In this document: in pieces, positions 1 through 49,634 of the stretch | How positions within the stretch are numbered: the stretch's first letter is position 1 | Layout: the number at the start of each line of letters is the position of its first letter | NCBI RefSeq assembly: GCF_018613155.1 | Contig: NZ_JAGGQU010000035.1 | Span: forward strand, 1-49,634 | DNA length: 49,634 nt | Direction: 5' to 3' | Source: Bacillus sp. ISL-55 | Lineage (GTDB): Bacteria; Bacillota; Bacilli; Bacillales; Cytobacillaceae | The notes under the pieces: generated by a model | Database searches by the model: none | Told to the model about the DNA's origin: nothing | Seen by the model: the letters and a program-made list of their open reading frames with translations, nothing else | Made by a program: the position numbers and the translations under genes

Positions 1-21
1 TTTCCTGCTCTTAGGAGTTTT

Positions 22-253
22 GGGGTAATGCAGGAGCTTTGCTTTTACCTTTTTTCCTTCTCTGCGACGTTTTGGGGTAATGCAGAGGCTTTCCTTTTAC
101 CCTTTTTCCTTCTCTGCGACGTTTTGGGGTAATGCAGGAGCTTTCCTTTTACCCTTTTTGCTTCTCTTCAGCATTTACGGGTAATGCAGAGGCTTTCCTT
201 TTACCCTTTTTGCTTCTCTTCTGCATTTTCGGGTAATGCAGAGGCTTTCCTTT
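22..253. repeat. 52-bp tandem repeat, about 4.5 copies
   Basis: The motif GGGTAATGCAG recurs with exactly 52-bp spacing: the motif-containing units begin at 22, 74, 126, 178 and 230, and the last copy is cut off near 253. Copies differ by single bases (GGAG or AGGC after the motif, TTTTC or TTTTG in the pyrimidine tract). A period of 52 is not a multiple of three, so this is not a coding repeat. It lies downstream of the hydrolase gene at 303-1166. There are no unique spacers, so it is not a CRISPR array. Confidence 0.9.
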
Positions 254-302
254 GGCGCGCAAAAGCCCGCTGAGAAACCAGCAGGCTATTTGTCTATTTG
301 GT

Positions 303-1166
303 TTAGTGCCTATCCTTCCCCACGTACTTCCCGTAGTCCGGTACCGCAATGCTGTCAAATTCCCGCACTAACTTTTCCAGGCTGTTTGACAATAAATCAC
401 CAGACATCGGCAGTCCATGTCCTGTTACCGCCGCGGCTGGTTTCAATGCTTCTAACTTAATGACTGATTCCTTGGCAGAAGTCCAATCGGGTGTCAGATA
501 TCTTGGAGGACCGCTTATTTCCTGTTCCTGTGTTAAAACTTTATACAGTGACTCCTGTTTAACGGTCACAAATGCGTCTCCTGCAATCAGTACCCGATCT
601 CTTTCCCTAAATAAAGAGACATGGCCGGGCGTATGCCCCGGTGTGTGAATCCACTTAAATTCCGGCATATGTGGAATACTTCCATCAGAAGGAAGCATTT
701 CAACATTATTCCCAAGGTCAATCGGTTCATTTGGAAAAAGAGGTGACAACTTTGCTATCAAGCCACCTTCAACGGAAGAGTCTGGTTCAGGATAACTCTT
801 TTGCCCTGTCAAATAAGGCATTTCAAGTTCATGTGCGTAAACAGGAACTTCCCAATGTTTCACCAACTCAATGATTGCTCCAACATGATCAAAATGACCA
901 TGGGTTAAAATAATCGCTTTTGGACGGCTGTTTGCCCCAAAACGCTCTTCTGTTACAGAAATAATCTCTTCTGCAGATTCAGGCATTCCCGCATCGATTA
1001 AAACAAAATCCTTTGTTTCCGGATTTCCAACCATATGAATATTGACGATCTGGACAGTATAATTAAATAGGTCTGGCAAAACCTCCATACCCACACCGCT
1101 GCCTATAGAAGTAGCAGGAATATATTTATAATCACTGCCATAGTTCATTTCCTTATCTATTTCCAT
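303..1166 (-). CDS. MBL-fold metallo-hydrolase
   Basis: A 287-residue metallo-beta-lactamase-fold hydrolase, probably cytoplasmic since no signal peptide is seen. The metal-binding signature THGHFDHVG (HxHxDH) is near residue 108. It is followed by HTPGHTPGH and GDAF, the third and fourth metal-ligand regions, and by a late TGHG. An upstream part of the frame reaches 1259, but the start at 1166 (MEIDKE) is chosen because GGAGGT lies about six bases before it. The substrate cannot be told; glyoxalase II-like, lactonase and general MBL hydrolases share these motifs. By eye it is richer in G+C than the genes to its right, and it lies outside the proposed transposon, so it is likely part of the flanking backbone. 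Confidence 0.88.
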   Translation of the reverse strand: MEIDKEMNYGSDYKYIPATSIGSGVGMEVLPDLFNYTVQIVNIHMVGNPETKDFVLIDAGMPESAEEIISVTEERFGANSRPKAIILTHGHFDHVGAIIELVKHWEVPVYAHELEMPYLTGQKSYPEPDSSVEGGLIAKLSPLFPNEPIDLGNNVEMLPSDGSIPHMPEFKWIHTPGHTPGHVSLFRERDRVLIAGDAFVTVKQESLYKVLTQEQEISGPPRYLTPDWTSAKESVIKLEALKPAAAVTGHGLPMSGDLLSNSLEKLVREFDSIAVPDYGKYVGKDRH

Positions 1167-1627
1167 CCCAATACCTCCGTAAAAACTCATTCCATACAGA
1201 GTTATTGTCTCTCTCCATAGATAATTTATGATTGGACTGCTTGGAAAAGCTGTCCCCATCTAATAATAACAGGGTTCCCCGCTCCTCCTCCCCCTTTTCC
1301 CCTCAATCGCTTCTCCCTCTAAGGCTCACGCCCCCTTAACCCTTAACTCTACTCTCACTTAAAGAATAATAACTTTCCTGCCTTTTTCACGCTTTTTTCC
1401 TCATTTGTGTACCGATTTTGCACTGAATTTGACATAAAAATAACAGGGATAATAGGGATAAGGGTTAAGGATGAAAGGGCTGGTTTTTCCCGCTTTCTTC
1501 CCTTTTTTGCTCCTGCATTTTCTTCTTCTTTTTCGTTGCGAAATCTCGTTGTATCTTGCTTTCTCACGCCTTTCTTCATGCTTTTTCCCATGCTTTTCTC
1601 GCCCTTTTATCCCTCGCTTTATCAGGC
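1167..1627. other. gene-free stretch, pyrimidine-rich
   Basis: There is no convincing gene on either strand. The short open frames here are low-complexity, rich in Phe and Ser on the plus strand and Lys and Arg on the minus strand, and lack ribosome binding sites. The stretch holds the upstream region of the hydrolase gene, and its base composition shifts from the G+C-richer left flank to the AT-rich accessory DNA. Confidence 0.5.
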
Positions 1628-1673
1628 AAAAAAAGACCGAAGGTCTGCTGAATCAGATCAGGAAACCTTCGGT
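1628..1673 (-). terminator. Rho-independent terminator (leftward)
   Basis: Read on the minus strand, ACCGAAGGT pairs with ACCTTCGGT around a loop of about 20 bases and is followed by seven T residues. It could end leftward transcripts of the cargo genes starting at 1808, although it sits just outside the proposed transposon end at 1681. Confidence 0.65.
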
Positions 1674-1680
1674 TTAGGAA

Positions 1681-1740
1681 TGTTATTTTTATTTAAGTAC
1701 CGTTATTTTTGTGTAAGGAACGGTAATTTTAGTTTGGGAC
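1681..1740 (+). repeat. Three 20-bp direct repeats; putative left end of Tn7-like transposon
   Basis: GTTATTTTTATTTAAG (1682), GTTATTTTTGTGTAAG (1702) and GGTAATTTTAGTTTGG (1722) recur at exactly 20-bp spacing. The first begins with TGT at 1681. Tn7-family ends begin with TGT and carry several TnsB-binding sites of about 20-22 bp. A related block, GGCAATTTTAGGTAG, occurs on the opposite strand near the tnsA-side end (16350-16364). That these are TnsB sites is inference. Confidence 0.5.
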
Positions 1741-1807
1741 ATAGTAGTTGATAAGGGTTTAGTTTTTTAAAGTCTTCAATTTCTTTACATAGATAGTAAA
1801 AATGGAA

Positions 1808-1996
1808 CTACTTTACTCTACGGATTGGTTTTCTTCTAACGGTATTCTCCATTCGAGCCGAAATTATCTCATAAGTCTCCTCTATAATCTTCTTATGGTG
1901 TTGATCCCAACCACCATTTTCTTTGATAACATGCAACTGTAATGCTCCACCAGATATCCACTTACCTGTTTTTTCGTTATAAACTCTGCCTTTCAT
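1808..1996 (-). CDS. small hypothetical protein (62 aa)
   Basis: A short basic protein beginning MKGRVYNEKTGKW and ending RRKPIRRVK. An AGGAGG sequence about ten bases before the ATG at 1996 supports this start; a TTG nine bases further upstream lies too close to that SD site. No family is recognised. It contains a short aromatic/Gly stretch (TGKWISGGALQLH) and a Lys/Arg-rich C-terminus that could bind nucleic acid, which is inference only. It is the leftmost gene inside the proposed transposon, and a Rho-independent terminator follows at 1628-1673. Confidence 0.6.
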   Translation of the reverse strand: MKGRVYNEKTGKWISGGALQLHVIKENGGWDQHHKKIIEETYEIISARMENTVRRKPIRRVK

Positions 1997-2148
1997 AAAA
2001 GCCAATCCTCCTATTTCCTTTATTCATCCTCAATGTATCCATGAATTGCAGACTATAATCAGCTATCTGCTTTGTCTTACGAATTGTTTAATAAACATAC
2101 ACTATAGCCTTTTTCATCGATGTAACTTTGGAAGCTCTGGCTCTTCTA

Positions 2149-2520
2149 CTATAAACCTGTTTTACTTAACCAACTATCCATGTCTGCATCAGAAACTACA
2201 TAATACTTCTCGCCGTTTGAATTATGAATCTCCTCCACTTTTACAATTGAAGGCATAGTGGAAATTATTTCTTTCCTACGTTTCTCTGTCAAACGCCCAA
2301 CCGTATCCTTGAAATAGCGGTCAATCCAAGAGTATCCACTTTGACCATCTACCTCAATGTACAGAATAAGACGGGATGGTTTGAAATTGTCTCCCCAGCC
2401 AAACCCTCTTGGGGAATGAGTGTACCCATTCTTGTATTTGGTTCTGGTTCCTTTTTTGACTCGTTGAGACAAGTAAAATTCTCCCTCTTCATATCTAACT
2501 TCTAAACATGTTGCTAACAT
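2149..2520 (-). CDS. hypothetical protein (123 aa)
   Basis: A soluble-looking protein of 123 residues with no signal peptide or membrane segment. It has an N-terminal beta-rich half (YEEGEFYLSQRVKKG, then GFGWGDNFKPSRLILYIEVDGQ) and a more charged C-terminal half. An AAAGGAGC SD-like sequence lies 11 bases before the ATG. No family is recognised. It is cargo of the proposed Tn7-like element, in the same orientation as its neighbours, with a 111-bp gap to the gene at its right. A defence or accessory role would be a guess from position alone. Confidence 0.65.
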   Translation of the reverse strand: MLATCLEVRYEEGEFYLSQRVKKGTRTKYKNGYTHSPRGFGWGDNFKPSRLILYIEVDGQSGYSWIDRYFKDTVGRLTEKRRKEIISTMPSIVKVEEIHNSNGEKYYVVSDADMDSWLSKTGL

Positions 2521-2631
2521 AGCGACCTGCTCCTTTCAAATCATTATGAGTGAACTCATATTCTTAATATATCGGAGGTCAAGTTGCTTATCTTGGAAAC
2601 AGTTTTTGAAATTTCCTGAATAACTATACCT

Positions 2632-3984
2632 TTAATCCATTTCGTATTGAAATGCTTTTAGAATTTGCTGATTTATTGAATAAATAAATTCTACACTATC
2701 CAAGAAATCGTAAAACAAGTATGTTCTAAGTAAAAGGTTATACAATTGCTCATGAAAACCAATTTTAGCAACATAGAGGTCTAACAAACCCTTTTCTCTG
2801 AAATAACCCCTGCTAATCTTTTCTCTAAAAAACATATAATGAGAAGTTTTTTCGAACGGCTGAATATCTTTGTTCTCAACAAGAGTTAGAAAATCCCGCA
2901 CAATAGCCATCGTCTGCTTCCCCTTGTATTTCGCCTTACTCATAAAAATCTCTCTGAAATATACTTTGACATCCTGCAAGCAATTTGAGAAACAGTACCT
3001 TCCACCAAAGGAACCCATAATGTTAATGATTTTACGGGTTTCTACTAACTTCTTTTCATATTCATAAATTGAATGTCCCTCGGTGATCATATTCTTTGAT
3101 AATCCTATTTCTTCTTCTGACAGGAGAATCTTGTCTGCTCTATACTTTTCATTTAACGGGCAAAATAAGTTAGCATCTTCCTCTATCTCTAACATCAAAA
3201 TATCCAGAATATCTAACTCCTCGTAGTATCTACTGCAGTGATTTCTATATGCTGTAAAATACTCCGTAAGTATATTTGAACTAAGACTACTATGTGACTG
3301 TTGCTCTGCTCTTTTTCTTTCCAATTGTTTATTAAATAAGCCAAACAACGTATCAATTTTGTCAGATAGATTATTAAAGATTACCTGCTTATCGTTGATA
3401 TTCGAGTTTACTATAACCCGATACACCAAAATTTGAAGGAGACTGTCAGATGCATAATCTATATAGTCTTTTATATATCTGGGGTTCCTGTAGCTTATCC
3501 CACCTGCTTTAAATGCATTCACTTCATCAAACATTACTCTTACAATCGTCTCATTTAGTCTATTTAATTCCATTAAGACGTTTTGAGTAGAAAATGAATA
3601 ATCTCTTATCATTTTGCGATTCTTTACAAGTTCCAATGACAAATCCAAAAGTTTGTAGCCAGGGTGTTCACTCATGAACTCGTTCGTAAATCCTTCAGTT
3701 ATATCATCAGTGATAAGAAAATTATCAAATTTTCTATCCAAATCATTTTTGCCGATATTAGAAACAATCTGTCTTTCTGGTGAAATATTTAACAGATAAT
3801 TCAGCAGTTCTGCTTTTTCTTTCATCTCCAATAATTCATAAGGAAAGTCTTTAAATACACTTTCTTTATTGGTTAATTTCATTATCAAGGGCTTTAATCT
3901 ATTCTCTTGTCCCTTCTTTAATTCCGCCTCCTTTGAGTCGGGCTTAAATCGTTCAATATAGTAATCAAGTAATTTCTTGTCCAA
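2632..3984 (-). CDS. hypothetical protein (450 aa), transposon cargo
   Basis: A 450-residue, largely alpha-helical and charged protein with no recognised motif, signal peptide or membrane segment. A TTG start at 3984 fits the frame (MDKKLLDYY) with GGTGG four bases upstream. A Cys-containing patch (RYCFSNCLQDVKVYF) sits near residue 335. It lies between the terminator of the qat operon and the left end of the proposed transposon and is probably transcribed separately. Large helical unknown proteins are common cargo in such elements. A defence role is possible, but nothing in the sequence shows it. Confidence 0.7.
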   Translation of the reverse strand: MDKKLLDYYIERFKPDSKEAELKKGQENRLKPLIMKLTNKESVFKDFPYELLEMKEKAELLNYLLNISPERQIVSNIGKNDLDRKFDNFLITDDITEGFTNEFMSEHPGYKLLDLSLELVKNRKMIRDYSFSTQNVLMELNRLNETIVRVMFDEVNAFKAGGISYRNPRYIKDYIDYASDSLLQILVYRVIVNSNINDKQVIFNNLSDKIDTLFGLFNKQLERKRAEQQSHSSLSSNILTEYFTAYRNHCSRYYEELDILDILMLEIEEDANLFCPLNEKYRADKILLSEEEIGLSKNMITEGHSIYEYEKKLVETRKIINIMGSFGGRYCFSNCLQDVKVYFREIFMSKAKYKGKQTMAIVRDFLTLVENKDIQPFEKTSHYMFFREKISRGYFREKGLLDLYVAKIGFHEQLYNLLLRTYLFYDFLDSVEFIYSINQQILKAFQYEMD

Positions 3985-4088
3985 CTAACCACCACATTTT
4001 TGAGATGAATTATCATCATAAATTTTATTGTTAAATACACTAACCTAATAAAGAATTATTCTATTTACTACATAAATAAGGCCCTGGA

Positions 4089-4265
4089 CTAATCCAAATC
4101 ATCTAATGAAATCACTTCACCGTTTCCTGTATTCACTTCAAATTGACAATCCAATTTCCCGCATAAAACATATCGTTTTTGCTCAAAGTCATAGACATAG
4201 TAGGGCTGTATCTCAAACAATTCTTTGCTTTTTTCATACGCCTCTACTTTCGTGATCTCTATTTT
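4089..4265 (-). pseudogene. 3' remnant of an unidentified gene
   Basis: An open frame of 58 codons ends in TAG at 4089 and reads KIEITKVEAYEKS... to ...VISLDDLD. Its composition looks like a real protein, including YYVYDFEQKRYVLCGKLDC. There is no ATG, GTG or TTG start and no SD site, and an in-frame TAA occurs a few codons upstream. It therefore looks like the C-terminal part of a gene whose 5' part was lost. The family is not recognised. Confidence 0.45.
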
Positions 4266-4336
4266 ATTGGTGCTTGAAATTGATTATATTCTTTGTCATG
4301 TAAATCTAACGATTAAGAATTTTATAGTATGTAATA

Positions 4337-4366
4337 AGGCACTAACAAACAGCCCTGTTAGTGCCT
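4337..4366 (-). terminator. Inverted repeat, likely terminator of the qat operon
   Basis: AGGCACTAACA and TGTTAGTGCCT form a perfect 11-bp stem with an 8-base loop, 25 bases after the stop codon of the phosphatase gene at 4391. On the minus strand it is followed by only a short T-rich run (TTATTA), so it is a plausible but not ideal intrinsic terminator. Confidence 0.6.
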
Positions 4367-4390
4367 ATATTTATCAATCAGACTTCATAG

Positions 4391-4972
4391 TTACTTCATA
4401 TAGTTAGTATCTTTCCATACCCTACTAACATTAATCAACCTATTTTCCAGAAAAGATAGTTTATATATGTCAGGCATTCCAAGTTCTTTCCAGAAATGAA
4501 AATCAAATTTCCTGTCAAAGTAGTTCATTATTAAAACCATGATGTTACCATGTGTTCCAACAACAATATTCTTCCCTTGGTACTTTTCTAATATTTGAAG
4601 TGTGACATTAACACCTCTTTTTTGAGCAATAATATTTGACTCTCCACCATCGAATGCAAAGTTTTCATTTTCCCATACTTTTGTAATAGCATGGGTAAAA
4701 TCCTCCACAGGACTTATAGACAACTTTCGTTCCTTTAAGTCATCTACTATTTCAATCTCAATTCCTATATGCTTAGCAATTCCTTCAACAGTTTGAAATG
4801 CACGTTTATATGGACTTGAACAAACAAATTCAATATTTTCCTTCGTTAATAATTCGGTGACAACTTTAGCATCGTAAGCACCTTGATTTGATAATGGTCT
4901 TTCTAATTCTTCTGGTGTATAAGTAGAGTGTGCATGCCTTACAAAGTACAAGTTAGTAATCAGCTCTATCAT
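4391..4972 (-). CDS. histidine phosphatase family protein coupled to qatD
   Basis: A 193-residue member of the histidine phosphatase (phosphoglycerate mutase-like) superfamily. The catalytic RHxH-type motif is FVRHAHS at residues 10-16, followed by ERPLSNQG, SSPYKRAFQT with the conserved Arg, and a second catalytic His in VGTHGN near residue 141. The family transfers phosphate through a phosphohistidine; the substrate here is unknown. Its start overlaps the qatD stop by four bases (ATGA), so it is translated with the Qat operon and is last before the terminator. It is not one of the four known Qat genes, so it may be an added component or regulator, which is inference. Confidence 0.85.
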   Translation of the reverse strand: MIELITNLYFVRHAHSTYTPEELERPLSNQGAYDAKVVTELLTKENIEFVCSSPYKRAFQTVEGIAKHIGIEIEIVDDLKERKLSISPVEDFTHAITKVWENENFAFDGGESNIIAQKRGVNVTLQILEKYQGKNIVVGTHGNIMVLIMNYFDRKFDFHFWKELGMPDIYKLSFLENRLINVSRVWKDTNYMK

Positions 4973-5706
4973 CCCTTTAATTGATTAACAAGCAATCTAT
5001 TTAAGTTTTGAAAAACAATCTCTCTCAAATTTTCTACTCCCAAGAAATGTTCAAAATCTCTATATACAGATGGAATATCACCAGGAATAATATGACGGTT
5101 GTTTACTTTGCCGTAAGGCCCATCTGTTTCAATTAATATCCGTTCCAACGGGGTATTGCTTATGATTTCTTTTCCCTTTTTTGATTTAAGCATTGAAGGG
5201 TTTAAAGATAAGTAATAACCAGATGCAAGGATGTCTTTTAATAAACTAATGCTACCTGAATACCAGTGAAATACTGCATATTTTACTTGGTAGTCATTTA
5301 AGATTATCAATACATCCTTTTCTGCACACCTTGAATGAATCGACATTATTTTGTTGCATTCGTTAGCTTTTTGACAAATGTAGCGAAAGACTTTGATTTG
5401 TTCATCTCGATACTTATAAAATCTTTTTGAGAAATCCAGTCCAACTTCACCTAAATATCTTGTTTCACCTATTTGTCTATCAAATTCTTTTCTGTTAAAA
5501 GGTTTTATTTCAACCATTTCTGGATGATATCCCAAAGCAATTTTGACATACTTTGAATCAGAGAAGGTTTCTTTAGACTTCCTATAAACTTCGGGGAAGT
5601 TTGTAACGAAAAGAGCGTAAATTTTATTCGTGTGATAGTATTCGTAAACTTCCTTGTAGTTTTCGTAATAGTCAATATGGACATGAAAATCAACGTAATT
5701 CTGCAT
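4969..5706 (-). CDS. qatD: QatD, TatD-family metal-dependent hydrolase
   Basis: A 245-residue TatD-like amidohydrolase-fold nuclease. The N-terminal metal motif is VDFHVH (H8, H10). LGYHPE is near residue 80, GEVGLDF near 108 (metal-bridging Glu), IHSR near 143, FHWYSGS near 170 and IETDGPYG near 212. All of these are canonical for TatD enzymes, so it should be catalytically active. TatD proteins act as exonucleases or deoxyribonucleases; in the QatABCD anti-phage system QatD is the TatD-like effector or processing enzyme. It overlaps qatC by 17 bases and the downstream phosphatase gene by four. AAGGAA precedes its ATG. Confidence 0.88.
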   Translation of the reverse strand: MQNYVDFHVHIDYYENYKEVYEYYHTNKIYALFVTNFPEVYRKSKETFSDSKYVKIALGYHPEMVEIKPFNRKEFDRQIGETRYLGEVGLDFSKRFYKYRDEQIKVFRYICQKANECNKIMSIHSRCAEKDVLIILNDYQVKYAVFHWYSGSISLLKDILASGYYLSLNPSMLKSKKGKEIISNTPLERILIETDGPYGKVNNRHIIPGDIPSVYRDFEHFLGVENLREIVFQNLNRLLVNQLKG

Positions 5707-7102
5707 GTCGTTCCTTTAATCCCATGTATTTCTTTAGCTCTCCATTATTTTTTTCATCTTCATACTCTACCATCGAGATTAGCTCTTTTATAGAAGTACG
5801 ATATACACGTTCATAAGAGTCTAATTCCGCATTTGATAGTGGCCCTTGCTGTCGAAGTAATTTTCTAATAAAAACTGAGTTTTGTTCATTGTCTACGAAT
5901 CTTCTTATTGTATATAACACAGCTTTTAGGTCGCTTGCTTTTCCATCAAACTTTATGTTTCCCTCTAAAAATTCACTATCCAATGAGTAGTTAGAATTAT
6001 AATGATCATCAGTAAACCCATTTACAACAAATGAGGCTCGCCTAATTAAACAAGGATAACAATAACCACAATTTAATGGAGGACTAATTCCGTCATATCT
6101 TGATTGACAAGGATGGGAGCAAGACAATGTTTCTTTATACATCCCTTTAAATACCTCATTATTCTGATGTTCAGAAATAATTTCACCCTTAGACTTTGTA
6201 GAGTAGAAATTTTCTACCCTATGATCTATTTCTAATTTATTTAGTAACTCATTTACTAAGCCGATGAAATAAGGATGTGTAGTCCTTGTGCTACAACTTC
6301 CACTTCTACTTTGTGTCAAAGGAACATTTATACCTATAAATCCATTTTCAGGTATATAAACGGGTGTGTCTTTACCAATTATTGAAGCAACTGCAATCGC
6401 ACCAGTAATAAAAAGAAATGATCTACTTCTACTTGTGCTTTCTCCAAATATATTATTTGAACCTACATTAGAAGGTCTTCTTGGGGAGACATTAAATTGG
6501 ATAAAATCCATCTCTTTCTGACTGTATTGATCTTGAATTGATTCGATAAGAGAAGATTGTCTTCTTAGTAGTAATGGGTATTCTTTAAATCCTACAAATA
6601 AAGGGTTTCTACTACCTTCCATAAGCGTTAAAGCTCCACAGAATGAATCTACCCCTCCAGAAAACAAAGAGACACAATCATAAGAGGAAGGATCTTTGAT
6701 ATTATATTTTTTATTAACCTTATCCCCTCTAAGCCTTTCCTCTGTACGATAAAAAGAAATATTCCATGTGTCACCGCTCAGAAAGGATAGGGTTTCTTCC
6801 AATTCTTTTTTAACAGATATCCATTTATCAATCTCCAAAACAGGGATATGTAGATTTAATTCTCTACTCCACCCGTCTTTTGCTGTTTTTCTTGGGATTT
6901 TTTTGTCGGTTGTAAAAACAGCTATTCCCACTAACAATAAATCTTCAACAACCTTTGATAAACTTAGTTTACTGAACATTCTCCATAGGTTTTCTACGTC
7001 AGTTTTAATATTAGATTTGTTGTTTTTTGATGTTAAATTAAATACCACACTACTGCCCGTATCTACTTGCTGTTCATTCTTGACGAACCAAATACTGCTC
7101 AT
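5690..7102 (-). CDS. qatC: QatC, QueC-like 7-cyano-7-deazaguanine synthase homologue
   Basis: A 470-residue PP-loop protein. The nucleotide-binding motif SLFSGGVDSF is at residues 145-154 (SGGxDS), as in QueC enzymes, which make preQ0 using ATP. A cysteine cluster near residues 335-360 (CSHPCQ, then CGYCYPC) matches the zinc site of QueC. The protein is about twice the length of QueC, with extra N- and C-terminal regions, as in the defence homologue QatC. It overlaps qatB by four bases (ATGA) and qatD by 17, showing tight translational coupling. GGGGTG lies about seven bases before the ATG. The family assignment is confident; the exact chemistry in defence is not settled by the sequence. Confidence 0.9.
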   Translation of the reverse strand: MSSIWFVKNEQQVDTGSSVVFNLTSKNNKSNIKTDVENLWRMFSKLSLSKVVEDLLLVGIAVFTTDKKIPRKTAKDGWSRELNLHIPVLEIDKWISVKKELEETLSFLSGDTWNISFYRTEERLRGDKVNKKYNIKDPSSYDCVSLFSGGVDSFCGALTLMEGSRNPLFVGFKEYPLLLRRQSSLIESIQDQYSQKEMDFIQFNVSPRRPSNVGSNNIFGESTSRSRSFLFITGAIAVASIIGKDTPVYIPENGFIGINVPLTQSRSGSCSTRTTHPYFIGLVNELLNKLEIDHRVENFYSTKSKGEIISEHQNNEVFKGMYKETLSCSHPCQSRYDGISPPLNCGYCYPCLIRRASFVVNGFTDDHYNSNYSLDSEFLEGNIKFDGKASDLKAVLYTIRRFVDNEQNSVFIRKLLRQQGPLSNAELDSYERVYRTSIKELISMVEYEDEKNNGELKKYMGLKERHAELR

Positions 7103-7818
7103 TCTGAATCACCCCACATTTCAAAGATTCCCCATATTTCTTCACACTTATTTTCGAGATATTGTCTTCCTTCTCTTCCCTTCCAATCAATATTCTTCAA
7201 GGCATCAGGTTTGTAACTCTCCGAAACTTCAAGTCTAATAAACTCTTTTATCCTCTCCTGCATTCTTATAGCTTCTGTAATATCCTTACACATGGAATTT
7301 ATTTTTTCAGCAAAGTTAGTAAAAAATGAAACCTCTACATATTTTGTTAAATAATCCATTATGAATACATCAGTCTCTATATTTGCAAAGGCTTCTTCGA
7401 GTTCTTCTTCACTTCTTACACTTCCCATCATCTCTTCCATATACTCTTGCATCGCCTGGTTTGCAATGGATTGTTGAAGAGAATTTGTACCCTCTGAAAA
7501 ATAATCTATTAAACCTTCAAATACTGCTTGTGGCCCTTTGCCTATTAGGTGGGATAAACCCACTTGATCAAGAGCGTTATTTAAACCGATGCTTCTTACT
7601 AAATTTCCAAAACTTATTGCCTTGGAACCAGATGCTCCTATTGCTGTATTCCCTTCATTTCTTGAACCATTACTTCCACCAGTTGCCTTTGAAAAATTTG
7701 ACATAGCCTTACCGATAGAGCTACCGCTATAATTGTTTCGGTTCATATTCGAGACAGCTCTCTTCGTATCAGCCCATAAATGTCCAGTTGGCGGTAAATA
7801 CCCTTTTGATGTACCCAT
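7099..7818 (-). CDS. qatB: QatB, Qat anti-phage system associated protein
   Basis: A 239-residue protein beginning MGTSKGYLPPTGHLW. The N-terminal 80 residues are rich in Gly, Ser and Asn (SNFSKATGGSNGSRNEG), and a helical C-terminal half follows. This short Ser-rich opening followed by a helical domain is the form I associate with QatB. No catalytic motif is visible. The assignment depends mainly on its place between a KAP ATPase gene and a QueC-like gene, overlapping the latter by four bases. A GGGGG SD-like run precedes the ATG. Its biochemical role is unknown. Confidence 0.85.
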   Translation of the reverse strand: MGTSKGYLPPTGHLWADTKRAVSNMNRNNYSGSSIGKAMSNFSKATGGSNGSRNEGNTAIGASGSKAISFGNLVRSIGLNNALDQVGLSHLIGKGPQAVFEGLIDYFSEGTNSLQQSIANQAMQEYMEEMMGSVRSEEELEEAFANIETDVFIMDYLTKYVEVSFFTNFAEKINSMCKDITEAIRMQERIKEFIRLEVSESYKPDALKNIDWKGREGRQYLENKCEEIWGIFEMWGDSE

Positions 7819-7835
7819 ACTTATCCCCCTAATAC

Positions 7836-9734
7836 TTAGTTCGGTTTTTCAACTCTTTCCCAAATCCCTACACCTACTACTTCTTCTTTAATAAAATGAT
7901 TCTTAACCTCTTGGTAATGGTCAGCATTCACCATTTTTACTGCGTTAAACGTTAAGATTGTTCCAGGGCTAAATTCTTCTTTTCTTAGTTTTTTAAACTC
8001 CTTGACAAGTTCATCTCTATAATTAGGAAATTGCTCATATATTAAAATTAACACTTTAATATATGCTTCTCTGTTAGTTTGATATTTTGATACAATACCT
8101 TTGATAATTTTTGAATGGTCAAGGCTTTGGTCTTTGTTAAATTCAACTACTTTTTGTCTCCTTAACGATTCTTGTAATTCCTCGGCACTGATATCATTAA
8201 CCCATTTTCTTTCGATAGAGGTTAGGTTAAGTAAGGAGATTCCCTTTTCTTTAATGGATTCCTTAGCCAAATAGAAATACTGCCTCAGATCTTGATTGTA
8301 AAGATTTAACGGTTCTACTTTCACCCATTGCTGAACAATTGGTTTAAACCATAAACTGTTATACTTTTTCTTAACTGTATCAATTTTTGATTCATCAACA
8401 TTTTCATCCATTGAAATCTTCTCTAATTCTTCTAACTCACTTGCATATCCTTCATTTTTTACCTGCCACGTATATAATTCTCGAAAAAGTTCAATATGTG
8501 TGTATTCAAGCACCATCAATTTTGCCAGAATTCTCAAATCGAGATTAAGATTCTGAATTTCCGATAGTTTCTTTCTAATATAGAATGAGTTTAAGAATCT
8601 TTTAGCTTGACGAGGGTTGCCCTTTAAAGTAGATGAAATCACTTCTGCTACGCTTCCAAAGACATCTAATTGCAATTCAAAGTCTGATTTACTAAATCCT
8701 GGCTTTAAAATTGCTTCTATATTATTAGTTCCAAAATCTAAGATTGAATGGATCTCTTCTTGGCTAATTATTTCTCCTTTAACAAAAACCTTACGTTCTC
8801 TCAATCCTAACAATAATCTTTCTAAATGACTCTCACTTAAAAACATTTCACAGACTAAAAGTAATAGATAGTTTTTCACATCAATATCTGATAACTCTGG
8901 TATTCTAATTGGCATTTGTACAATCTTTTCTATATAGTCTTTTGAAATATCAAGTGTGGCATCATCTATTTTGGGATATTTCCTTTGCACAGCATAACTA
9001 ACTACATCTTCATCTATTGCGATAATAAAGGTTGTCTTTTTTACTGCTAAAAACAATTTGATTGCTTCCAATGTATCAATTATACGTTCAGGACTGCACC
9101 GATCTAAGTCATCTATAATAATAATGAGATTCTTTAAATTCGAGTCATTCATCATTTGCTCGAATTCCTCTCTAAACAACCTAATATTTTGAACTACATT
9201 CTCTTCTTCAGATTGTTCTTTGAGGAATTCCTTTGCCTTCATCATTCCTGCCATTGTTTCCTCAGCCTGTTTTTCATCTTTAGGTACAAATGATTTTAAC
9301 CCATCAATTAGTAGTGGAAATGGATTTCCAAGAGTCGCACTTAATAAATATGGAACACCTTTTTTTACTGCATAACCACCCACTCTAAACCAATCCACTC
9401 TATCTCTTAGGCGTTTAAGTGATTTTCCAACCTTCTTCTTGATATCTTCGTTTTCTTCCAATGTTCTAAGGATAACTTCCATAAGAGCCGTTTTTGCATC
9501 ATCATATCCTTCAAACATCCAAGCATTAACAAAAACAGAAACGATCTTTGGATCTTTTTCCCTATTGATCTTTTCTTCTATTAAATTTAGTACCGTAGAC
9601 TTTCCACTACCCCAATTACCAAAAAGCCCTATTGTTAATGGATTCACTCGCTCACTTAATGCTATATCGTGCAACAGCTCAGCATAAGGTTCATATGACA
9701 ACATATCTATCTTTGAAGCATTATCTGCCCACAT
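7836..9734 (-). CDS. qatA: QatA, KAP-family P-loop ATPase
   Basis: A 632-residue KAP NTPase. Walker A is GNWGSGKST at residues 39-47 and Walker B is IIIDDLDRC near residue 208, the hallmark of KAP ATPases. It is followed by sensor-like ATTFIIAIDEDVV and KRFLNSFYIRK segments. In QatABCD the ATPase is the first gene, as here. GGAGGGG lies five bases before the ATG. It starts the five-gene leftward operon qatA-qatB-qatC-qatD-phosphatase, separated from tniQ by 158 bp that must hold its promoter. KAP ATPases are common in phage defence; many other family members have membrane insertions, which I do not see here. Confidence 0.92.
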   Translation of the reverse strand: MWADNASKIDMLSYEPYAELLHDIALSERVNPLTIGLFGNWGSGKSTVLNLIEEKINREKDPKIVSVFVNAWMFEGYDDAKTALMEVILRTLEENEDIKKKVGKSLKRLRDRVDWFRVGGYAVKKGVPYLLSATLGNPFPLLIDGLKSFVPKDEKQAEETMAGMMKAKEFLKEQSEEENVVQNIRLFREEFEQMMNDSNLKNLIIIIDDLDRCSPERIIDTLEAIKLFLAVKKTTFIIAIDEDVVSYAVQRKYPKIDDATLDISKDYIEKIVQMPIRIPELSDIDVKNYLLLLVCEMFLSESHLERLLLGLRERKVFVKGEIISQEEIHSILDFGTNNIEAILKPGFSKSDFELQLDVFGSVAEVISSTLKGNPRQAKRFLNSFYIRKKLSEIQNLNLDLRILAKLMVLEYTHIELFRELYTWQVKNEGYASELEELEKISMDENVDESKIDTVKKKYNSLWFKPIVQQWVKVEPLNLYNQDLRQYFYLAKESIKEKGISLLNLTSIERKWVNDISAEELQESLRRQKVVEFNKDQSLDHSKIIKGIVSKYQTNREAYIKVLILIYEQFPNYRDELVKEFKKLRKEEFSPGTILTFNAVKMVNADHYQEVKNHFIKEEVVGVGIWERVEKPN

Positions 9735-9831
9735 CTAAACCCCTCCAATCCTTAAATATAAATCCATATTTATACATATTTTGACCTATTTCTACTTATT
9801 TGTCTATGTACTCTAAAAATTCACACAAAGA

Positions 9832-9856
9832 GGACACATCTATCAAAGATATGTCC
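9832..9856. terminator. Inverted repeat between tniQ and qatA
   Basis: GGACACATCT and AGATATGTCC form a ten-base stem with one mismatch and a five-base loop, 37 bases after the tniQ stop. On the minus strand it is followed by a weak T-rich stretch (TCTTTGTG, then ATTTTT). It may end tns transcription or act as an operator for the qat promoter; the sequence does not decide. Confidence 0.4.
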
Positions 9857-9892
9857 ATTTCCAAATGTAATTTTCTATCAGTAAAATGTATA

Positions 9893-11731
9893 TTACAAGT
9901 CCTCTAAAATTCTATTAACAATTTCAGTCCACTTACTGGTGTCTTTTATTCCTACACCTCGCAATATCTTCCATGGTACTAAAACTTCACCTATATCTTT
10001 ATTCTGCTTGATTGTATAATAAATACGTCGTTTTTGAAATTGCTCAACCGTTTCAATCTTTTCTTGAAGATAAAATTTTGTTTTTGGCAGTTTGTCTAAT
10101 TTCTTCTCTAATAATGCACGTTGTCCTATCAGAAATCCAACTTTACTAATGGTAATCCGAACTGGCTTATTTTTTGGATTCAGAAGGCTCTCAACGACTT
10201 TTGATACTTGTTCCAACATATCTTCATCCCGCTTATTCCAATCAACTTTGACAGATGATGTTCTTTTGATTGCTTTGGGACTATTCACTTTCAACCATTC
10301 CCTATCATTTCTATAAAGCCTCATATAAAGGGCTTTATTCGCTTCCCTTAGTTGCTTGATAGACTTTTGTGGATTCCGCCTTTGCAATGATAGCCAACTT
10401 TGACGATCTTCCTTTACAGAATCCTTAGTTTGTTCAATGTTCAAGCTACCTTCTTTTTCATCATTTAGGATACGTTTAATTGTATTCGGATCTGCCCCCA
10501 TTTTTCGAGAAAGCTCTCTTAATCCAAGACCTAACTTTGAAAACTCTTGCAACTTCGCTTTCCATAACGATCCATAGGTCTTAACCCTTGTTCTTCGTAA
10601 TTTATCAGCTTCATTCTGATCAGGGCCTCGCCTCGTATAACTAAATTCACATACAGGGCATGTAAACGTTCCGATAGTTTTTTTTGTTTTTTCACATAGA
10701 GTGATAGACACGTTATCGATTATCGTAACTTTAAAGTAATCACAAATAATATTCTGACATGGGTAGTTTGGTTGACCAAACGGCTGAAGTAACTCATTGT
10801 TAAAAATCTCTTCTACTGTCATCTCTAAGGCTGACATTACTAAAAGGTGTCTTATAGGATGAAAGGACTTACGATTCTTTTGAACAATAAGCGAAAGCCA
10901 ATCTTGTTCGCCCTTTAGTGGGGAATGAAACAGTTGCAATGCTTCCTCACTATAAATAGTAAGAAAGTAATCTCTCCAATCTTTTTGTTTAACACGACCT
11001 GTATAATAAGCCAAATCCAAATCAGCTAACTTATTTCTATACTTCTGATCAAACCAATTCAACGACTGATGTTTAAATGACTGATTCAATAGTTGCAAAA
11101 TACTGTTTGCTAACTTCTTACAATGCTCTATGTATTCTGTTCTTGTTCTCTCAGCAACACTATCAAGAACACTTATCCCAATGGAACAATTCTCTAATGT
11201 AGGAATTTGAAATCGATGTTTATTTGAGCCGATTACTTTAATGTTACTGTCATGAAGAGGAGTAAAATGCTTTAAACAACAGTGTACCCCACTTAACTGA
11301 TGGCTCCTATGCCAGTACAGTTCCCCATAAGTATCTCTATCTTCCTGCAAACATTCTTTGCAATAACGGAGAAACTCATTTTGCGGTACACCACTTGCAA
11401 TCAAACCTGAACGAACATAAATCCCTTTGCCGTCATCACTACACATTTCTTGATATATCGTCTTAGCTTGGTCATTTAAAAACGCAGTATTAAACAAATA
11501 TAAAGTGTGCTGATGAATAAGCTGTTCTTCATTCATCTTTGAATATGGTGGCATATTTTTTATCAAAGAGCTAATGCCAGAAGGCAAAGAAATCGAAGCT
11601 GTTAGGCTCCGATTAGAGAAAAGATCATCAAGTGTTCCTTTGTAACTGATATTGCCACTTCTAACGAAATATCTGGAACATAACGAAAAAAGGAGTTCAT
11701 CAGGATACGGAGTGGGGAAGAACAGCATCAT
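9893..11731 (-). CDS. tniQ: TniQ/TnsD-family target-site selector
   Basis: A 612-residue TniQ/TnsD protein that selects the insertion site and recruits TnsC. It opens with FFPTPYPDELLFSLCSRYFVRSG, the family N-terminus. A zinc-finger region follows at residues 124-155 (YCKEC, then WHRSHQLSGVHCCLKH), a second possible zinc motif lies near residue 375 (FTCPVC), and there is a C-terminal helix-turn-helix (GLGLRELSRKMGADPNTIKRIL). The length is that of a full TnsD, which binds a specific attachment site, rather than the short TniQ of CRISPR-linked elements. It follows tnsC directly (TAAATG) with AAGGAGG upstream. The preferred target is not evident. Confidence 0.9.
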   Translation of the reverse strand: MMLFFPTPYPDELLFSLCSRYFVRSGNISYKGTLDDLFSNRSLTASISLPSGISSLIKNMPPYSKMNEEQLIHQHTLYLFNTAFLNDQAKTIYQEMCSDDGKGIYVRSGLIASGVPQNEFLRYCKECLQEDRDTYGELYWHRSHQLSGVHCCLKHFTPLHDSNIKVIGSNKHRFQIPTLENCSIGISVLDSVAERTRTEYIEHCKKLANSILQLLNQSFKHQSLNWFDQKYRNKLADLDLAYYTGRVKQKDWRDYFLTIYSEEALQLFHSPLKGEQDWLSLIVQKNRKSFHPIRHLLVMSALEMTVEEIFNNELLQPFGQPNYPCQNIICDYFKVTIIDNVSITLCEKTKKTIGTFTCPVCEFSYTRRGPDQNEADKLRRTRVKTYGSLWKAKLQEFSKLGLGLRELSRKMGADPNTIKRILNDEKEGSLNIEQTKDSVKEDRQSWLSLQRRNPQKSIKQLREANKALYMRLYRNDREWLKVNSPKAIKRTSSVKVDWNKRDEDMLEQVSKVVESLLNPKNKPVRITISKVGFLIGQRALLEKKLDKLPKTKFYLQEKIETVEQFQKRRIYYTIKQNKDIGEVLVPWKILRGVGIKDTSKWTEIVNRILEDL

Positions 11732-13327
11732 TTATACTACCTCCTTAATCTGCTTGATAAAACCTGATTCCTTTAAAGATGCATAAGCTGAAAGCCCATT
11801 TTCCTTTCCTTTTTTCACAATTGTTCTCAGATCATTTTCTGCATTTACCCTTGTTTCTTTTATACCTTCATTCTCTACAGCTATTTGTACCGAATATTGA
11901 TACGCACTTTTCACCAACTCCTGCAAATCGGTAAAGGTCGTTGCTCTGCATACTTCATTTATTGCTTTTTTAGCCTTTTCCTTCGACAATCCCAGTAAAT
12001 TAAGACGGAATAGAGCTTCTTCTCTAAGTTTTGTAACATCAGTTGACTTTTGTTTATTTTTCATCGCTTTAATAAAGTCGTTTTTCTCTAAGTCGATCCT
12101 TTCCCTTTCTACTGCTTCTTGAAAAGGAAAATAAATATCTTCATATTGAGCAATTTTACTCATATCGCCAGACTTTAAAGCTGTAAGCATAGGTTGAACG
12201 AGTTTTAAATGATCCTTTGCTACCTGTCTAATTAAGGATACTGAAAGAATCTCACTTGAAGAAGAGATAGCTCTTATTTGTGACAAAGAGAAGAGCTTCA
12301 AACAGATGTCAATAATCCCCTGTGATTCTTCGTACAATATATCTACAAATTCATCAGTTAGTTTCACTGGATTTCTAACCCATTGATATTCCCACATTGA
12401 TTCCAGGAACAGCCTCCAATAATCATCCTTAGCCATTCTGTCCATAATCAAGTCCCCTTGACCACTCCCTCTGCGTGCCTGCCGAAACTCACTTTGCAAA
12501 ACATTCATTGCGGAAGGAGTTCCAATTAGTACGATAGGTATTCCAATCATATTACTTAGTGTGGTAAAGAAATTAAGCATTAGCTTAGAACCAACTCCTC
12601 TTATGCTAAGATGTTGGATTTCATCGATACATAAAATTCCAGCACCGACTGAATTGATGATCTGCGTCATAATTGGCATTAATGTATTTACTGACAGTTT
12701 GTTAGATCGACCAAACTTCTCAAAATAGTTTGTTCCTAAAAGACCATCAACCGTCATAAAAAACTGGTTCACTAAACCTTTTACCGATCCATCATGGCTA
12801 CATTCAAGGCGAAGCCAAACTAATTGTGTAAACAAGAAATCTTTCCCCCGATAGCTTGAATGATTTATGATTTGTGGTAATTGGTCGAAAAGTTTCGCAA
12901 TAGCCGTACTCTTTCCAGTCCCACTCGGCCCAATTATTGTTAGCCCTCTTGGAATTGAGTGATTAAACCACCCTTGTTCTACTTGATTCTGTATATTCTC
13001 ATGCCCCTGAATTAATGATGAAGCATATGTAGGACTAAATGGATTTCTTCCAACATACCCCTGCCTGAGAAGCCTGGATAACCTGGATTCCAAATCAATG
13101 TGTAAGGGCAAACACTGAAATAGAGAAAAGAGCCTTTGAATAATATGAAATCGATATTGACTATCTAATTGACGTTCACTTTCATCAAAGTGAGGATAGT
13201 AACTTATTCTTTCAATAACCTCTTCCCTTGACAAGATTTTGGGAAGTGACTCAATTAATGGATTATTCTGATACTCTTTTACCACCTGTTCATGATAATG
13301 AGCTTGGGTAAATTGGCTACTATTCAC
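11732..13327 (-). CDS. tnsC: TnsC, AAA+ transposition regulator ATPase
   Basis: A 531-residue TnsC/TniB-type AAA+ ATPase. Walker A is GPSGTGKST at residues 133-141 and Walker B is GILCIDEIQHL near residue 230, followed by a sensor segment IPIVLIGTPSA. TnsC forms filaments on target DNA, links TniQ to the TnsAB transposase and gives target immunity. The C-terminal 130 residues are charged and helical, probably the TnsA/B contact region. The GTG start at 13327 overlaps the tnsB stop by eight bases, so the two are translationally coupled. The length matches Tn7 TnsC (about 555 aa). Confidence 0.92.
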   Translation of the reverse strand: MNSSQFTQAHYHEQVVKEYQNNPLIESLPKILSREEVIERISYYPHFDESERQLDSQYRFHIIQRLFSLFQCLPLHIDLESRLSRLLRQGYVGRNPFSPTYASSLIQGHENIQNQVEQGWFNHSIPRGLTIIGPSGTGKSTAIAKLFDQLPQIINHSSYRGKDFLFTQLVWLRLECSHDGSVKGLVNQFFMTVDGLLGTNYFEKFGRSNKLSVNTLMPIMTQIINSVGAGILCIDEIQHLSIRGVGSKLMLNFFTTLSNMIGIPIVLIGTPSAMNVLQSEFRQARRGSGQGDLIMDRMAKDDYWRLFLESMWEYQWVRNPVKLTDEFVDILYEESQGIIDICLKLFSLSQIRAISSSSEILSVSLIRQVAKDHLKLVQPMLTALKSGDMSKIAQYEDIYFPFQEAVERERIDLEKNDFIKAMKNKQKSTDVTKLREEALFRLNLLGLSKEKAKKAINEVCRATTFTDLQELVKSAYQYSVQIAVENEGIKETRVNAENDLRTIVKKGKENGLSAYASLKESGFIKQIKEVV

Positions 13328-15443
13328 GCTTATCCATACCTTTCTTCTGCATCCTTTTAAGTAATGTTAAATCATCATCGGTTGAACTACTCATTGGAAT
13401 GATTTTGGCTTTCTGTCCTTCCATTTTATTTTTAGGATTCTGGAACTCTCTTTGTTCCTGCTGTCTTATATTTTCTTGTTCAAATTTACGATGCGTCTTT
13501 ATGTCCTTTATTCTTTTATTGTTGCTTTCCTTTACTCCATCCAACTTTGCTTGTCTTTCAGCATTTTTCACAATCTCTTCTATTGCTTCTTGAAGATCAA
13601 CTTTGGCTTTCAATTCATTTTGTTTATAGCCACTTTTTTGCATCTTCTCGTATTCTTGCAAATAATTAATATCTTCCAGAGTTTTATTTTTATACCGAGA
13701 TTGATGTTCCAATAGATAACACCTTTCAAAACCATTATCGTGAATGCCCTGTAAATAGATTTGACTGAGATTTCTTGGATCATATTTGATTGCAACCTTC
13801 CAACTCTTCTTGTAACGTGCTTGTACAAACCACTGTTCTTTTAATGCCATATCTGTACCGTAATATATATTGCGAAACTTGATTCCAGACTCAGTTACGG
13901 TTGCCATTCCGTCTGGTAATGTGTACAACATCATTTTTTCTTTTAAAATTTTTCGAAGTCTTCCAGCTCTATTCTGTATCCCCCACTGCCAAAGATTAAT
14001 CGGGATTGGTTTTACTCCTGCTTTAACCATCTCTTCATCCATCACGTAATTTTCTAATACATAGTTGTTATTAAAGTATAAAATGTAATTAATGATAATT
14101 TTTTTGAAGTCAGATAAGGATAATTTTCCGCTTAAACGGTGGTCTCGGACTCCACGCTTTCCAAAGTCCTTATCAACAGCCCCAGGTAATATAGGCTTAA
14201 TAACTTCGTTGGTTAAGAGTCCAAATTGCCTTTCAATAAGCGACTTTAGGTCGCCTCTCCAACTTCCAGAATTCTCTATTTTTATATTCAATTTCTCCGT
14301 AAGGACATTAGATGCATTTGAAAGAAGCTCCGCTCTGTCTGCCACTATACAATTAGGTAAGTGAGCAGTCGGCCACTGAGATTCATCAATCTCTATATTA
14401 AACTGCGAACAAAACTCTACCTTATCCTCAACCATATTCATTAAAGCGAGTCTTGCCTGTTCGAAATTCGGCCCTTCCAATCCTATGTGAAAGCCTACGA
14501 TCATGGATGAAAATACGCACTTGCACAGATATAAGATTGGGCGACCGATAACCCACTCTCTATCGCCAAACTCACTAACCAAATACACATCCGCTACGGT
14601 TGCATCAATTTGTACTTTTTCCATAGGTGAGCGAACCTCAGAAGTAGCACTTCCCAAAACAGGTCTGTATGTAAGATCATAGTTTCGTTTACCAGTCCTT
14701 CGTATAATCTCCTTTGTTAAATCTTGTTCCTTCCTAATCCAATAGAGAAACTGGTTATATGTTGGGAGTTTTTCAGGAGAATCTTCCAGTTCCTCTCTAA
14801 AATACTCCTTTATCATCTGCTCATAGGCAAAACGAACACTAACATTTTTCTTCGTTTCATAATATTTATGGGCCGCTAACCTGAATATCCGTTTAACTTC
14901 ATCGTCAATATTGACTCCTTCACCCATTATTTGTTTCACTTTTCTTGGTCTCCCCCTCTTTTTCTCTCCGCTTTGCTTTTCTTGCCCTTTACATCCTTTG
15001 TTTCTAAAATCAGGGAGCAACGAAGAAGGATACGTGCCTCTTTTCCAGTACCTTTTCAAATATTTCACAACAGTTTTTCTATTTATCCCCATATTAATAG
15101 AAATTGTGTTGATAACCTCATTCCTTTTCGTCGGTTTAAATAAGTTATCCACACCTACTTCTAATAACCGAGAGACAACTGTCCATGCTTTTTCTTGTGA
15201 TAATCTTGCCTTTTCACTAATATCGTTTTCAGAAAGTAACAAAGCCCAAGGATCATGATGAATAATCTGAGCTGTCCCATTATTTATGCTTTCCTCAACC
15301 TCTTTAATCTCCTTTGCTATTGGAAAGGAATTATCAAACACATTTATGAGAAAACAAGTTTGATAGCTGTCATCAATAAAGATTACTCTTTCAATACTTT
15401 TAGGATCATTTTCACATTGAATTAACATGTTGATAGAAAGCAT
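13320..15443 (-). CDS. tnsB: TnsB, DDE transposase
   Basis: A 707-residue Mu/Tn7-type DDE transposase that cuts the 3' ends and performs strand transfer. Visible catalytic positions are the Asp in KVQIDATVADVYL near residue 285, the Asp in NCIVADRAEL and the Glu in DLKSLIERQFG. An N-terminal helix-turn-helix region (GINRKTVVKYLKRYW) fits end binding, followed by a basic segment (GEKKRGRPRKVK). A frame extension reaches 15467, but the ATG at 15443 has GAGGAGAGG about six bases upstream. This start overlaps the end of tnsA by 32 bases. The charged C-terminal tail fits a TnsC-contact region. Confidence 0.92.
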   Translation of the reverse strand: MLSINMLIQCENDPKSIERVIFIDDSYQTCFLINVFDNSFPIAKEIKEVEESINNGTAQIIHHDPWALLLSENDISEKARLSQEKAWTVVSRLLEVGVDNLFKPTKRNEVINTISINMGINRKTVVKYLKRYWKRGTYPSSLLPDFRNKGCKGQEKQSGEKKRGRPRKVKQIMGEGVNIDDEVKRIFRLAAHKYYETKKNVSVRFAYEQMIKEYFREELEDSPEKLPTYNQFLYWIRKEQDLTKEIIRRTGKRNYDLTYRPVLGSATSEVRSPMEKVQIDATVADVYLVSEFGDREWVIGRPILYLCKCVFSSMIVGFHIGLEGPNFEQARLALMNMVEDKVEFCSQFNIEIDESQWPTAHLPNCIVADRAELLSNASNVLTEKLNIKIENSGSWRGDLKSLIERQFGLLTNEVIKPILPGAVDKDFGKRGVRDHRLSGKLSLSDFKKIIINYILYFNNNYVLENYVMDEEMVKAGVKPIPINLWQWGIQNRAGRLRKILKEKMMLYTLPDGMATVTESGIKFRNIYYGTDMALKEQWFVQARYKKSWKVAIKYDPRNLSQIYLQGIHDNGFERCYLLEHQSRYKNKTLEDINYLQEYEKMQKSGYKQNELKAKVDLQEAIEEIVKNAERQAKLDGVKESNNKRIKDIKTHRKFEQENIRQQEQREFQNPKNKMEGQKAKIIPMSSSTDDDLTLLKRMQKKGMDKRE

Positions 15444-16287
15444 CCATATCCTCTCCTCTATCCACAAAAGATATTTCTGAACAAGACTGTTCTAAACTAA
15501 TCGGCTTGTTCATGTTTATTTTCAAAATCTTTCTTGCTAACAAATGCTTGTATATGAGCAGTCCAGTCCCATTTTCAGTATTAAGTTGATTATCAAATCG
15601 GTTTACAACCTCTTTTACGGGACTATCTTGGAAATTTGCTATTAGCTTTAGCAAGTAATCTTTGTACATTAACTGTTCTTCATCTTTGATTCCATATTCA
15701 TCCAGATGGTAAGCAGAGTGGATAAATTCAATGTTTTTTGCAGGAACAATCGGGATTTCTTTATTTGTAATGATGCCGTAGTCTATCCCTCTAAATTTCC
15801 AATACCTATTCATTACCTCAAAACGTTCGATAACTTGGCTATTCTCTAATTGTCGATAGTCTTTAACTGATCTTGCATAATAGCTAATATCACCATCAGC
15901 ATTTTGCAAAGTGATCAGGAAGGTTGTCACCAATACCATTGGTTCTCCTGATTTCTGATTAAACAATCGTTTGATTAGCTGTTCATCCAAGGTTGGCAAT
16001 ATTTCATTCATTCCTTCTATCAAGGGATAATGCTCCCTAACTTCCAAAATTCGGAAGCCCCCAAATTCTCCATACTCTAATAGGTAGAAGTAGCGAGTCT
16101 CCGAGTCAGAGAGAAAATGATGTACTCGATTCGTCTTCCATCCCTTGATCCGACTAACTCGCCCTTTACTTGGTACTCGAATAACATCCAGAAAAGGCTT
16201 GTAATCTTTTCCTTCTCCCTGACCGTATCCCTGTTCAAGCAATGATGCTAATTTCTTTGCCGTTTGCTCATGTTTCAATACAGGCAT
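15412..16287 (-). CDS. tnsA: TnsA-family endonuclease with an altered active site
   Basis: A 291-residue TnsA protein, which normally cuts the 5' strands so that Tn7 moves by cut-and-paste. The family blocks are present: SETRYFYLLEY (candidate catalytic Glu63), VREHYPLIEG, and ARSVKDYRQL (candidate Lys142). In the middle block, where the family has TTDF with a catalytic Asp, this protein reads VTTFLIT, with Thr122 at the Asp position. A TTG lies 18 bases upstream, but the ATG at 16287 has GAAGGGAG eight bases before it. A promoter-like TTGACG (16331-16336 on the minus strand) with a TATGTG 17 bases on lies upstream. Confidence 0.88.
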   Translation of the reverse strand: MPVLKHEQTAKKLASLLEQGYGQGEGKDYKPFLDVIRVPSKGRVSRIKGWKTNRVHHFLSDSETRYFYLLEYGEFGGFRILEVREHYPLIEGMNEILPTLDEQLIKRLFNQKSGEPMVLVTTFLITLQNADGDISYYARSVKDYRQLENSQVIERFEVMNRYWKFRGIDYGIITNKEIPIVPAKNIEFIHSAYHLDEYGIKDEEQLMYKDYLLKLIANFQDSPVKEVVNRFDNQLNTENGTGLLIYKHLLARKILKINMNKPISLEQSCSEISFVDRGEDMDAFYQHVNSM

Positions 16288-16339
16288 TTTCCACACTCCC
16301 TTCAAAGCACATATATAATATGAAGAAACTCGTCAAAAT

Positions 16340-16379
16340 CAGAGTTTTTTCTACCTAAAATTGCCAAATTTTCGTAACA
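16340..16379 (-). repeat. Putative right (tnsA-side) end of Tn7-like transposon
   Basis: On the minus strand the segment begins TGTTACGAAAATTTGGC and contains GGCAATTTTAGGTAG, resembling the third left-end repeat (GGTAATTTTAGTTTGG). The first five bases equal those proposed for the left end (TGTTA). It lies 52-93 bases upstream of tnsA. No second clear copy with 20-bp spacing is visible, and no flanking duplication was found. Confidence 0.3.
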
Positions 16380-16430
16380 CTCCACTCTCGAATCATTAAT
16401 CCACCTCATTTACTATGGGCAAAACAAAAA

Positions 16431-16491
16431 CCACGATTCTTTTAAGGCAACACCCAAAGTTTTTTTTTGAGGTTATGCCCTAAGAAATCGT
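16431..16491 (-). terminator. Long-stem terminator after the resolvase gene
   Basis: On the minus strand CCACGATTTCTTAGGGCATAA pairs imperfectly with the segment ending AAGAATCGTGG, around an A-rich loop, and is followed by TTTTTGTTTT. It lies about 95 bases after the resolvase stop and upstream of tnsA, so it would keep resolvase transcription out of the tns operon. Confidence 0.6.
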
Positions 16492-16586
16492 GGCTTCTTT
16501 CAATATATTCAAATTTTTATTCAATTCTTCTTTCTCCTTTCAATTACAATAAAAAACTATTTAATAGAAGAAACTCGGTATAACGA

Positions 16587-17174
16587 CTAAAAAGCCTTAC
16601 TTTCTACTCCTTCATTATCCTGTTCAATTTGCTGAACCTTTCGATAAAAAGATGTACGAGATATATCTAATTTTTTATAGGTATAAACCGCTGTTTGTTT
16701 TCCTTCTTTCCAACGCTTGTATTCTCGCATAAAATTTTGATCAATTTGAATAGGCGGCCTTCCAAAAGCAATTCCTTTTTCTTTAGCTATGGTTATCCCC
16801 TCCATTTGTCGTTGTTTAATACTTTCCCGTTCAAGTTCATATAAGGCTCCAAAAATGGTGCAGATGAACTTCCCTTGGGGAGTTGAGGTGTCTATGCTTT
16901 CTTTTAAACTTACAACTTCAACCCCTCGATCCGTTAAATCATTAACAAGTTCCAGAAAGTCTTTCGTATTACGAGCAAGCCTTGAAATAGACTCGATAAC
17001 AAGAGTATCTCCTTCTCGTATAAAATTCATCATCTCTTGCAACTTCGGTCTATTTTTATCCTTACCACTCAATTTTTCAATGAAGCACTTTTCTACACCT
17101 TGTTCTTCAAGTGCTTTAATCTGTCTCTCTGGATTTTGTGACAAAGAAGAAACTCGACAATATCCAATTTTTAT
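16587..17174 (-). CDS. Serine recombinase (resolvase/invertase family), AUA start
   Basis: A 195-residue small serine recombinase. From codon 1 it reads (M)KIGYCRVSSLSQNPERQI, where Ser9 is the predicted nucleophile. VIESISRLARNTKDF (catalytic Arg residues), the conserved TPQGKF/ELERE helix E region and a C-terminal DNA-binding helix-turn-helix (YTYKKLDISRTSFYRK) follow. No ATG, GTG or TTG precedes the catalytic Ser: the frame opens just after a TAA at 17193-17195, and the first usual start is a TTG at 17144, which would delete it. GGGGGGAG lies six bases before an ATA at 17174, so AUA is the likely initiator. Its role is probably plasmid multimer or cointegrate resolution. Confidence 0.82.
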   Translation of the reverse strand: MKIGYCRVSSLSQNPERQIKALEEQGVEKCFIEKLSGKDKNRPKLQEMMNFIREGDTLVIESISRLARNTKDFLELVNDLTDRGVEVVSLKESIDTSTPQGKFICTIFGALYELERESIKQRQMEGITIAKEKGIAFGRPPIQIDQNFMREYKRWKEGKQTAVYTYKKLDISRTSFYRKVQQIEQDNEGVESKAF

Positions 17175-17200
17175 ACTAAACTCCCCCCAACTTTACGAAT

Positions 17201-17315
17201 ATACGTTTGGATATAATTATAAAACGTTTCAAAACGTATGTGAAGGGCCTGAAACATTCCAAAAGTACGATTAGGAGTTTTTGAAACATATTTTTTTCAA
17301 CTCCCAAAAAGTATG
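17201..17315. promoter_or_regulatory. Repeat-rich region upstream of resolvase, putative res site
   Basis: The segment lies 27 bases upstream of the resolvase start, where res sites normally sit. It contains ATACGTTT (17201) inverted as AAACGTAT (17232-17239), the related AAACGTTTC between them, and direct repeats CCAAAAGTACGA (17259) and CCAAAAAGTATGA (17303). GGAGTTTTTGAAA faces an inverted TTTTTTCAACTCC. Several imperfect dyads in about 115 bp fit a three-subsite res. The promoter of the resolvase must also lie here. The assignment is inferred from position and dyads. Confidence 0.5.
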
Positions 17316-17456
17316 ATTTTGTGACATAAGAAATAAGATAAATGAATGTTGTCTCCAAGTTGGGATTTGCTATGCCACATAATATTATTAAATATATTTT
17401 CTGGATACGTTTTTTAACCTTTTATCTTTATTATTGTTAAGTTGTAATAAAAAACA

Positions 17457-17478
17457 GCAGACCTAATCTTGGTCTGCT
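17457..17478 (-). terminator. Rho-independent terminator (leftward)
   Basis: AGCAGACC and GGTCTGCT form a perfect eight-base stem with a six-base loop. On the minus strand it is followed by G and a T run (TTTTTTATTA). It lies 18 bases after the stop codon of the gene at 17497, at the end of the three-gene leftward cluster. Confidence 0.85.
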
Positions 17479-17496
17479 CTTCGCCTACAATATCAA

Positions 17497-17796
17497 TTAT
17501 TCTTCCTCTTTTTTTCCATTATTGATATAGTCGATAAACTCTTTTCTATCGACCATGCACACATCTTCGATAAATTCAATCGAATGGTTGTATTTATAAT
17601 TTTCACTCGCCAACCTTCTTGCCCAATCCAACTTTTTTTTATATATTTCACAGTGCATCGTTTCAAGTTTCTGATTGACACTATTTAATGCATTTTTGAC
17701 TGCTTCAATGTTTACCCCATGTGTAAATAATCCAACCACAACTTCTTCAATCTCATTTTTTGCCTCTTCAGAATGCTTGTTAATTGTTTTGTCCAT
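17497..17796 (-). CDS. hypothetical protein (99 aa)
   Basis: A 99-residue acidic, helical protein beginning MDKTINKHSEEAKNEIEE and ending NNGKKEEE. GAAGGGG precedes the ATG at a normal distance. No family is recognised. It is the last gene of a three-gene leftward cluster (18636 to 17497) that diverges from an HTH regulator gene and ends at a good terminator. The cluster lies between the resolvase and the replication-type operon, so a plasmid maintenance role is possible but not shown. Confidence 0.7.
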   Translation of the reverse strand: MDKTINKHSEEAKNEIEEVVVGLFTHGVNIEAVKNALNSVNQKLETMHCEIYKKKLDWARRLASENYKYNHSIEFIEDVCMVDRKEFIDYINNGKKEEE

Positions 17797-17828
17797 ATCT
17801 ATTCATCCCCTTCTTACTTTGGATACCT

Positions 17829-18194
17829 TTAGTTAAGTAACTCAGCATATTCTTCATCCGATAATCTTTCAAAATGTTCCCATAAGATATCACCTAAATC
17901 AGCATCCCTTTCCATTGCCATTTCCCAATAGAAAGGATTGTCAATGAATACGATATCTTGAATTTTGGTTATTCCCAAGCCTCTTCTTAACCTGTTTCGC
18001 TCTCTTTGCTCGCTACGCTCTCCACCAATGACTGCAACTAATTCACCTTCATTAAACGGGTAGATTGCCTTCTTGACTCTATCAACGCAAATAATCTCTA
18101 CAAGATCACTTTTTTCTCGTTTTTCATATCGCCTTAATTGCTCAATTAACGTTTTCTTATCTTTAAATTTAATGAAAGACTCTTGATAACCCAT
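17829..18194 (-). CDS. hypothetical protein (121 aa)
   Basis: A 121-residue soluble protein. The middle has hydrophobic strands (DLVEIICVDRVKKAIYPF, ELVAVIGGER), and then RNRLRRGLGITKIQDIVFIDNPFYW. The C-terminus is acidic (ERLSDEEYAELLN). AAGGAGGAGG before the ATG is a very strong SD site. It starts one base after the stop of the upstream gene (18196), indicating an operon. No family is recognised; the Arg-rich segment could contact nucleic acid, which is a guess. Confidence 0.72.
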   Translation of the reverse strand: MGYQESFIKFKDKKTLIEQLRRYEKREKSDLVEIICVDRVKKAIYPFNEGELVAVIGGERSEQRERNRLRRGLGITKIQDIVFIDNPFYWEMAMERDADLGDILWEHFERLSDEEYAELLN

Positions 18195-18195
18195 G

Positions 18196-18636
18196 TTATA
18201 CCTCCTCCTTAATAGTTTCTTTACTAAACCCTTTGCTTAATTCAGTGTATAAGAACTCAACTTTCTCTTGGATGAATGCAATTACTATTAGAAACATTTT
18301 GCAGTAGGTTAAATTCACGTTACGTTCACTACTAATTTCTATCATTTTTAGAGTAACCTCAATCATGTCATTCAAGTGGAGAACAGCATTACATAGGTCG
18401 TACCAATATTGACTATCCATTTCCTCAATTGAAAACTCATTGTCAAAATATTGATGCTCTCCTAATTGTTTGAGAGAACTTATCAAGCTATCCTGCTTTT
18501 CATTCTTCAGATATAACGTAGTATTTTCATACAATTCAATCGTGTCCATAATTTGAAGACCTATTAGACGCTCAACTACTTCTTCCTGCTTAAACTTTTC
18601 CAGTACACTGAATTGAGTAACTGTTTCTCTGGTCAT
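18196..18636 (-). CDS. hypothetical helical protein (146 aa)
   Basis: A 146-residue, mostly alpha-helical protein, first gene of the leftward cluster. GAGGTG lies about eight bases before the ATG (MTRETVTQFSVLEKF). A hydrophobic stretch late in the protein (YCKMFLIVIAFIQEKVEFLY) could be a buried helix or a weak membrane segment. No family is recognised. Its promoter must lie in the 135-bp divergent region shared with the HTH gene at 18772, so the regulator may control it. Confidence 0.68.
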   Translation of the reverse strand: MTRETVTQFSVLEKFKQEEVVERLIGLQIMDTIELYENTTLYLKNEKQDSLISSLKQLGEHQYFDNEFSIEEMDSQYWYDLCNAVLHLNDMIEVTLKMIEISSERNVNLTYCKMFLIVIAFIQEKVEFLYTELSKGFSKETIKEEV

Positions 18637-18660
18637 TACTAATCACCTCATGAATTATTT

Positions 18661-18702
18661 ACAAAGGATTCTATTGTTGTAATTGGTGTTCCTTTGTATA
18701 AT
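18661..18702 (+). promoter_or_regulatory. Promoter and operator-like dyad of the HTH gene
   Basis: TTGTTG (18674-18679) and TATAAT (18697-18702) are separated by 17 bases, a good sigma-A-type promoter reading right. A perfect eight-base dyad, ACAAAGGA (18661-18668) and TCCTTTGT (18690-18697), brackets the -35 element and touches the -10, the expected place for a repressor site. The encoded HTH protein may bind it and control both divergent units. Confidence 0.6.
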
Positions 18703-18771
18703 TACATTGTATATAGACAACGAATAAAAAAAGTTGCCTACGAAGTCACTTTTATTGAAGGAGATTACACC

Positions 18772-19290
18772 ATGAGTTACACTACTTTTGATTCAAATGA
18801 ACTCGAACAATTCATCCAAACGAAGAAGATAATTCATTTAATAAGTAAGCTAAACATTCAAGATGATTTTCTCTACATCGAGGATAAAGCTACATTCCAT
18901 AACGCTTTTTCTGGATTAGATGAAGCAATAAGAAATGTTAGGGGTAAACGTAAGATTGGGGATTACATACATGATTTAATGGAAGAAAGCCGAAAAAAAT
19001 TGGATGACCTTCATTTAAGAGCTGGAATATCAAAGGAGTATTGGCATAAGGCAACAAATGGTAAGATACATCCTTCGAAAAGAAAGTTATTATGCTTAGC
19101 AGTCATTTTGAAACTATCTCTTGAAGATACCGAAAAACTGTTACAAATTGCAGGGTACAGTCTTGCAACAGATCTTACTAACTTCGAGGCTATTTTAGGA
19201 TTCGCTATAAAAAAACAGATTTATTCATTTTATGAAATTGACGAACAATTAAGCAAATATGGTGAAAAAACTATATTCTCAATAGAATAG
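18772..19290 (+). CDS. Helix-turn-helix transcriptional regulator (172 aa)
   Basis: A 172-residue protein with a C-terminal XRE/Cro-like helix-turn-helix near residues 85-140 (LDDLHLRAGISKEYWHKATN, then PSKRKLLCLAVILKLSLEDTEKLLQIAGYS). This matches HTH regulators in which the DNA-binding helices are followed by a short helical tail. The frame opens earlier, at 18694, but GAAGGAGA lies eight bases before the ATG at 18772, so that start is used. It is transcribed away from the three-gene cluster at 17497-18636 across a region with a dyad over its promoter, so autoregulation is likely. The N-terminal 60 residues have no known domain. Confidence 0.78.
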   Translation: MSYTTFDSNELEQFIQTKKIIHLISKLNIQDDFLYIEDKATFHNAFSGLDEAIRNVRGKRKIGDYIHDLMEESRKKLDDLHLRAGISKEYWHKATNGKIHPSKRKLLCLAVILKLSLEDTEKLLQIAGYSLATDLTNFEAILGFAIKKQIYSFYEIDEQLSKYGEKTIFSIE

Positions 19291-19433
19291 CAGTTTAGGT
19301 TTTGAAAGAGTAATAATAGGGGTATCATATATTGTCTTGCCCGTATCTCCTTTATTAGTAATTGAATATTCTACAATCAAAGTTCATTTCTTCAATATCT
19401 TTATTTACTTTACTTCATAAATTATCTTTGGGA

Positions 19434-20291
19434 TCAAAGAGCGAATAAGGGGATTGTAAAAAAGGTCTTGTTATTTACATGTTCATTTTGGAGTTTTTGT
19501 TTTAACTTAATGGGGAATCCCTTGTCTTCTATATGATACTTTCTAATGAAATTAGCTTTTATCAACCAGTTAATCGATTTATCAAGAGTCTTGTAATCTA
19601 CCTTCAATATCCTCATTAATTCTTCAATAGAGCATGAGAACAATGCTTCGTCAGCGATACTGCTTGATCTTGTCGATAAATAATAAAGACCGACTTGATT
19701 TAGCATTTGAAAAACTCGCATATGAGATAGACCTTGTTCATCAATGATTGGGTTATCCTTTCTTTGATCTGACAAATGTTTATGAATACAAAGAAAGTTC
19801 TTCTTGTATTTGTCCAACTGCTTCTTTTCCCACGCATATTCTTCATATTCTGCTTGTAGCAGAGATGCTAATTCTCTTCGAGCAAACAAGAATGCTCTTC
19901 GGGAATCTACTTCAACATCACCTAACACAACTAAGAAATCAATAATTGTGAATGCAACAGCATTTTGTGCTTTAGCAGTTCTCGTAAAGTAACGGTAGTT
20001 ACCTACTACGTCTCTCTCAATCCATGCTATATTGTTATTCTTTAATAAACATGCAAATTCTTCACCATCATTAATCTTAGTTAAGTCGATAAAAATTCTG
20101 TTGAAGACGTTAATACTTAAAACATACTCAACAAACTGTTTATTGGTCTTAATATTATTCGGAACCTCTATCTTGTTAGATACCTTTTTTACCTCCTTTG
20201 TTTGAATGTGTCCCTTCGCTTTCCTCAGTTTTATTTTTTCGTTTACATTTGCAACGTTATACGGCCGCTTACTCGAACTTAATAGTGGCAT
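19434..20291 (-). CDS. Replication-associated protein with degenerate CHC2-like region and winged helix
   Basis: A 285-residue paralogue of the larger protein encoded at 23415-24671. Shared blocks include TNKQFVEYV, IFIDLTKINDGEEF, AWIERD...GNYRYF, IIDFLVV and AEYEEYAW. The order (Cys or Ala core, a YRYF strand, then an IIDFL-type helix) resembles the CHC2 zinc-finger domain of DnaG-type plasmid primases, but the Cys/His ligands are mostly gone. A C-terminal winged helix (SIEELMRILKVDYKTLDKSINWLIKANFIRKY) could bind origin DNA. The ATG overlaps the stop of the upstream gene (TAATG), with AAAGGAGG just before. It is the last gene of the 23.1-19.4 kb operon. The function is inferred. Confidence 0.65.
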   Translation of the reverse strand: MPLLSSSKRPYNVANVNEKIKLRKAKGHIQTKEVKKVSNKIEVPNNIKTNKQFVEYVLSINVFNRIFIDLTKINDGEEFACLLKNNNIAWIERDVVGNYRYFTRTAKAQNAVAFTIIDFLVVLGDVEVDSRRAFLFARRELASLLQAEYEEYAWEKKQLDKYKKNFLCIHKHLSDQRKDNPIIDEQGLSHMRVFQMLNQVGLYYLSTRSSSIADEALFSCSIEELMRILKVDYKTLDKSINWLIKANFIRKYHIEDKGFPIKLKQKLQNEHVNNKTFFTIPLFAL

Positions 20292-21076
20292 TATATTACC
20301 TCCTTTAATTGATAGTTGATTCGTTTCATTTCTTTTATTATTGCTGTTCGAATTATTTCCGCTTCTTCATCCAAACTACGATAATCCGATTTTGAAATAT
20401 AATTTTCCATAAATGAAATTTCTAAAAAGCAACAAATCTCAGAAATACTGCCGAGGGCGTAATTTAATTCTTGAAATCTACCATTAGAAATGACACCTTT
20501 TGATTTAACCAAATTATTATATACACTACTCACTGCTCTATTAAGCTGATCAACTATGTTGTCAACCTCAAAATCAGGAAGTGTCCTAACCATATTTCCA
20601 ATAGTCCTTTGAAATATCTTTACTCTTTCAATCGTAGTTTCCAAGGGCGAAAAACCTACATCCTTGATTGAATAATGTATATGTGTCTCAACATTAGTTG
20701 ACTGAAAGTGTTCTATCCTTTTCATTAACGCACTAATTATTCTGGCTATTTCCTTTGCATTATCTTGCAATCTATTGTTATTTTCTTTTGTTACGTAGCC
20801 TTGCATAGATGATAAATCTAATAATGCCTGATATTTTGCTAACTTACACAATGCGATATCGAAATGCTCGTATTCTCTCCCGTAGTAAAAGTTGCCATTT
20901 CCTTCTGCCAAATTCTCCAGGACTGCACAACTTGCTTTTCTCATACCATTCTTTATATAACTCTCAGAAGATGGAATGGTTTTTATTATTGTATAAACAT
21001 CCCTTCGGAAAAGGAGTGCCTTTTTATAGGCAATTAATTCCCGAAAGTTCCCTACATATTCCTTTTTTGTTGCCAT
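20291..21076 (-). CDS. Tandem four-helix-bundle (IVP/bAvd-like) protein
   Basis: A 261-residue protein made of two four-helix-bundle units. The first (residues 10-125) has the family pattern: FRELIAYKKALLFRRDVY, then MRKASCAVLENLAEGNG, EYEHFDIALCKLAKYQALLDL and a GYV turn. The second (about 130-255) repeats it more loosely: IERVKIFQRTIGNMV, LNRAVSSVYNNLVKSKG, RFQELNYALGSISEICCFLE. Single units occur as 23S rRNA intervening-sequence proteins and as Avd of diversity-generating retroelements, where a pentamer binds RNA. No reverse transcriptase is present here. GAAAGGAAG precedes the ATG. The next gene overlaps its stop by one base. Confidence 0.72.
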   Translation of the reverse strand: MATKKEYVGNFRELIAYKKALLFRRDVYTIIKTIPSSESYIKNGMRKASCAVLENLAEGNGNFYYGREYEHFDIALCKLAKYQALLDLSSMQGYVTKENNNRLQDNAKEIARIISALMKRIEHFQSTNVETHIHYSIKDVGFSPLETTIERVKIFQRTIGNMVRTLPDFEVDNIVDQLNRAVSSVYNNLVKSKGVISNGRFQELNYALGSISEICCFLEISFMENYISKSDYRSLDEEAEIIRTAIIKEMKRINYQLKEVI

Positions 21077-21149
21077 AATAACTTCCTTTCTCTATTATTT
21101 GTATCAATGTTTAGTTGAGATTTAGTTAAAATCAGAGGATATAATAAAT

Positions 21150-21184
21150 GGTGATTAAGAGGTATTATTTGAGGATATCACCAA
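21150..21184. terminator. Inverted repeat between two four-helix genes
   Basis: TGGTGAT (21150-21156) and ATCACCA (21178-21184) form a seven-base stem with a 21-base loop. On the minus strand it is followed by TTTATTATAT. It lies in the 153-bp gap between the gene ending at 21230 and the gene starting at 21076, the only large gap in the operon, and may be an attenuator or weak terminator. Confidence 0.4.
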
Positions 21185-21229
21185 TCAGGTACGATATGGC
21201 TATTATACGGGGTTTATTATATTTTGAAT

Positions 21230-22006
21230 CTAATTTCCTTGCTCTACCCTGTTCGAGCTTTTCAATCGCCCAAAATAATAGTTCAATAGTTTTAATACCT
21301 GAACCCGACACACTTCAATATTGTTCAAATCATCTTTATGCTCATGCGATAGAACTTGGAATTGATCCAACATCACTTTCAGACTCTTCAAATTTTGGTT
21401 GACTTCACTGAACTTTTTATTCCGTATCTTCATGTTTAACTGTCCGATGCCAGAAGCAATTCGCAATGGGGTATCTATCGCCAATCGATATGCTTTTTCT
21501 ACCTGTTCATCATTAATTTCAAAACCCACACTATCTACTAACCAGTAAATTGACTGCATTAGGTCGATTGAGCGATTATACAAATGAAATCTGTGAAAGT
21601 CTTCTACTTGCCACTTATCTACAATGATATTAGTAGGATATTGTTTAAGCCTCTTTATCAGACTAAACGACATTTTCAGAAGTTCAATTGCATCTGCATC
21701 AGCCTGGTGAAAATTCTCAGAAGGTAAATAACCACGAACATGAGCCATTTGAAACAGTGATCTACACTCATTAATGCATTTCATCGCAATGTTGAGATAA
21801 TTAAATTCGTTAGAATAGTACATTGTTACACGACTTTGAGCGATATTTTCTACTATTGCAACGGCTGAACTTCGAAGCCTTTTGCGGATGATGTCGTCAT
21901 CGAACTTCTCCGATATGACATGTAACTCCTTAGCAAAACTAAGGGATTTTTCATAAACCTTTGACTTCTTTGGATTACTTCTAAAAGGCTTCCTTTGTGC
22001 TTGCAT
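21230..22006 (-). CDS. Tandem four-helix-bundle (IVP/bAvd-like) protein
   Basis: A 258-residue protein with the same two-unit plan as its neighbour at 20291-21076, though the sequences have diverged widely. First unit: VYEKSLSFAKELHVISE, LRSSAVAIVENIAQS, EFNYLNIAMKCINECRSLFQMA, then RGYL. Second unit: RFHLYNRSIDLMQSIYWLV, LAIDTPLRIASGIGQLN and KFSEVNQNLKSLKVMLDQF. The N-terminus is basic (QRKPFRSNPKKSK). AAGGAGAA lies about nine bases before the ATG, and the gap to the upstream gene is 16 bases. Two unlike tandem copies side by side suggest a hetero-oligomer, which is inference. Confidence 0.72.
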   Translation of the reverse strand: MQAQRKPFRSNPKKSKVYEKSLSFAKELHVISEKFDDDIIRKRLRSSAVAIVENIAQSRVTMYYSNEFNYLNIAMKCINECRSLFQMAHVRGYLPSENFHQADADAIELLKMSFSLIKRLKQYPTNIIVDKWQVEDFHRFHLYNRSIDLMQSIYWLVDSVGFEINDEQVEKAYRLAIDTPLRIASGIGQLNMKIRNKKFSEVNQNLKSLKVMLDQFQVLSHEHKDDLNNIEVCRVQVLKLLNYYFGRLKSSNRVEQGN

Positions 22007-22022
22007 TGACTTCTATTCTCCT

Positions 22023-22784
22023 TTATCCTACCTGGCAGTATGCACTTGCAGGGCGTAATGTGAAATGATTCTTTGTTTGGTTGTTTAAAGCAGTTCTTAC
22101 ATCAAGTTGAAATTCATAAGCAACATCTTTTAAATTTGATAGGGAAAACAGATTGGGGTGTTTCGAGTGTAGATATAAGGAAGATTGTAGATATGCAGGT
22201 AAGAATGGATACTTATTAATGAAAATTTCAATGGAAATTTTCGAGGTAATTAGAACAGTAACCTTATAATTGAACATAATCCTTAATAATTCAGGTACAA
22301 GGTTTGATTTGTAGAAATAGTCTGTATGGCTATCCCATATAACAAATTTAATATCATGATTTTGCTCCAATGATTGTGTTATATGTTGATCGCAAACATG
22401 TGGTTGATGTGAGTGCGGTGTTATTATCTTTGTGTTAGAAATAAAGGATTTTACTTGGGTGTTTAATAAGGGGAATAGTAAAGATTGACTTTCTTGTTTT
22501 ATCTCTGATACGGAAAAATAATTATTATGTGGATTTTGCTTGAATAACATTCGACTCAAAAATAAATCTTTCAATTTGTATATTTGTTGCTCTTCTTGAA
22601 CAAACAAGGCTTGTGATCCTTTGCCGATAAATTGCTCAGTCAGTTGAGTAACAAAAGCATCTTTCAAGTATGAATCATGATATTCCAACAAATAAATTCC
22701 TTTACTATTAATTGCTTTGTAAATTAAATCGAAGTCTTGATAATTCGTTTGTTCTAATTGACTATTGTGGTTTTGGGTGTACAA
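22023..22784 (-). CDS. RecA/DnaB-like fold protein lacking Walker A
   Basis: A protein of about 253 residues that follows the replicative-helicase (DnaB C-terminal) pattern: GIYLLEYHDSYLKDAFV where Walker A should be, a strand-helix QALFVQEEQQIYKLKDLFLSRML, a Walker B-like strand IKFVIWDSHTDYF, and KVTVLITSKIS resembling the sensor strand. The GKT/S motif is absent, so ATP hydrolysis is doubtful. An ATG at 22802 overlaps the upstream stop (TAATG), but AAGGAGGG lies just after it and seven bases before a TTG at 22784, so that TTG is preferred. The longer form would add six residues. It may be a helicase-derived scaffold. Confidence 0.6.
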   Translation of the reverse strand: MYTQNHNSQLEQTNYQDFDLIYKAINSKGIYLLEYHDSYLKDAFVTQLTEQFIGKGSQALFVQEEQQIYKLKDLFLSRMLFKQNPHNNYFSVSEIKQESQSLLFPLLNTQVKSFISNTKIITPHSHQPHVCDQHITQSLEQNHDIKFVIWDSHTDYFYKSNLVPELLRIMFNYKVTVLITSKISIEIFINKYPFLPAYLQSSLYLHSKHPNLFSLSNLKDVAYEFQLDVRTALNNQTKNHFTLRPASAYCQVG

Positions 22785-22801
22785 TTCCAATCCCTCCTTC
22801 A

Positions 22802-23134
22802 TTACTGATAATCATTTATCATTTTCATTAATTTCATGGAGTATTCATCAATCTCTTTTCCCACATACCCTGAATCTACATTTTTACTATTAAAATCCAG
22901 AAGCAAATCATTTAGTTCAACCTTGGCTTGTTTCAATTCCTCGAAGGAGTCTGTTATTTTTGTCATTTTTAGAGCATTACCAACTCTTGTATGAATTGAT
23001 ATCGCTTTTTTTCGTAGATTATCTAATTCTAAACGACTAAATGACCTTTGGTTTTTATTTAACCAATTGAAGATAGCAAACCCTACTTCCTCATTGCATT
23101 CAAATAGTTGTAATTTCCTTACTGTACTATTCAC
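22802..23134 (-). CDS. Single four-helix-bundle (IVP/bAvd-like) protein (110 aa)
   Basis: A 110-residue all-helical protein, first gene of the operon. The GTG start at 23134 has AGGTGG seven bases upstream. The segment LDNLRKKAISIHTRVGNALKM, then FEELKQAKVELNDLLLDF and SGYVGKEIDEY, follows the IVP/bAvd pattern of a paired helix, an ELK-type helix and a GY turn before the last helix. It is roughly half the size of the two tandem-unit proteins downstream. It could be the single-domain subunit of a shared complex. The assignment is by pattern only. Confidence 0.6.
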   Translation of the reverse strand: MNSTVRKLQLFECNEEVGFAIFNWLNKNQRSFSRLELDNLRKKAISIHTRVGNALKMTKITDSFEELKQAKVELNDLLLDFNSKNVDSGYVGKEIDEYSMKLMKMINDYQ

Positions 23135-23414
23135 TCATGTTCCACCTTTCTATAAGATTGTCGCTACATTATCCGACTACATTCCATCATTCATCAATGC
23201 CATATACCTATTCTATTAGAATTGCAAGTATTATTCTACGCATTACTTGTCGTACCTTGTTCTATAGTTATTGGGGTTGTTTTATAGCAACTATCTACTT
23301 GTAAGGAACTAAATGCAGTAATTAAAATATGGTGTTGTGGGTGGTTGAGGAAAGATAAAGAAGAGTTTCTGGAAATCGGATGATAAACTGTATTCAGCTG
23401 TTACCCTTGACTTA
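23135..23414. other. 280-bp gap upstream of the four-helix operon
   Basis: No gene is seen here. The gap must hold the promoter of the operon starting at 23134 and the 3' region of the replication gene that ends at 23415. I did not find a clear terminator stem or a confident -35/-10 pair. TTGCAAG and TACTTGTAAGG echo each other loosely. Confidence 0.4.
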
Positions 23415-24671
23415 TCAAAAAGGGATTTCTTCATCTAACATAACTTGACCATCTGTATCAACGATTTCTTTTTGTAAATTGCTTCTGTCCACTCTTTTTG
23501 ATACTTCTTTCATTATTTCCTTGTGTTCAAAAAAAATAGTTTTAGCAATATCCTTTCCAAGTGCATTTGCAATGTTCTTTTCATTGATTTTTTTTATATT
23601 AGTCACTTTAGCCATAAGGAGTTTTTTTGCATTTTCTTCAACTTTAGTAAGGAGTTCATCGGTATATAAGGGGAAGGCGTAGAATGTTATGAGCCTACAA
23701 TTAATCTCGCCTTCTTTTTTATTTATTGTTTTGCTATTAAGTTTCTGCAATTCTAACTTTTCTATGGTAGAAGCTCTAATATTCATTCCGATATTCAATA
23801 ATTCTAAAGGGAAATCTTTATCATGTGGTGGGATTTTGTGGATTAATCCGATTGAGGAGAATAAATTGATGGCTTTAGAGATTGTGCTTGCATCTGTACC
23901 AATTAGTTGATTTAGATGACGTGTTGATATATATACAGCATGCATTTTTTTGTACGAGTGTTTCATTAGTAAGGGGTGAATTGCTTCATTCTTCATCATT
24001 TCATACAATACATTCATATACGATTTAGTTAGCTTATATAAAGCAGGAAAATGATTCTTCCATTCTTTCCCTGAGTTCTGGATGGTGGCTTGATTTTTCT
24101 TCTGCCGAGCTTTCTGTTCCACTGCCCAAGCGTATTCTTCATACTCACATCCTAATAATTCTAAGAGTCCCACTCTGACTAATTCGATACTTGTTAAGTC
24201 TGGATTCGCCACGCTAACCAGATCTAATACACTAAAACTCCTACATAGCCCACCTTTCTCCATGGTAAAATAGCGATAAATTCCTTCTTGTTGATCCTTG
24301 TCAATCCAAGCAAAATGGTGCTTAAAAAGGATGCATGGAAAGTATTCCTTCTCTTTACACTCACTTAGATTGATAAAAACATCACTGAATAGGTTCGCTC
24401 TGGTTACATAAGATATGAACTGCTTATGGGATTTTACTGTTGGTGGTAGCTTATGGTTAGTCCTTCGAGTTATTAGTGAAGACATTCTCTTTTTCCCTTG
24501 AAGATATATACCTATTTCCGACAATTCCCCACTTGCAAATAGTGTTAAATAATCTTGATCATCTTCTTCATAACCTTTCTGTAAAGACTGAATGTGGTTC
24601 TTCTCTGTGTTGTAATTGACATTATTATAATTTATTTTTGGAGATTCGAAATAACAATCCCATACACTCAT
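23415..24671 (-). CDS. Putative plasmid replication initiator (degenerate CHC2-like plus winged helix)
   Basis: A 418-residue protein, the larger paralogue of the protein at 19434-20291. The central region (residues 85-175) has HKQFISYV, DVFINLSECKEKEYFPCILFKH, FAWIDKD...YRYF, SVLDLVSVANP and CEYEEYAWA, a layout like a CHC2 primase zinc finger that has lost most ligands. A winged-helix segment follows (YISTRHLNQLIGTDASTISKAINLFSSIGLIHK), then a charged helical tail. GAGGAGGG precedes the ATG, but the start lies in a hairpin. The gene stands beside a large gene-free, repeat-bearing region and partition genes, where a replication initiator is expected. That function is inferred. Confidence 0.62.
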   Translation of the reverse strand: MSVWDCYFESPKINYNNVNYNTEKNHIQSLQKGYEEDDQDYLTLFASGELSEIGIYLQGKKRMSSLITRRTNHKLPPTVKSHKQFISYVTRANLFSDVFINLSECKEKEYFPCILFKHHFAWIDKDQQEGIYRYFTMEKGGLCRSFSVLDLVSVANPDLTSIELVRVGLLELLGCEYEEYAWAVEQKARQKKNQATIQNSGKEWKNHFPALYKLTKSYMNVLYEMMKNEAIHPLLMKHSYKKMHAVYISTRHLNQLIGTDASTISKAINLFSSIGLIHKIPPHDKDFPLELLNIGMNIRASTIEKLELQKLNSKTINKKEGEINCRLITFYAFPLYTDELLTKVEENAKKLLMAKVTNIKKINEKNIANALGKDIAKTIFFEHKEIMKEVSKRVDRSNLQKEIVDTDGQVMLDEEIPF

Positions 24672-24708
24672 ACTGAAACCCTCCTCTTAATTAGATGGTT
24701 TTCAGTAT
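24670..24708 (-). promoter_or_regulatory. mRNA hairpin over the start codon of the replication gene
   Basis: On the minus strand ATACTGAAAACC pairs with GGTTTCAGTAT with one bulged A and a 16-base loop. The SD sequence (GAGGAG) is in the loop and the AU of the start codon ends the right arm. Such a fold should limit translation of the initiator, which would fit copy-number control. Confidence 0.55.
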
Positions 24709-25879
24709 AGCTACTATTCTTTTACAAAACAATAGCTTCAATGCTCTATAGTGTTTGACTATTACCTTTTTGAATTGAGGCAGATAGATGGATGAAGAAC
24801 TTGAAACACAAAAAAGTTCCGCAATAAAAACTAAATGTTATGTGAGTAAACTAATGCATAATTAACATCTTGTTTTGCAAGGAATAAACCAATTAGACTT
24901 AACCATATATCATTTTGCATAACCTACTACCTTCTTAGAGATAACTTTAAACTTAATGCTTAAAACAACTATATTTAATTTGGATCATATCTCATAAGTG
25001 CAATATGATGGTGCATCATTCAACTTGGTCAAAACATAATTCCTATATATGCGACTACAAAAAATTTTATCTGTGATTTCGAACTGTGGTAAACAATGGG
25101 TGATATGCAAATTCCCTTTGTTCAGTTTCAATAGGATATATTCAAAATCAATAGGTTGAAAACCATACTTTTAACTGACAAGCTACGCTTGTGATAGAGA
25201 CTCCATCCAATAAATCGTAGCTGTCCCTAATTTATCTACTCCTAAAACATTGATTGAAGTTTAATAGTACCCAATGCCTTTTAAAATTGCATATCCCTTC
25301 CAATATCTATTAGAGCTTTGTAAATGATTTTTTTCGGTTTCATCAGATTTTTTTCGATTCCTTTAGAGGTAACTTTTAATTGTCGCTTACGCTTCAAAAA
25401 CATAGATAAATAGGTAACATGCCTACCCTCAACAAATGGAAAAAGACATAAATAAACTAAATCACCCATAACTCTTATGCATAAGAACAACTTAGTCAAA
25501 ACACATAAATCTATATATAGGCAATTAAAAACTACAAGTGTCTGCACTCGCAGTAACTACAATGGTTTTAAATACACTTTCATCTATTAATTCAATTAGG
25601 GAAAAATACTTATCCTTGCAATAGATATTTCGTAATTAATCTCGTTCCAAATTCCACTGGCTACTCTCGGCTCCTTATAGGGCAACTTTCAATACCTCTA
25701 ACGCTTACTTGTCTTAAAAAGAACATCAAATCCGATATCTACCTGGATGCATGCAATAGGCATATAGCAGTATTTGTCCCACTTTTCAATTTGATAACTT
25801 TAATGTTTTGAAGAAGGGGTTCATTTACATTCTACCTTGTCTGCTTTAATCCCATTAAGTAAGAGGTAGCATAATTAAT
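24709..25879. other. Gene-free AT-rich region, candidate origin/centromere
   Basis: About 1.17 kb between the replication gene and the parM-like gene holds no convincing gene. CAACTT(G/A)GTCAAAACA occurs at 25021 and about 25489, each followed within 15-20 bases by a TATATA-like stretch. A 20-bp tandem, GATTTTTTTCG with related downstream bases, lies at 25327-25366. These features fit an origin, a parC centromere or both. One 88-codon frame (25281-25547, minus) lacks an SD site and is not annotated. Confidence 0.5.
25327..25366 (+). repeat. 20-bp tandem duplication
   Basis: Two adjacent 20-bp units begin ATTTTTTTCG and continue GTTTCATCAG and ATTCCTTTAG. They lie inside the gene-free region between the replication and partition genes and may be part of an origin or centromere. 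Confidence 0.5.
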
Positions 25880-25966
25880 TCAAGAAACTCCTTAAATTTC
25901 TTGAGAATAATTCTTTATTCGACATCAAATTTGTTATATTTCACGAAATTTTTTATATGATATAGT
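25880..25966 (+). promoter_or_regulatory. Promoter and operator-like dyad of the partition operon
   Basis: TTCAAGAAA and TTTCTTGA (25880-25904) form an eight-base dyad. Downstream, TTGTTA and TATATG are spaced 17 bases apart, a possible promoter about 35-65 bases before the parM-like start. ParR-type proteins often bind repeats upstream of parM to repress and to nucleate filaments, so the dyad is a candidate binding site. Confidence 0.45.
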
Positions 25967-26000
25967 AGCTTTTTAAAAAAATCAAAGGAGGTTTTTAATA

Positions 26001-26990
26001 ATGTTATTTGAAGAAGTAAATGTAGCAGTAGACTCAGGAAAAGGATTCAGCAAATTTTTAGTTAGAGATGCTGTTACAAAAGAATATAAAAAATCAGTAT
26101 TTCCTACTAAGATCCAGAAGGTAAACAATATCGGCTTTGACCTATCAACCAATTCTTATCAGGTAGAATATGATGGTGAGATCTATCTGATTGGAGACAT
26201 GCTAACGAACTTAGTGAACACTGATTTAACAAAGAAAACAAAGGAACACTTATTATGTATTTATCTTTCAGTGGTTAATGCCATAAAGTTGTCTAACAGT
26301 AAAAAGGCAGGAATTTATAGGGTTAATCTTTCGCTAAATACCCCACTCACCATCTTCAAAAATAAGAAATTGAAGGATGAATATGAACAATTCATCAGAC
26401 AAAATGGAGGAACCATTCATTTCACTCTAAATGGGGAGCATTTCCTATTTAAAATACAAAACCTTTTTCTATTACAGGAGGGAATCGGTTCTCTCTTTCT
26501 TCGACCTGATTATAAAAATAAAAATGTTGTTCAAATTGATATCGGAACCCTCAATGTCACCGTAAACTCTTTCTTATCATTAATTCCTCAGCTCGATTCC
26601 AATTTTTCGAATAGTTATGGAACAAACTCGTTATTCTCAACATTACGTGAACGACTATCGATGGATTATGGTGTGACTGTCCATTACAAAGATCTGGAAC
26701 AAATAATTAAAGATAGGGTTTTAATAGTAGAAGGAGAGAGAATGCTTGATAGTTCTGTAATTATTGAAGAAATTATGGAGAACCATGCTAAACAAATCAT
26801 GGCAAGTGTTAAAGCACAAGTTTCCTTGAACAATACTGAGATTTCCTTTGTAGGGGGCGGTTCTATCCTTCTATACGAACAGCTAAAGAAACTCGTACCA
26901 CAAGCCACTTTCGAACCTGATCCTCAATTCTGCTCCTTAAATAGCTTCTACCGCATAATGGAGGCTAAACTCCATGCCCAAAGACTATAA
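26001..26990 (+). CDS. ParM/Alp-type actin-like plasmid partition protein
   Basis: A 329-residue actin-fold ATPase. The phosphate-1 motif is VAVDSGKGFSKFLV near residues 8-21, the phosphate-2 motif is VQIDIGTLNVTV near residue 175, and the adenosine motif is ISFVGGGSILLY near residue 287. The layout and length match bacterial plasmid-segregating actins (ParM, AlfA, Alp7A). Filaments of such proteins push plasmid copies apart. AAAGGAGG precedes the ATG at a normal distance. The downstream gene overlaps it by 17 bases and encodes a small ParR-like protein, the usual partner. It is one of the few rightward genes here and faces the defence operon across a terminator. Confidence 0.85.
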   Translation: MLFEEVNVAVDSGKGFSKFLVRDAVTKEYKKSVFPTKIQKVNNIGFDLSTNSYQVEYDGEIYLIGDMLTNLVNTDLTKKTKEHLLCIYLSVVNAIKLSNSKKAGIYRVNLSLNTPLTIFKNKKLKDEYEQFIRQNGGTIHFTLNGEHFLFKIQNLFLLQEGIGSLFLRPDYKNKNVVQIDIGTLNVTVNSFLSLIPQLDSNFSNSYGTNSLFSTLRERLSMDYGVTVHYKDLEQIIKDRVLIVEGERMLDSSVIIEEIMENHAKQIMASVKAQVSLNNTEISFVGGGSILLYEQLKKLVPQATFEPDPQFCSLNSFYRIMEAKLHAQRL

Positions 26991-27252
26991 AAGTATTACA
27001 ATCAGTTTCAAGCCCGAAGCAATCCACTTGTATGAGTTTACAAGGAAACAAAGCAATAAAAGTGCATATATATTAAAACTCATTCAAAAGGACATGGAAG
27101 GAGAAGACGATGCATCCTTAAAACAGACGATAAAAGCAATCATCTTGGAAATCCTTAACGACAAGGATATTACTCTTAATGAATCAAAAAAGGTTGCTAA
27201 CGAAGAGACTCTAACTGATTATGACATTGGTATTATTAATGAATACTTCTAA
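26974..27252 (+). CDS. ParR-like DNA-binding adaptor (92 aa)
   Basis: A 92-residue protein starting inside the end of the parM-like gene, with GGAGG nine bases upstream. The N-terminal half reads as a ribbon-helix-helix: SITISFKPEAIHLYEFTRKQSNKSAYILKLI, a strand followed by two helices. The acidic C-terminal half (EETLTDYDIGIINEYF) resembles the filament-contact tail of ParR adaptors. In type II partition systems this protein binds the centromere and caps actin filaments. Assignment rests on size, fold pattern and position after the actin gene. Confidence 0.75.
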   Translation: MPKDYKSITISFKPEAIHLYEFTRKQSNKSAYILKLIQKDMEGEDDASLKQTIKAIILEILNDKDITLNESKKVANEETLTDYDIGIINEYF

Positions 27253-27256
27253 CAAC

Positions 27257-27280
27257 AATAGACGGCCGCGGCCGTCTATT
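27257..27280. terminator. Perfect GC-rich palindrome between convergent genes
   Basis: AATAGACGGCCG followed directly by CGGCCGTCTATT is a perfect 24-bp palindrome four bases after the parR-like stop. On the plus strand it is followed by TTCAGTTTTAA. It probably serves as a bidirectional terminator between the partition operon and the defence operon ending at 27307. Confidence 0.75.
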
Positions 27281-27306
27281 TCAGTTTTAATGTTAAAAAA
27301 TTCCGT

Positions 27307-30036
27307 TTACCAACCCTGTTCAAAATACTTCCTGATTTCCTTTCGATCCAGAACTTTCGAACAGCTTTCCCAATCAATTTTATCCACCGAGTTATTGTAC
27401 CTATTTTCAAATGGATGTTTTTGGGGAACCTCGTTTATACGTTGCTTCGCTTTTTCGATATCGTTTTGTGCAATATCAACCCATATATCTTCCAATACAT
27501 CTGGTAGTTGTCCGAACACACCATGAATGTTTTTAAAACGTTCTGATAGCAAGCTGTGTACCCTGTCTTCAACCGAATCCTTGTATCTTAGATTGTAGAC
27601 ATGCACTACCTCATTTACTTGACCGATACGTTGGATACGCCCTTTCCTTTGCTCCAGTCTTGTAGGGTTCCAAGGTAAGTCGAGGTTAATTAAAGTGCCT
27701 AACGTTTGTAAGTTTAGCCCTTCACTTGCAGAGTCAGTACCTATTAATAATCTTAATTGTCGCTGTTTTACTAATGATTTTAATTCTTCTTTCTCCTTTT
27801 TAGTAAAACTACCATCAATGAATAGACCTGACTTATCTCCACCTGCATATAATCCTACACTTTCACCTGGAAATTTCTCTGATAACGACTGTGCAACCCA
27901 TCTTGCAGTATCAAAGTATTGAGAGAAAATAATACAACCCTTTTCAAGCCATTTCCAATCAGTTAATAACTGTACAACCTTTTCGAATTTAGGATCTGTG
28001 GTTTCATTTGTCTCCAAGGACTTTACATACTTTACAAGTAGTTCCTCTTCTTCTGGTGTGAGGTTTTTAATATCTTCCTCTACATATTGATCGTCTTCTT
28101 CATCTGCCCAATCAGAAAATGAGGTGTTCCATTCATTCAGCATCTTTCTGCCTGTATTTAAACCTGCAACCACTGAGCTTCCTATTCTTTTGAGCAGTAG
28201 TGTTTTAAGAAAGCCACTACTTTTATTCCTTTTCCCTAATAAATTACAGAATTCCTCTGCAAACATATAACCTTGCTTTAAATAACTTGATAAAATTAGA
28301 GCATCGTCATCAGACTCTCCATGTAATTCTACCTCAATCTTCTGTAAAAAAGGTTCACCCGTTTCAGGATTAATTGTATTCTCTAAATATCCACGTTCCC
28401 TCCGAACAACATGCCGAATATAGGGGTTGTATTTTTGATAAAAGTTATTGTCTAAAATTCGCCCTATTTTTGCTTGATCTGGTTTTGAAAGATCAAGTAG
28501 ATTAGTATTTACAACGAATTGATCATCTTTTAATCCGACTTTTCTTCTAATCATCCCAAATGTCATTTCATCTTCTTTAGATGGTGGAAAAGGGTTCCTT
28601 ATCCACTCCCAATTTTCAGGGTTAAAGAACTCCATCTTTTCTTCACCAGTGATAAGTTTTAGACTTCTTGGAATCTGCTCCCTTTTACGCCACAATGAAA
28701 ACCTACTACCGAGAACACTATCATTTTTTTGAGATAAAATATTCATCAAATCCCATAATTCGATTGGATACAACTGAATAGGTGTTGCAGTTGCCAGTAA
28801 CATGCTTTTTGTTCGTGTAGAGATACTGAGTAGAAACTCGTACAAATTATTAGGATCAGGGCTTTGGTTTTCTTTCTTCTCTCCTAAGTTTTTTCTTCTT
28901 GCTCTATGTGATTCGTCTACAATTACGCATTCATATTCTTTCGAAAGTAAATGTTCAACAATCGGCGACTGCGACACAATTAGTCCCTGAGAAACAATCC
29001 CTATTTTCCTTGGACATCTTTTAATATCTTCAAGTCCTCTGTTTGGATAATTAAAACCATTTTCATCTATCCACTCTTTACCATTCCAAACAGCAGATGG
29101 TATGTTCAATAAAGTTTTTAGTTCATCCTGCCACTGCCATAAAAGAGTCTTAGGAACTATTACGAGAACTGGTTTTTCTCCATAAAGTGCCATTAGTTGT
29201 GCTGACATCGCAAGTTGAATTGTTTTGCCAAGTCCAACTTGATCGGCCAATATGTATCTTGCTCCATGACTACGTTGATGATCTCTAAAGGCTAAATCCA
29301 CAAAATATTTTTGGTGTTCCCATAATCCAAATTCTCCTCTAATAACTGGAGATTCTACTGCTGTTGAGGCAGGATCAGGATTCTCTTTCCACTCCTCAAC
29401 TGAATCAATTATTTCTCTTTCAGATATTCGTTTTATATCCTCAATAATAAATTCTGATAACCGAATTGCACTCGGATCATTCCAAAGTGCATCGAACTCT
29501 TCTTGCACCCATTCAACCGCATCATCTGAGTCATCTTCCCAAACTAATTCATAATTTAGTTTCCACCCATTATATGTTTCGTTAGCACTCCCTAAAAAGG
29601 TTGTTTTCTTATCATTAGCTAAAGTTACAATGCCTGCTTTACCATGGATAAGACCAAATTTTTCATCTGGAATCACTCTCACTTCAAGTTTTCCAGATGA
29701 TAGAAGTTCATACAACTTTTTGAATCTATTAGATGAATCGGGTATTTCCTCTGGCTTAAACTCACACCATTCTTTTCTAATAGCTGACTGAGCAAGTCTT
29801 GCAGTTTCCACATCTTTAATATGAAGTCCTGAATTACAAACAACTCTAACTTTCCCCTCTATTTTTTCAATTGCTTCACCAGCAATCTCTAAAATCGAGG
29901 AGCTAAAATAACCCGCAATCCTATCGTAACTTTTAGCATTCTTTAATCTATTGTTTAAAAGAGAGGCATTAATAGCCTCTCTCCTTGTAGAATACCTTCT
30001 TATCAAATTTTCTGCACCTACCTTAAATCCCATCAT
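27307..30036 (-). CDS. PLD-like plus SNF2-type helicase, defence operon
   Basis: A 909-residue fusion. Residues 1-200 form a phospholipase D-like domain with HGKAGIVT and GSANETYNGW (HKD-type motif). A superfamily 2 helicase of SNF2 type follows: ADQVGLGKTIQLAM (motif I), VIVDESHRARR (motif II), LLATATPIQL (motif III), FSQYFDTARWVA and GTDSASEGLNLQ (motifs IV-V), and RLEQRKGRIQRIGQ (motif VI). It is the last gene of a four-gene operon and overlaps the methyltransferase gene by 14 bases. It resembles the helicase of helicase-methylase-ATPase loci, thought to act on foreign DNA. Whether the PLD domain cleaves DNA is unproven. Confidence 0.85.
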   Translation of the reverse strand: MMGFKVGAENLIRRYSTRREAINASLLNNRLKNAKSYDRIAGYFSSSILEIAGEAIEKIEGKVRVVCNSGLHIKDVETARLAQSAIRKEWCEFKPEEIPDSSNRFKKLYELLSSGKLEVRVIPDEKFGLIHGKAGIVTLANDKKTTFLGSANETYNGWKLNYELVWEDDSDDAVEWVQEEFDALWNDPSAIRLSEFIIEDIKRISEREIIDSVEEWKENPDPASTAVESPVIRGEFGLWEHQKYFVDLAFRDHQRSHGARYILADQVGLGKTIQLAMSAQLMALYGEKPVLVIVPKTLLWQWQDELKTLLNIPSAVWNGKEWIDENGFNYPNRGLEDIKRCPRKIGIVSQGLIVSQSPIVEHLLSKEYECVIVDESHRARRKNLGEKKENQSPDPNNLYEFLLSISTRTKSMLLATATPIQLYPIELWDLMNILSQKNDSVLGSRFSLWRKREQIPRSLKLITGEEKMEFFNPENWEWIRNPFPPSKEDEMTFGMIRRKVGLKDDQFVVNTNLLDLSKPDQAKIGRILDNNFYQKYNPYIRHVVRRERGYLENTINPETGEPFLQKIEVELHGESDDDALILSSYLKQGYMFAEEFCNLLGKRNKSSGFLKTLLLKRIGSSVVAGLNTGRKMLNEWNTSFSDWADEEDDQYVEEDIKNLTPEEEELLVKYVKSLETNETTDPKFEKVVQLLTDWKWLEKGCIIFSQYFDTARWVAQSLSEKFPGESVGLYAGGDKSGLFIDGSFTKKEKEELKSLVKQRQLRLLIGTDSASEGLNLQTLGTLINLDLPWNPTRLEQRKGRIQRIGQVNEVVHVYNLRYKDSVEDRVHSLLSERFKNIHGVFGQLPDVLEDIWVDIAQNDIEKAKQRINEVPQKHPFENRYNNSVDKIDWESCSKVLDRKEIRKYFEQGW

Positions 30037-32947
30037 TTCTGATAGCTTCTTTTAATAACCTTGCGTAGTATGCGTCTCGATGCCAATGTTGCATATGTGA
30101 GATGTTTTCAAATCTTGATAAAAAGTCAAGAATTTCGATAATAGCGGAACGTTTATCCCAATACTCATTGTTCTGATCATAGGTAGCCTTTAAATAGTTC
30201 TTTCCTTCAGAAGTTGATTCAGCTTGAACACTTTGATAAAGCGACATCAATATATGTCTCATTAAAGAACGACCAAAGTTGTCCCTATCTATTCCTCTTG
30301 ACCGATATTCAGATGCAGTCTTTAATCGGACTGAATTTGCTTTGAAATTTTCAAACATATCCCTATAATCGCCAACACCAAATCCTCTTGCTAACTCTTG
30401 ATAAGCACTTACTTGATATATGTTTCCCATTTCCAATTCAAGACCTCTAATAAAGAATCGCTCTTCTGGAAGCAAATCCCTCCACACAAGATTATCAAAT
30501 CCTTCTGGAATTAAATAATCATAGGCTATTTTTACCGCCTTTCTAATTAATGCTTCAATTGGGCTTTCGTCATTAGAACTTCTCGATTTTGATAATTCAT
30601 ATTTAACATCAATCCCTTCAATATCTTTATATGCCGTTAGGACTTTAAGAGATGATGCATATGAAGCTAATAAGTAGTCCGCATCAGTAAAATTCGGATC
30701 TTCTTTATCATCGAGATTTTTCATACTATCAATTTGGAACTGAACTTCATTCTTAATTTTTCTATAAAGTTCATCTTGGAAAGCAATATCATTTGAAATC
30801 TGTTTCTTTAAAACTAACAAAACTGTCCCTTGAACATAATTCCCTTGCTTTAATCCATTAGCATCTGTTTCAGTTGCAATATTCCATGCAGATTCTACTT
30901 TTAACCCCGCAGACCATAAAATCATGGCCAGCTCAGCCCAAACTTTAACATCTTGGTGAGTGAACATTACAACTTGTGTACCGTTATCTGGCATATTAGT
31001 CCCAAGTTTCTTATAAATCTCAATCATGCTGTTATTAAATGTTTCACCAGTACCTTTTACAGCCAAAACTCTTTTACTATCTGAATACCAATCAGGGAAA
31101 GTCCTTTCTAACAATGACTTATCCCATGCCAGGAAAAACTCCGTCAATTCATGATAATTAACTGCATCAGCATAAGGTGGATCTGTAATCCAGATATCGC
31201 AATTATCCACGGTATTCCTTGCATCCATTACCTTAACTATTCTATTGTGGTTTGAAATCAAAAAATTATTTATATTGAAAAACCAAGTAGTTTGCAAAGA
31301 TAACATTGTTCTTGAAAGATAATTATATAATGTATTTAAGGCTTGGTTACTAAATGTCTGAGCACCCTTTTCATTAGATCCATCAGATAGCCACTGAGAT
31401 AATTTAGCATTCCAGTTTGACAATTTATTAATCCCTAAAATCCCTATTGCTCTTTCTCTTTCATTTTCTGCAATTTCATCGACTACCTTCATGAATAAAC
31501 CATGAGTAAGTAACTGTCTCGGAGTGAATAATTGATGCCAATATTGCCATCCTCGTTCTCTTTGAAGTCTTGAAGTTTCAGAACCTTCTTCTATAACTGA
31601 TGATGGAATATATCCTTTATCTTGCCATTCCAGGAATTTTTCAGAAAGCAACAGCTTCACTTTTTCTTCTCTCTCTATGTCTTCCTTTGTAGGAGTTTGA
31701 TAGTATCTCCTTGTCTTACTATTACCATTGTCATCAACATACTCTTCTACATACCTAACACAGAAAAGACGTTCTTGAAATACATCATTATCCCTTGGTA
31801 TAAATTCACTTTTATTCCATCTTCTTAACCCATATACTGTATTACCTTTGTCATCTTTTCTATCTCGGCGAAGAACAGTAATTGGAGTTTCTCTTTTACA
31901 ATTAGGACATTTTAAATTCCCACTATTTATGGTATTCATATCGTTCGCTTGTTTAATATCTTCTTTAGTTGCCCCTTGAACTATATCAATATTAAAGCCA
32001 CCAACACCATTATCTTTCAATAAAGCTACAGTGTTAGTGCCTTTACCAATTATCCATGATGGGGCAAGGGGAACATAGTAACTACATTCAGGACATTCAG
32101 CTTCAAGACAATATAAATAAGCATCAGCTCTATGCCCTTTTTCATTATGTTCTATCTTCCAGTTGATTACTTGTTTATCTACTAATTCATATACTTTCTG
32201 CTGAAAGCTCTTTACACTTTCTATTTCTTCAGCTGTTGCTCCAGCGATATTTAATGCCGACCATGTTAAAAGTGACGCTACTGGATTTAAGTCCGATGCG
32301 TAGACATCTGCTCCTACTCTTGCAGATTCAAAGGGAATACTTCCACCACCCGAAAAACAGTCTCCAATTCTTGGTGTATGCCCGTACCTCTTCTCACCCA
32401 ATTGCTTTATTAACTCCTGAAGACTTGAAGCAGATGTTTCTAAATGATCATTTATCTCTATCCATGAAGTTTCAGGTAGATTAATTACGTGTTCAGGTCT
32501 ATCACAAAATGTTAGTTTTTCATCGTAAGACAATCGATTAAATGTTAATTCTTGTAATTGATCCTTTTCAGCTTTTGTTATTCCCTTTTTGTAAGTTGGT
32601 TTATCCTCAGTTGATGATGTACTAAAATACTTCTCCTTTTCTCGATCAGTAAGGAGTTTATATACAGCTTTGGTTGTTAAGTTTTTTGACCTTCTTAAAA
32701 ACAAACCCTCATCATCCATTGTTAATAATTTCAAAAAGATTTCTCTATCCTTTTTGGGATTATCAGAAACAGGAAGCAATACACCAAGTATAGTAGCTCT
32801 CACAAGGATAAGAGGCTTACGGCCCCACCACTTTCCAAGACCTGTTAAAGTCTGTCCCAAGTTAGCTTTACGTTCTTTATAGCTCTCTTTTGACACCTTT
32901 GATACAGGAAACTGTGTTTCTATAAATGACTTACTGTAATTTAACAA
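30023..32947 (-). CDS. DUF1156-type DNA (adenine) methyltransferase
   Basis: A 974-residue methyltransferase. The N-terminus (SFIETQFPVSKVSKES, LGKWWGRKPLILVRATILG) is the DUF1156 signature. The SAM-binding motif is GDCFSGGGSIPFESARVG near residue 197, with DLNPVA following, and the catalytic motif is WITDPPYADAVNYHE near residue 593 (DPPY, typical of N6-adenine enzymes). Zinc-ribbon pairs (CPECS, CPNCK) lie between. A TTG start with CAGGGGG upstream fits. In the operon it would mark host DNA while the helicase and DUF499 ATPase act on unmodified DNA; that division of labour is inferred from similar systems. Confidence 0.88.
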   Translation of the reverse strand: MLNYSKSFIETQFPVSKVSKESYKERKANLGQTLTGLGKWWGRKPLILVRATILGVLLPVSDNPKKDREIFLKLLTMDDEGLFLRRSKNLTTKAVYKLLTDREKEKYFSTSSTEDKPTYKKGITKAEKDQLQELTFNRLSYDEKLTFCDRPEHVINLPETSWIEINDHLETSASSLQELIKQLGEKRYGHTPRIGDCFSGGGSIPFESARVGADVYASDLNPVASLLTWSALNIAGATAEEIESVKSFQQKVYELVDKQVINWKIEHNEKGHRADAYLYCLEAECPECSYYVPLAPSWIIGKGTNTVALLKDNGVGGFNIDIVQGATKEDIKQANDMNTINSGNLKCPNCKRETPITVLRRDRKDDKGNTVYGLRRWNKSEFIPRDNDVFQERLFCVRYVEEYVDDNGNSKTRRYYQTPTKEDIEREEKVKLLLSEKFLEWQDKGYIPSSVIEEGSETSRLQRERGWQYWHQLFTPRQLLTHGLFMKVVDEIAENERERAIGILGINKLSNWNAKLSQWLSDGSNEKGAQTFSNQALNTLYNYLSRTMLSLQTTWFFNINNFLISNHNRIVKVMDARNTVDNCDIWITDPPYADAVNYHELTEFFLAWDKSLLERTFPDWYSDSKRVLAVKGTGETFNNSMIEIYKKLGTNMPDNGTQVVMFTHQDVKVWAELAMILWSAGLKVESAWNIATETDANGLKQGNYVQGTVLLVLKKQISNDIAFQDELYRKIKNEVQFQIDSMKNLDDKEDPNFTDADYLLASYASSLKVLTAYKDIEGIDVKYELSKSRSSNDESPIEALIRKAVKIAYDYLIPEGFDNLVWRDLLPEERFFIRGLELEMGNIYQVSAYQELARGFGVGDYRDMFENFKANSVRLKTASEYRSRGIDRDNFGRSLMRHILMSLYQSVQAESTSEGKNYLKATYDQNNEYWDKRSAIIEILDFLSRFENISHMQHWHRDAYYARLLKEAIRNDGI

Positions 32948-32962
32948 AAGACTACCCCCTGC

Positions 32963-33520
32963 CTAAACATTTTTATATAGCATCTCTAAGATACTTCCTT
33001 GGTTTTTATCTTCGTCATCAACAGGGTTTTCGGTTAAAGCATACCTAATTGCCTTTCTCCACCCTCTTTTATCGTCAGCATGTCCCGTAATAGCATTCGC
33101 CATTGTAAATAACCACCATCGCTCTTCTCTACTCAAACCCATCCAATTCTTCAATGCCATTGGAATGAGTTGAGGATCTGAGTCCTCTATAGCCCACATT
33201 AGCAATACCATCTCTTTTCCCAATAACCGTTCAACTGGAACATGACCGATTTTAAACCTTCCAACTGTAACATCCTTTTCTTTAAGCCTATTATTAAAGG
33301 CTGTAGTTAAAGGATCTTTGATTAAATTCCACTTATGCCTATCTAACGTTACTTTCAAATTTTCTTCCACAATACCTGTATTCTGTTCCTCTGCTTCATC
33401 CCATTCAAAGCGTTCATAAACCGCAATATCTTCCTTTGGGCTTTTTGGCGTTACAAGTAAAAAATGGTGTTTTGACTCATCAGGAGTATAACCAAAACCT
33501 AACGCCTTTCTTTTTGCCAT
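32963..33520 (-). CDS. DUF3780-like protein
   Basis: A 185-residue protein beginning MAKRKALGFGYTPDESKHHFLLV, which I recognise as the DUF3780 family usually found between DUF499 and DUF1156 genes. It has a beta-rich N-terminal half and a helical C-terminal half (WMGLSREERWWLFTMANAI). No catalytic motif is evident. AAGGAGG precedes the ATG, 12 bases after the DUF499 gene stop, and the methyltransferase gene starts 15 bases downstream, so it is inside the operon. Its role is unknown, perhaps an adaptor in the complex. Confidence 0.78.
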   Translation of the reverse strand: MAKRKALGFGYTPDESKHHFLLVTPKSPKEDIAVYERFEWDEAEEQNTGIVEENLKVTLDRHKWNLIKDPLTTAFNNRLKEKDVTVGRFKIGHVPVERLLGKEMVLLMWAIEDSDPQLIPMALKNWMGLSREERWWLFTMANAITGHADDKRGWRKAIRYALTENPVDDEDKNQGSILEMLYKNV

Positions 33521-33532
33521 AAGATTGCCTCC

Positions 33533-36500
33533 TTATTGGCTTATACTATTCTTATGTGACTCCAAGCTGTATTTATTTTCTGCTATCCAATCTTCAAAAT
33601 ATTGACCTTTTTCAAATCTACATTTTTCAATACTCATGGATATTTCAACATTCTTTTCTTTAAAGAATACATTACGTAGTTCATCTAATTGCTTAACAAA
33701 AGTCTCCGTTTCATGATAAACATAATTGTCAAGTGAGAGTTCTAACCAACTTTGTTGCACTGTATTAGTCTTTTCAAATACTTGTAAACTAACACCCGAT
33801 ACCTTTGCTTTATGCTTGTTCAGCATTTCAAGTTGCTTATACACATCTGCCGTAACAGAGGCTCTGAGCGAATTAGTTAGTATTAATGGAATCTCTTTAT
33901 TTATTTCAAATTTTGTTTCCGTTATCGGAATTGATATTGGCTCAGAAAATATTCCTAAATCTTCATGTACAGCGATTGCTTGTACAAACTTTGTTCCATT
34001 TGGCACTTCAAACATATCTTCATATACCCCACCACTATTTTTGGGGTTAGAACCATCAGTGGTATATTTAATTGTAACTTTTGGTGACGATGCTTTTAAT
34101 TCTATATAGTTCTTTCCATTTTTATCAAATGAATTATATTGTAACTGAACATTATTTTCCCATCGTGTTATTGCACCAGTAGAATGCTTTCCTTTTGAAT
34201 CTACACACAAAAACGTTAAAGCCAACTCAGTCGTCTTGAATGCGTTTAAGTCTGGTACTTCAGATGAACCAGTGGTCGCATCTCCATTTATCTCATAATA
34301 GACTTTATCTCCATTTTGTGGAGTAATTTTTAAAGTCACTTCACCTGTCTGTTCGTCTCTATATGCTTCTCTCACATTTACAGATGTTTCAGGTGCAGGA
34401 GGTTCCTTGTCAAGATATCCTCCTTCTTCAACCCAAACCCCTTTTTTCAGGCATTCACTTTTTAAATCATCTAATGCCTTCGGATGATGCCACGACCAAG
34501 AAGTAGTTGTCGCTACACGCTCTTTTAGATCAACCCATCGCATTTGTCGAGAAGAAAATATACGTGTTTCAAATTTTCTTCTGAATTCCTCTGTAGTGGT
34601 ATCTTTAACAAATTTCATTACCTCAATTAATACATTTCGAATTTGCTCTTCTGCATCAAATCTATTATTCTTAAACTCCATTTTAAAGTCACTATAATCA
34701 AAACCATCTATTGTTGGGTAGTACAATGTCATAAATGTTTCCCTTGAAGTTTGTATTAAATTCAACTCAACTTTATGAAGGATATCTTGGGCTTGTTGAT
34801 ACTGTGTATCACTTTCAGAAATCTTATCCTCATTTTTCATTCGGTTAATAATAGATTGAACTGCTTTTAACTGTTTAGCAACCTCTAATAAATTTTCCAT
34901 ATTTTTACTTTGGCCTGTTAAAAACATAACTCTATTTTTGTATTTAACACTCTCATAAAATTCTTCTAAATCTTTCTTTAGCCCAATGCCATTTGGATTA
35001 GGTTCAAATAAAATTAGAATTATTTTATCTTGTTTTATTTCAATTTCATCAATCGCAGGGAAAACTTCAACTTCCTGGTAACAGTCCTTTAGTTCTGGTG
35101 TGAATTTTTCTGCAAGTACCTTTTTAATTTCTTGTTTTGCAATCTCGTCTGAATATGTGTCTACTAATGATAGTAATTCAGCATTAACATTTTTTACATC
35201 TTTAAAAAATAGACGATTATCACGATCAGAATATAAATACCATGCTTTTACCTTGAATTGCTCCAACGAACTTTTAATCTCAGTAATATTCCTACCTGGT
35301 CTCACCATAATCCCAACTGCTTCTTGTAGGGATAGTCCGTTAATTACTCCCGTTACATCACCTAAAGATGAAACTAAGAGTAATTTGCTAAGATCTTGCA
35401 TATCATGGCCACTTGACAACGAATCAATTTCTTCGGATACCGATTTTCCATTTTGGGCAATATCGTGTGAAATGGCATTTGTCAATCTTGGCTTAATACT
35501 ACGTACCATAGAGAACATTTCAGTATTATTCAAGTCCATATCAAATGCATTTAGCAGATAGTTTGATTTAGCTTTTGGTTCGCTCCCATTATATAAGTTT
35601 TTCACCATAATCCTTGTAAGCCTAATAAAACCCCTTGTTTGTTGGAATCCTGGATTTTCTTTAAATCGAGCAAACAAATCTTTTATAGAAGGATGAAAAG
35701 GGTACGCATCCTTAATACCTGTATAGACCTGCTCAGGAGATAAGTTCGTATAGTTCATTTGCTTCGCTTCTTTAACTGCTTCCTTATAAGCCATAGCAAT
35801 TTCATGTTTTTCATCTTCTGTTGCAGTAGTCTCAAACAATCGCTTTTCTAAAATATGGTACAAATCATCAGAAGTTGTTCCAACAGGTTCAATATTTATG
35901 GAACTGCGGCCAATTTCATTTTCCAAGTTTTTAAATGACTTTTGTATTAAGCCTGAACCCGTTTCATACGTTGCTTGTAAGTCTGAAATTACAAGGCATA
36001 CATTGTGCAGTTCTGCTTTACCAAGGGCGTTAAAAAGATTAGATAAAGCATTAGTAGTAATATCCGCAAGTGTTCCTGTACCCGCAGTCATTGTTCTTGC
36101 ATATTCGAGGTAAGGAGGTAGTTCATCAAGCAAAATTAATGTCGGTTGACCTTTTAGTAGATTAATCCAAGCCGATTGTCCTGGAGCTTTTAAAGGTGCA
36201 TAATAATCCTTAAACAGCTCTTCTTTACCAAGCTGTCTTGCTATTTCACCCCAAATACCATAAGGAATGTCACTTTCTCGACCTGTATATGCAACAACCC
36301 TAATCTCTTCATCAAATGTAGATGTCCCACCTAATATTTTCTTTCTAAGCGAAGGATTTTGAGCCAATAGCCCAAGAGCAACCATATTGTGGGTTTTCCC
36401 GCCCCCCATACTTTGAGTCAACTTTACTAATCCGCTTGGTGCTTTTCCTTCAAACCTTTTAAATGCAGTTTCAAATACCAATTGCATACCTTCTGTAATA

Positions 36501-36631
36501 TATGTCTCATTAAAAAATGCTTCTGAGTCAATCGAATTATCAATTAAGTTTGCTAAATCTAACGTGTCATCTCTCTTCGCTTCATCAAAAACACTTTGTC
36601 TTGGCTTACATGCTTCAAAAAGGGTTTTCAT
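33533..36631 (-). CDS. DUF499 AAA-type ATPase, first gene of defence operon
   Basis: A 1032-residue P-loop ATPase. The N-terminus MKTLFEACKPRQSVFDEAKRD and Walker A LTQSMGGGKTHNMVAL (GGGKTH, near residue 70) are the DUF499 signature. Walker B is LILLDELPPYLEY near residue 168. The C-terminal third has beta-rich segments (YYEINGDATTGSSEV, VTIKYTTDGSNPKNSGG) like sugar-binding or Ig-like folds. GGGAGG precedes the ATG. A promoter with TTGAAC and TATATT spaced 17 bases lies about 77-105 bases upstream. It is the likely motor of the helicase-methylase-ATPase type system. Confidence 0.88.
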   Translation of the reverse strand: MKTLFEACKPRQSVFDEAKRDDTLDLANLIDNSIDSEAFFNETYITEGMQLVFETAFKRFEGKAPSGLVKLTQSMGGGKTHNMVALGLLAQNPSLRKKILGGTSTFDEEIRVVAYTGRESDIPYGIWGEIARQLGKEELFKDYYAPLKAPGQSAWINLLKGQPTLILLDELPPYLEYARTMTAGTGTLADITTNALSNLFNALGKAELHNVCLVISDLQATYETGSGLIQKSFKNLENEIGRSSINIEPVGTTSDDLYHILEKRLFETTATEDEKHEIAMAYKEAVKEAKQMNYTNLSPEQVYTGIKDAYPFHPSIKDLFARFKENPGFQQTRGFIRLTRIMVKNLYNGSEPKAKSNYLLNAFDMDLNNTEMFSMVRSIKPRLTNAISHDIAQNGKSVSEEIDSLSSGHDMQDLSKLLLVSSLGDVTGVINGLSLQEAVGIMVRPGRNITEIKSSLEQFKVKAWYLYSDRDNRLFFKDVKNVNAELLSLVDTYSDEIAKQEIKKVLAEKFTPELKDCYQEVEVFPAIDEIEIKQDKIILILFEPNPNGIGLKKDLEEFYESVKYKNRVMFLTGQSKNMENLLEVAKQLKAVQSIINRMKNEDKISESDTQYQQAQDILHKVELNLIQTSRETFMTLYYPTIDGFDYSDFKMEFKNNRFDAEEQIRNVLIEVMKFVKDTTTEEFRRKFETRIFSSRQMRWVDLKERVATTTSWSWHHPKALDDLKSECLKKGVWVEEGGYLDKEPPAPETSVNVREAYRDEQTGEVTLKITPQNGDKVYYEINGDATTGSSEVPDLNAFKTTELALTFLCVDSKGKHSTGAITRWENNVQLQYNSFDKNGKNYIELKASSPKVTIKYTTDGSNPKNSGGVYEDMFEVPNGTKFVQAIAVHEDLGIFSEPISIPITETKFEINKEIPLILTNSLRASVTADVYKQLEMLNKHKAKVSGVSLQVFEKTNTVQQSWLELSLDNYVYHETETFVKQLDELRNVFFKEKNVEISMSIEKCRFEKGQYFEDWIAENKYSLESHKNSISQ

Positions 36632-36707
36632 TTTTTTCCTCCCGCAAGTCAGTATTCAAATTTTCTATTAAAATAGTAGTAAAAAAAAGAAAATCAAAAG
36701 TAAAAAC

Positions 36708-36736
36708 AATATAAAAGATAAAAATATAAAGTTCAA
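36708..36736 (-). promoter_or_regulatory. Promoter of the DUF499-DUF1156-helicase operon
   Basis: On the minus strand TTGAAC (36736-36731) and TATATT (36713-36708) are separated by exactly 17 bases in an A/T-rich leader. It lies between the small gene at 36775-37014 and the DUF499 gene. Confidence 0.5.
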
Positions 36737-36774
36737 AACGTATATTCTCTGTCAAAAAAACGAATCTATTTTAC

Positions 36775-37014
36775 TTAACAATCTATATTGAGTATTTTTT
36801 TGACAATCTCTAAACGCCGTTTTCCACATTGTTGTTGAATAATAGTCGTGAATCTGTGATTTTTCACAAATTTATTGGGATTATTCTCATGTAGTGCTTT
36901 AATGAATTCTATCATCTGCTGTTCTGAAATTTCATTATTCCAATGATCATCGATTATTTCATTTACTGCGGAAGCTAAGTCTCTTTGCGTTCGATGAAAC
37001 AACTTCAACTCCAA
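36775..37014 (-). CDS. small hypothetical protein (79 aa)
   Basis: A 79-residue helical, basic protein: (M)ELKLFHRTQRDLASAVNEII, then SEQQMIEFIKALHENNP and QQCGKRRLEIVKKIL. The TTG start at 37014 has GGGAGGGG five bases upstream. It sits just upstream of the DUF499 operon promoter and may be an associated regulator or accessory protein, as small genes of this size often accompany such loci. I do not assign a family. Confidence 0.65.
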   Translation of the reverse strand: MELKLFHRTQRDLASAVNEIIDDHWNNEISEQQMIEFIKALHENNPNKFVKNHRFTTIIQQQCGKRRLEIVKKILNIDC

Positions 37015-37148
37015 AATCGCCCCTCCCTTTTCACCTTACTTTTACTTATCTTTTATTTTACTCTTACTTTTTAGGTATAACAATGGTAGATTCCCCCGCT
37101 ATGATAATATCGTTTGACAAGAACCGACAAAACCCAATTAAACTAAAA

Positions 37149-37194
37149 AGTGACTGTAGACATTAGCCATAAAGCACAAAGGTCTACAGTCACT
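37149..37194. terminator. Rho-independent terminator after the nuclease gene
   Basis: AGTGACTGTAGAC and GTCTACAGTCACT form a perfect 13-base stem with a 20-base loop. On the minus strand it is followed by TTTTTAGTTT. It lies 16 bases after the stop of the nuclease-like gene at 37210. Confidence 0.85.
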
Positions 37195-37209
37195 CTTATA
37201 TTAATATGC

Positions 37210-38151
37210 TTAGCATTTATAAGTGTAGGGTGAGAAGTATTTTAGCATCCTGTCAAAAATCACAGCAATCATATCTATAGTTTCATCTAATTCAGCTAAC
37301 GGTTTAAAGTAGACACCTATTTTCCTCTCCTTGAATTGTATATTTGGATGAATATGCCCCTGCATAGAGGATAAATGGAACTTAAATACATTAAACAGTT
37401 CCTCTCGACTTCTATCAAAATGTAACTCAACAAATGCTTGGCCCCTACCATTTCTAACGGATAATATATAAGTTATCCCTTCTTGCCCTGCTCCAATATG
37501 AATAGAAGAACCATATTTACTTGATCGCTTTTCATAATGAATATTTGGAAAATACGGAATCTTATCCTGTAATTTCCCCAAAGTATAATCCCTTAAATCT
37601 TCAATCCTATCAAAGTCATAAATTTTCTTTCCTATAGTAGCATTTCCGACAAATGTTTTAGGAATTTGCTCTATCTTATAAACTAACCTCATTGGTTCAT
37701 CTACTTGACTAATTATTCCCAAATTATTCAATATATGCATTTTGAATTGTTTATCCAACCACGATACATATTCGATTACATCAGATGATATCTCAACTGC
37801 ATAAAAGTCTATATATTTTTGTTTGTTTCTCTTTAACTCCTCTTCTATCACAAGCAAGTGATCCTGATTGAATCGTAAAGCAACCCAAACGATTATGCCC
37901 TCGTTCATCCCGTTAATGAGATGTATTATTTTATTAAGATGTGCTTCGTCACTCGGATTAATCTGATTCTCAATATAAATTTCCAACCTCCTTAGAGGAT
38001 CTACCGCAAAGAAATCAATTTTTAATTTTCCAAATGGCTTTTCTAATTTTATATTATCTATTTCAAAACCGAGTACATCAGTCATGATATCCTTTTTATA
38101 TTTCTGAAAGAAAGTAAACGTTCGTTCTTTATCAGATCCGTTTTTGCTCAT
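37210..38151 (-). CDS. PD-(D/E)XK nuclease-like protein
   Basis: A 313-residue protein with an N-terminal restriction-endonuclease-like core: PFGKLKIDFFAVD (Asp), RLEIYIENQINPSDEAHLNKII (ExQ variant of the catalytic ExK) and GIIVWVALRFNQDHLLVIEEE. This arrangement is common in small type II-like and DUF4268-related nucleases. The C-terminal part (residues 160-313) has no known motif and ends YFSPYTYKC. The ATG at 38151 lies 63 bases downstream of the XRE gene stop, in the same direction, so the two probably form one unit. The partner could be the adjacent defence operon or be independent. Confidence 0.68.
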   Translation of the reverse strand: MSKNGSDKERTFTFFQKYKKDIMTDVLGFEIDNIKLEKPFGKLKIDFFAVDPLRRLEIYIENQINPSDEAHLNKIIHLINGMNEGIIVWVALRFNQDHLLVIEEELKRNKQKYIDFYAVEISSDVIEYVSWLDKQFKMHILNNLGIISQVDEPMRLVYKIEQIPKTFVGNATIGKKIYDFDRIEDLRDYTLGKLQDKIPYFPNIHYEKRSSKYGSSIHIGAGQEGITYILSVRNGRGQAFVELHFDRSREELFNVFKFHLSSMQGHIHPNIQFKERKIGVYFKPLAELDETIDMIAVIFDRMLKYFSPYTYKC

Positions 38152-38214
38152 AATATTCTCTCTCCCTTTTAATAGAAAGATAGAAGGAAGATAATCCTTC
38201 CTTCCCCACTTACC

Positions 38215-38691
38215 TTACAACAGTTCTTTAATTTTCTCGATTTTCTTTGATAGTTGATACAAGTCATGAATCTTTGTTTTACTATCCCAAGGGCATTCAA
38301 ATAAATTGTTTATTATGGAGACTAAAACTTCCTTCACATTTACATCAACTGTTTTACCTTTTACTGTAAAGTCATTATGAAGCAAGATTTCCGTTATGGA
38401 TTGTTTCTCCCTTTCAATTTCAACTTGGTCAATTTCACCAAATGCCTTACTTATCATTAATTCGTAAGGAATCCCCAGGATAAAGCAAATTCGTAGAACC
38501 TTTGAAAAACTGACCTCGTTTCGCAAAGACCGTTCAATTCTTGAAACGTATGATGGACTAACTTTCGCCATCTTATCCAATTGAGCTAAACTATAGCCTT
38601 TTGCTATTCTATACTCCTTGATTAATTTCCCGAAGTCTTCTGATAGCCCTTCTTTATCTAATTCGGTTGGGCATTCTGCATCTTTGATCAT
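38215..38691 (-). CDS. XRE-family transcriptional regulator
   Basis: A 158-residue repressor-like protein with a standard XRE helix-turn-helix at residues 22-75: LIKEYRIAKGYSLAQLDKMAKVSPSYVSRIERSLRNEVSFSKVLRIC. GGGAGG lies about seven bases before the ATG. The C-terminal 80 residues (IDQVEIEREKQSITEIL and onward) are helical, perhaps for dimerisation. It precedes the nuclease-like gene and probably regulates it, and perhaps the defence operon. Such control genes often delay nuclease expression. Confidence 0.85.
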   Translation of the reverse strand: MIKDAECPTELDKEGLSEDFGKLIKEYRIAKGYSLAQLDKMAKVSPSYVSRIERSLRNEVSFSKVLRICFILGIPYELMISKAFGEIDQVEIEREKQSITEILLHNDFTVKGKTVDVNVKEVLVSIINNLFECPWDSKTKIHDLYQLSKKIEKIKELL

Positions 38692-39071
38692 TGATTATCC
38701 TCCCTTTAAATATGAATCAAATCGATTCAGCCTATTTATTAGTCCAAAAAGAACACCTGTTCTAAAAGCTCTAACCTTAGATTATAGTTATTAGATCCTC
38801 GGAAAATTCAAAAGAGAATGGCACATTTTTTTTATAGTTTCTAATGTTAATGAGGTCATTTTAAGCATTTAACACGTAAGAAAAAAGCCCTCTATTAAGG
38901 GCTTTTCACTCTGCTTCTTATAAGAAAGAAGTGCTTCCGATTTGATTAAAGTTGATATTCATAATGTTATCGAAATCATAATGAAAAAATTAGAGATTAT
39001 ATGCCTTTCACGTTCTTAGTGGTCTATATTTATGAAACGATACTTATGCTCACTCTACTATTCCTTCATTG
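38692..39071. other. 380-bp gap with terminator
   Basis: No gene is visible. The right part is the 3' side of the nuclease gene at 39072, whose terminator is at 38881-38906. The left part should contain the promoter of the XRE gene. No convincing operator dyad was found. Confidence 0.45.
38881..38906. terminator. Bidirectional Rho-independent terminator
   Basis: AAAAGCCCT and AGGGCTTTT form a nine-base stem with a short loop, with A-rich left and T-rich right flanks. It works best on the minus strand (TTTTTTCTTAC follows) and lies 166 bases after the stop of the gene at 39072. Confidence 0.8.
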
Positions 39072-40208
39072 TTAATACCCACTCAAAACCTCAGACATTC
39101 GTTCCAATTTTGAATTATAGCTATCCTCAGTTTCATAAGGGCTTTCTTCCAGAAATTCTACAACCCTTTCATCAACTGGCATACCGCTTCGTACAAATTC
39201 TCGCATCATAATAATATCTCGCTCTTTCATCGTTCTCTCCTTCTTTTTCCTCCCAATGCCTTGTAAGAAGTTGTTAATATGCATATCCTTTTGTTCCTCC
39301 AAGCAAATTGCTTTAAAATTGCATTTATCACATTGCTCTTTATTCTCTGTCTTGTGGAACACACCCATAACTTCTGTGTCGGGTATATTTATGTGTTCTT
39401 CTAACTCAGCCATTCTCTTCGCACTTTGCTGAATTATATTTCGTAGACTATCAGTATCGTATGTATCTATAACATATGATTTGCTTGTGCCATTTTCTAA
39501 GTATTCATTACTCACCAGGATGTCTTGTATGTTCGCTCCATATGTATTTTCTAAATACATTGCATAGAGAGCAAGCTGTTGTGCATCTTGCGGTTTCTTC
39601 TTTCCCGACTTCCAGTCAATAATTCCCCATATATCATTATCTTGGTCATGATATATTAGATCGGCTGAAAGAATCACTTTAACTCCATCCACATAAAATG
39701 AACGGAATTTTTCCGCCTCCATTATTTTTACACTTCCTTTAACAATAAGTTCATTAATTGTTGTAGAATGGATAAATCCGCTAACGCACTTGTCTATTCT
39801 TTGCTTGATAAACTGAGTAGTATTCTTACCCAAACCACCATCATAATAAATCTCATAAAGCATAGTATTTGCTTTGGGATCTTTGTACCACAGGTCTAAA
39901 TCACTTTTGGACTTTCTAAACGACTGTTCAAGCATATCACTCAACCTTCCCCTTATTTTAGTTTCAGATAAGACCTCTCCTGTTTCCATAAATGTATTAA
40001 CTTCTTCTTCAATGATTTGGTGAAGCAATTCTCCAAAGAGTAAAAACACATTTTTTATGTGTTTCAATCGCCATGCAAGTTGGAGGAATGGTGGCTTACT
40101 CTCAAACTCACCTCTCTTAGCAATATAATAGTTTAATGCCCACTTCATTTCGCACTCCATTAGCATCTTGTGTTTTGACAGTGACCAGAACCCGTATTTA
40201 TTACGCAT
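39072..40208 (-). CDS. RecB/Cas4-like PD-(D/E)XK nuclease with Cys cluster
   Basis: A 378-residue exonuclease-like protein of the RecB/Cas4/AddB C-terminal family. The N-terminal SLSKHKMLMECEMKWALNYY holds a conserved Cys. LLHQIIEEE has the early His. The catalytic core is LSADLIYHD, then GIIDWKSGKKKP (Asp...ExK-like DWK), then QLALYAMYLENTYG. A C-terminal CDKCNFKAIC matches the Fe-S cluster cysteines. AAAAAGGAGAG precedes the ATG. It stands alone between a terminator and a small gene. Such nucleases occur in phages, plasmids and defence loci; no helicase partner is adjacent. Confidence 0.82.
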   Translation of the reverse strand: MRNKYGFWSLSKHKMLMECEMKWALNYYIAKRGEFESKPPFLQLAWRLKHIKNVFLLFGELLHQIIEEEVNTFMETGEVLSETKIRGRLSDMLEQSFRKSKSDLDLWYKDPKANTMLYEIYYDGGLGKNTTQFIKQRIDKCVSGFIHSTTINELIVKGSVKIMEAEKFRSFYVDGVKVILSADLIYHDQDNDIWGIIDWKSGKKKPQDAQQLALYAMYLENTYGANIQDILVSNEYLENGTSKSYVIDTYDTDSLRNIIQQSAKRMAELEEHINIPDTEVMGVFHKTENKEQCDKCNFKAICLEEQKDMHINNFLQGIGRKKKERTMKERDIIMMREFVRSGMPVDERVVEFLEESPYETEDSYNSKLERMSEVLSGY

Positions 40209-40404
40209 TTATCTCTCTCCTTTTTTAATAGGGTTGTCTATGTAACAGCATTAAAAAGACACTCTCCATTTATCGGAAAATGCCTTATCTTTACTCACTG
40301 AATTTTGTTGTTTCTTATATAACAGATACATATTTCCACTCCTCCATTGTTCAGTAGTTTTAATATATCGCATTATTAACCGTCAATTTATTTCTAAAGC
40401 ACTA

Positions 40405-40653
40405 TCAGAAGTTATTAATCGCTTCATCAATTATGTATTCTTTTACCCTAACCCAGATATCTATTATGCTATATGTTTCGATTTCCTCATTGTTCAGATA
40501 GCTCCATATTTCATCTTCATAGTCATCTTCATTGACAAAGGAAAGAAGGTAATCAGTTGTAGAATTATACTCTTCTCTCCTTCTGTAACAAAAGGTATTA
40601 TCCAATGCAATGTTTGCAAGACCATTTATGATTTCATCCAATTTCCTTATCAA
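40405..40653 (-). CDS. small hypothetical acidic protein (82 aa)
   Basis: An 82-residue acidic helical protein (NEDDYEDEIWSYLNNEEIETYSIIDIW) with a TTG start at 40653 and GGGTGG seven bases upstream. No family is recognised. It lies upstream of the RecB-like nuclease gene but is separated from it by 196 bp. The strong acidity is like DNA-mimic or nuclease-inhibitor proteins, which is only a suggestion. Confidence 0.55.
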   Translation of the reverse strand: MIRKLDEIINGLANIALDNTFCYRRREEYNSTTDYLLSFVNEDDYEDEIWSYLNNEEIETYSIIDIWVRVKEYIIDEAINNF

Positions 40654-40852
40654 ATCCTTACCACCCTTTTTCTATATTATCCACGCTAATGTCCAGAATG
40701 TTTTTTTGTAAATTACCAATTCTAATTTCACATATCCCCCAAAAGGCCCTTGACGCCAGTCATTAGCTTTCTATTATTTATTACATACTTCTCCTACAAT
40801 CTTTATTTTTTGAACCAACCTAAATTTACAACAGGCTAATATTCTTCACCTA

Positions 40853-40996
40853 TTAACCAAAACAACCTTTTATTGCACGTATCACTTTCAATGCCATTTC
40901 ATTTTGGAGTTCAATTTTCGATTTTGTAGTTTCACTCAACTTAGTTGTTCCTCTAATTGGTGTGATTATCTTTTTAGGTTTTATTGGTTTATTCAT
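40853..40996 (-). CDS. small basic peptide (47 aa)
   Basis: A 47-codon gene: MNKPIKPKKIITPIRGTTKL at the start and RAIKGCFG at the end. AGGAGG lies seven bases before the ATG, a strong signal for such a short frame. The peptide is Lys-rich and has no membrane segment. Genes of this size with strong SD sites recur along this plasmid-like stretch. The function is unknown. Confidence 0.55.
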   Translation of the reverse strand: MNKPIKPKKIITPIRGTTKLSETTKSKIELQNEMALKVIRAIKGCFG

Positions 40997-41118
40997 GTGC
41001 AATCCTCCTAATTAAGATGAAAAGCCACCCCACTCTATACAATAGCAAAAGGCCACATTTCTTTTACTCGTAGCAAGTCTGTTTCTAAAGGAGTTTTTCA
41101 ACTTAACTACATACCAAT

Positions 41119-41874
41119 CTAAATATCCATCTGTTGGTAAAAATTAGATCCCTGTTGTATGATTGACTTAATTTTATATACTTCATTTTCAACCTCTAAT
41201 AGTCTTTTAAATGCAATTACTTCACTATCACTTGATTCACTACATAAATTTTCAATTTGTTCAGATACTCTCTGAAGTAAAAGATTTATGATTCCAAATT
41301 TCCTCTCAATCATTAGCTTCTCCGATTCTCTTAACCTTATTAATGCCAAGTCCGTATTTACCTTATTGATAAATTCATAAAAATCAAGATTACCTTTTTT
41401 CTGATTACAAGATAAACAACTCGTTACGCAATTCGAAAAGGTTGTATGGCCGCCCTTCGAGATGGGTTTGATGTGTTCCAGTGTATTGCCTTCCTTCCGA
41501 CAATAAAAGCAAGTGTACGAATCTCTTTCAAATATCATTCTCCGAATAGCCTTATGGCTAAAAGGCTTAAAAATCTTCGTTTCACTTACGACAAATGCTA
41601 ATCCCTCTTTAACTAATGAGGTTGCAATTTCATAGGATGTTTTATAACTGTATGACTTTCCCTTTACGAGTTGTACTTTAATCTCTGCACCTTTTTTTAG
41701 AACTCTATCTTTGCGATCAGGATTGTTTTTATGTATCTTTCGCTTGATTTTGAAGCATTTCTTGCAAACACCTTTTCTTTTACGAGAAGACTTTTTATCA
41801 AATTCCGTATAATACTTCTCTTTACCGCAAAAAGTACAGTTCTTGTACAGCATACAGACAGTTCCAACTTCCAT
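41119..41874 (-). CDS. HNH endonuclease
   Basis: A 251-residue nuclease. An N-terminal zinc-binding segment (CTFCGKEKYYTEF, CKKCFKIKR) is followed by a central HNH domain near residues 105-165: RRMIFERDSYTCFYCRKEGNTLEHIKPISKGG, then NCVTSCLSCNQKKGNL. All HNH residues and zinc cysteines appear present, so it should be active. A helical C-terminus follows. GGGAG lies about ten bases before the ATG; a second Met seven residues later is an alternative. HNH enzymes of this form are common in phages, plasmids and defence loci. Confidence 0.85.
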   Translation of the reverse strand: MEVGTVCMLYKNCTFCGKEKYYTEFDKKSSRKRKGVCKKCFKIKRKIHKNNPDRKDRVLKKGAEIKVQLVKGKSYSYKTSYEIATSLVKEGLAFVVSETKIFKPFSHKAIRRMIFERDSYTCFYCRKEGNTLEHIKPISKGGHTTFSNCVTSCLSCNQKKGNLDFYEFINKVNTDLALIRLRESEKLMIERKFGIINLLLQRVSEQIENLCSESSDSEVIAFKRLLEVENEVYKIKSIIQQGSNFYQQMDI

Positions 41875-41899
41875 TAACCTCTTCTCCCTTCCTTTAACA

Positions 41900-42097
41900 T
41901 TAGGTATTTATACTTTCTATGATTAGGATTATTGTGAGCAAAACATGAACGTTGATTGCTACCATGAAAATACGTTTTGACACACTATGTCTAATCTCTC
42001 TCTTTACACCATGACTGTTGAGGAGTTCATCTATTGTAATAATAGTAACGATAAAGCCACCAATTATGAGAAGCATCACGACTTGAATTAGTTCCAT
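41900..42097 (-). CDS. small membrane protein (65 aa)
   Basis: A 65-residue protein with two predicted membrane helices: MLLIIGGFIVTIITI near the N-terminus and VAINVHVLLTIILIIESI near the C-terminus, joined by a basic loop (HGVKREIRHSVSKR). The ATG at 42097 is used; a GTG-GTG pair just upstream is also in frame. It begins ten bases after the small gene at 42107 and ends 26 bases before the HNH gene start, so these may be co-transcribed. A holin-like or toxin-like role is possible but not shown. Confidence 0.6.
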   Translation of the reverse strand: MELIQVVMLLIIGGFIVTIITIDELLNSHGVKREIRHSVSKRIFMVAINVHVLLTIILIIESINT

Positions 42098-42106
42098 CAC
42101 CACCCA

Positions 42107-42250
42107 TTACCTTCTTCGATTTATTAGTTCAATAGCTTTATCAATTCTCTTTATGATTTTACTAAAACCAAAATCAGGCACTCTTGAAGCAGGTCGGTAT
42201 GGATTCTTCTTTCTTGCCTTCCCTCTACTAATTCCTGTTTTTTTCTGCAC
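42107..42250 (-). CDS. small basic peptide (47 aa)
   Basis: A 47-codon frame from GTG (42250) with GGGGTG five bases upstream. It reads MQKKTGISRGKARKKNPYRP, then ASRVPDFGFSKIIKRIDKAI, and ends LINRRR. It is very basic, with an internal Pro/Gly break, so it could bind nucleic acid. It ends just before the small membrane protein gene in the same direction. No family is recognised. Confidence 0.5.
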   Translation of the reverse strand: MQKKTGISRGKARKKNPYRPASRVPDFGFSKIIKRIDKAIELINRRR

Positions 42251-42304
42251 ATTATCACCCCTAATACGTTTGTGAAAAATTATTTATGAATTGTGATATT
42301 ACTG

Positions 42305-42433
42305 TTAAAAGAGAAGTATCTTTATAAAAGCTCCTATTATCATCCCACTAATAAGCATCAAGAGATCCATGGTTATATCACTAATGGTATCCTCTTTTAC
42401 CAATTTACTAATTGACTTGTTTAAACCTGACAT
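42305..42433 (-). CDS. small membrane peptide (42 aa)
   Basis: A 42-codon frame with AAGGAGGAAGG shortly before the ATG at 42433. It reads MSGLNKSISKLVKEDTISDI, followed by a single hydrophobic helix (MDLLMLISGMIIGAFIKILLF) that reaches the C-terminus. It may be a membrane-anchored or type I toxin-like peptide, though no antitoxin RNA was identified. A terminator lies just upstream (42481-42510). Confidence 0.5.
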   Translation of the reverse strand: MSGLNKSISKLVKEDTISDITMDLLMLISGMIIGAFIKILLF

Positions 42434-42474
42434 AAACCTTCCTCCTTTTTTCTAATACCGTTACCTAAGCAACA

Positions 42475-42624
42475 TTAAAAAAACCGACCAGGAAATTCCT
42501 GATCGGTTTTAAAGTGTTCATTATTTAATTGGATAATATGGTCTAATAAACAATTTTTCATAAATTGCTCCCTTATATCTCCAAGTATTAGTTCTGTATT
42601 GGTGTATTTTGTAAAGAATATCAT
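42475..42624 (-). CDS. possible small protein reading through a terminator (49 aa)
   Basis: A 49-codon frame starts at an ATG at 42624 (AGGTGG close upstream), and an internal ATG at 42561 has a better spaced GGGAGC. It ends ...FPGRFF at 42475, so its last codons overlap the terminator stem at 42481-42510. Stem-encoded C-termini are unusual, and the frame may be fortuitous. It is kept because two SD-like sites support it. Confidence 0.25.
   Translation of the reverse strand: MIFFTKYTNTELILGDIREQFMKNCLLDHIIQLNNEHFKTDQEFPGRFF
42481..42510. terminator. Bidirectional Rho-independent terminator
   Basis: AAACCGACCAGGAA pairs with TTCCTGATCGGTTT with one G-T type mismatch, with A-rich left and T-rich right flanks. 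It separates the genes at 42904 and above from the small genes below 42433. Confidence 0.8.
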
Positions 42625-42903
42625 AAACCACCTATTTTAATAAGTCAATAGATTATATTCAATATATTGGTAATTACATGGATATCAAATGATTAGAGTT
42701 TTTATCTTGGAGAGACACTTTTCTTATGGAGTGTTCTAAATAGTGAGGGACAACTATCAACTAATCAGTAGTTTATTAGGTGGTTAATAGAAAGAGATTT
42801 ATTGCTCATTATCGGGATCATAGCTATTTATTATCTACTCTCTATATTGATTATATCTGCTGAGCAGGTCATGATTAGATAATAAATTAGGAGAATTTAT
42901 ACA
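42625..42903. other. gene-free gap
   Basis: About 280 bases of AT-rich sequence downstream of the gene at 42904. No gene, clear terminator or repeat was seen, apart from scattered TAGTTTATTAGG-like and TATTATCTAC-like echoes. Confidence 0.4.
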
Positions 42904-43638
42904 TTACTCTTTTAGTCCCGCTTTCTTTACTGCTACTGACCATAGACCATTACCCAATCGCCTGGAGATATAATATGCCGTTGGGAGGTTCTTTCCCTCT
43001 GCCCATTTCTTATACTCGGCTATGGTCAAGTGACTTACTCCCGTTTCCCTGGTTGCTATTTGCAATATACTAATTAGTTCCTCATGTTCACTATTCCCCA
43101 TTGATACGTCTGCTACCTGGAGTGCTTTTTTCCAATACCCTCCCCCTAATTGTTTTGTGATTTGGGATACTGACGGCAATCCTTTGTCTTTTGCCCAATT
43201 AGTATAGTCCACTTGACTTAAATACTCTTTCCTAACTTCTCGTATTGCCATATTTAATATTTCGATAAGTTCAATTTCGCTGTAACTCTTTTTACTTATA
43301 TCACGATTAAAATATAAAGCTACCTCTTCCCAACTTGCACGAAGCCTTGCTTTAAATGCAGATGCAGAAAGAAAGCCTTTTGGTTTTGCAAAAGAATCCC
43401 ATTCAGACATTGTAGGAAATCTACCATTTTCAATAAGATATTCTTCAAAATTTTTTACTTCGTTTTCCCATCTTTGCTTTGTTTCTTCTGGTGTTTGCCG
43501 ATACCACAAAGTTACTTCTCGGTTCCTGAGCTTATTTTCTCTGTCACGTTTTCTCGATTCTTGAAGTTGGGTAAATAGATCAAACTCTTTTTCTTTAGTT
43601 TCTATTACACAGTTGGTAGATTGAGCATTATTTTTCAA
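42904..43638 (-). CDS. Homing-endonuclease-associated-repeat protein
   Basis: A 244-residue protein with two clear repeats of about 55-60 residues plus a degenerate one. Repeat segments are YTNWAKDKGLPSVSQITKQLGGGYWKKAL near residue 145 and YKKWAEGKNLPTAYYISRRLGNGLWSVAV near residue 207, with a related WDSFAKPKGFLSASAFKARLRASW near 85. The pattern YxxWAxxxxLPxxxxIxxxLGxGxW is that of HNH- and homing-endonuclease-associated DNA-binding repeats. No nuclease domain is present, so it may be a DNA-binding factor. The TTG start at 43638 has GGGGGG six bases upstream. Confidence 0.72.
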   Translation of the reverse strand: MKNNAQSTNCVIETKEKEFDLFTQLQESRKRDRENKLRNREVTLWYRQTPEETKQRWENEVKNFEEYLIENGRFPTMSEWDSFAKPKGFLSASAFKARLRASWEEVALYFNRDISKKSYSEIELIEILNMAIREVRKEYLSQVDYTNWAKDKGLPSVSQITKQLGGGYWKKALQVADVSMGNSEHEELISILQIATRETGVSHLTIAEYKKWAEGKNLPTAYYISRRLGNGLWSVAVKKAGLKE

Positions 43639-43766
43639 ATTAGTCCCCCCTTCTCAAAAATCCCCTTTTAGATAGCCACTGTTGATATTCTCACATTTGA
43701 AATAATGTCATTATAAATGATCATATTAATCTAACAAAATTGTCCATTAGTGATGTAAAATCAGCT

Positions 43767-44105
43767 TTAATATTTAATTTTTATTGCTAATGTTGCCCAT
43801 TCCTTTTCTTGTTCTGGAGAATAAATCTCATATGTTCCATCTATCATTTCTTTCATTGACCAACCTTCACAGTCAAAATCTTGAAGCGGAATGTCCTCAT
43901 ACATCGATTGAAACGTATCATATATTTTTATGTCTGTTACTTGCACTTTCATAGTCTCATCTTGTTCGGGAACCTTTATGAATTCAATCGTATCTCCAAT
44001 TTTTATCTTTCTTCTCTTTTCATCATTTAAGCGTACTTCAACCTTTTTCTTTCCATCTTTAATAGAATCAAAATACTCACCATACAAACCCATTTGATGT
44101 ATCAT
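43767..44105 (-). CDS. ASCH domain protein (112 aa)
   Basis: A 112-residue protein matching the ASCH/PUA-like fold: GEYFDSIKDGKKKVEVRLNDEKRRKIKIGDTIEFIKV is the family opening with its Lys/Arg-rich ligand surface, and VQVTDIKIYDTFQSM and YSPEQEKEWATLAIKI follow. ASCH proteins bind or process modified RNA or nucleosides (some are N4-acetylcytidine amidohydrolases). GAGGTG lies nine bases before the ATG. It follows the NUDIX gene by 42 bases, and a MazG-like gene is further up, so three nucleotide-handling genes lie together. Confidence 0.82.
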   Translation of the reverse strand: MIHQMGLYGEYFDSIKDGKKKVEVRLNDEKRRKIKIGDTIEFIKVPEQDETMKVQVTDIKIYDTFQSMYEDIPLQDFDCEGWSMKEMIDGTYEIYSPEQEKEWATLAIKIKY

Positions 44106-44147
44106 TCTTTATTTCACCTCGTTTTGTAATAAACTTCCCTTCATAGT

Positions 44148-44663
44148 TTAAAGAATCGGCAGTTCCCAATCTTCTAAAAGTCCCCAAGTAATTTCAGGCT
44201 TTCCATTTAATGATTTCATTGAACCCACATAAACTTTTTCATTGTACTTTCCTATTTCTTCGTAATGTTTAACTATTTCTTTGGTTGTTGCTGAAACATT
44301 GTGATTCAGAATATCTTCATAACCAATCCATGATAGTGAACCTTCATCACTTTCAAGTAAAGTAGTATTTTTAGATACCATTCCATTGAAAACATATTGA
44401 ATTCGAATTTCTTGACTATCCTTTATCCTAAGTACAATGTATTTAATTGCAAGATTTTTTATGTAATCACTCTTTAAACCCGTTTCTTCTTCTATCTCTC
44501 TTAAACAAGCTCTTTTAGGATCATTTATTTCATTACCTTCTATATGACCGCCAATTGGCACTATCAATCCCGCAAGAAATGTATCCACTGGCTTCTTTTG
44601 AAGAAATAAAACTTCATGTTCTTCATTTTTAAGAAAAGCAACTGACATTTGTCTAAGTTTCAT
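44148..44663 (-). CDS. NUDIX hydrolase
   Basis: A 171-residue NUDIX protein. The Nudix box reads GGHIEGNEINDPKRACLREI then EEETGL near residues 39-62, matching Gx5Ex7REUxEExGU in full, so it should hydrolyse a nucleoside diphosphate linked to X. The N-terminus (LRQMSVAFLKNEEHEVLFLQKK) is the usual beta strand start. GGGAGG lies eight bases before the ATG at 44663; a GTG is one codon upstream. It lies 22 bases after the MazG-like gene and before the ASCH gene, so the three form a likely operon. The substrate is unknown. Confidence 0.9.
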   Translation of the reverse strand: MKLRQMSVAFLKNEEHEVLFLQKKPVDTFLAGLIVPIGGHIEGNEINDPKRACLREIEEETGLKSDYIKNLAIKYIVLRIKDSQEIRIQYVFNGMVSKNTTLLESDEGSLSWIGYEDILNHNVSATTKEIVKHYEEIGKYNEKVYVGSMKSLNGKPEITWGLLEDWELPIL

Positions 44664-44685
44664 CACCTTAACCTCCCTATAGAGT

Positions 44686-44976
44686 TTATTTATATTTTTC
44701 TTTATTAAGTTCTTCTTTTAGATAAAAACACTTTTCTAAATCTATATCATATACATTTGCTAATCCAATGACATAATACAGCACATCATATAGTTCTTCT
44801 TCAATTGTGCCTTTAATTGTTCCTTGTTGTTCCAATCTTTTATCCTTACGCAATACCTCTGCAAGTTCTCCAACTTCTTCAATTAACTTTTGAAAATAAG
44901 CATTCTTTAATTCTGGTTTGTAATCCTTTGCCTTAATGTAATTCTGCAATTCTTTAATCGTGATATTCTTCTCCAT
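44686..44976 (-). CDS. MazG-like nucleotide pyrophosphohydrolase (96 aa)
   Basis: A 96-residue all-alpha NTP pyrophosphatase of the MazG/PRA-PH class. The metal-binding motifs are LIEEVGELAEVL near residue 32 and EEELYDVLYYVIGLANVYDID near residue 60 (EExxE and ExxD). This length is that of single-domain members, which hydrolyse (d)NTPs to monophosphates, often for nucleotide pool cleaning. GAGGGAG precedes the ATG. It starts the MazG-NUDIX-ASCH cluster; the zinc-ribbon gene upstream ends 58 bases away. Confidence 0.88.
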   Translation of the reverse strand: MEKNITIKELQNYIKAKDYKPELKNAYFQKLIEEVGELAEVLRKDKRLEQQGTIKGTIEEELYDVLYYVIGLANVYDIDLEKCFYLKEELNKEKYK

Positions 44977-45033
44977 TTTATCTCCCTCTTTTATTGTACT
45001 CGCAAAATGATTGTATTTTTAAAAATCAAAATC

Positions 45034-46542
45034 TTACTTTTTACAATATCTGCACTTAGAACTTCGTCTACTGTTAGGTGCTTTCTTCCATTCATGACCA
45101 TTCTCACATTGCCACCAGTGTTCTTCTCTTGCGTATGCTCCTACTTCATAAGGGCTTGTACTACCATTTTTGGTTGGATGCCATTGTTTAGCTATTTCTG
45201 GTTTTTTAACCGCTAATGACTTTTCTCGCTTTGCCTTTTTCGGTAAGTAACGACCATATAATTCATAGCAAGTTGGACAGCCCCGCCCCTCTACCCGACT
45301 ATAAACAAAGGCAGGATAACTATGGCTTCTCTCACATATCCAAAATACTTTATCATGAGATCCTTTTGTCACTTCTGAGGGTGTTAGGTCTCCATTCTGT
45401 TTGTAGTCCCATTCCTGTACAAGATGCGGATGTGTAGTAGAAAGACAGTTTGTATCATTTACCCTTTTACCTGCACAATAAGGACATCCCTCACCGCCAC
45501 CAGTTCTCTCATTAATCATCTTATCGTATGTCGATCCACAAGTTGGACAATCCCAATAAACAAGTTGATTAGAAAAAGGTAAATATGTATCGGGAGAATT
45601 AAAATCGTTATTCTCATAATTCCATTCTTTTGCGATTTCAGGGAACAATAACTCTAAATTATGCTCTTCCGTTGCAACCTGACCATGACACACCTTACAT
45701 CCATGACCTTGTGCTTTGCTTCCTATCTGAGCTAAAGTTGAGTGCTTTTGTTCACAGATAAACCAAGCCTTGAAATTTGAATATTGCTTGAAATGTTCAG
45801 GTCTTAACGGATAGTTTTTCTCATAATCCCATATGTCTTCTATTTCTGGACACTTTTCCAATAAATTATCCTTTTCTATAATAGGTGGGATTTGAGCAAG
45901 AATAGGGATATTGTCAATATCAACATTGACCTTATTTATGAATCTATTAATTTCATTTGTAAATCCATTATTTTGTTTATCAATCATAGATAATAGGTGT
46001 TTTATCATGTTACCAATCGTTTTATTCGAAGAACGTTCATAGAGGTATTCCTGGACTCCCTCAATATCAAGAGGTGGTAATCCATTATCTCTAATACGCA
46101 TTAAGCGATATCCTTTTTCTACTAATAATCGACTCTTTTCCCTATCGGTCACTATTCTTTCCCTATGGGTATGTCCACCATCATATTCAATGACGAGATT
46201 CAGAGAAGGGATGAAAACATCTACGGATTTGTAGTTTCCTATTCCCTCAATTTGGGCATTTAACTTTGCATCGGTAAAAAGTTGTTTTATATAAAAATAA
46301 ATAGCCAGTTCTGGAAACCCAACATTATATCTTTCATGACATTTCGGACATCCAGTATTCTTAATGGCCCTACTTTTTGCTTGTGTTTTCCAAACATGCT
46401 CACATTCTTTACAACACCAAACGATACTCTTGTCCGAGCCAGAGCTTACATTAAGTGGAGTATTCTCCTTATTTTCTATTGTATGCCACTCTTCAAGAAG
46501 TTCTGGTCGTTCATCTGCAATGAAACCTCTTATATTTTTCAT
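45034..46542 (-). CDS. Zinc-ribbon repeat protein with embedded nuclease-like domain
   Basis: A 502-residue protein. An N-terminal treble-clef zinc ribbon (WCCKECEHVWKT, CPKCHERYN) is followed by a Vsr/PD-(D/E)XK-like segment near residues 100-160: FTDAKLNAQ, YKSVDVFIPSLNLVIEYDGGHTH and KGYRLMRIRDNGLP. Four more zinc-ribbon units fill the C-terminus, each with a W-x-C-xx-xH/G core and CxxC (KVCHGQ, CPYCAG, CPTCYEL, CRYCKK) and spacer phrases like EWNYENN and EWDYKQN. This is the DUF4379-type layout. It may bind and nick DNA; the partner and target are unknown. GGAG lies eight bases before the ATG. Confidence 0.82.
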   Translation of the reverse strand: MKNIRGFIADERPELLEEWHTIENKENTPLNVSSGSDKSIVWCCKECEHVWKTQAKSRAIKNTGCPKCHERYNVGFPELAIYFYIKQLFTDAKLNAQIEGIGNYKSVDVFIPSLNLVIEYDGGHTHRERIVTDREKSRLLVEKGYRLMRIRDNGLPPLDIEGVQEYLYERSSNKTIGNMIKHLLSMIDKQNNGFTNEINRFINKVNVDIDNIPILAQIPPIIEKDNLLEKCPEIEDIWDYEKNYPLRPEHFKQYSNFKAWFICEQKHSTLAQIGSKAQGHGCKVCHGQVATEEHNLELLFPEIAKEWNYENNDFNSPDTYLPFSNQLVYWDCPTCGSTYDKMINERTGGGEGCPYCAGKRVNDTNCLSTTHPHLVQEWDYKQNGDLTPSEVTKGSHDKVFWICERSHSYPAFVYSRVEGRGCPTCYELYGRYLPKKAKREKSLAVKKPEIAKQWHPTKNGSTSPYEVGAYAREEHWWQCENGHEWKKAPNSRRSSKCRYCKK

Positions 46543-46749
46543 ATATAATTCTCCAATATTTACACCATAATTTTTACTCTAATGTCATTAAGATAGTGAC
46601 AGGCTACGATGTAATTCCAACGTAGCTCTTATTCTTCATGCTACTAACTTGTTTTTTCAAATTATATCCATTAATTTATATCTATTTTAACAGAGAAGAC
46701 ACTCGATGTAGGCGTAACTTTTTAATCAACCATCAATATGTATAAACAG

Positions 46750-46761
46750 GAACATTTGTTC
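46750..46761 (+). promoter_or_regulatory. LexA (SOS) box of yolD
   Basis: GAACATTTGTTC is a perfect match to the core of the Bacillus LexA/DinR operator (GAAC-N4-GTTC). It lies 24 bases before the GTG of the YolD-like gene, within the expected promoter, so the gene is likely DNA-damage induced. Confidence 0.85.
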
Positions 46762-46784
46762 TATAATAAACAAGAGGTGATATA

Positions 46785-47126
46785 GTGGCGTTACGTGATC
46801 GTGGCAAACTCAAATGGAATTCAGCATTTTTCATGCCTGAACAAGTTACAATGCTAAGAGATTTCATGGAAGACTCTCGAAGAGAAAGCAAGCCTATTCT
46901 GGATGAATACCAATTTGAGGAATTTGAGAGAGATATGCTCTTCTCAATGGAGTATGTTGTTCCTTTAAAATTAAAAGTTTGGCGGGAAGGCATTTTCTCA
47001 GATTATAAGGGGTTATTGCATAGACTTGATGAAAAAAGCAGAAATGTTTACTTAGAAGTAGAGAATCGTGGGATTGTTAGAATCAACTTTAATGAAATTG
47101 TTGGTGTAGAAGTGGAAGATATCTAA
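46785..47126 (+). CDS. YolD-like protein
   Basis: A 113-residue YolD-family protein: ALRDRGKLKWNSAFFMPEQVTMLRDF, then the middle PILDEYQFEEFERDMLFSMEY, and the C-terminal beta segment YKGLLHRLDEKSRNVYLE. AGAGGTGA precedes the GTG start. YolD proteins normally accompany a Y-family DNA polymerase (UvrX/UmuC type) and are SOS-controlled, which fits the LexA box upstream. Here no polymerase gene follows; an IS21-family element begins within about 100 bases, so the partner has been displaced or lost. The gene itself is intact. Confidence 0.88.
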   Translation: MALRDRGKLKWNSAFFMPEQVTMLRDFMEDSRRESKPILDEYQFEEFERDMLFSMEYVVPLKLKVWREGIFSDYKGLLHRLDEKSRNVYLEVENRGIVRINFNEIVGVEVEDI

Positions 47127-47231
47127 TATAGTCTTGGTAAAGTTATTAACAAAATAACATTGTCCCAATATTGTCCTCTAATTGTCCTGTAGATGACTGT
47201 TTATGGCAACATAAAAATGTAGGTTATGGCA

Positions 47232-47271
47232 TTTAATTTGTGCAGGCCCCGAGGGGCCTGCACAAATTAAA
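47232..47271. promoter_or_regulatory. 19-bp perfect palindrome at the IS21 left end
   Basis: TTTAATTTGTGCAGGCCCC and GGGGCCTGCACAAATTAAA pair perfectly around a two-base spacer (GA). No T run follows on either strand, so it is not a classic terminator. It lies 77 bases upstream of istA and could block transcripts entering the element, or be a transposase or copy-control site. Confidence 0.6.
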
Positions 47272-47347
47272 AAAGGCCACTTGTCAACATTCCAAAACAC
47301 ACATACACTTCCTGTTGGGTACAAAACGTGCAGGAGGTATTAAGGAG

Positions 47348-48850
47348 ATGTTGGCTGTGGCCGAGATTAAGTATATCAGACATGAAGTTAACAATAAAGG
47401 CTGCGGGTATGCAGATGTAGCTAAAAGAATGGGGAAAGATTCAAGGACGATTAAGAAATACGCGGACTTGGAAGATTTCAACGAAAAGCCTAAAAAGAAA
47501 CAGACAAGAACAGCACCTGTATTAGATCCAGTGAAAGCCATACTAGATGAATGGATTAGGGAGGATCTGAAAAAGAAAAAGAAGTTTCGTAGAACAGCCA
47601 AGAGAATGTGGGAACTATTGAAAGATCATCATGGATTTAAAGGATCCGACCGAACGGTCAGGGACTATGTTTCCACAAGGAAAAAAGACTTCCTCAACGA
47701 GACGGATGAGGCTGCTCTTCCACTCAAATCCATTCCAGGAACCGCCCAAGTGGATTTTGGTGAAGCTCCATTTATCTATGGAGGAGAAGAAATTGTATTA
47801 CCGTTCCTAGTGATGTCCTTCCCTTCCAGTAACGGCTTTTATTTTCAGGCTTTCCCATCCCAAAATAAGGAGTGTTTCCTTGAGGGGATGAAAAGAGTAT
47901 TTCACCATATGGGTGGAGTACCCAAGGCTATTAGGTTTGATAACCTCACTCCTGCCGTTAAGAAAGTCTTGCCAAATGGTGAACGGCAACTAACGGACGA
48001 GTTCCAGAACTTCGTCCTTCACTACGGTTTCGAGTGTGAATTCTGCAATCCTAATAGTGGTAATGAAAAGGGCCATGTGGAAGCAATGGTCAAGTATATC
48101 AGAAATAATTTCCTCCTCCCAGGACTTCATGTCATCAACCTGGACGAGCTAAATAAGGAATTATGGGCTATGGCAGAGAAAGACCGTGATAGGAAGCATT
48201 ACCAGAAGGAGAAGATGATTTCAGAACTCTTTGAAGAGGATAAGTCTGCCTTCCTCTTATTACCGTCTAAAGAGTACGAGTGTGTCAGGTATGAAACCCT
48301 GAAAGCTGATAAGTATGGATATATCAAGTTGGATCTTAATCTGTACTCCACTTCTCCCCGATATGCGCAAAGCAAGGTACTGGTGAAAATTTCATATGAC
48401 AAGGTGGATATCTTGAATGATAATCACCAGCTTGTCGTCAGTCATTCCCGGCTTTATGGCCAGTATAGAAAGTCCATGAAATGGCAGCCGTATCTGAACC
48501 TGATGGCCAAACGGCCTACGGCACTTAAATATACAGGGTTTTATGACCAACTTCCGGAAGAATGGAAGAACTATTTTGAAGCATGTACAGTGGCAGAAAA
48601 GCCGGAGGCACTGAAACTATTATCAACGATCTTAAAGGACCATGATTTCATCATGATTACTAAAGCACTGGTCATGGCCTCTGAACGTGGGCATCCCTCC
48701 GTGGATGCGATTAAACAAGTATTCTATCAACTTATTAATGGACGTGGAATCCGAAGTGACATAAAGCCGAGGTCGTCTTTGCCTCAACTCCCAGATGCGA
48801 CACGAGGACTAGGACATTATGACAAGCTCCATAAGGGAGTGGAATCATAA
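47348..48850 (+). CDS. istA: IstA, IS21-family DDE transposase
   Basis: A 500-residue transposase. An N-terminal helix-turn-helix (CGYADVAKRMGKDSRTIKKYADLEDF) binds the ends, and the rve-type DDE core follows: AQVDFGEAPFIYG (first Asp), PKAIRFDNLTPAV (second Asp) and SGNEKGHVEAMVKYIRNN (Glu). A C-terminal beta barrel follows. The frame opens at 47240, but the ATG at 47348 has AGGAGG about ten bases upstream and begins at a normal IstA N-terminus. The stop overlaps the istB start by one base (TAATG). It appears full length and active. Confidence 0.9.
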   Translation: MLAVAEIKYIRHEVNNKGCGYADVAKRMGKDSRTIKKYADLEDFNEKPKKKQTRTAPVLDPVKAILDEWIREDLKKKKKFRRTAKRMWELLKDHHGFKGSDRTVRDYVSTRKKDFLNETDEAALPLKSIPGTAQVDFGEAPFIYGGEEIVLPFLVMSFPSSNGFYFQAFPSQNKECFLEGMKRVFHHMGGVPKAIRFDNLTPAVKKVLPNGERQLTDEFQNFVLHYGFECEFCNPNSGNEKGHVEAMVKYIRNNFLLPGLHVINLDELNKELWAMAEKDRDRKHYQKEKMISELFEEDKSAFLLLPSKEYECVRYETLKADKYGYIKLDLNLYSTSPRYAQSKVLVKISYDKVDILNDNHQLVVSHSRLYGQYRKSMKWQPYLNLMAKRPTALKYTGFYDQLPEEWKNYFEACTVAEKPEALKLLSTILKDHDFIMITKALVMASERGHPSVDAIKQVFYQLINGRGIRSDIKPRSSLPQLPDATRGLGHYDKLHKGVES

Positions 48851-49569
48851 TGAATGACCTAATTAAGTCTTATGCAAAAAAACTGAAGTTGAGCTGGATC
48901 AAGGAGCACTTTGATGAAGTGGAAGCTACGAGTAATCAAGAATATCTACTTAAGCTTTTTCAAGCTGAAATCCAGCAGCGTGAAGAGCGAAGGATGAATC
49001 TCCTTTTAACACAGGCCACCCTCCCAAAAGTGAAAGGAAAACCGTTTGATTGGGGTGAGGTCCAGGTTCCAGCAGGATTGACAAAGGAATCCCTATTAAA
49101 TGGAGAGTTCATGGAAAGACAAGAGAATGCGATATTTTACGGAGGGGTAGGCGTTGGAAAGACCTATCTAGCGACCTTAATTGGTTTGAATGCCATACAT
49201 AGGTTTGGCAAATCAGTTAAGTTCTACACAGTGGCAGGGTTAGTAAACCGGCTTCTAGAGGCAAATGAAAAGGGTACTTTGCCGAAATTGTTCAAGCAAA
49301 TAGAAAAGCTGGATCTATTAATCCTTGATGAACTGGGGTATATTCCACTGCACAAGCAAGGTGGAGAACTATTATTCCAAGTTATTTCGATGTGTTATGA
49401 GTCCAAGAGTATTATTATTACGACCAATCTTCAGTTCGGTCAGTGGAACCATGTCTTTGGAGATCCCATACTAACGGAAGCAGTCATTGACCGACTGATC
49501 CATCACTCTCATCTGGTGGTATTTAATGGCGATAGTCATCGCTATAAGGAGTCATTATTACAAAATTAG
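48850..49569 (+). CDS. istB: IstB, IS21-family helper ATPase
   Basis: A 239-residue AAA+ ATPase, the partner of IstA. Walker A is FYGGVGVGKTYLATLIG near residue 97, and Walker B is LLILDELGYIPL near residue 158. ITTNLQFGQWNHVFGD, followed by the arginine-finger region AVIDRLIHHS, is characteristic of IstB/DnaC-like proteins. The ATG lies in the istA stop (TAATG), giving translational coupling. The length equals that of typical IstB, so it is intact. IstB clamps and bends target DNA to promote IS21 insertion. Confidence 0.93.
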   Translation: MNDLIKSYAKKLKLSWIKEHFDEVEATSNQEYLLKLFQAEIQQREERRMNLLLTQATLPKVKGKPFDWGEVQVPAGLTKESLLNGEFMERQENAIFYGGVGVGKTYLATLIGLNAIHRFGKSVKFYTVAGLVNRLLEANEKGTLPKLFKQIEKLDLLILDELGYIPLHKQGGELLFQVISMCYESKSIIITTNLQFGQWNHVFGDPILTEAVIDRLIHHSHLVVFNGDSHRYKESLLQN

Positions 49570-49634
49570 AATACGGTTGGCAGGTGGCTACATTTTTAAC
49601 TGCCGTTTCATGCATTTTTTGCTTGCCAAATACA

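Follow-up and report, generated by a model that had tools for sequence, protein, structure and literature searches.

Tn7-like elements of Bacilli with an altered TnsA and a variable replication-type slot: possible integration of whole circles beside glmS

The closest described system is Tn7 (TnsABC with TnsD), whose insertion site beside glmS is named attTn7. Earlier background on Tn7 includes May and Craig (1996). The element described here shares with Tn7 the TnsABCD homologues, insertion near glmS, the DDE residues of TnsB and, in relatives, a 5-base target duplication. It differs from Tn7 in a TnsA without the catalytic Asp, in long direct repeats that flank most of the examined relatives, in a replication/partition module and in a recombinase adjoining tnsA. 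As in the TnsA-less replicative elements (Tn5053, type V-K CAST), cointegrates are expected, and a resolvase is present as in Tn5053 (PMC11406308). Unlike those elements, the present one keeps TnsA with an altered active site, has a plasmid-like backbone, and appears to have the cointegrate as its stable integrated state.

Three further systems bear on the module. By profile, its bundles belong to the four-helix family of 23S rRNA intervening sequence proteins (IVP) and bAvd (PF05635, TIGR02436, PF22296); here, however, two paralogous types, paired or fused, stand beside replication-type genes and no reverse transcriptase is seen. One protein has the fold of, and weak sequence kinship to, the C-terminal domain of DnaB, Twinkle and T7 gp4 helicases. 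A ParM-type actin followed by a small gene recalls plasmid ParM-ParR partition, but is carried here by a chromosomally integrated Tn7-like element. In the openly licensed literature we recognised no account of IVP or ParM as constant components of Tn7-like elements, and none of a TnsA naturally lacking the catalytic Asp in elements with direct repeats at their ends.

The window and its gene map

The window, i.e. the whole analysed stretch of 49,634 nt from Bacillus sp. ISL-55, carries a Tn7-like element with TnsABCD, a resolvase, a ParM-type actin and defence cargo, not a plain plasmid. TnsA, TnsB, TnsC and TnsD/TniQ were all identified with Pfam. The features outside the module are as follows.

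1251..1742, no strand assigned: left terminal unit TGTCC...GGGACA followed by TAGTAG (repeat motif scan; 80% identity to the G038 unit)
9893..11731, minus: TnsD/TniQ target selector (PF15978 5.4e-98, PF06527)
11732..13327, minus: TnsC (PF05621/PF13401)
13320..15467, minus: TnsB with DDE residues retained (PF09299; alignment to Tn7 TnsB, 7pik)
15412..16305, minus: TnsA with Thr in place of the catalytic Asp (PF08721/PF08722; family profile aligned to 1f1z/1t0f)
16587..17144, minus: serine resolvase (PF00239 1.4e-36)
26001..26990, plus: ParM-type actin, divergent (Pfam ALP_N 5.1e-16)
26974..27252, plus: small gene 3′ of ParM, probable ParR

The name ParR is suggested by position and by clustering with the small genes that follow ParM in relatives; a Pfam scan of this gene gave no significant match. 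Alongside a Qat-like set, the cargo includes a second one of the DUF499/DUF3780/DUF1156/helicase kind.

The element apparently reaches the glmS site on the adjoining contig. Both ends of its left terminal unit carry end-like repeats, as judged by eye. The units at the two ends of this element are unlike each other and a target duplication is absent; on these grounds the element looks like a hybrid, and probably is one.

The initial annotation had suggested a new plasmid replication, copy-control or partition system. The link to replication and partition stands, given a ParM gene opposite to the tns genes in 18/35 mapped relatives, while a plain plasmid gave way to an integrated Tn7-like element, since the tns genes, the terminal unit and glmS (next contig) surround the module. 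A free circle was sought by megablast of window positions 15000-30000 against 72,556 plasmid records, a collection that may omit near relatives, and no match was found. The same collection, with the same reservation, gave no match to the P0002 or P0004 proteins, nor to the tandem IVP of locus L174.

Proteins of the module

The five-gene module noted initially was confirmed as such, and its genes are part of the putative maintenance block of this Tn7-related mobile element. They are listed with P0006, a nearby paralogue of P0005.

19434..20291, minus: P0005, wH family protein with a CHC2-like stretch minus most zinc ligands (family alignments; weak hhalign match to CHC2)
20291..21076, minus: P0004, tandem IVP (a+a) (PF05635 5e-30, two stretches)
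21230..22006, minus: P0003, tandem IVP (a+b) (PF05635 9.7e-16; halves scored separately)
22023..22802, minus: P0002, RecA/DnaB fold without Walker A
22802..23134, minus: P0001, one four-helix bundle, IVP type 'b' (the second type; 45.9 bits with the b-type profile; phmmer 1.5e-8 against the L104 IVP-b)
23415..24671, minus: P0006, longer than P0005 (phmmer 2e-28)

The predicted IVP bundles were borne out: P0003 (58.4 bits) and P0004 (104.3 bits) pass the curated PF05635 cut-off of 33.8 bits, and P0001, which has no IVP match in Pfam, is assigned by the b-type profile only. None of the 40 window ORFs scanned with Pfam encodes a reverse transcriptase, as the initial annotation had noted; the locus thus lacks the neighbour expected of bAvd in a DGR. 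PDB sequence searches with the queries A2, A4 and P0004 gave no significant match, viral contigs searched with A2 yielded no relative, and PHROGs (E 0.01) had no match for the five genes and P0006. A single-domain IVP (L120) matched 20 plasmid records, 15 of them cyanobacterial; the four that were inspected had mixed neighbours.

P0002 has a RecA-type DnaB_C fold, and EYHDSYLKDAF stands where the Walker A motif GxxxxGK[ST] would be, in agreement with the first description. Walker A is likewise absent from five relatives. A profile of four relatives with a dead DnaB domain detected the G101 homologue of P0002 (E 7e-5) but missed P0002 itself. In the genome G215 the equivalent slot is occupied by an intact CHC2-TOPRIM-DnaB_C primase-helicase with its Walker A preserved, which supports the proposal that P0002 derives from a primase-helicase stripped of catalysis. 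In the P0005 family, only the first Cys of the CHC2 Cys/His motif is widely retained, and a DnaG CHC2-type identity of this region, suggested by alignment, is unproven.

The slot in relatives

The initial annotation, which is partly supported overall, had named conserved order in unrelated plasmids as support for its claim. The same five genes in the same order are, however, not a widespread arrangement: P0002 proper occurs in 2/35 maps, RecA-type relatives in 7/35 (those two included) and wH relatives in 10/35. The conserved feature is a slot that comprises, in this order, ParM, a replication-type gene, IVP, a site-specific recombinase and TnsABCD. A recombinase, serine or tyrosine, lies upstream of TnsA in 35/35 mapped elements, and a wH, D5/SF3, SF2 or RecA-type gene is present in 25/35. 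The ParM gene adjoins the module in the 18 maps mentioned above (one copy is a 128-aa fragment), a count that must be read knowing that many of the remaining maps stop too early to judge.

In a sample of 193 genomes of the family, TnsA lies <10 kb from IVP in 11 of the 12 IVP-bearing genomes, and the twelfth IVP sits on a 3.4-kb contig. Among 398 class-level genomes the same proximity holds for 13/21 IVP-bearing genomes; in the other 8/21 IVP is not near TnsA. On a tree of 81 TnsA proteins the IVP label changes 6 times, versus a mean of 19.5 after shuffling (0/500 shuffles as low), and IVP genes mark two TnsA clades. The distance from glmS to IVP is 28-72 kb in 9/11 genomes having both on one contig. 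In two clostridial loci with Asp-less TnsA (L109 and L111), where ORFs were read by eye, the IVP and ParM profiles gave no match within 10 kb.

TnsA, direct repeats and a proposed life cycle

The catalytic Asp of TnsA is missing in 21/21 IVP-bearing loci versus 12/59 others (47/59 keep Asp). The window TnsA, with Thr at this place, therefore lacks the intact active site of cut-and-paste Tn7. A precedent exists in CAST, where the TnsA D90A change led to integration of the donor backbone between duplicated mini-transposons (PMC8188705). Cointegrates are thus predicted from the loss of the TnsA catalytic residue.

Nearly or fully identical (98.8-100%) direct repeats, 343-2197 b long (two visible 127-b pieces in G038), flank 11/14 Asp-less elements versus 0/5 Asp-bearing ones, the latter viewed over 60 kb each, so that wider-spaced repeats would escape (Fisher p 0.005). 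Because Asp loss and IVP are both distributed clade-wise, Fisher values overstate independence. The three elements counted as repeat-less are that of the window, that of G215, which stops at a contig end, and that of G108, which may extend past the stretch covered. The count covers neither elements with short windows only (e.g. G115, G041, G185) nor two TnsA loci for which one side alone was available, namely 248403 in G165, the second Asp-less copy there, and 23533 in G203, which keeps Asp. Six genomes had been chosen before their Asp state was known: G048, G020, G148 and G074 proved to be Asp-bearing, G062 and G108 Asp-less. Two Asp-less elements, G007a and G062, have repeats and no IVP or ParM by profiles (G062 has a RecA-type match); the repeats are thus not dependent on the module. 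An outer 5-base target duplication was found in 5/6 readable cases (G038, G203, G165, G007a and G064, but not G007b).

We consider it somewhat probable that these elements are circles whose entire length is integrated by replicative Tn7 transposition through cointegrates, with the five genes as their variable replication slot. The element appears to insert whole, plasmid-like, beside glmS because TnsA has lost its catalytic residue. A putative circle would carry ParM/ParR, a site-specific recombinase, TnsABCD, replication-type genes together with IVP bundles, and a single short terminal unit in which both transposon ends lie. TnsD would select the site beside glmS, where the elements are indeed located. 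TnsB, whose DDE residues are present, would join the 3′ ends, and the Asp-less TnsA would be unable to release the 5′ ends. Replication through the unit would then give a cointegrate, so that the whole circle ends up between two direct unit copies with the 5-base target duplication outside, the structure seen in relatives. The recombinase, or homologous recombination between unit copies, may release the circle again, and ParM with the replication slot would maintain it in the lineage. Within the slot, the wH proteins may be initiator-type DNA binders, P0002 may cap, load or regulate as a non-hydrolysing DnaB-like partner, and the IVP bundles, in their pairs, may be accessory proteins that bind nucleic acid. 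Several observations speak against this reading, among them the lack of a match to a free circle in the plasmid records, the three Asp-less elements without repeats, the IVP genes not near TnsA, and the inner unit flanks, which are inverted copies (CTACTA...TAGTAG) where a direct repeat would be expected had the unit once transposed into the circle.

We hold it unlikely that the module acts in transposition and not in keeping a plasmid, with the DnaB-like, primase-like and SF2/SF3 proteins and IVP recruiting the replisome to a branched intermediate that needs replication when TnsA cannot cut. The module does mark Asp-less TnsA clades, several unrelated kinds of replication-type genes fill the slot, and for TnsA-less elements a host system that starts replication at the branched transposition intermediate is described (PMC11406308). 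Yet ParM is a segregation-type protein without an evident part in transposition, G007a and G062 combine Asp-less TnsA and repeats without IVP, and a ParM-SF2-IVP cluster occurs in G554, where the TnsA search found none.

It is rather improbable that the whole is a composite transposon of Tn7-like kind which transposes undivided, the repeats being two mini-elements or long gene-converted ends instead of cointegrate scars. The outermost ends are one left and one right with a single target duplication, as in simple insertion of the whole, and G039 and G496 carry tandem unit arrays. Cointegrates, however, are what loss of TnsA catalysis predicts, and repeats within one element are identical or nearly so, while units of different elements range from alike (G165 and G203) through 80% identity (the window and G038) to no match (G184).

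That the module genes are defence or other passenger cargo, their bundles resembling bAvd or CRISPR-linked ones, is more improbable still and was set aside, despite the defence sets in the window and IVP genes between cas6 and cas4 in two cyanobacterial plasmids. For P0006 and the five genes together, PADLOC gave just two matches, both weak: an effector for P0001 (0.0019) and a winged helix for P0005 (0.006). Moreover IVP, unlike cargo, is near-constant and fixed in position in two TnsA clades.

Whole-circle integration would, with about even chances, define integrative elements of a new class. Its members would be circles that replicate and partition themselves, enter attTn7 in their entirety because the TnsA nuclease has been lost naturally, leave LTR-like direct repeats and exchange replication modules (wH with dead DnaB, SF3, SF2, primase-helicase) travelling with often paired IVP bundles. 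If so, IVP proteins would gain a consistent home beyond rRNA and reverse-transcriptase loci and a testable context for their function, and the retention of a catalytically altered TnsA would be accounted for. Cointegration, commonly held to be a side effect or danger when Tn7-type elements transpose replicatively, would be the normal integration route of a family found across many Bacilli, linking transposons, plasmids and integrative elements and offering natural systems for inserting large circular DNA into a safe site on the chromosome.

Short repeats were observed in Asp-bearing elements: local ones of 100-201 b, <1 kb apart, in G148 and G074, and a 114-b repeat with 83% identity in G007, its copies 10 kb apart.

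The element and its genomic site

The window is one complete contig within a 4.5-Mb draft genome. It encodes TnsA, TnsB, TnsC, TnsD, a serine resolvase and a ParM-type actin. Also present are a Qat-like gene set and one of DUF499, DUF3780, DUF1156 and helicase genes. By position:

4969-9734: KAP ATPase, unknown, QueC-like and TatD genes, in this order
19434..23134 (minus strand): the five genes P0001-P0005, with IVP (four-helix bundle) genes P0001, P0003 and P0004 (the last two matching PF05635), Walker A-less RecA/DnaB-fold P0002 and winged-helix P0005
27307-36631: DUF499, DUF3780, DUF1156 and PLD-SNF2 helicase genes
47240-49569: IS21-type istA/istB, at the contig end

The order in the first set is that of the Qat defence system, and the DUF499 to PLD-SNF2 helicase combination is defence-type as well; two genes of the latter have counterparts 74% and 92% identical in the relative G101.

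The final 21 bases of the contig are the initial 21 bases of contig C13, where gene order is the same as in the relative G038 and runs on to glmS. From this overlap and gene order, the window contig apparently joins C13, and hence glmS; istA/istB probably caused the assembly break. Of 22 genomes searched, 11 have IVP and glmS on a single contig; the spacing is 28-72 kb in nine of these (G038 measured across contig ends), and the other two are G335 and G554 (no TnsA).

TnsA active site, IVP genes and gene plan

The catalytic position of TnsA was set by aligning the family profile to Tn7 TnsA (1f1z, 1t0f); the window TnsA has Thr in place of the catalytic Asp. In TnsB, the three acidic residues aligned to the DDE residues of Tn7 TnsB (7pik) are all kept.

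Among TnsA loci from relatives (best 80 of 143), 21 have an IVP gene in the flank. The catalytic Asp is absent in all 21, versus present in 47 of the 59 loci without IVP (Fisher 3.5e-11, a value that ignores common descent). In the TnsA tree, the IVP-bearing loci form two groups (6 changes versus 19.5 in shuffles). The 12 Asp-less exceptions are L106-L111, L127, L133 and four loci nested among these groups: L147, L157 and L164, with upstream sequence of merely 1.9 to 5.4 kb, and L143, with ParM and SF2 genes and no IVP detected.

In a family sample of 193 genomes, PF05635 was found in 12 and TnsA (PF08721) in 58; IVP lies at most 10 kb from TnsA in all but one of the 12, the exception being G114, whose IVP gene is on a 3.4-kb contig. 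In a class sample of 398 genomes, PF05635 was found in 21 (20 above cut-off), with IVP within 10 kb of TnsA in 13 and not in eight (G258, G263, G274, G317, G322, G365, G403, G554). The one-contig genome G554 carries a ParM-SF2-IVP-IVP cluster (L225) and gave no TnsA match; thus, tns is not a necessary companion of the module.

We mapped 35 elements, finding genes with iterated profiles. The recurring order is ParM, a replication-type gene, IVP genes, a recombinase, then tns. ParM is opposite in strand to tns in 18 maps (one a fragment), the replication-type gene is present in 25, its kind varying, and all 35 have a site-specific recombinase (serine 11, tyrosine 24). The initial annotation had suggested that the five genes may be a new plasmid replication, copy-control or partition system; since the exact P0002-type gene occurs in 2 of the 35 maps, their order lacks wide conservation as a unit, the conserved feature being the slot within this plan. 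An intact CHC2-TOPRIM-DnaB_C primase-helicase occupies the replication slot in another Tn7-like element (L208:10159-12291).

Terminal units and direct repeats

The 49.5-kb island of G038 is bounded by two direct copies of a ~480-b unit that starts with TGTCC and finishes with GAGACA; the second copy is split across the contig end and start (the contig being read as circular), its middle not seen. A motif scan found three ATAATAACGTTCC-like repeats close to the left end of the unit; reversed variants near the right end were judged by eye. CTTTT lies on either side of the whole island, and the right unit copy adjoins the glmS stop. G203 has two 475-b units (475/475 identical) with ACATT outside; this genome has two glmS genes, and the one adjoining matches at 596 of 607 positions. 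G165 has two copies of the G203-type unit, with TCAGC outside.

When fetched islands were compared with themselves, long direct repeats flanked 11 of the 14 Asp-less elements (two in G007, and those of G064, G039, G203, G165, G496, G184, G038, G101 and G062) versus none of five Asp-bearing ones (G007 4201641, G048, G020, G148, G074; short local repeats aside), p 0.005. None were found around the Asp-less elements of G000 (the window's genome), G215 and G108. Two repeat-flanked elements, G007a and G062, lack the IVP module by the profiles used; therefore, the repeats follow the TnsA state, not the module.

An outer target duplication is present in five of six readable cases (G038, G203, G165, G007a and G064, the last provided that the duplication is taken to include the opening base of the aligned repeat) and absent in G007b. 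The window's own element has two unlike terminal units, and no target duplication was found at its ends; it is therefore probably a hybrid of two elements.

Near glmS, G007 has an array of three Tn7-like elements (C16:4180500-4297600): one retains the TnsA Asp and lacks long repeats, and the other two are Asp-less and have 2.0-2.2-kb repeats. Terminal units form tandem arrays in G039 (C4:4524604-4527734) and G496 (C1:395294-396814), a pattern that repeated recombination or transposition of units there might leave.

Proposed integration of whole circles

In a CAST with TnsA D90A, the entire donor backbone was integrated, flanked by duplicated mini-transposons (PMC8188705); for TnsA-less elements, a review describes cointegrates resolved by a recombinase (PMC11406308). 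The natural elements have the same product structure as the D90A mutant and a matching active-site loss. Residues, repeats, target duplications, site and gene plan are direct observations. Given the mutant-like structure and active-site loss, together with the recombinase and a partition/replication-type backbone, we lean towards the view that these elements are circles that integrate whole, the five genes being part of their replication slot. That a circle exists, that it replicates and what each of the five proteins does there are inferred; no circle was seen, and 72,556 plasmid records gave no megablast match to window 15000-30000 and no protein match to P0002 or P0004. The main text of a large survey of Tn7-like cargo (PMC8649781) does not contain the words ParM, helix bundle or segregation.

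This model leaves one feature unexplained: short inverted repeats often form the inner flanks of the units (CTACTA/TAGTAG in G038, CTTCTA/TAGAAG in G203 and G165, GTAACTA/TAGTTAC in G007a; absent in G007b). This type of pattern, seen also at window 1251-1742, is retained in these genomes despite differing unit sequences.

Type I-D CRISPR loci on two cyanobacterial plasmids (L299, L300) each have an IVP gene flanked by cas6 and cas4; a Geminocystis plasmid of 49.7 kb (L297) has one with an AAA ATPase gene on one side and a ParB gene on the other.
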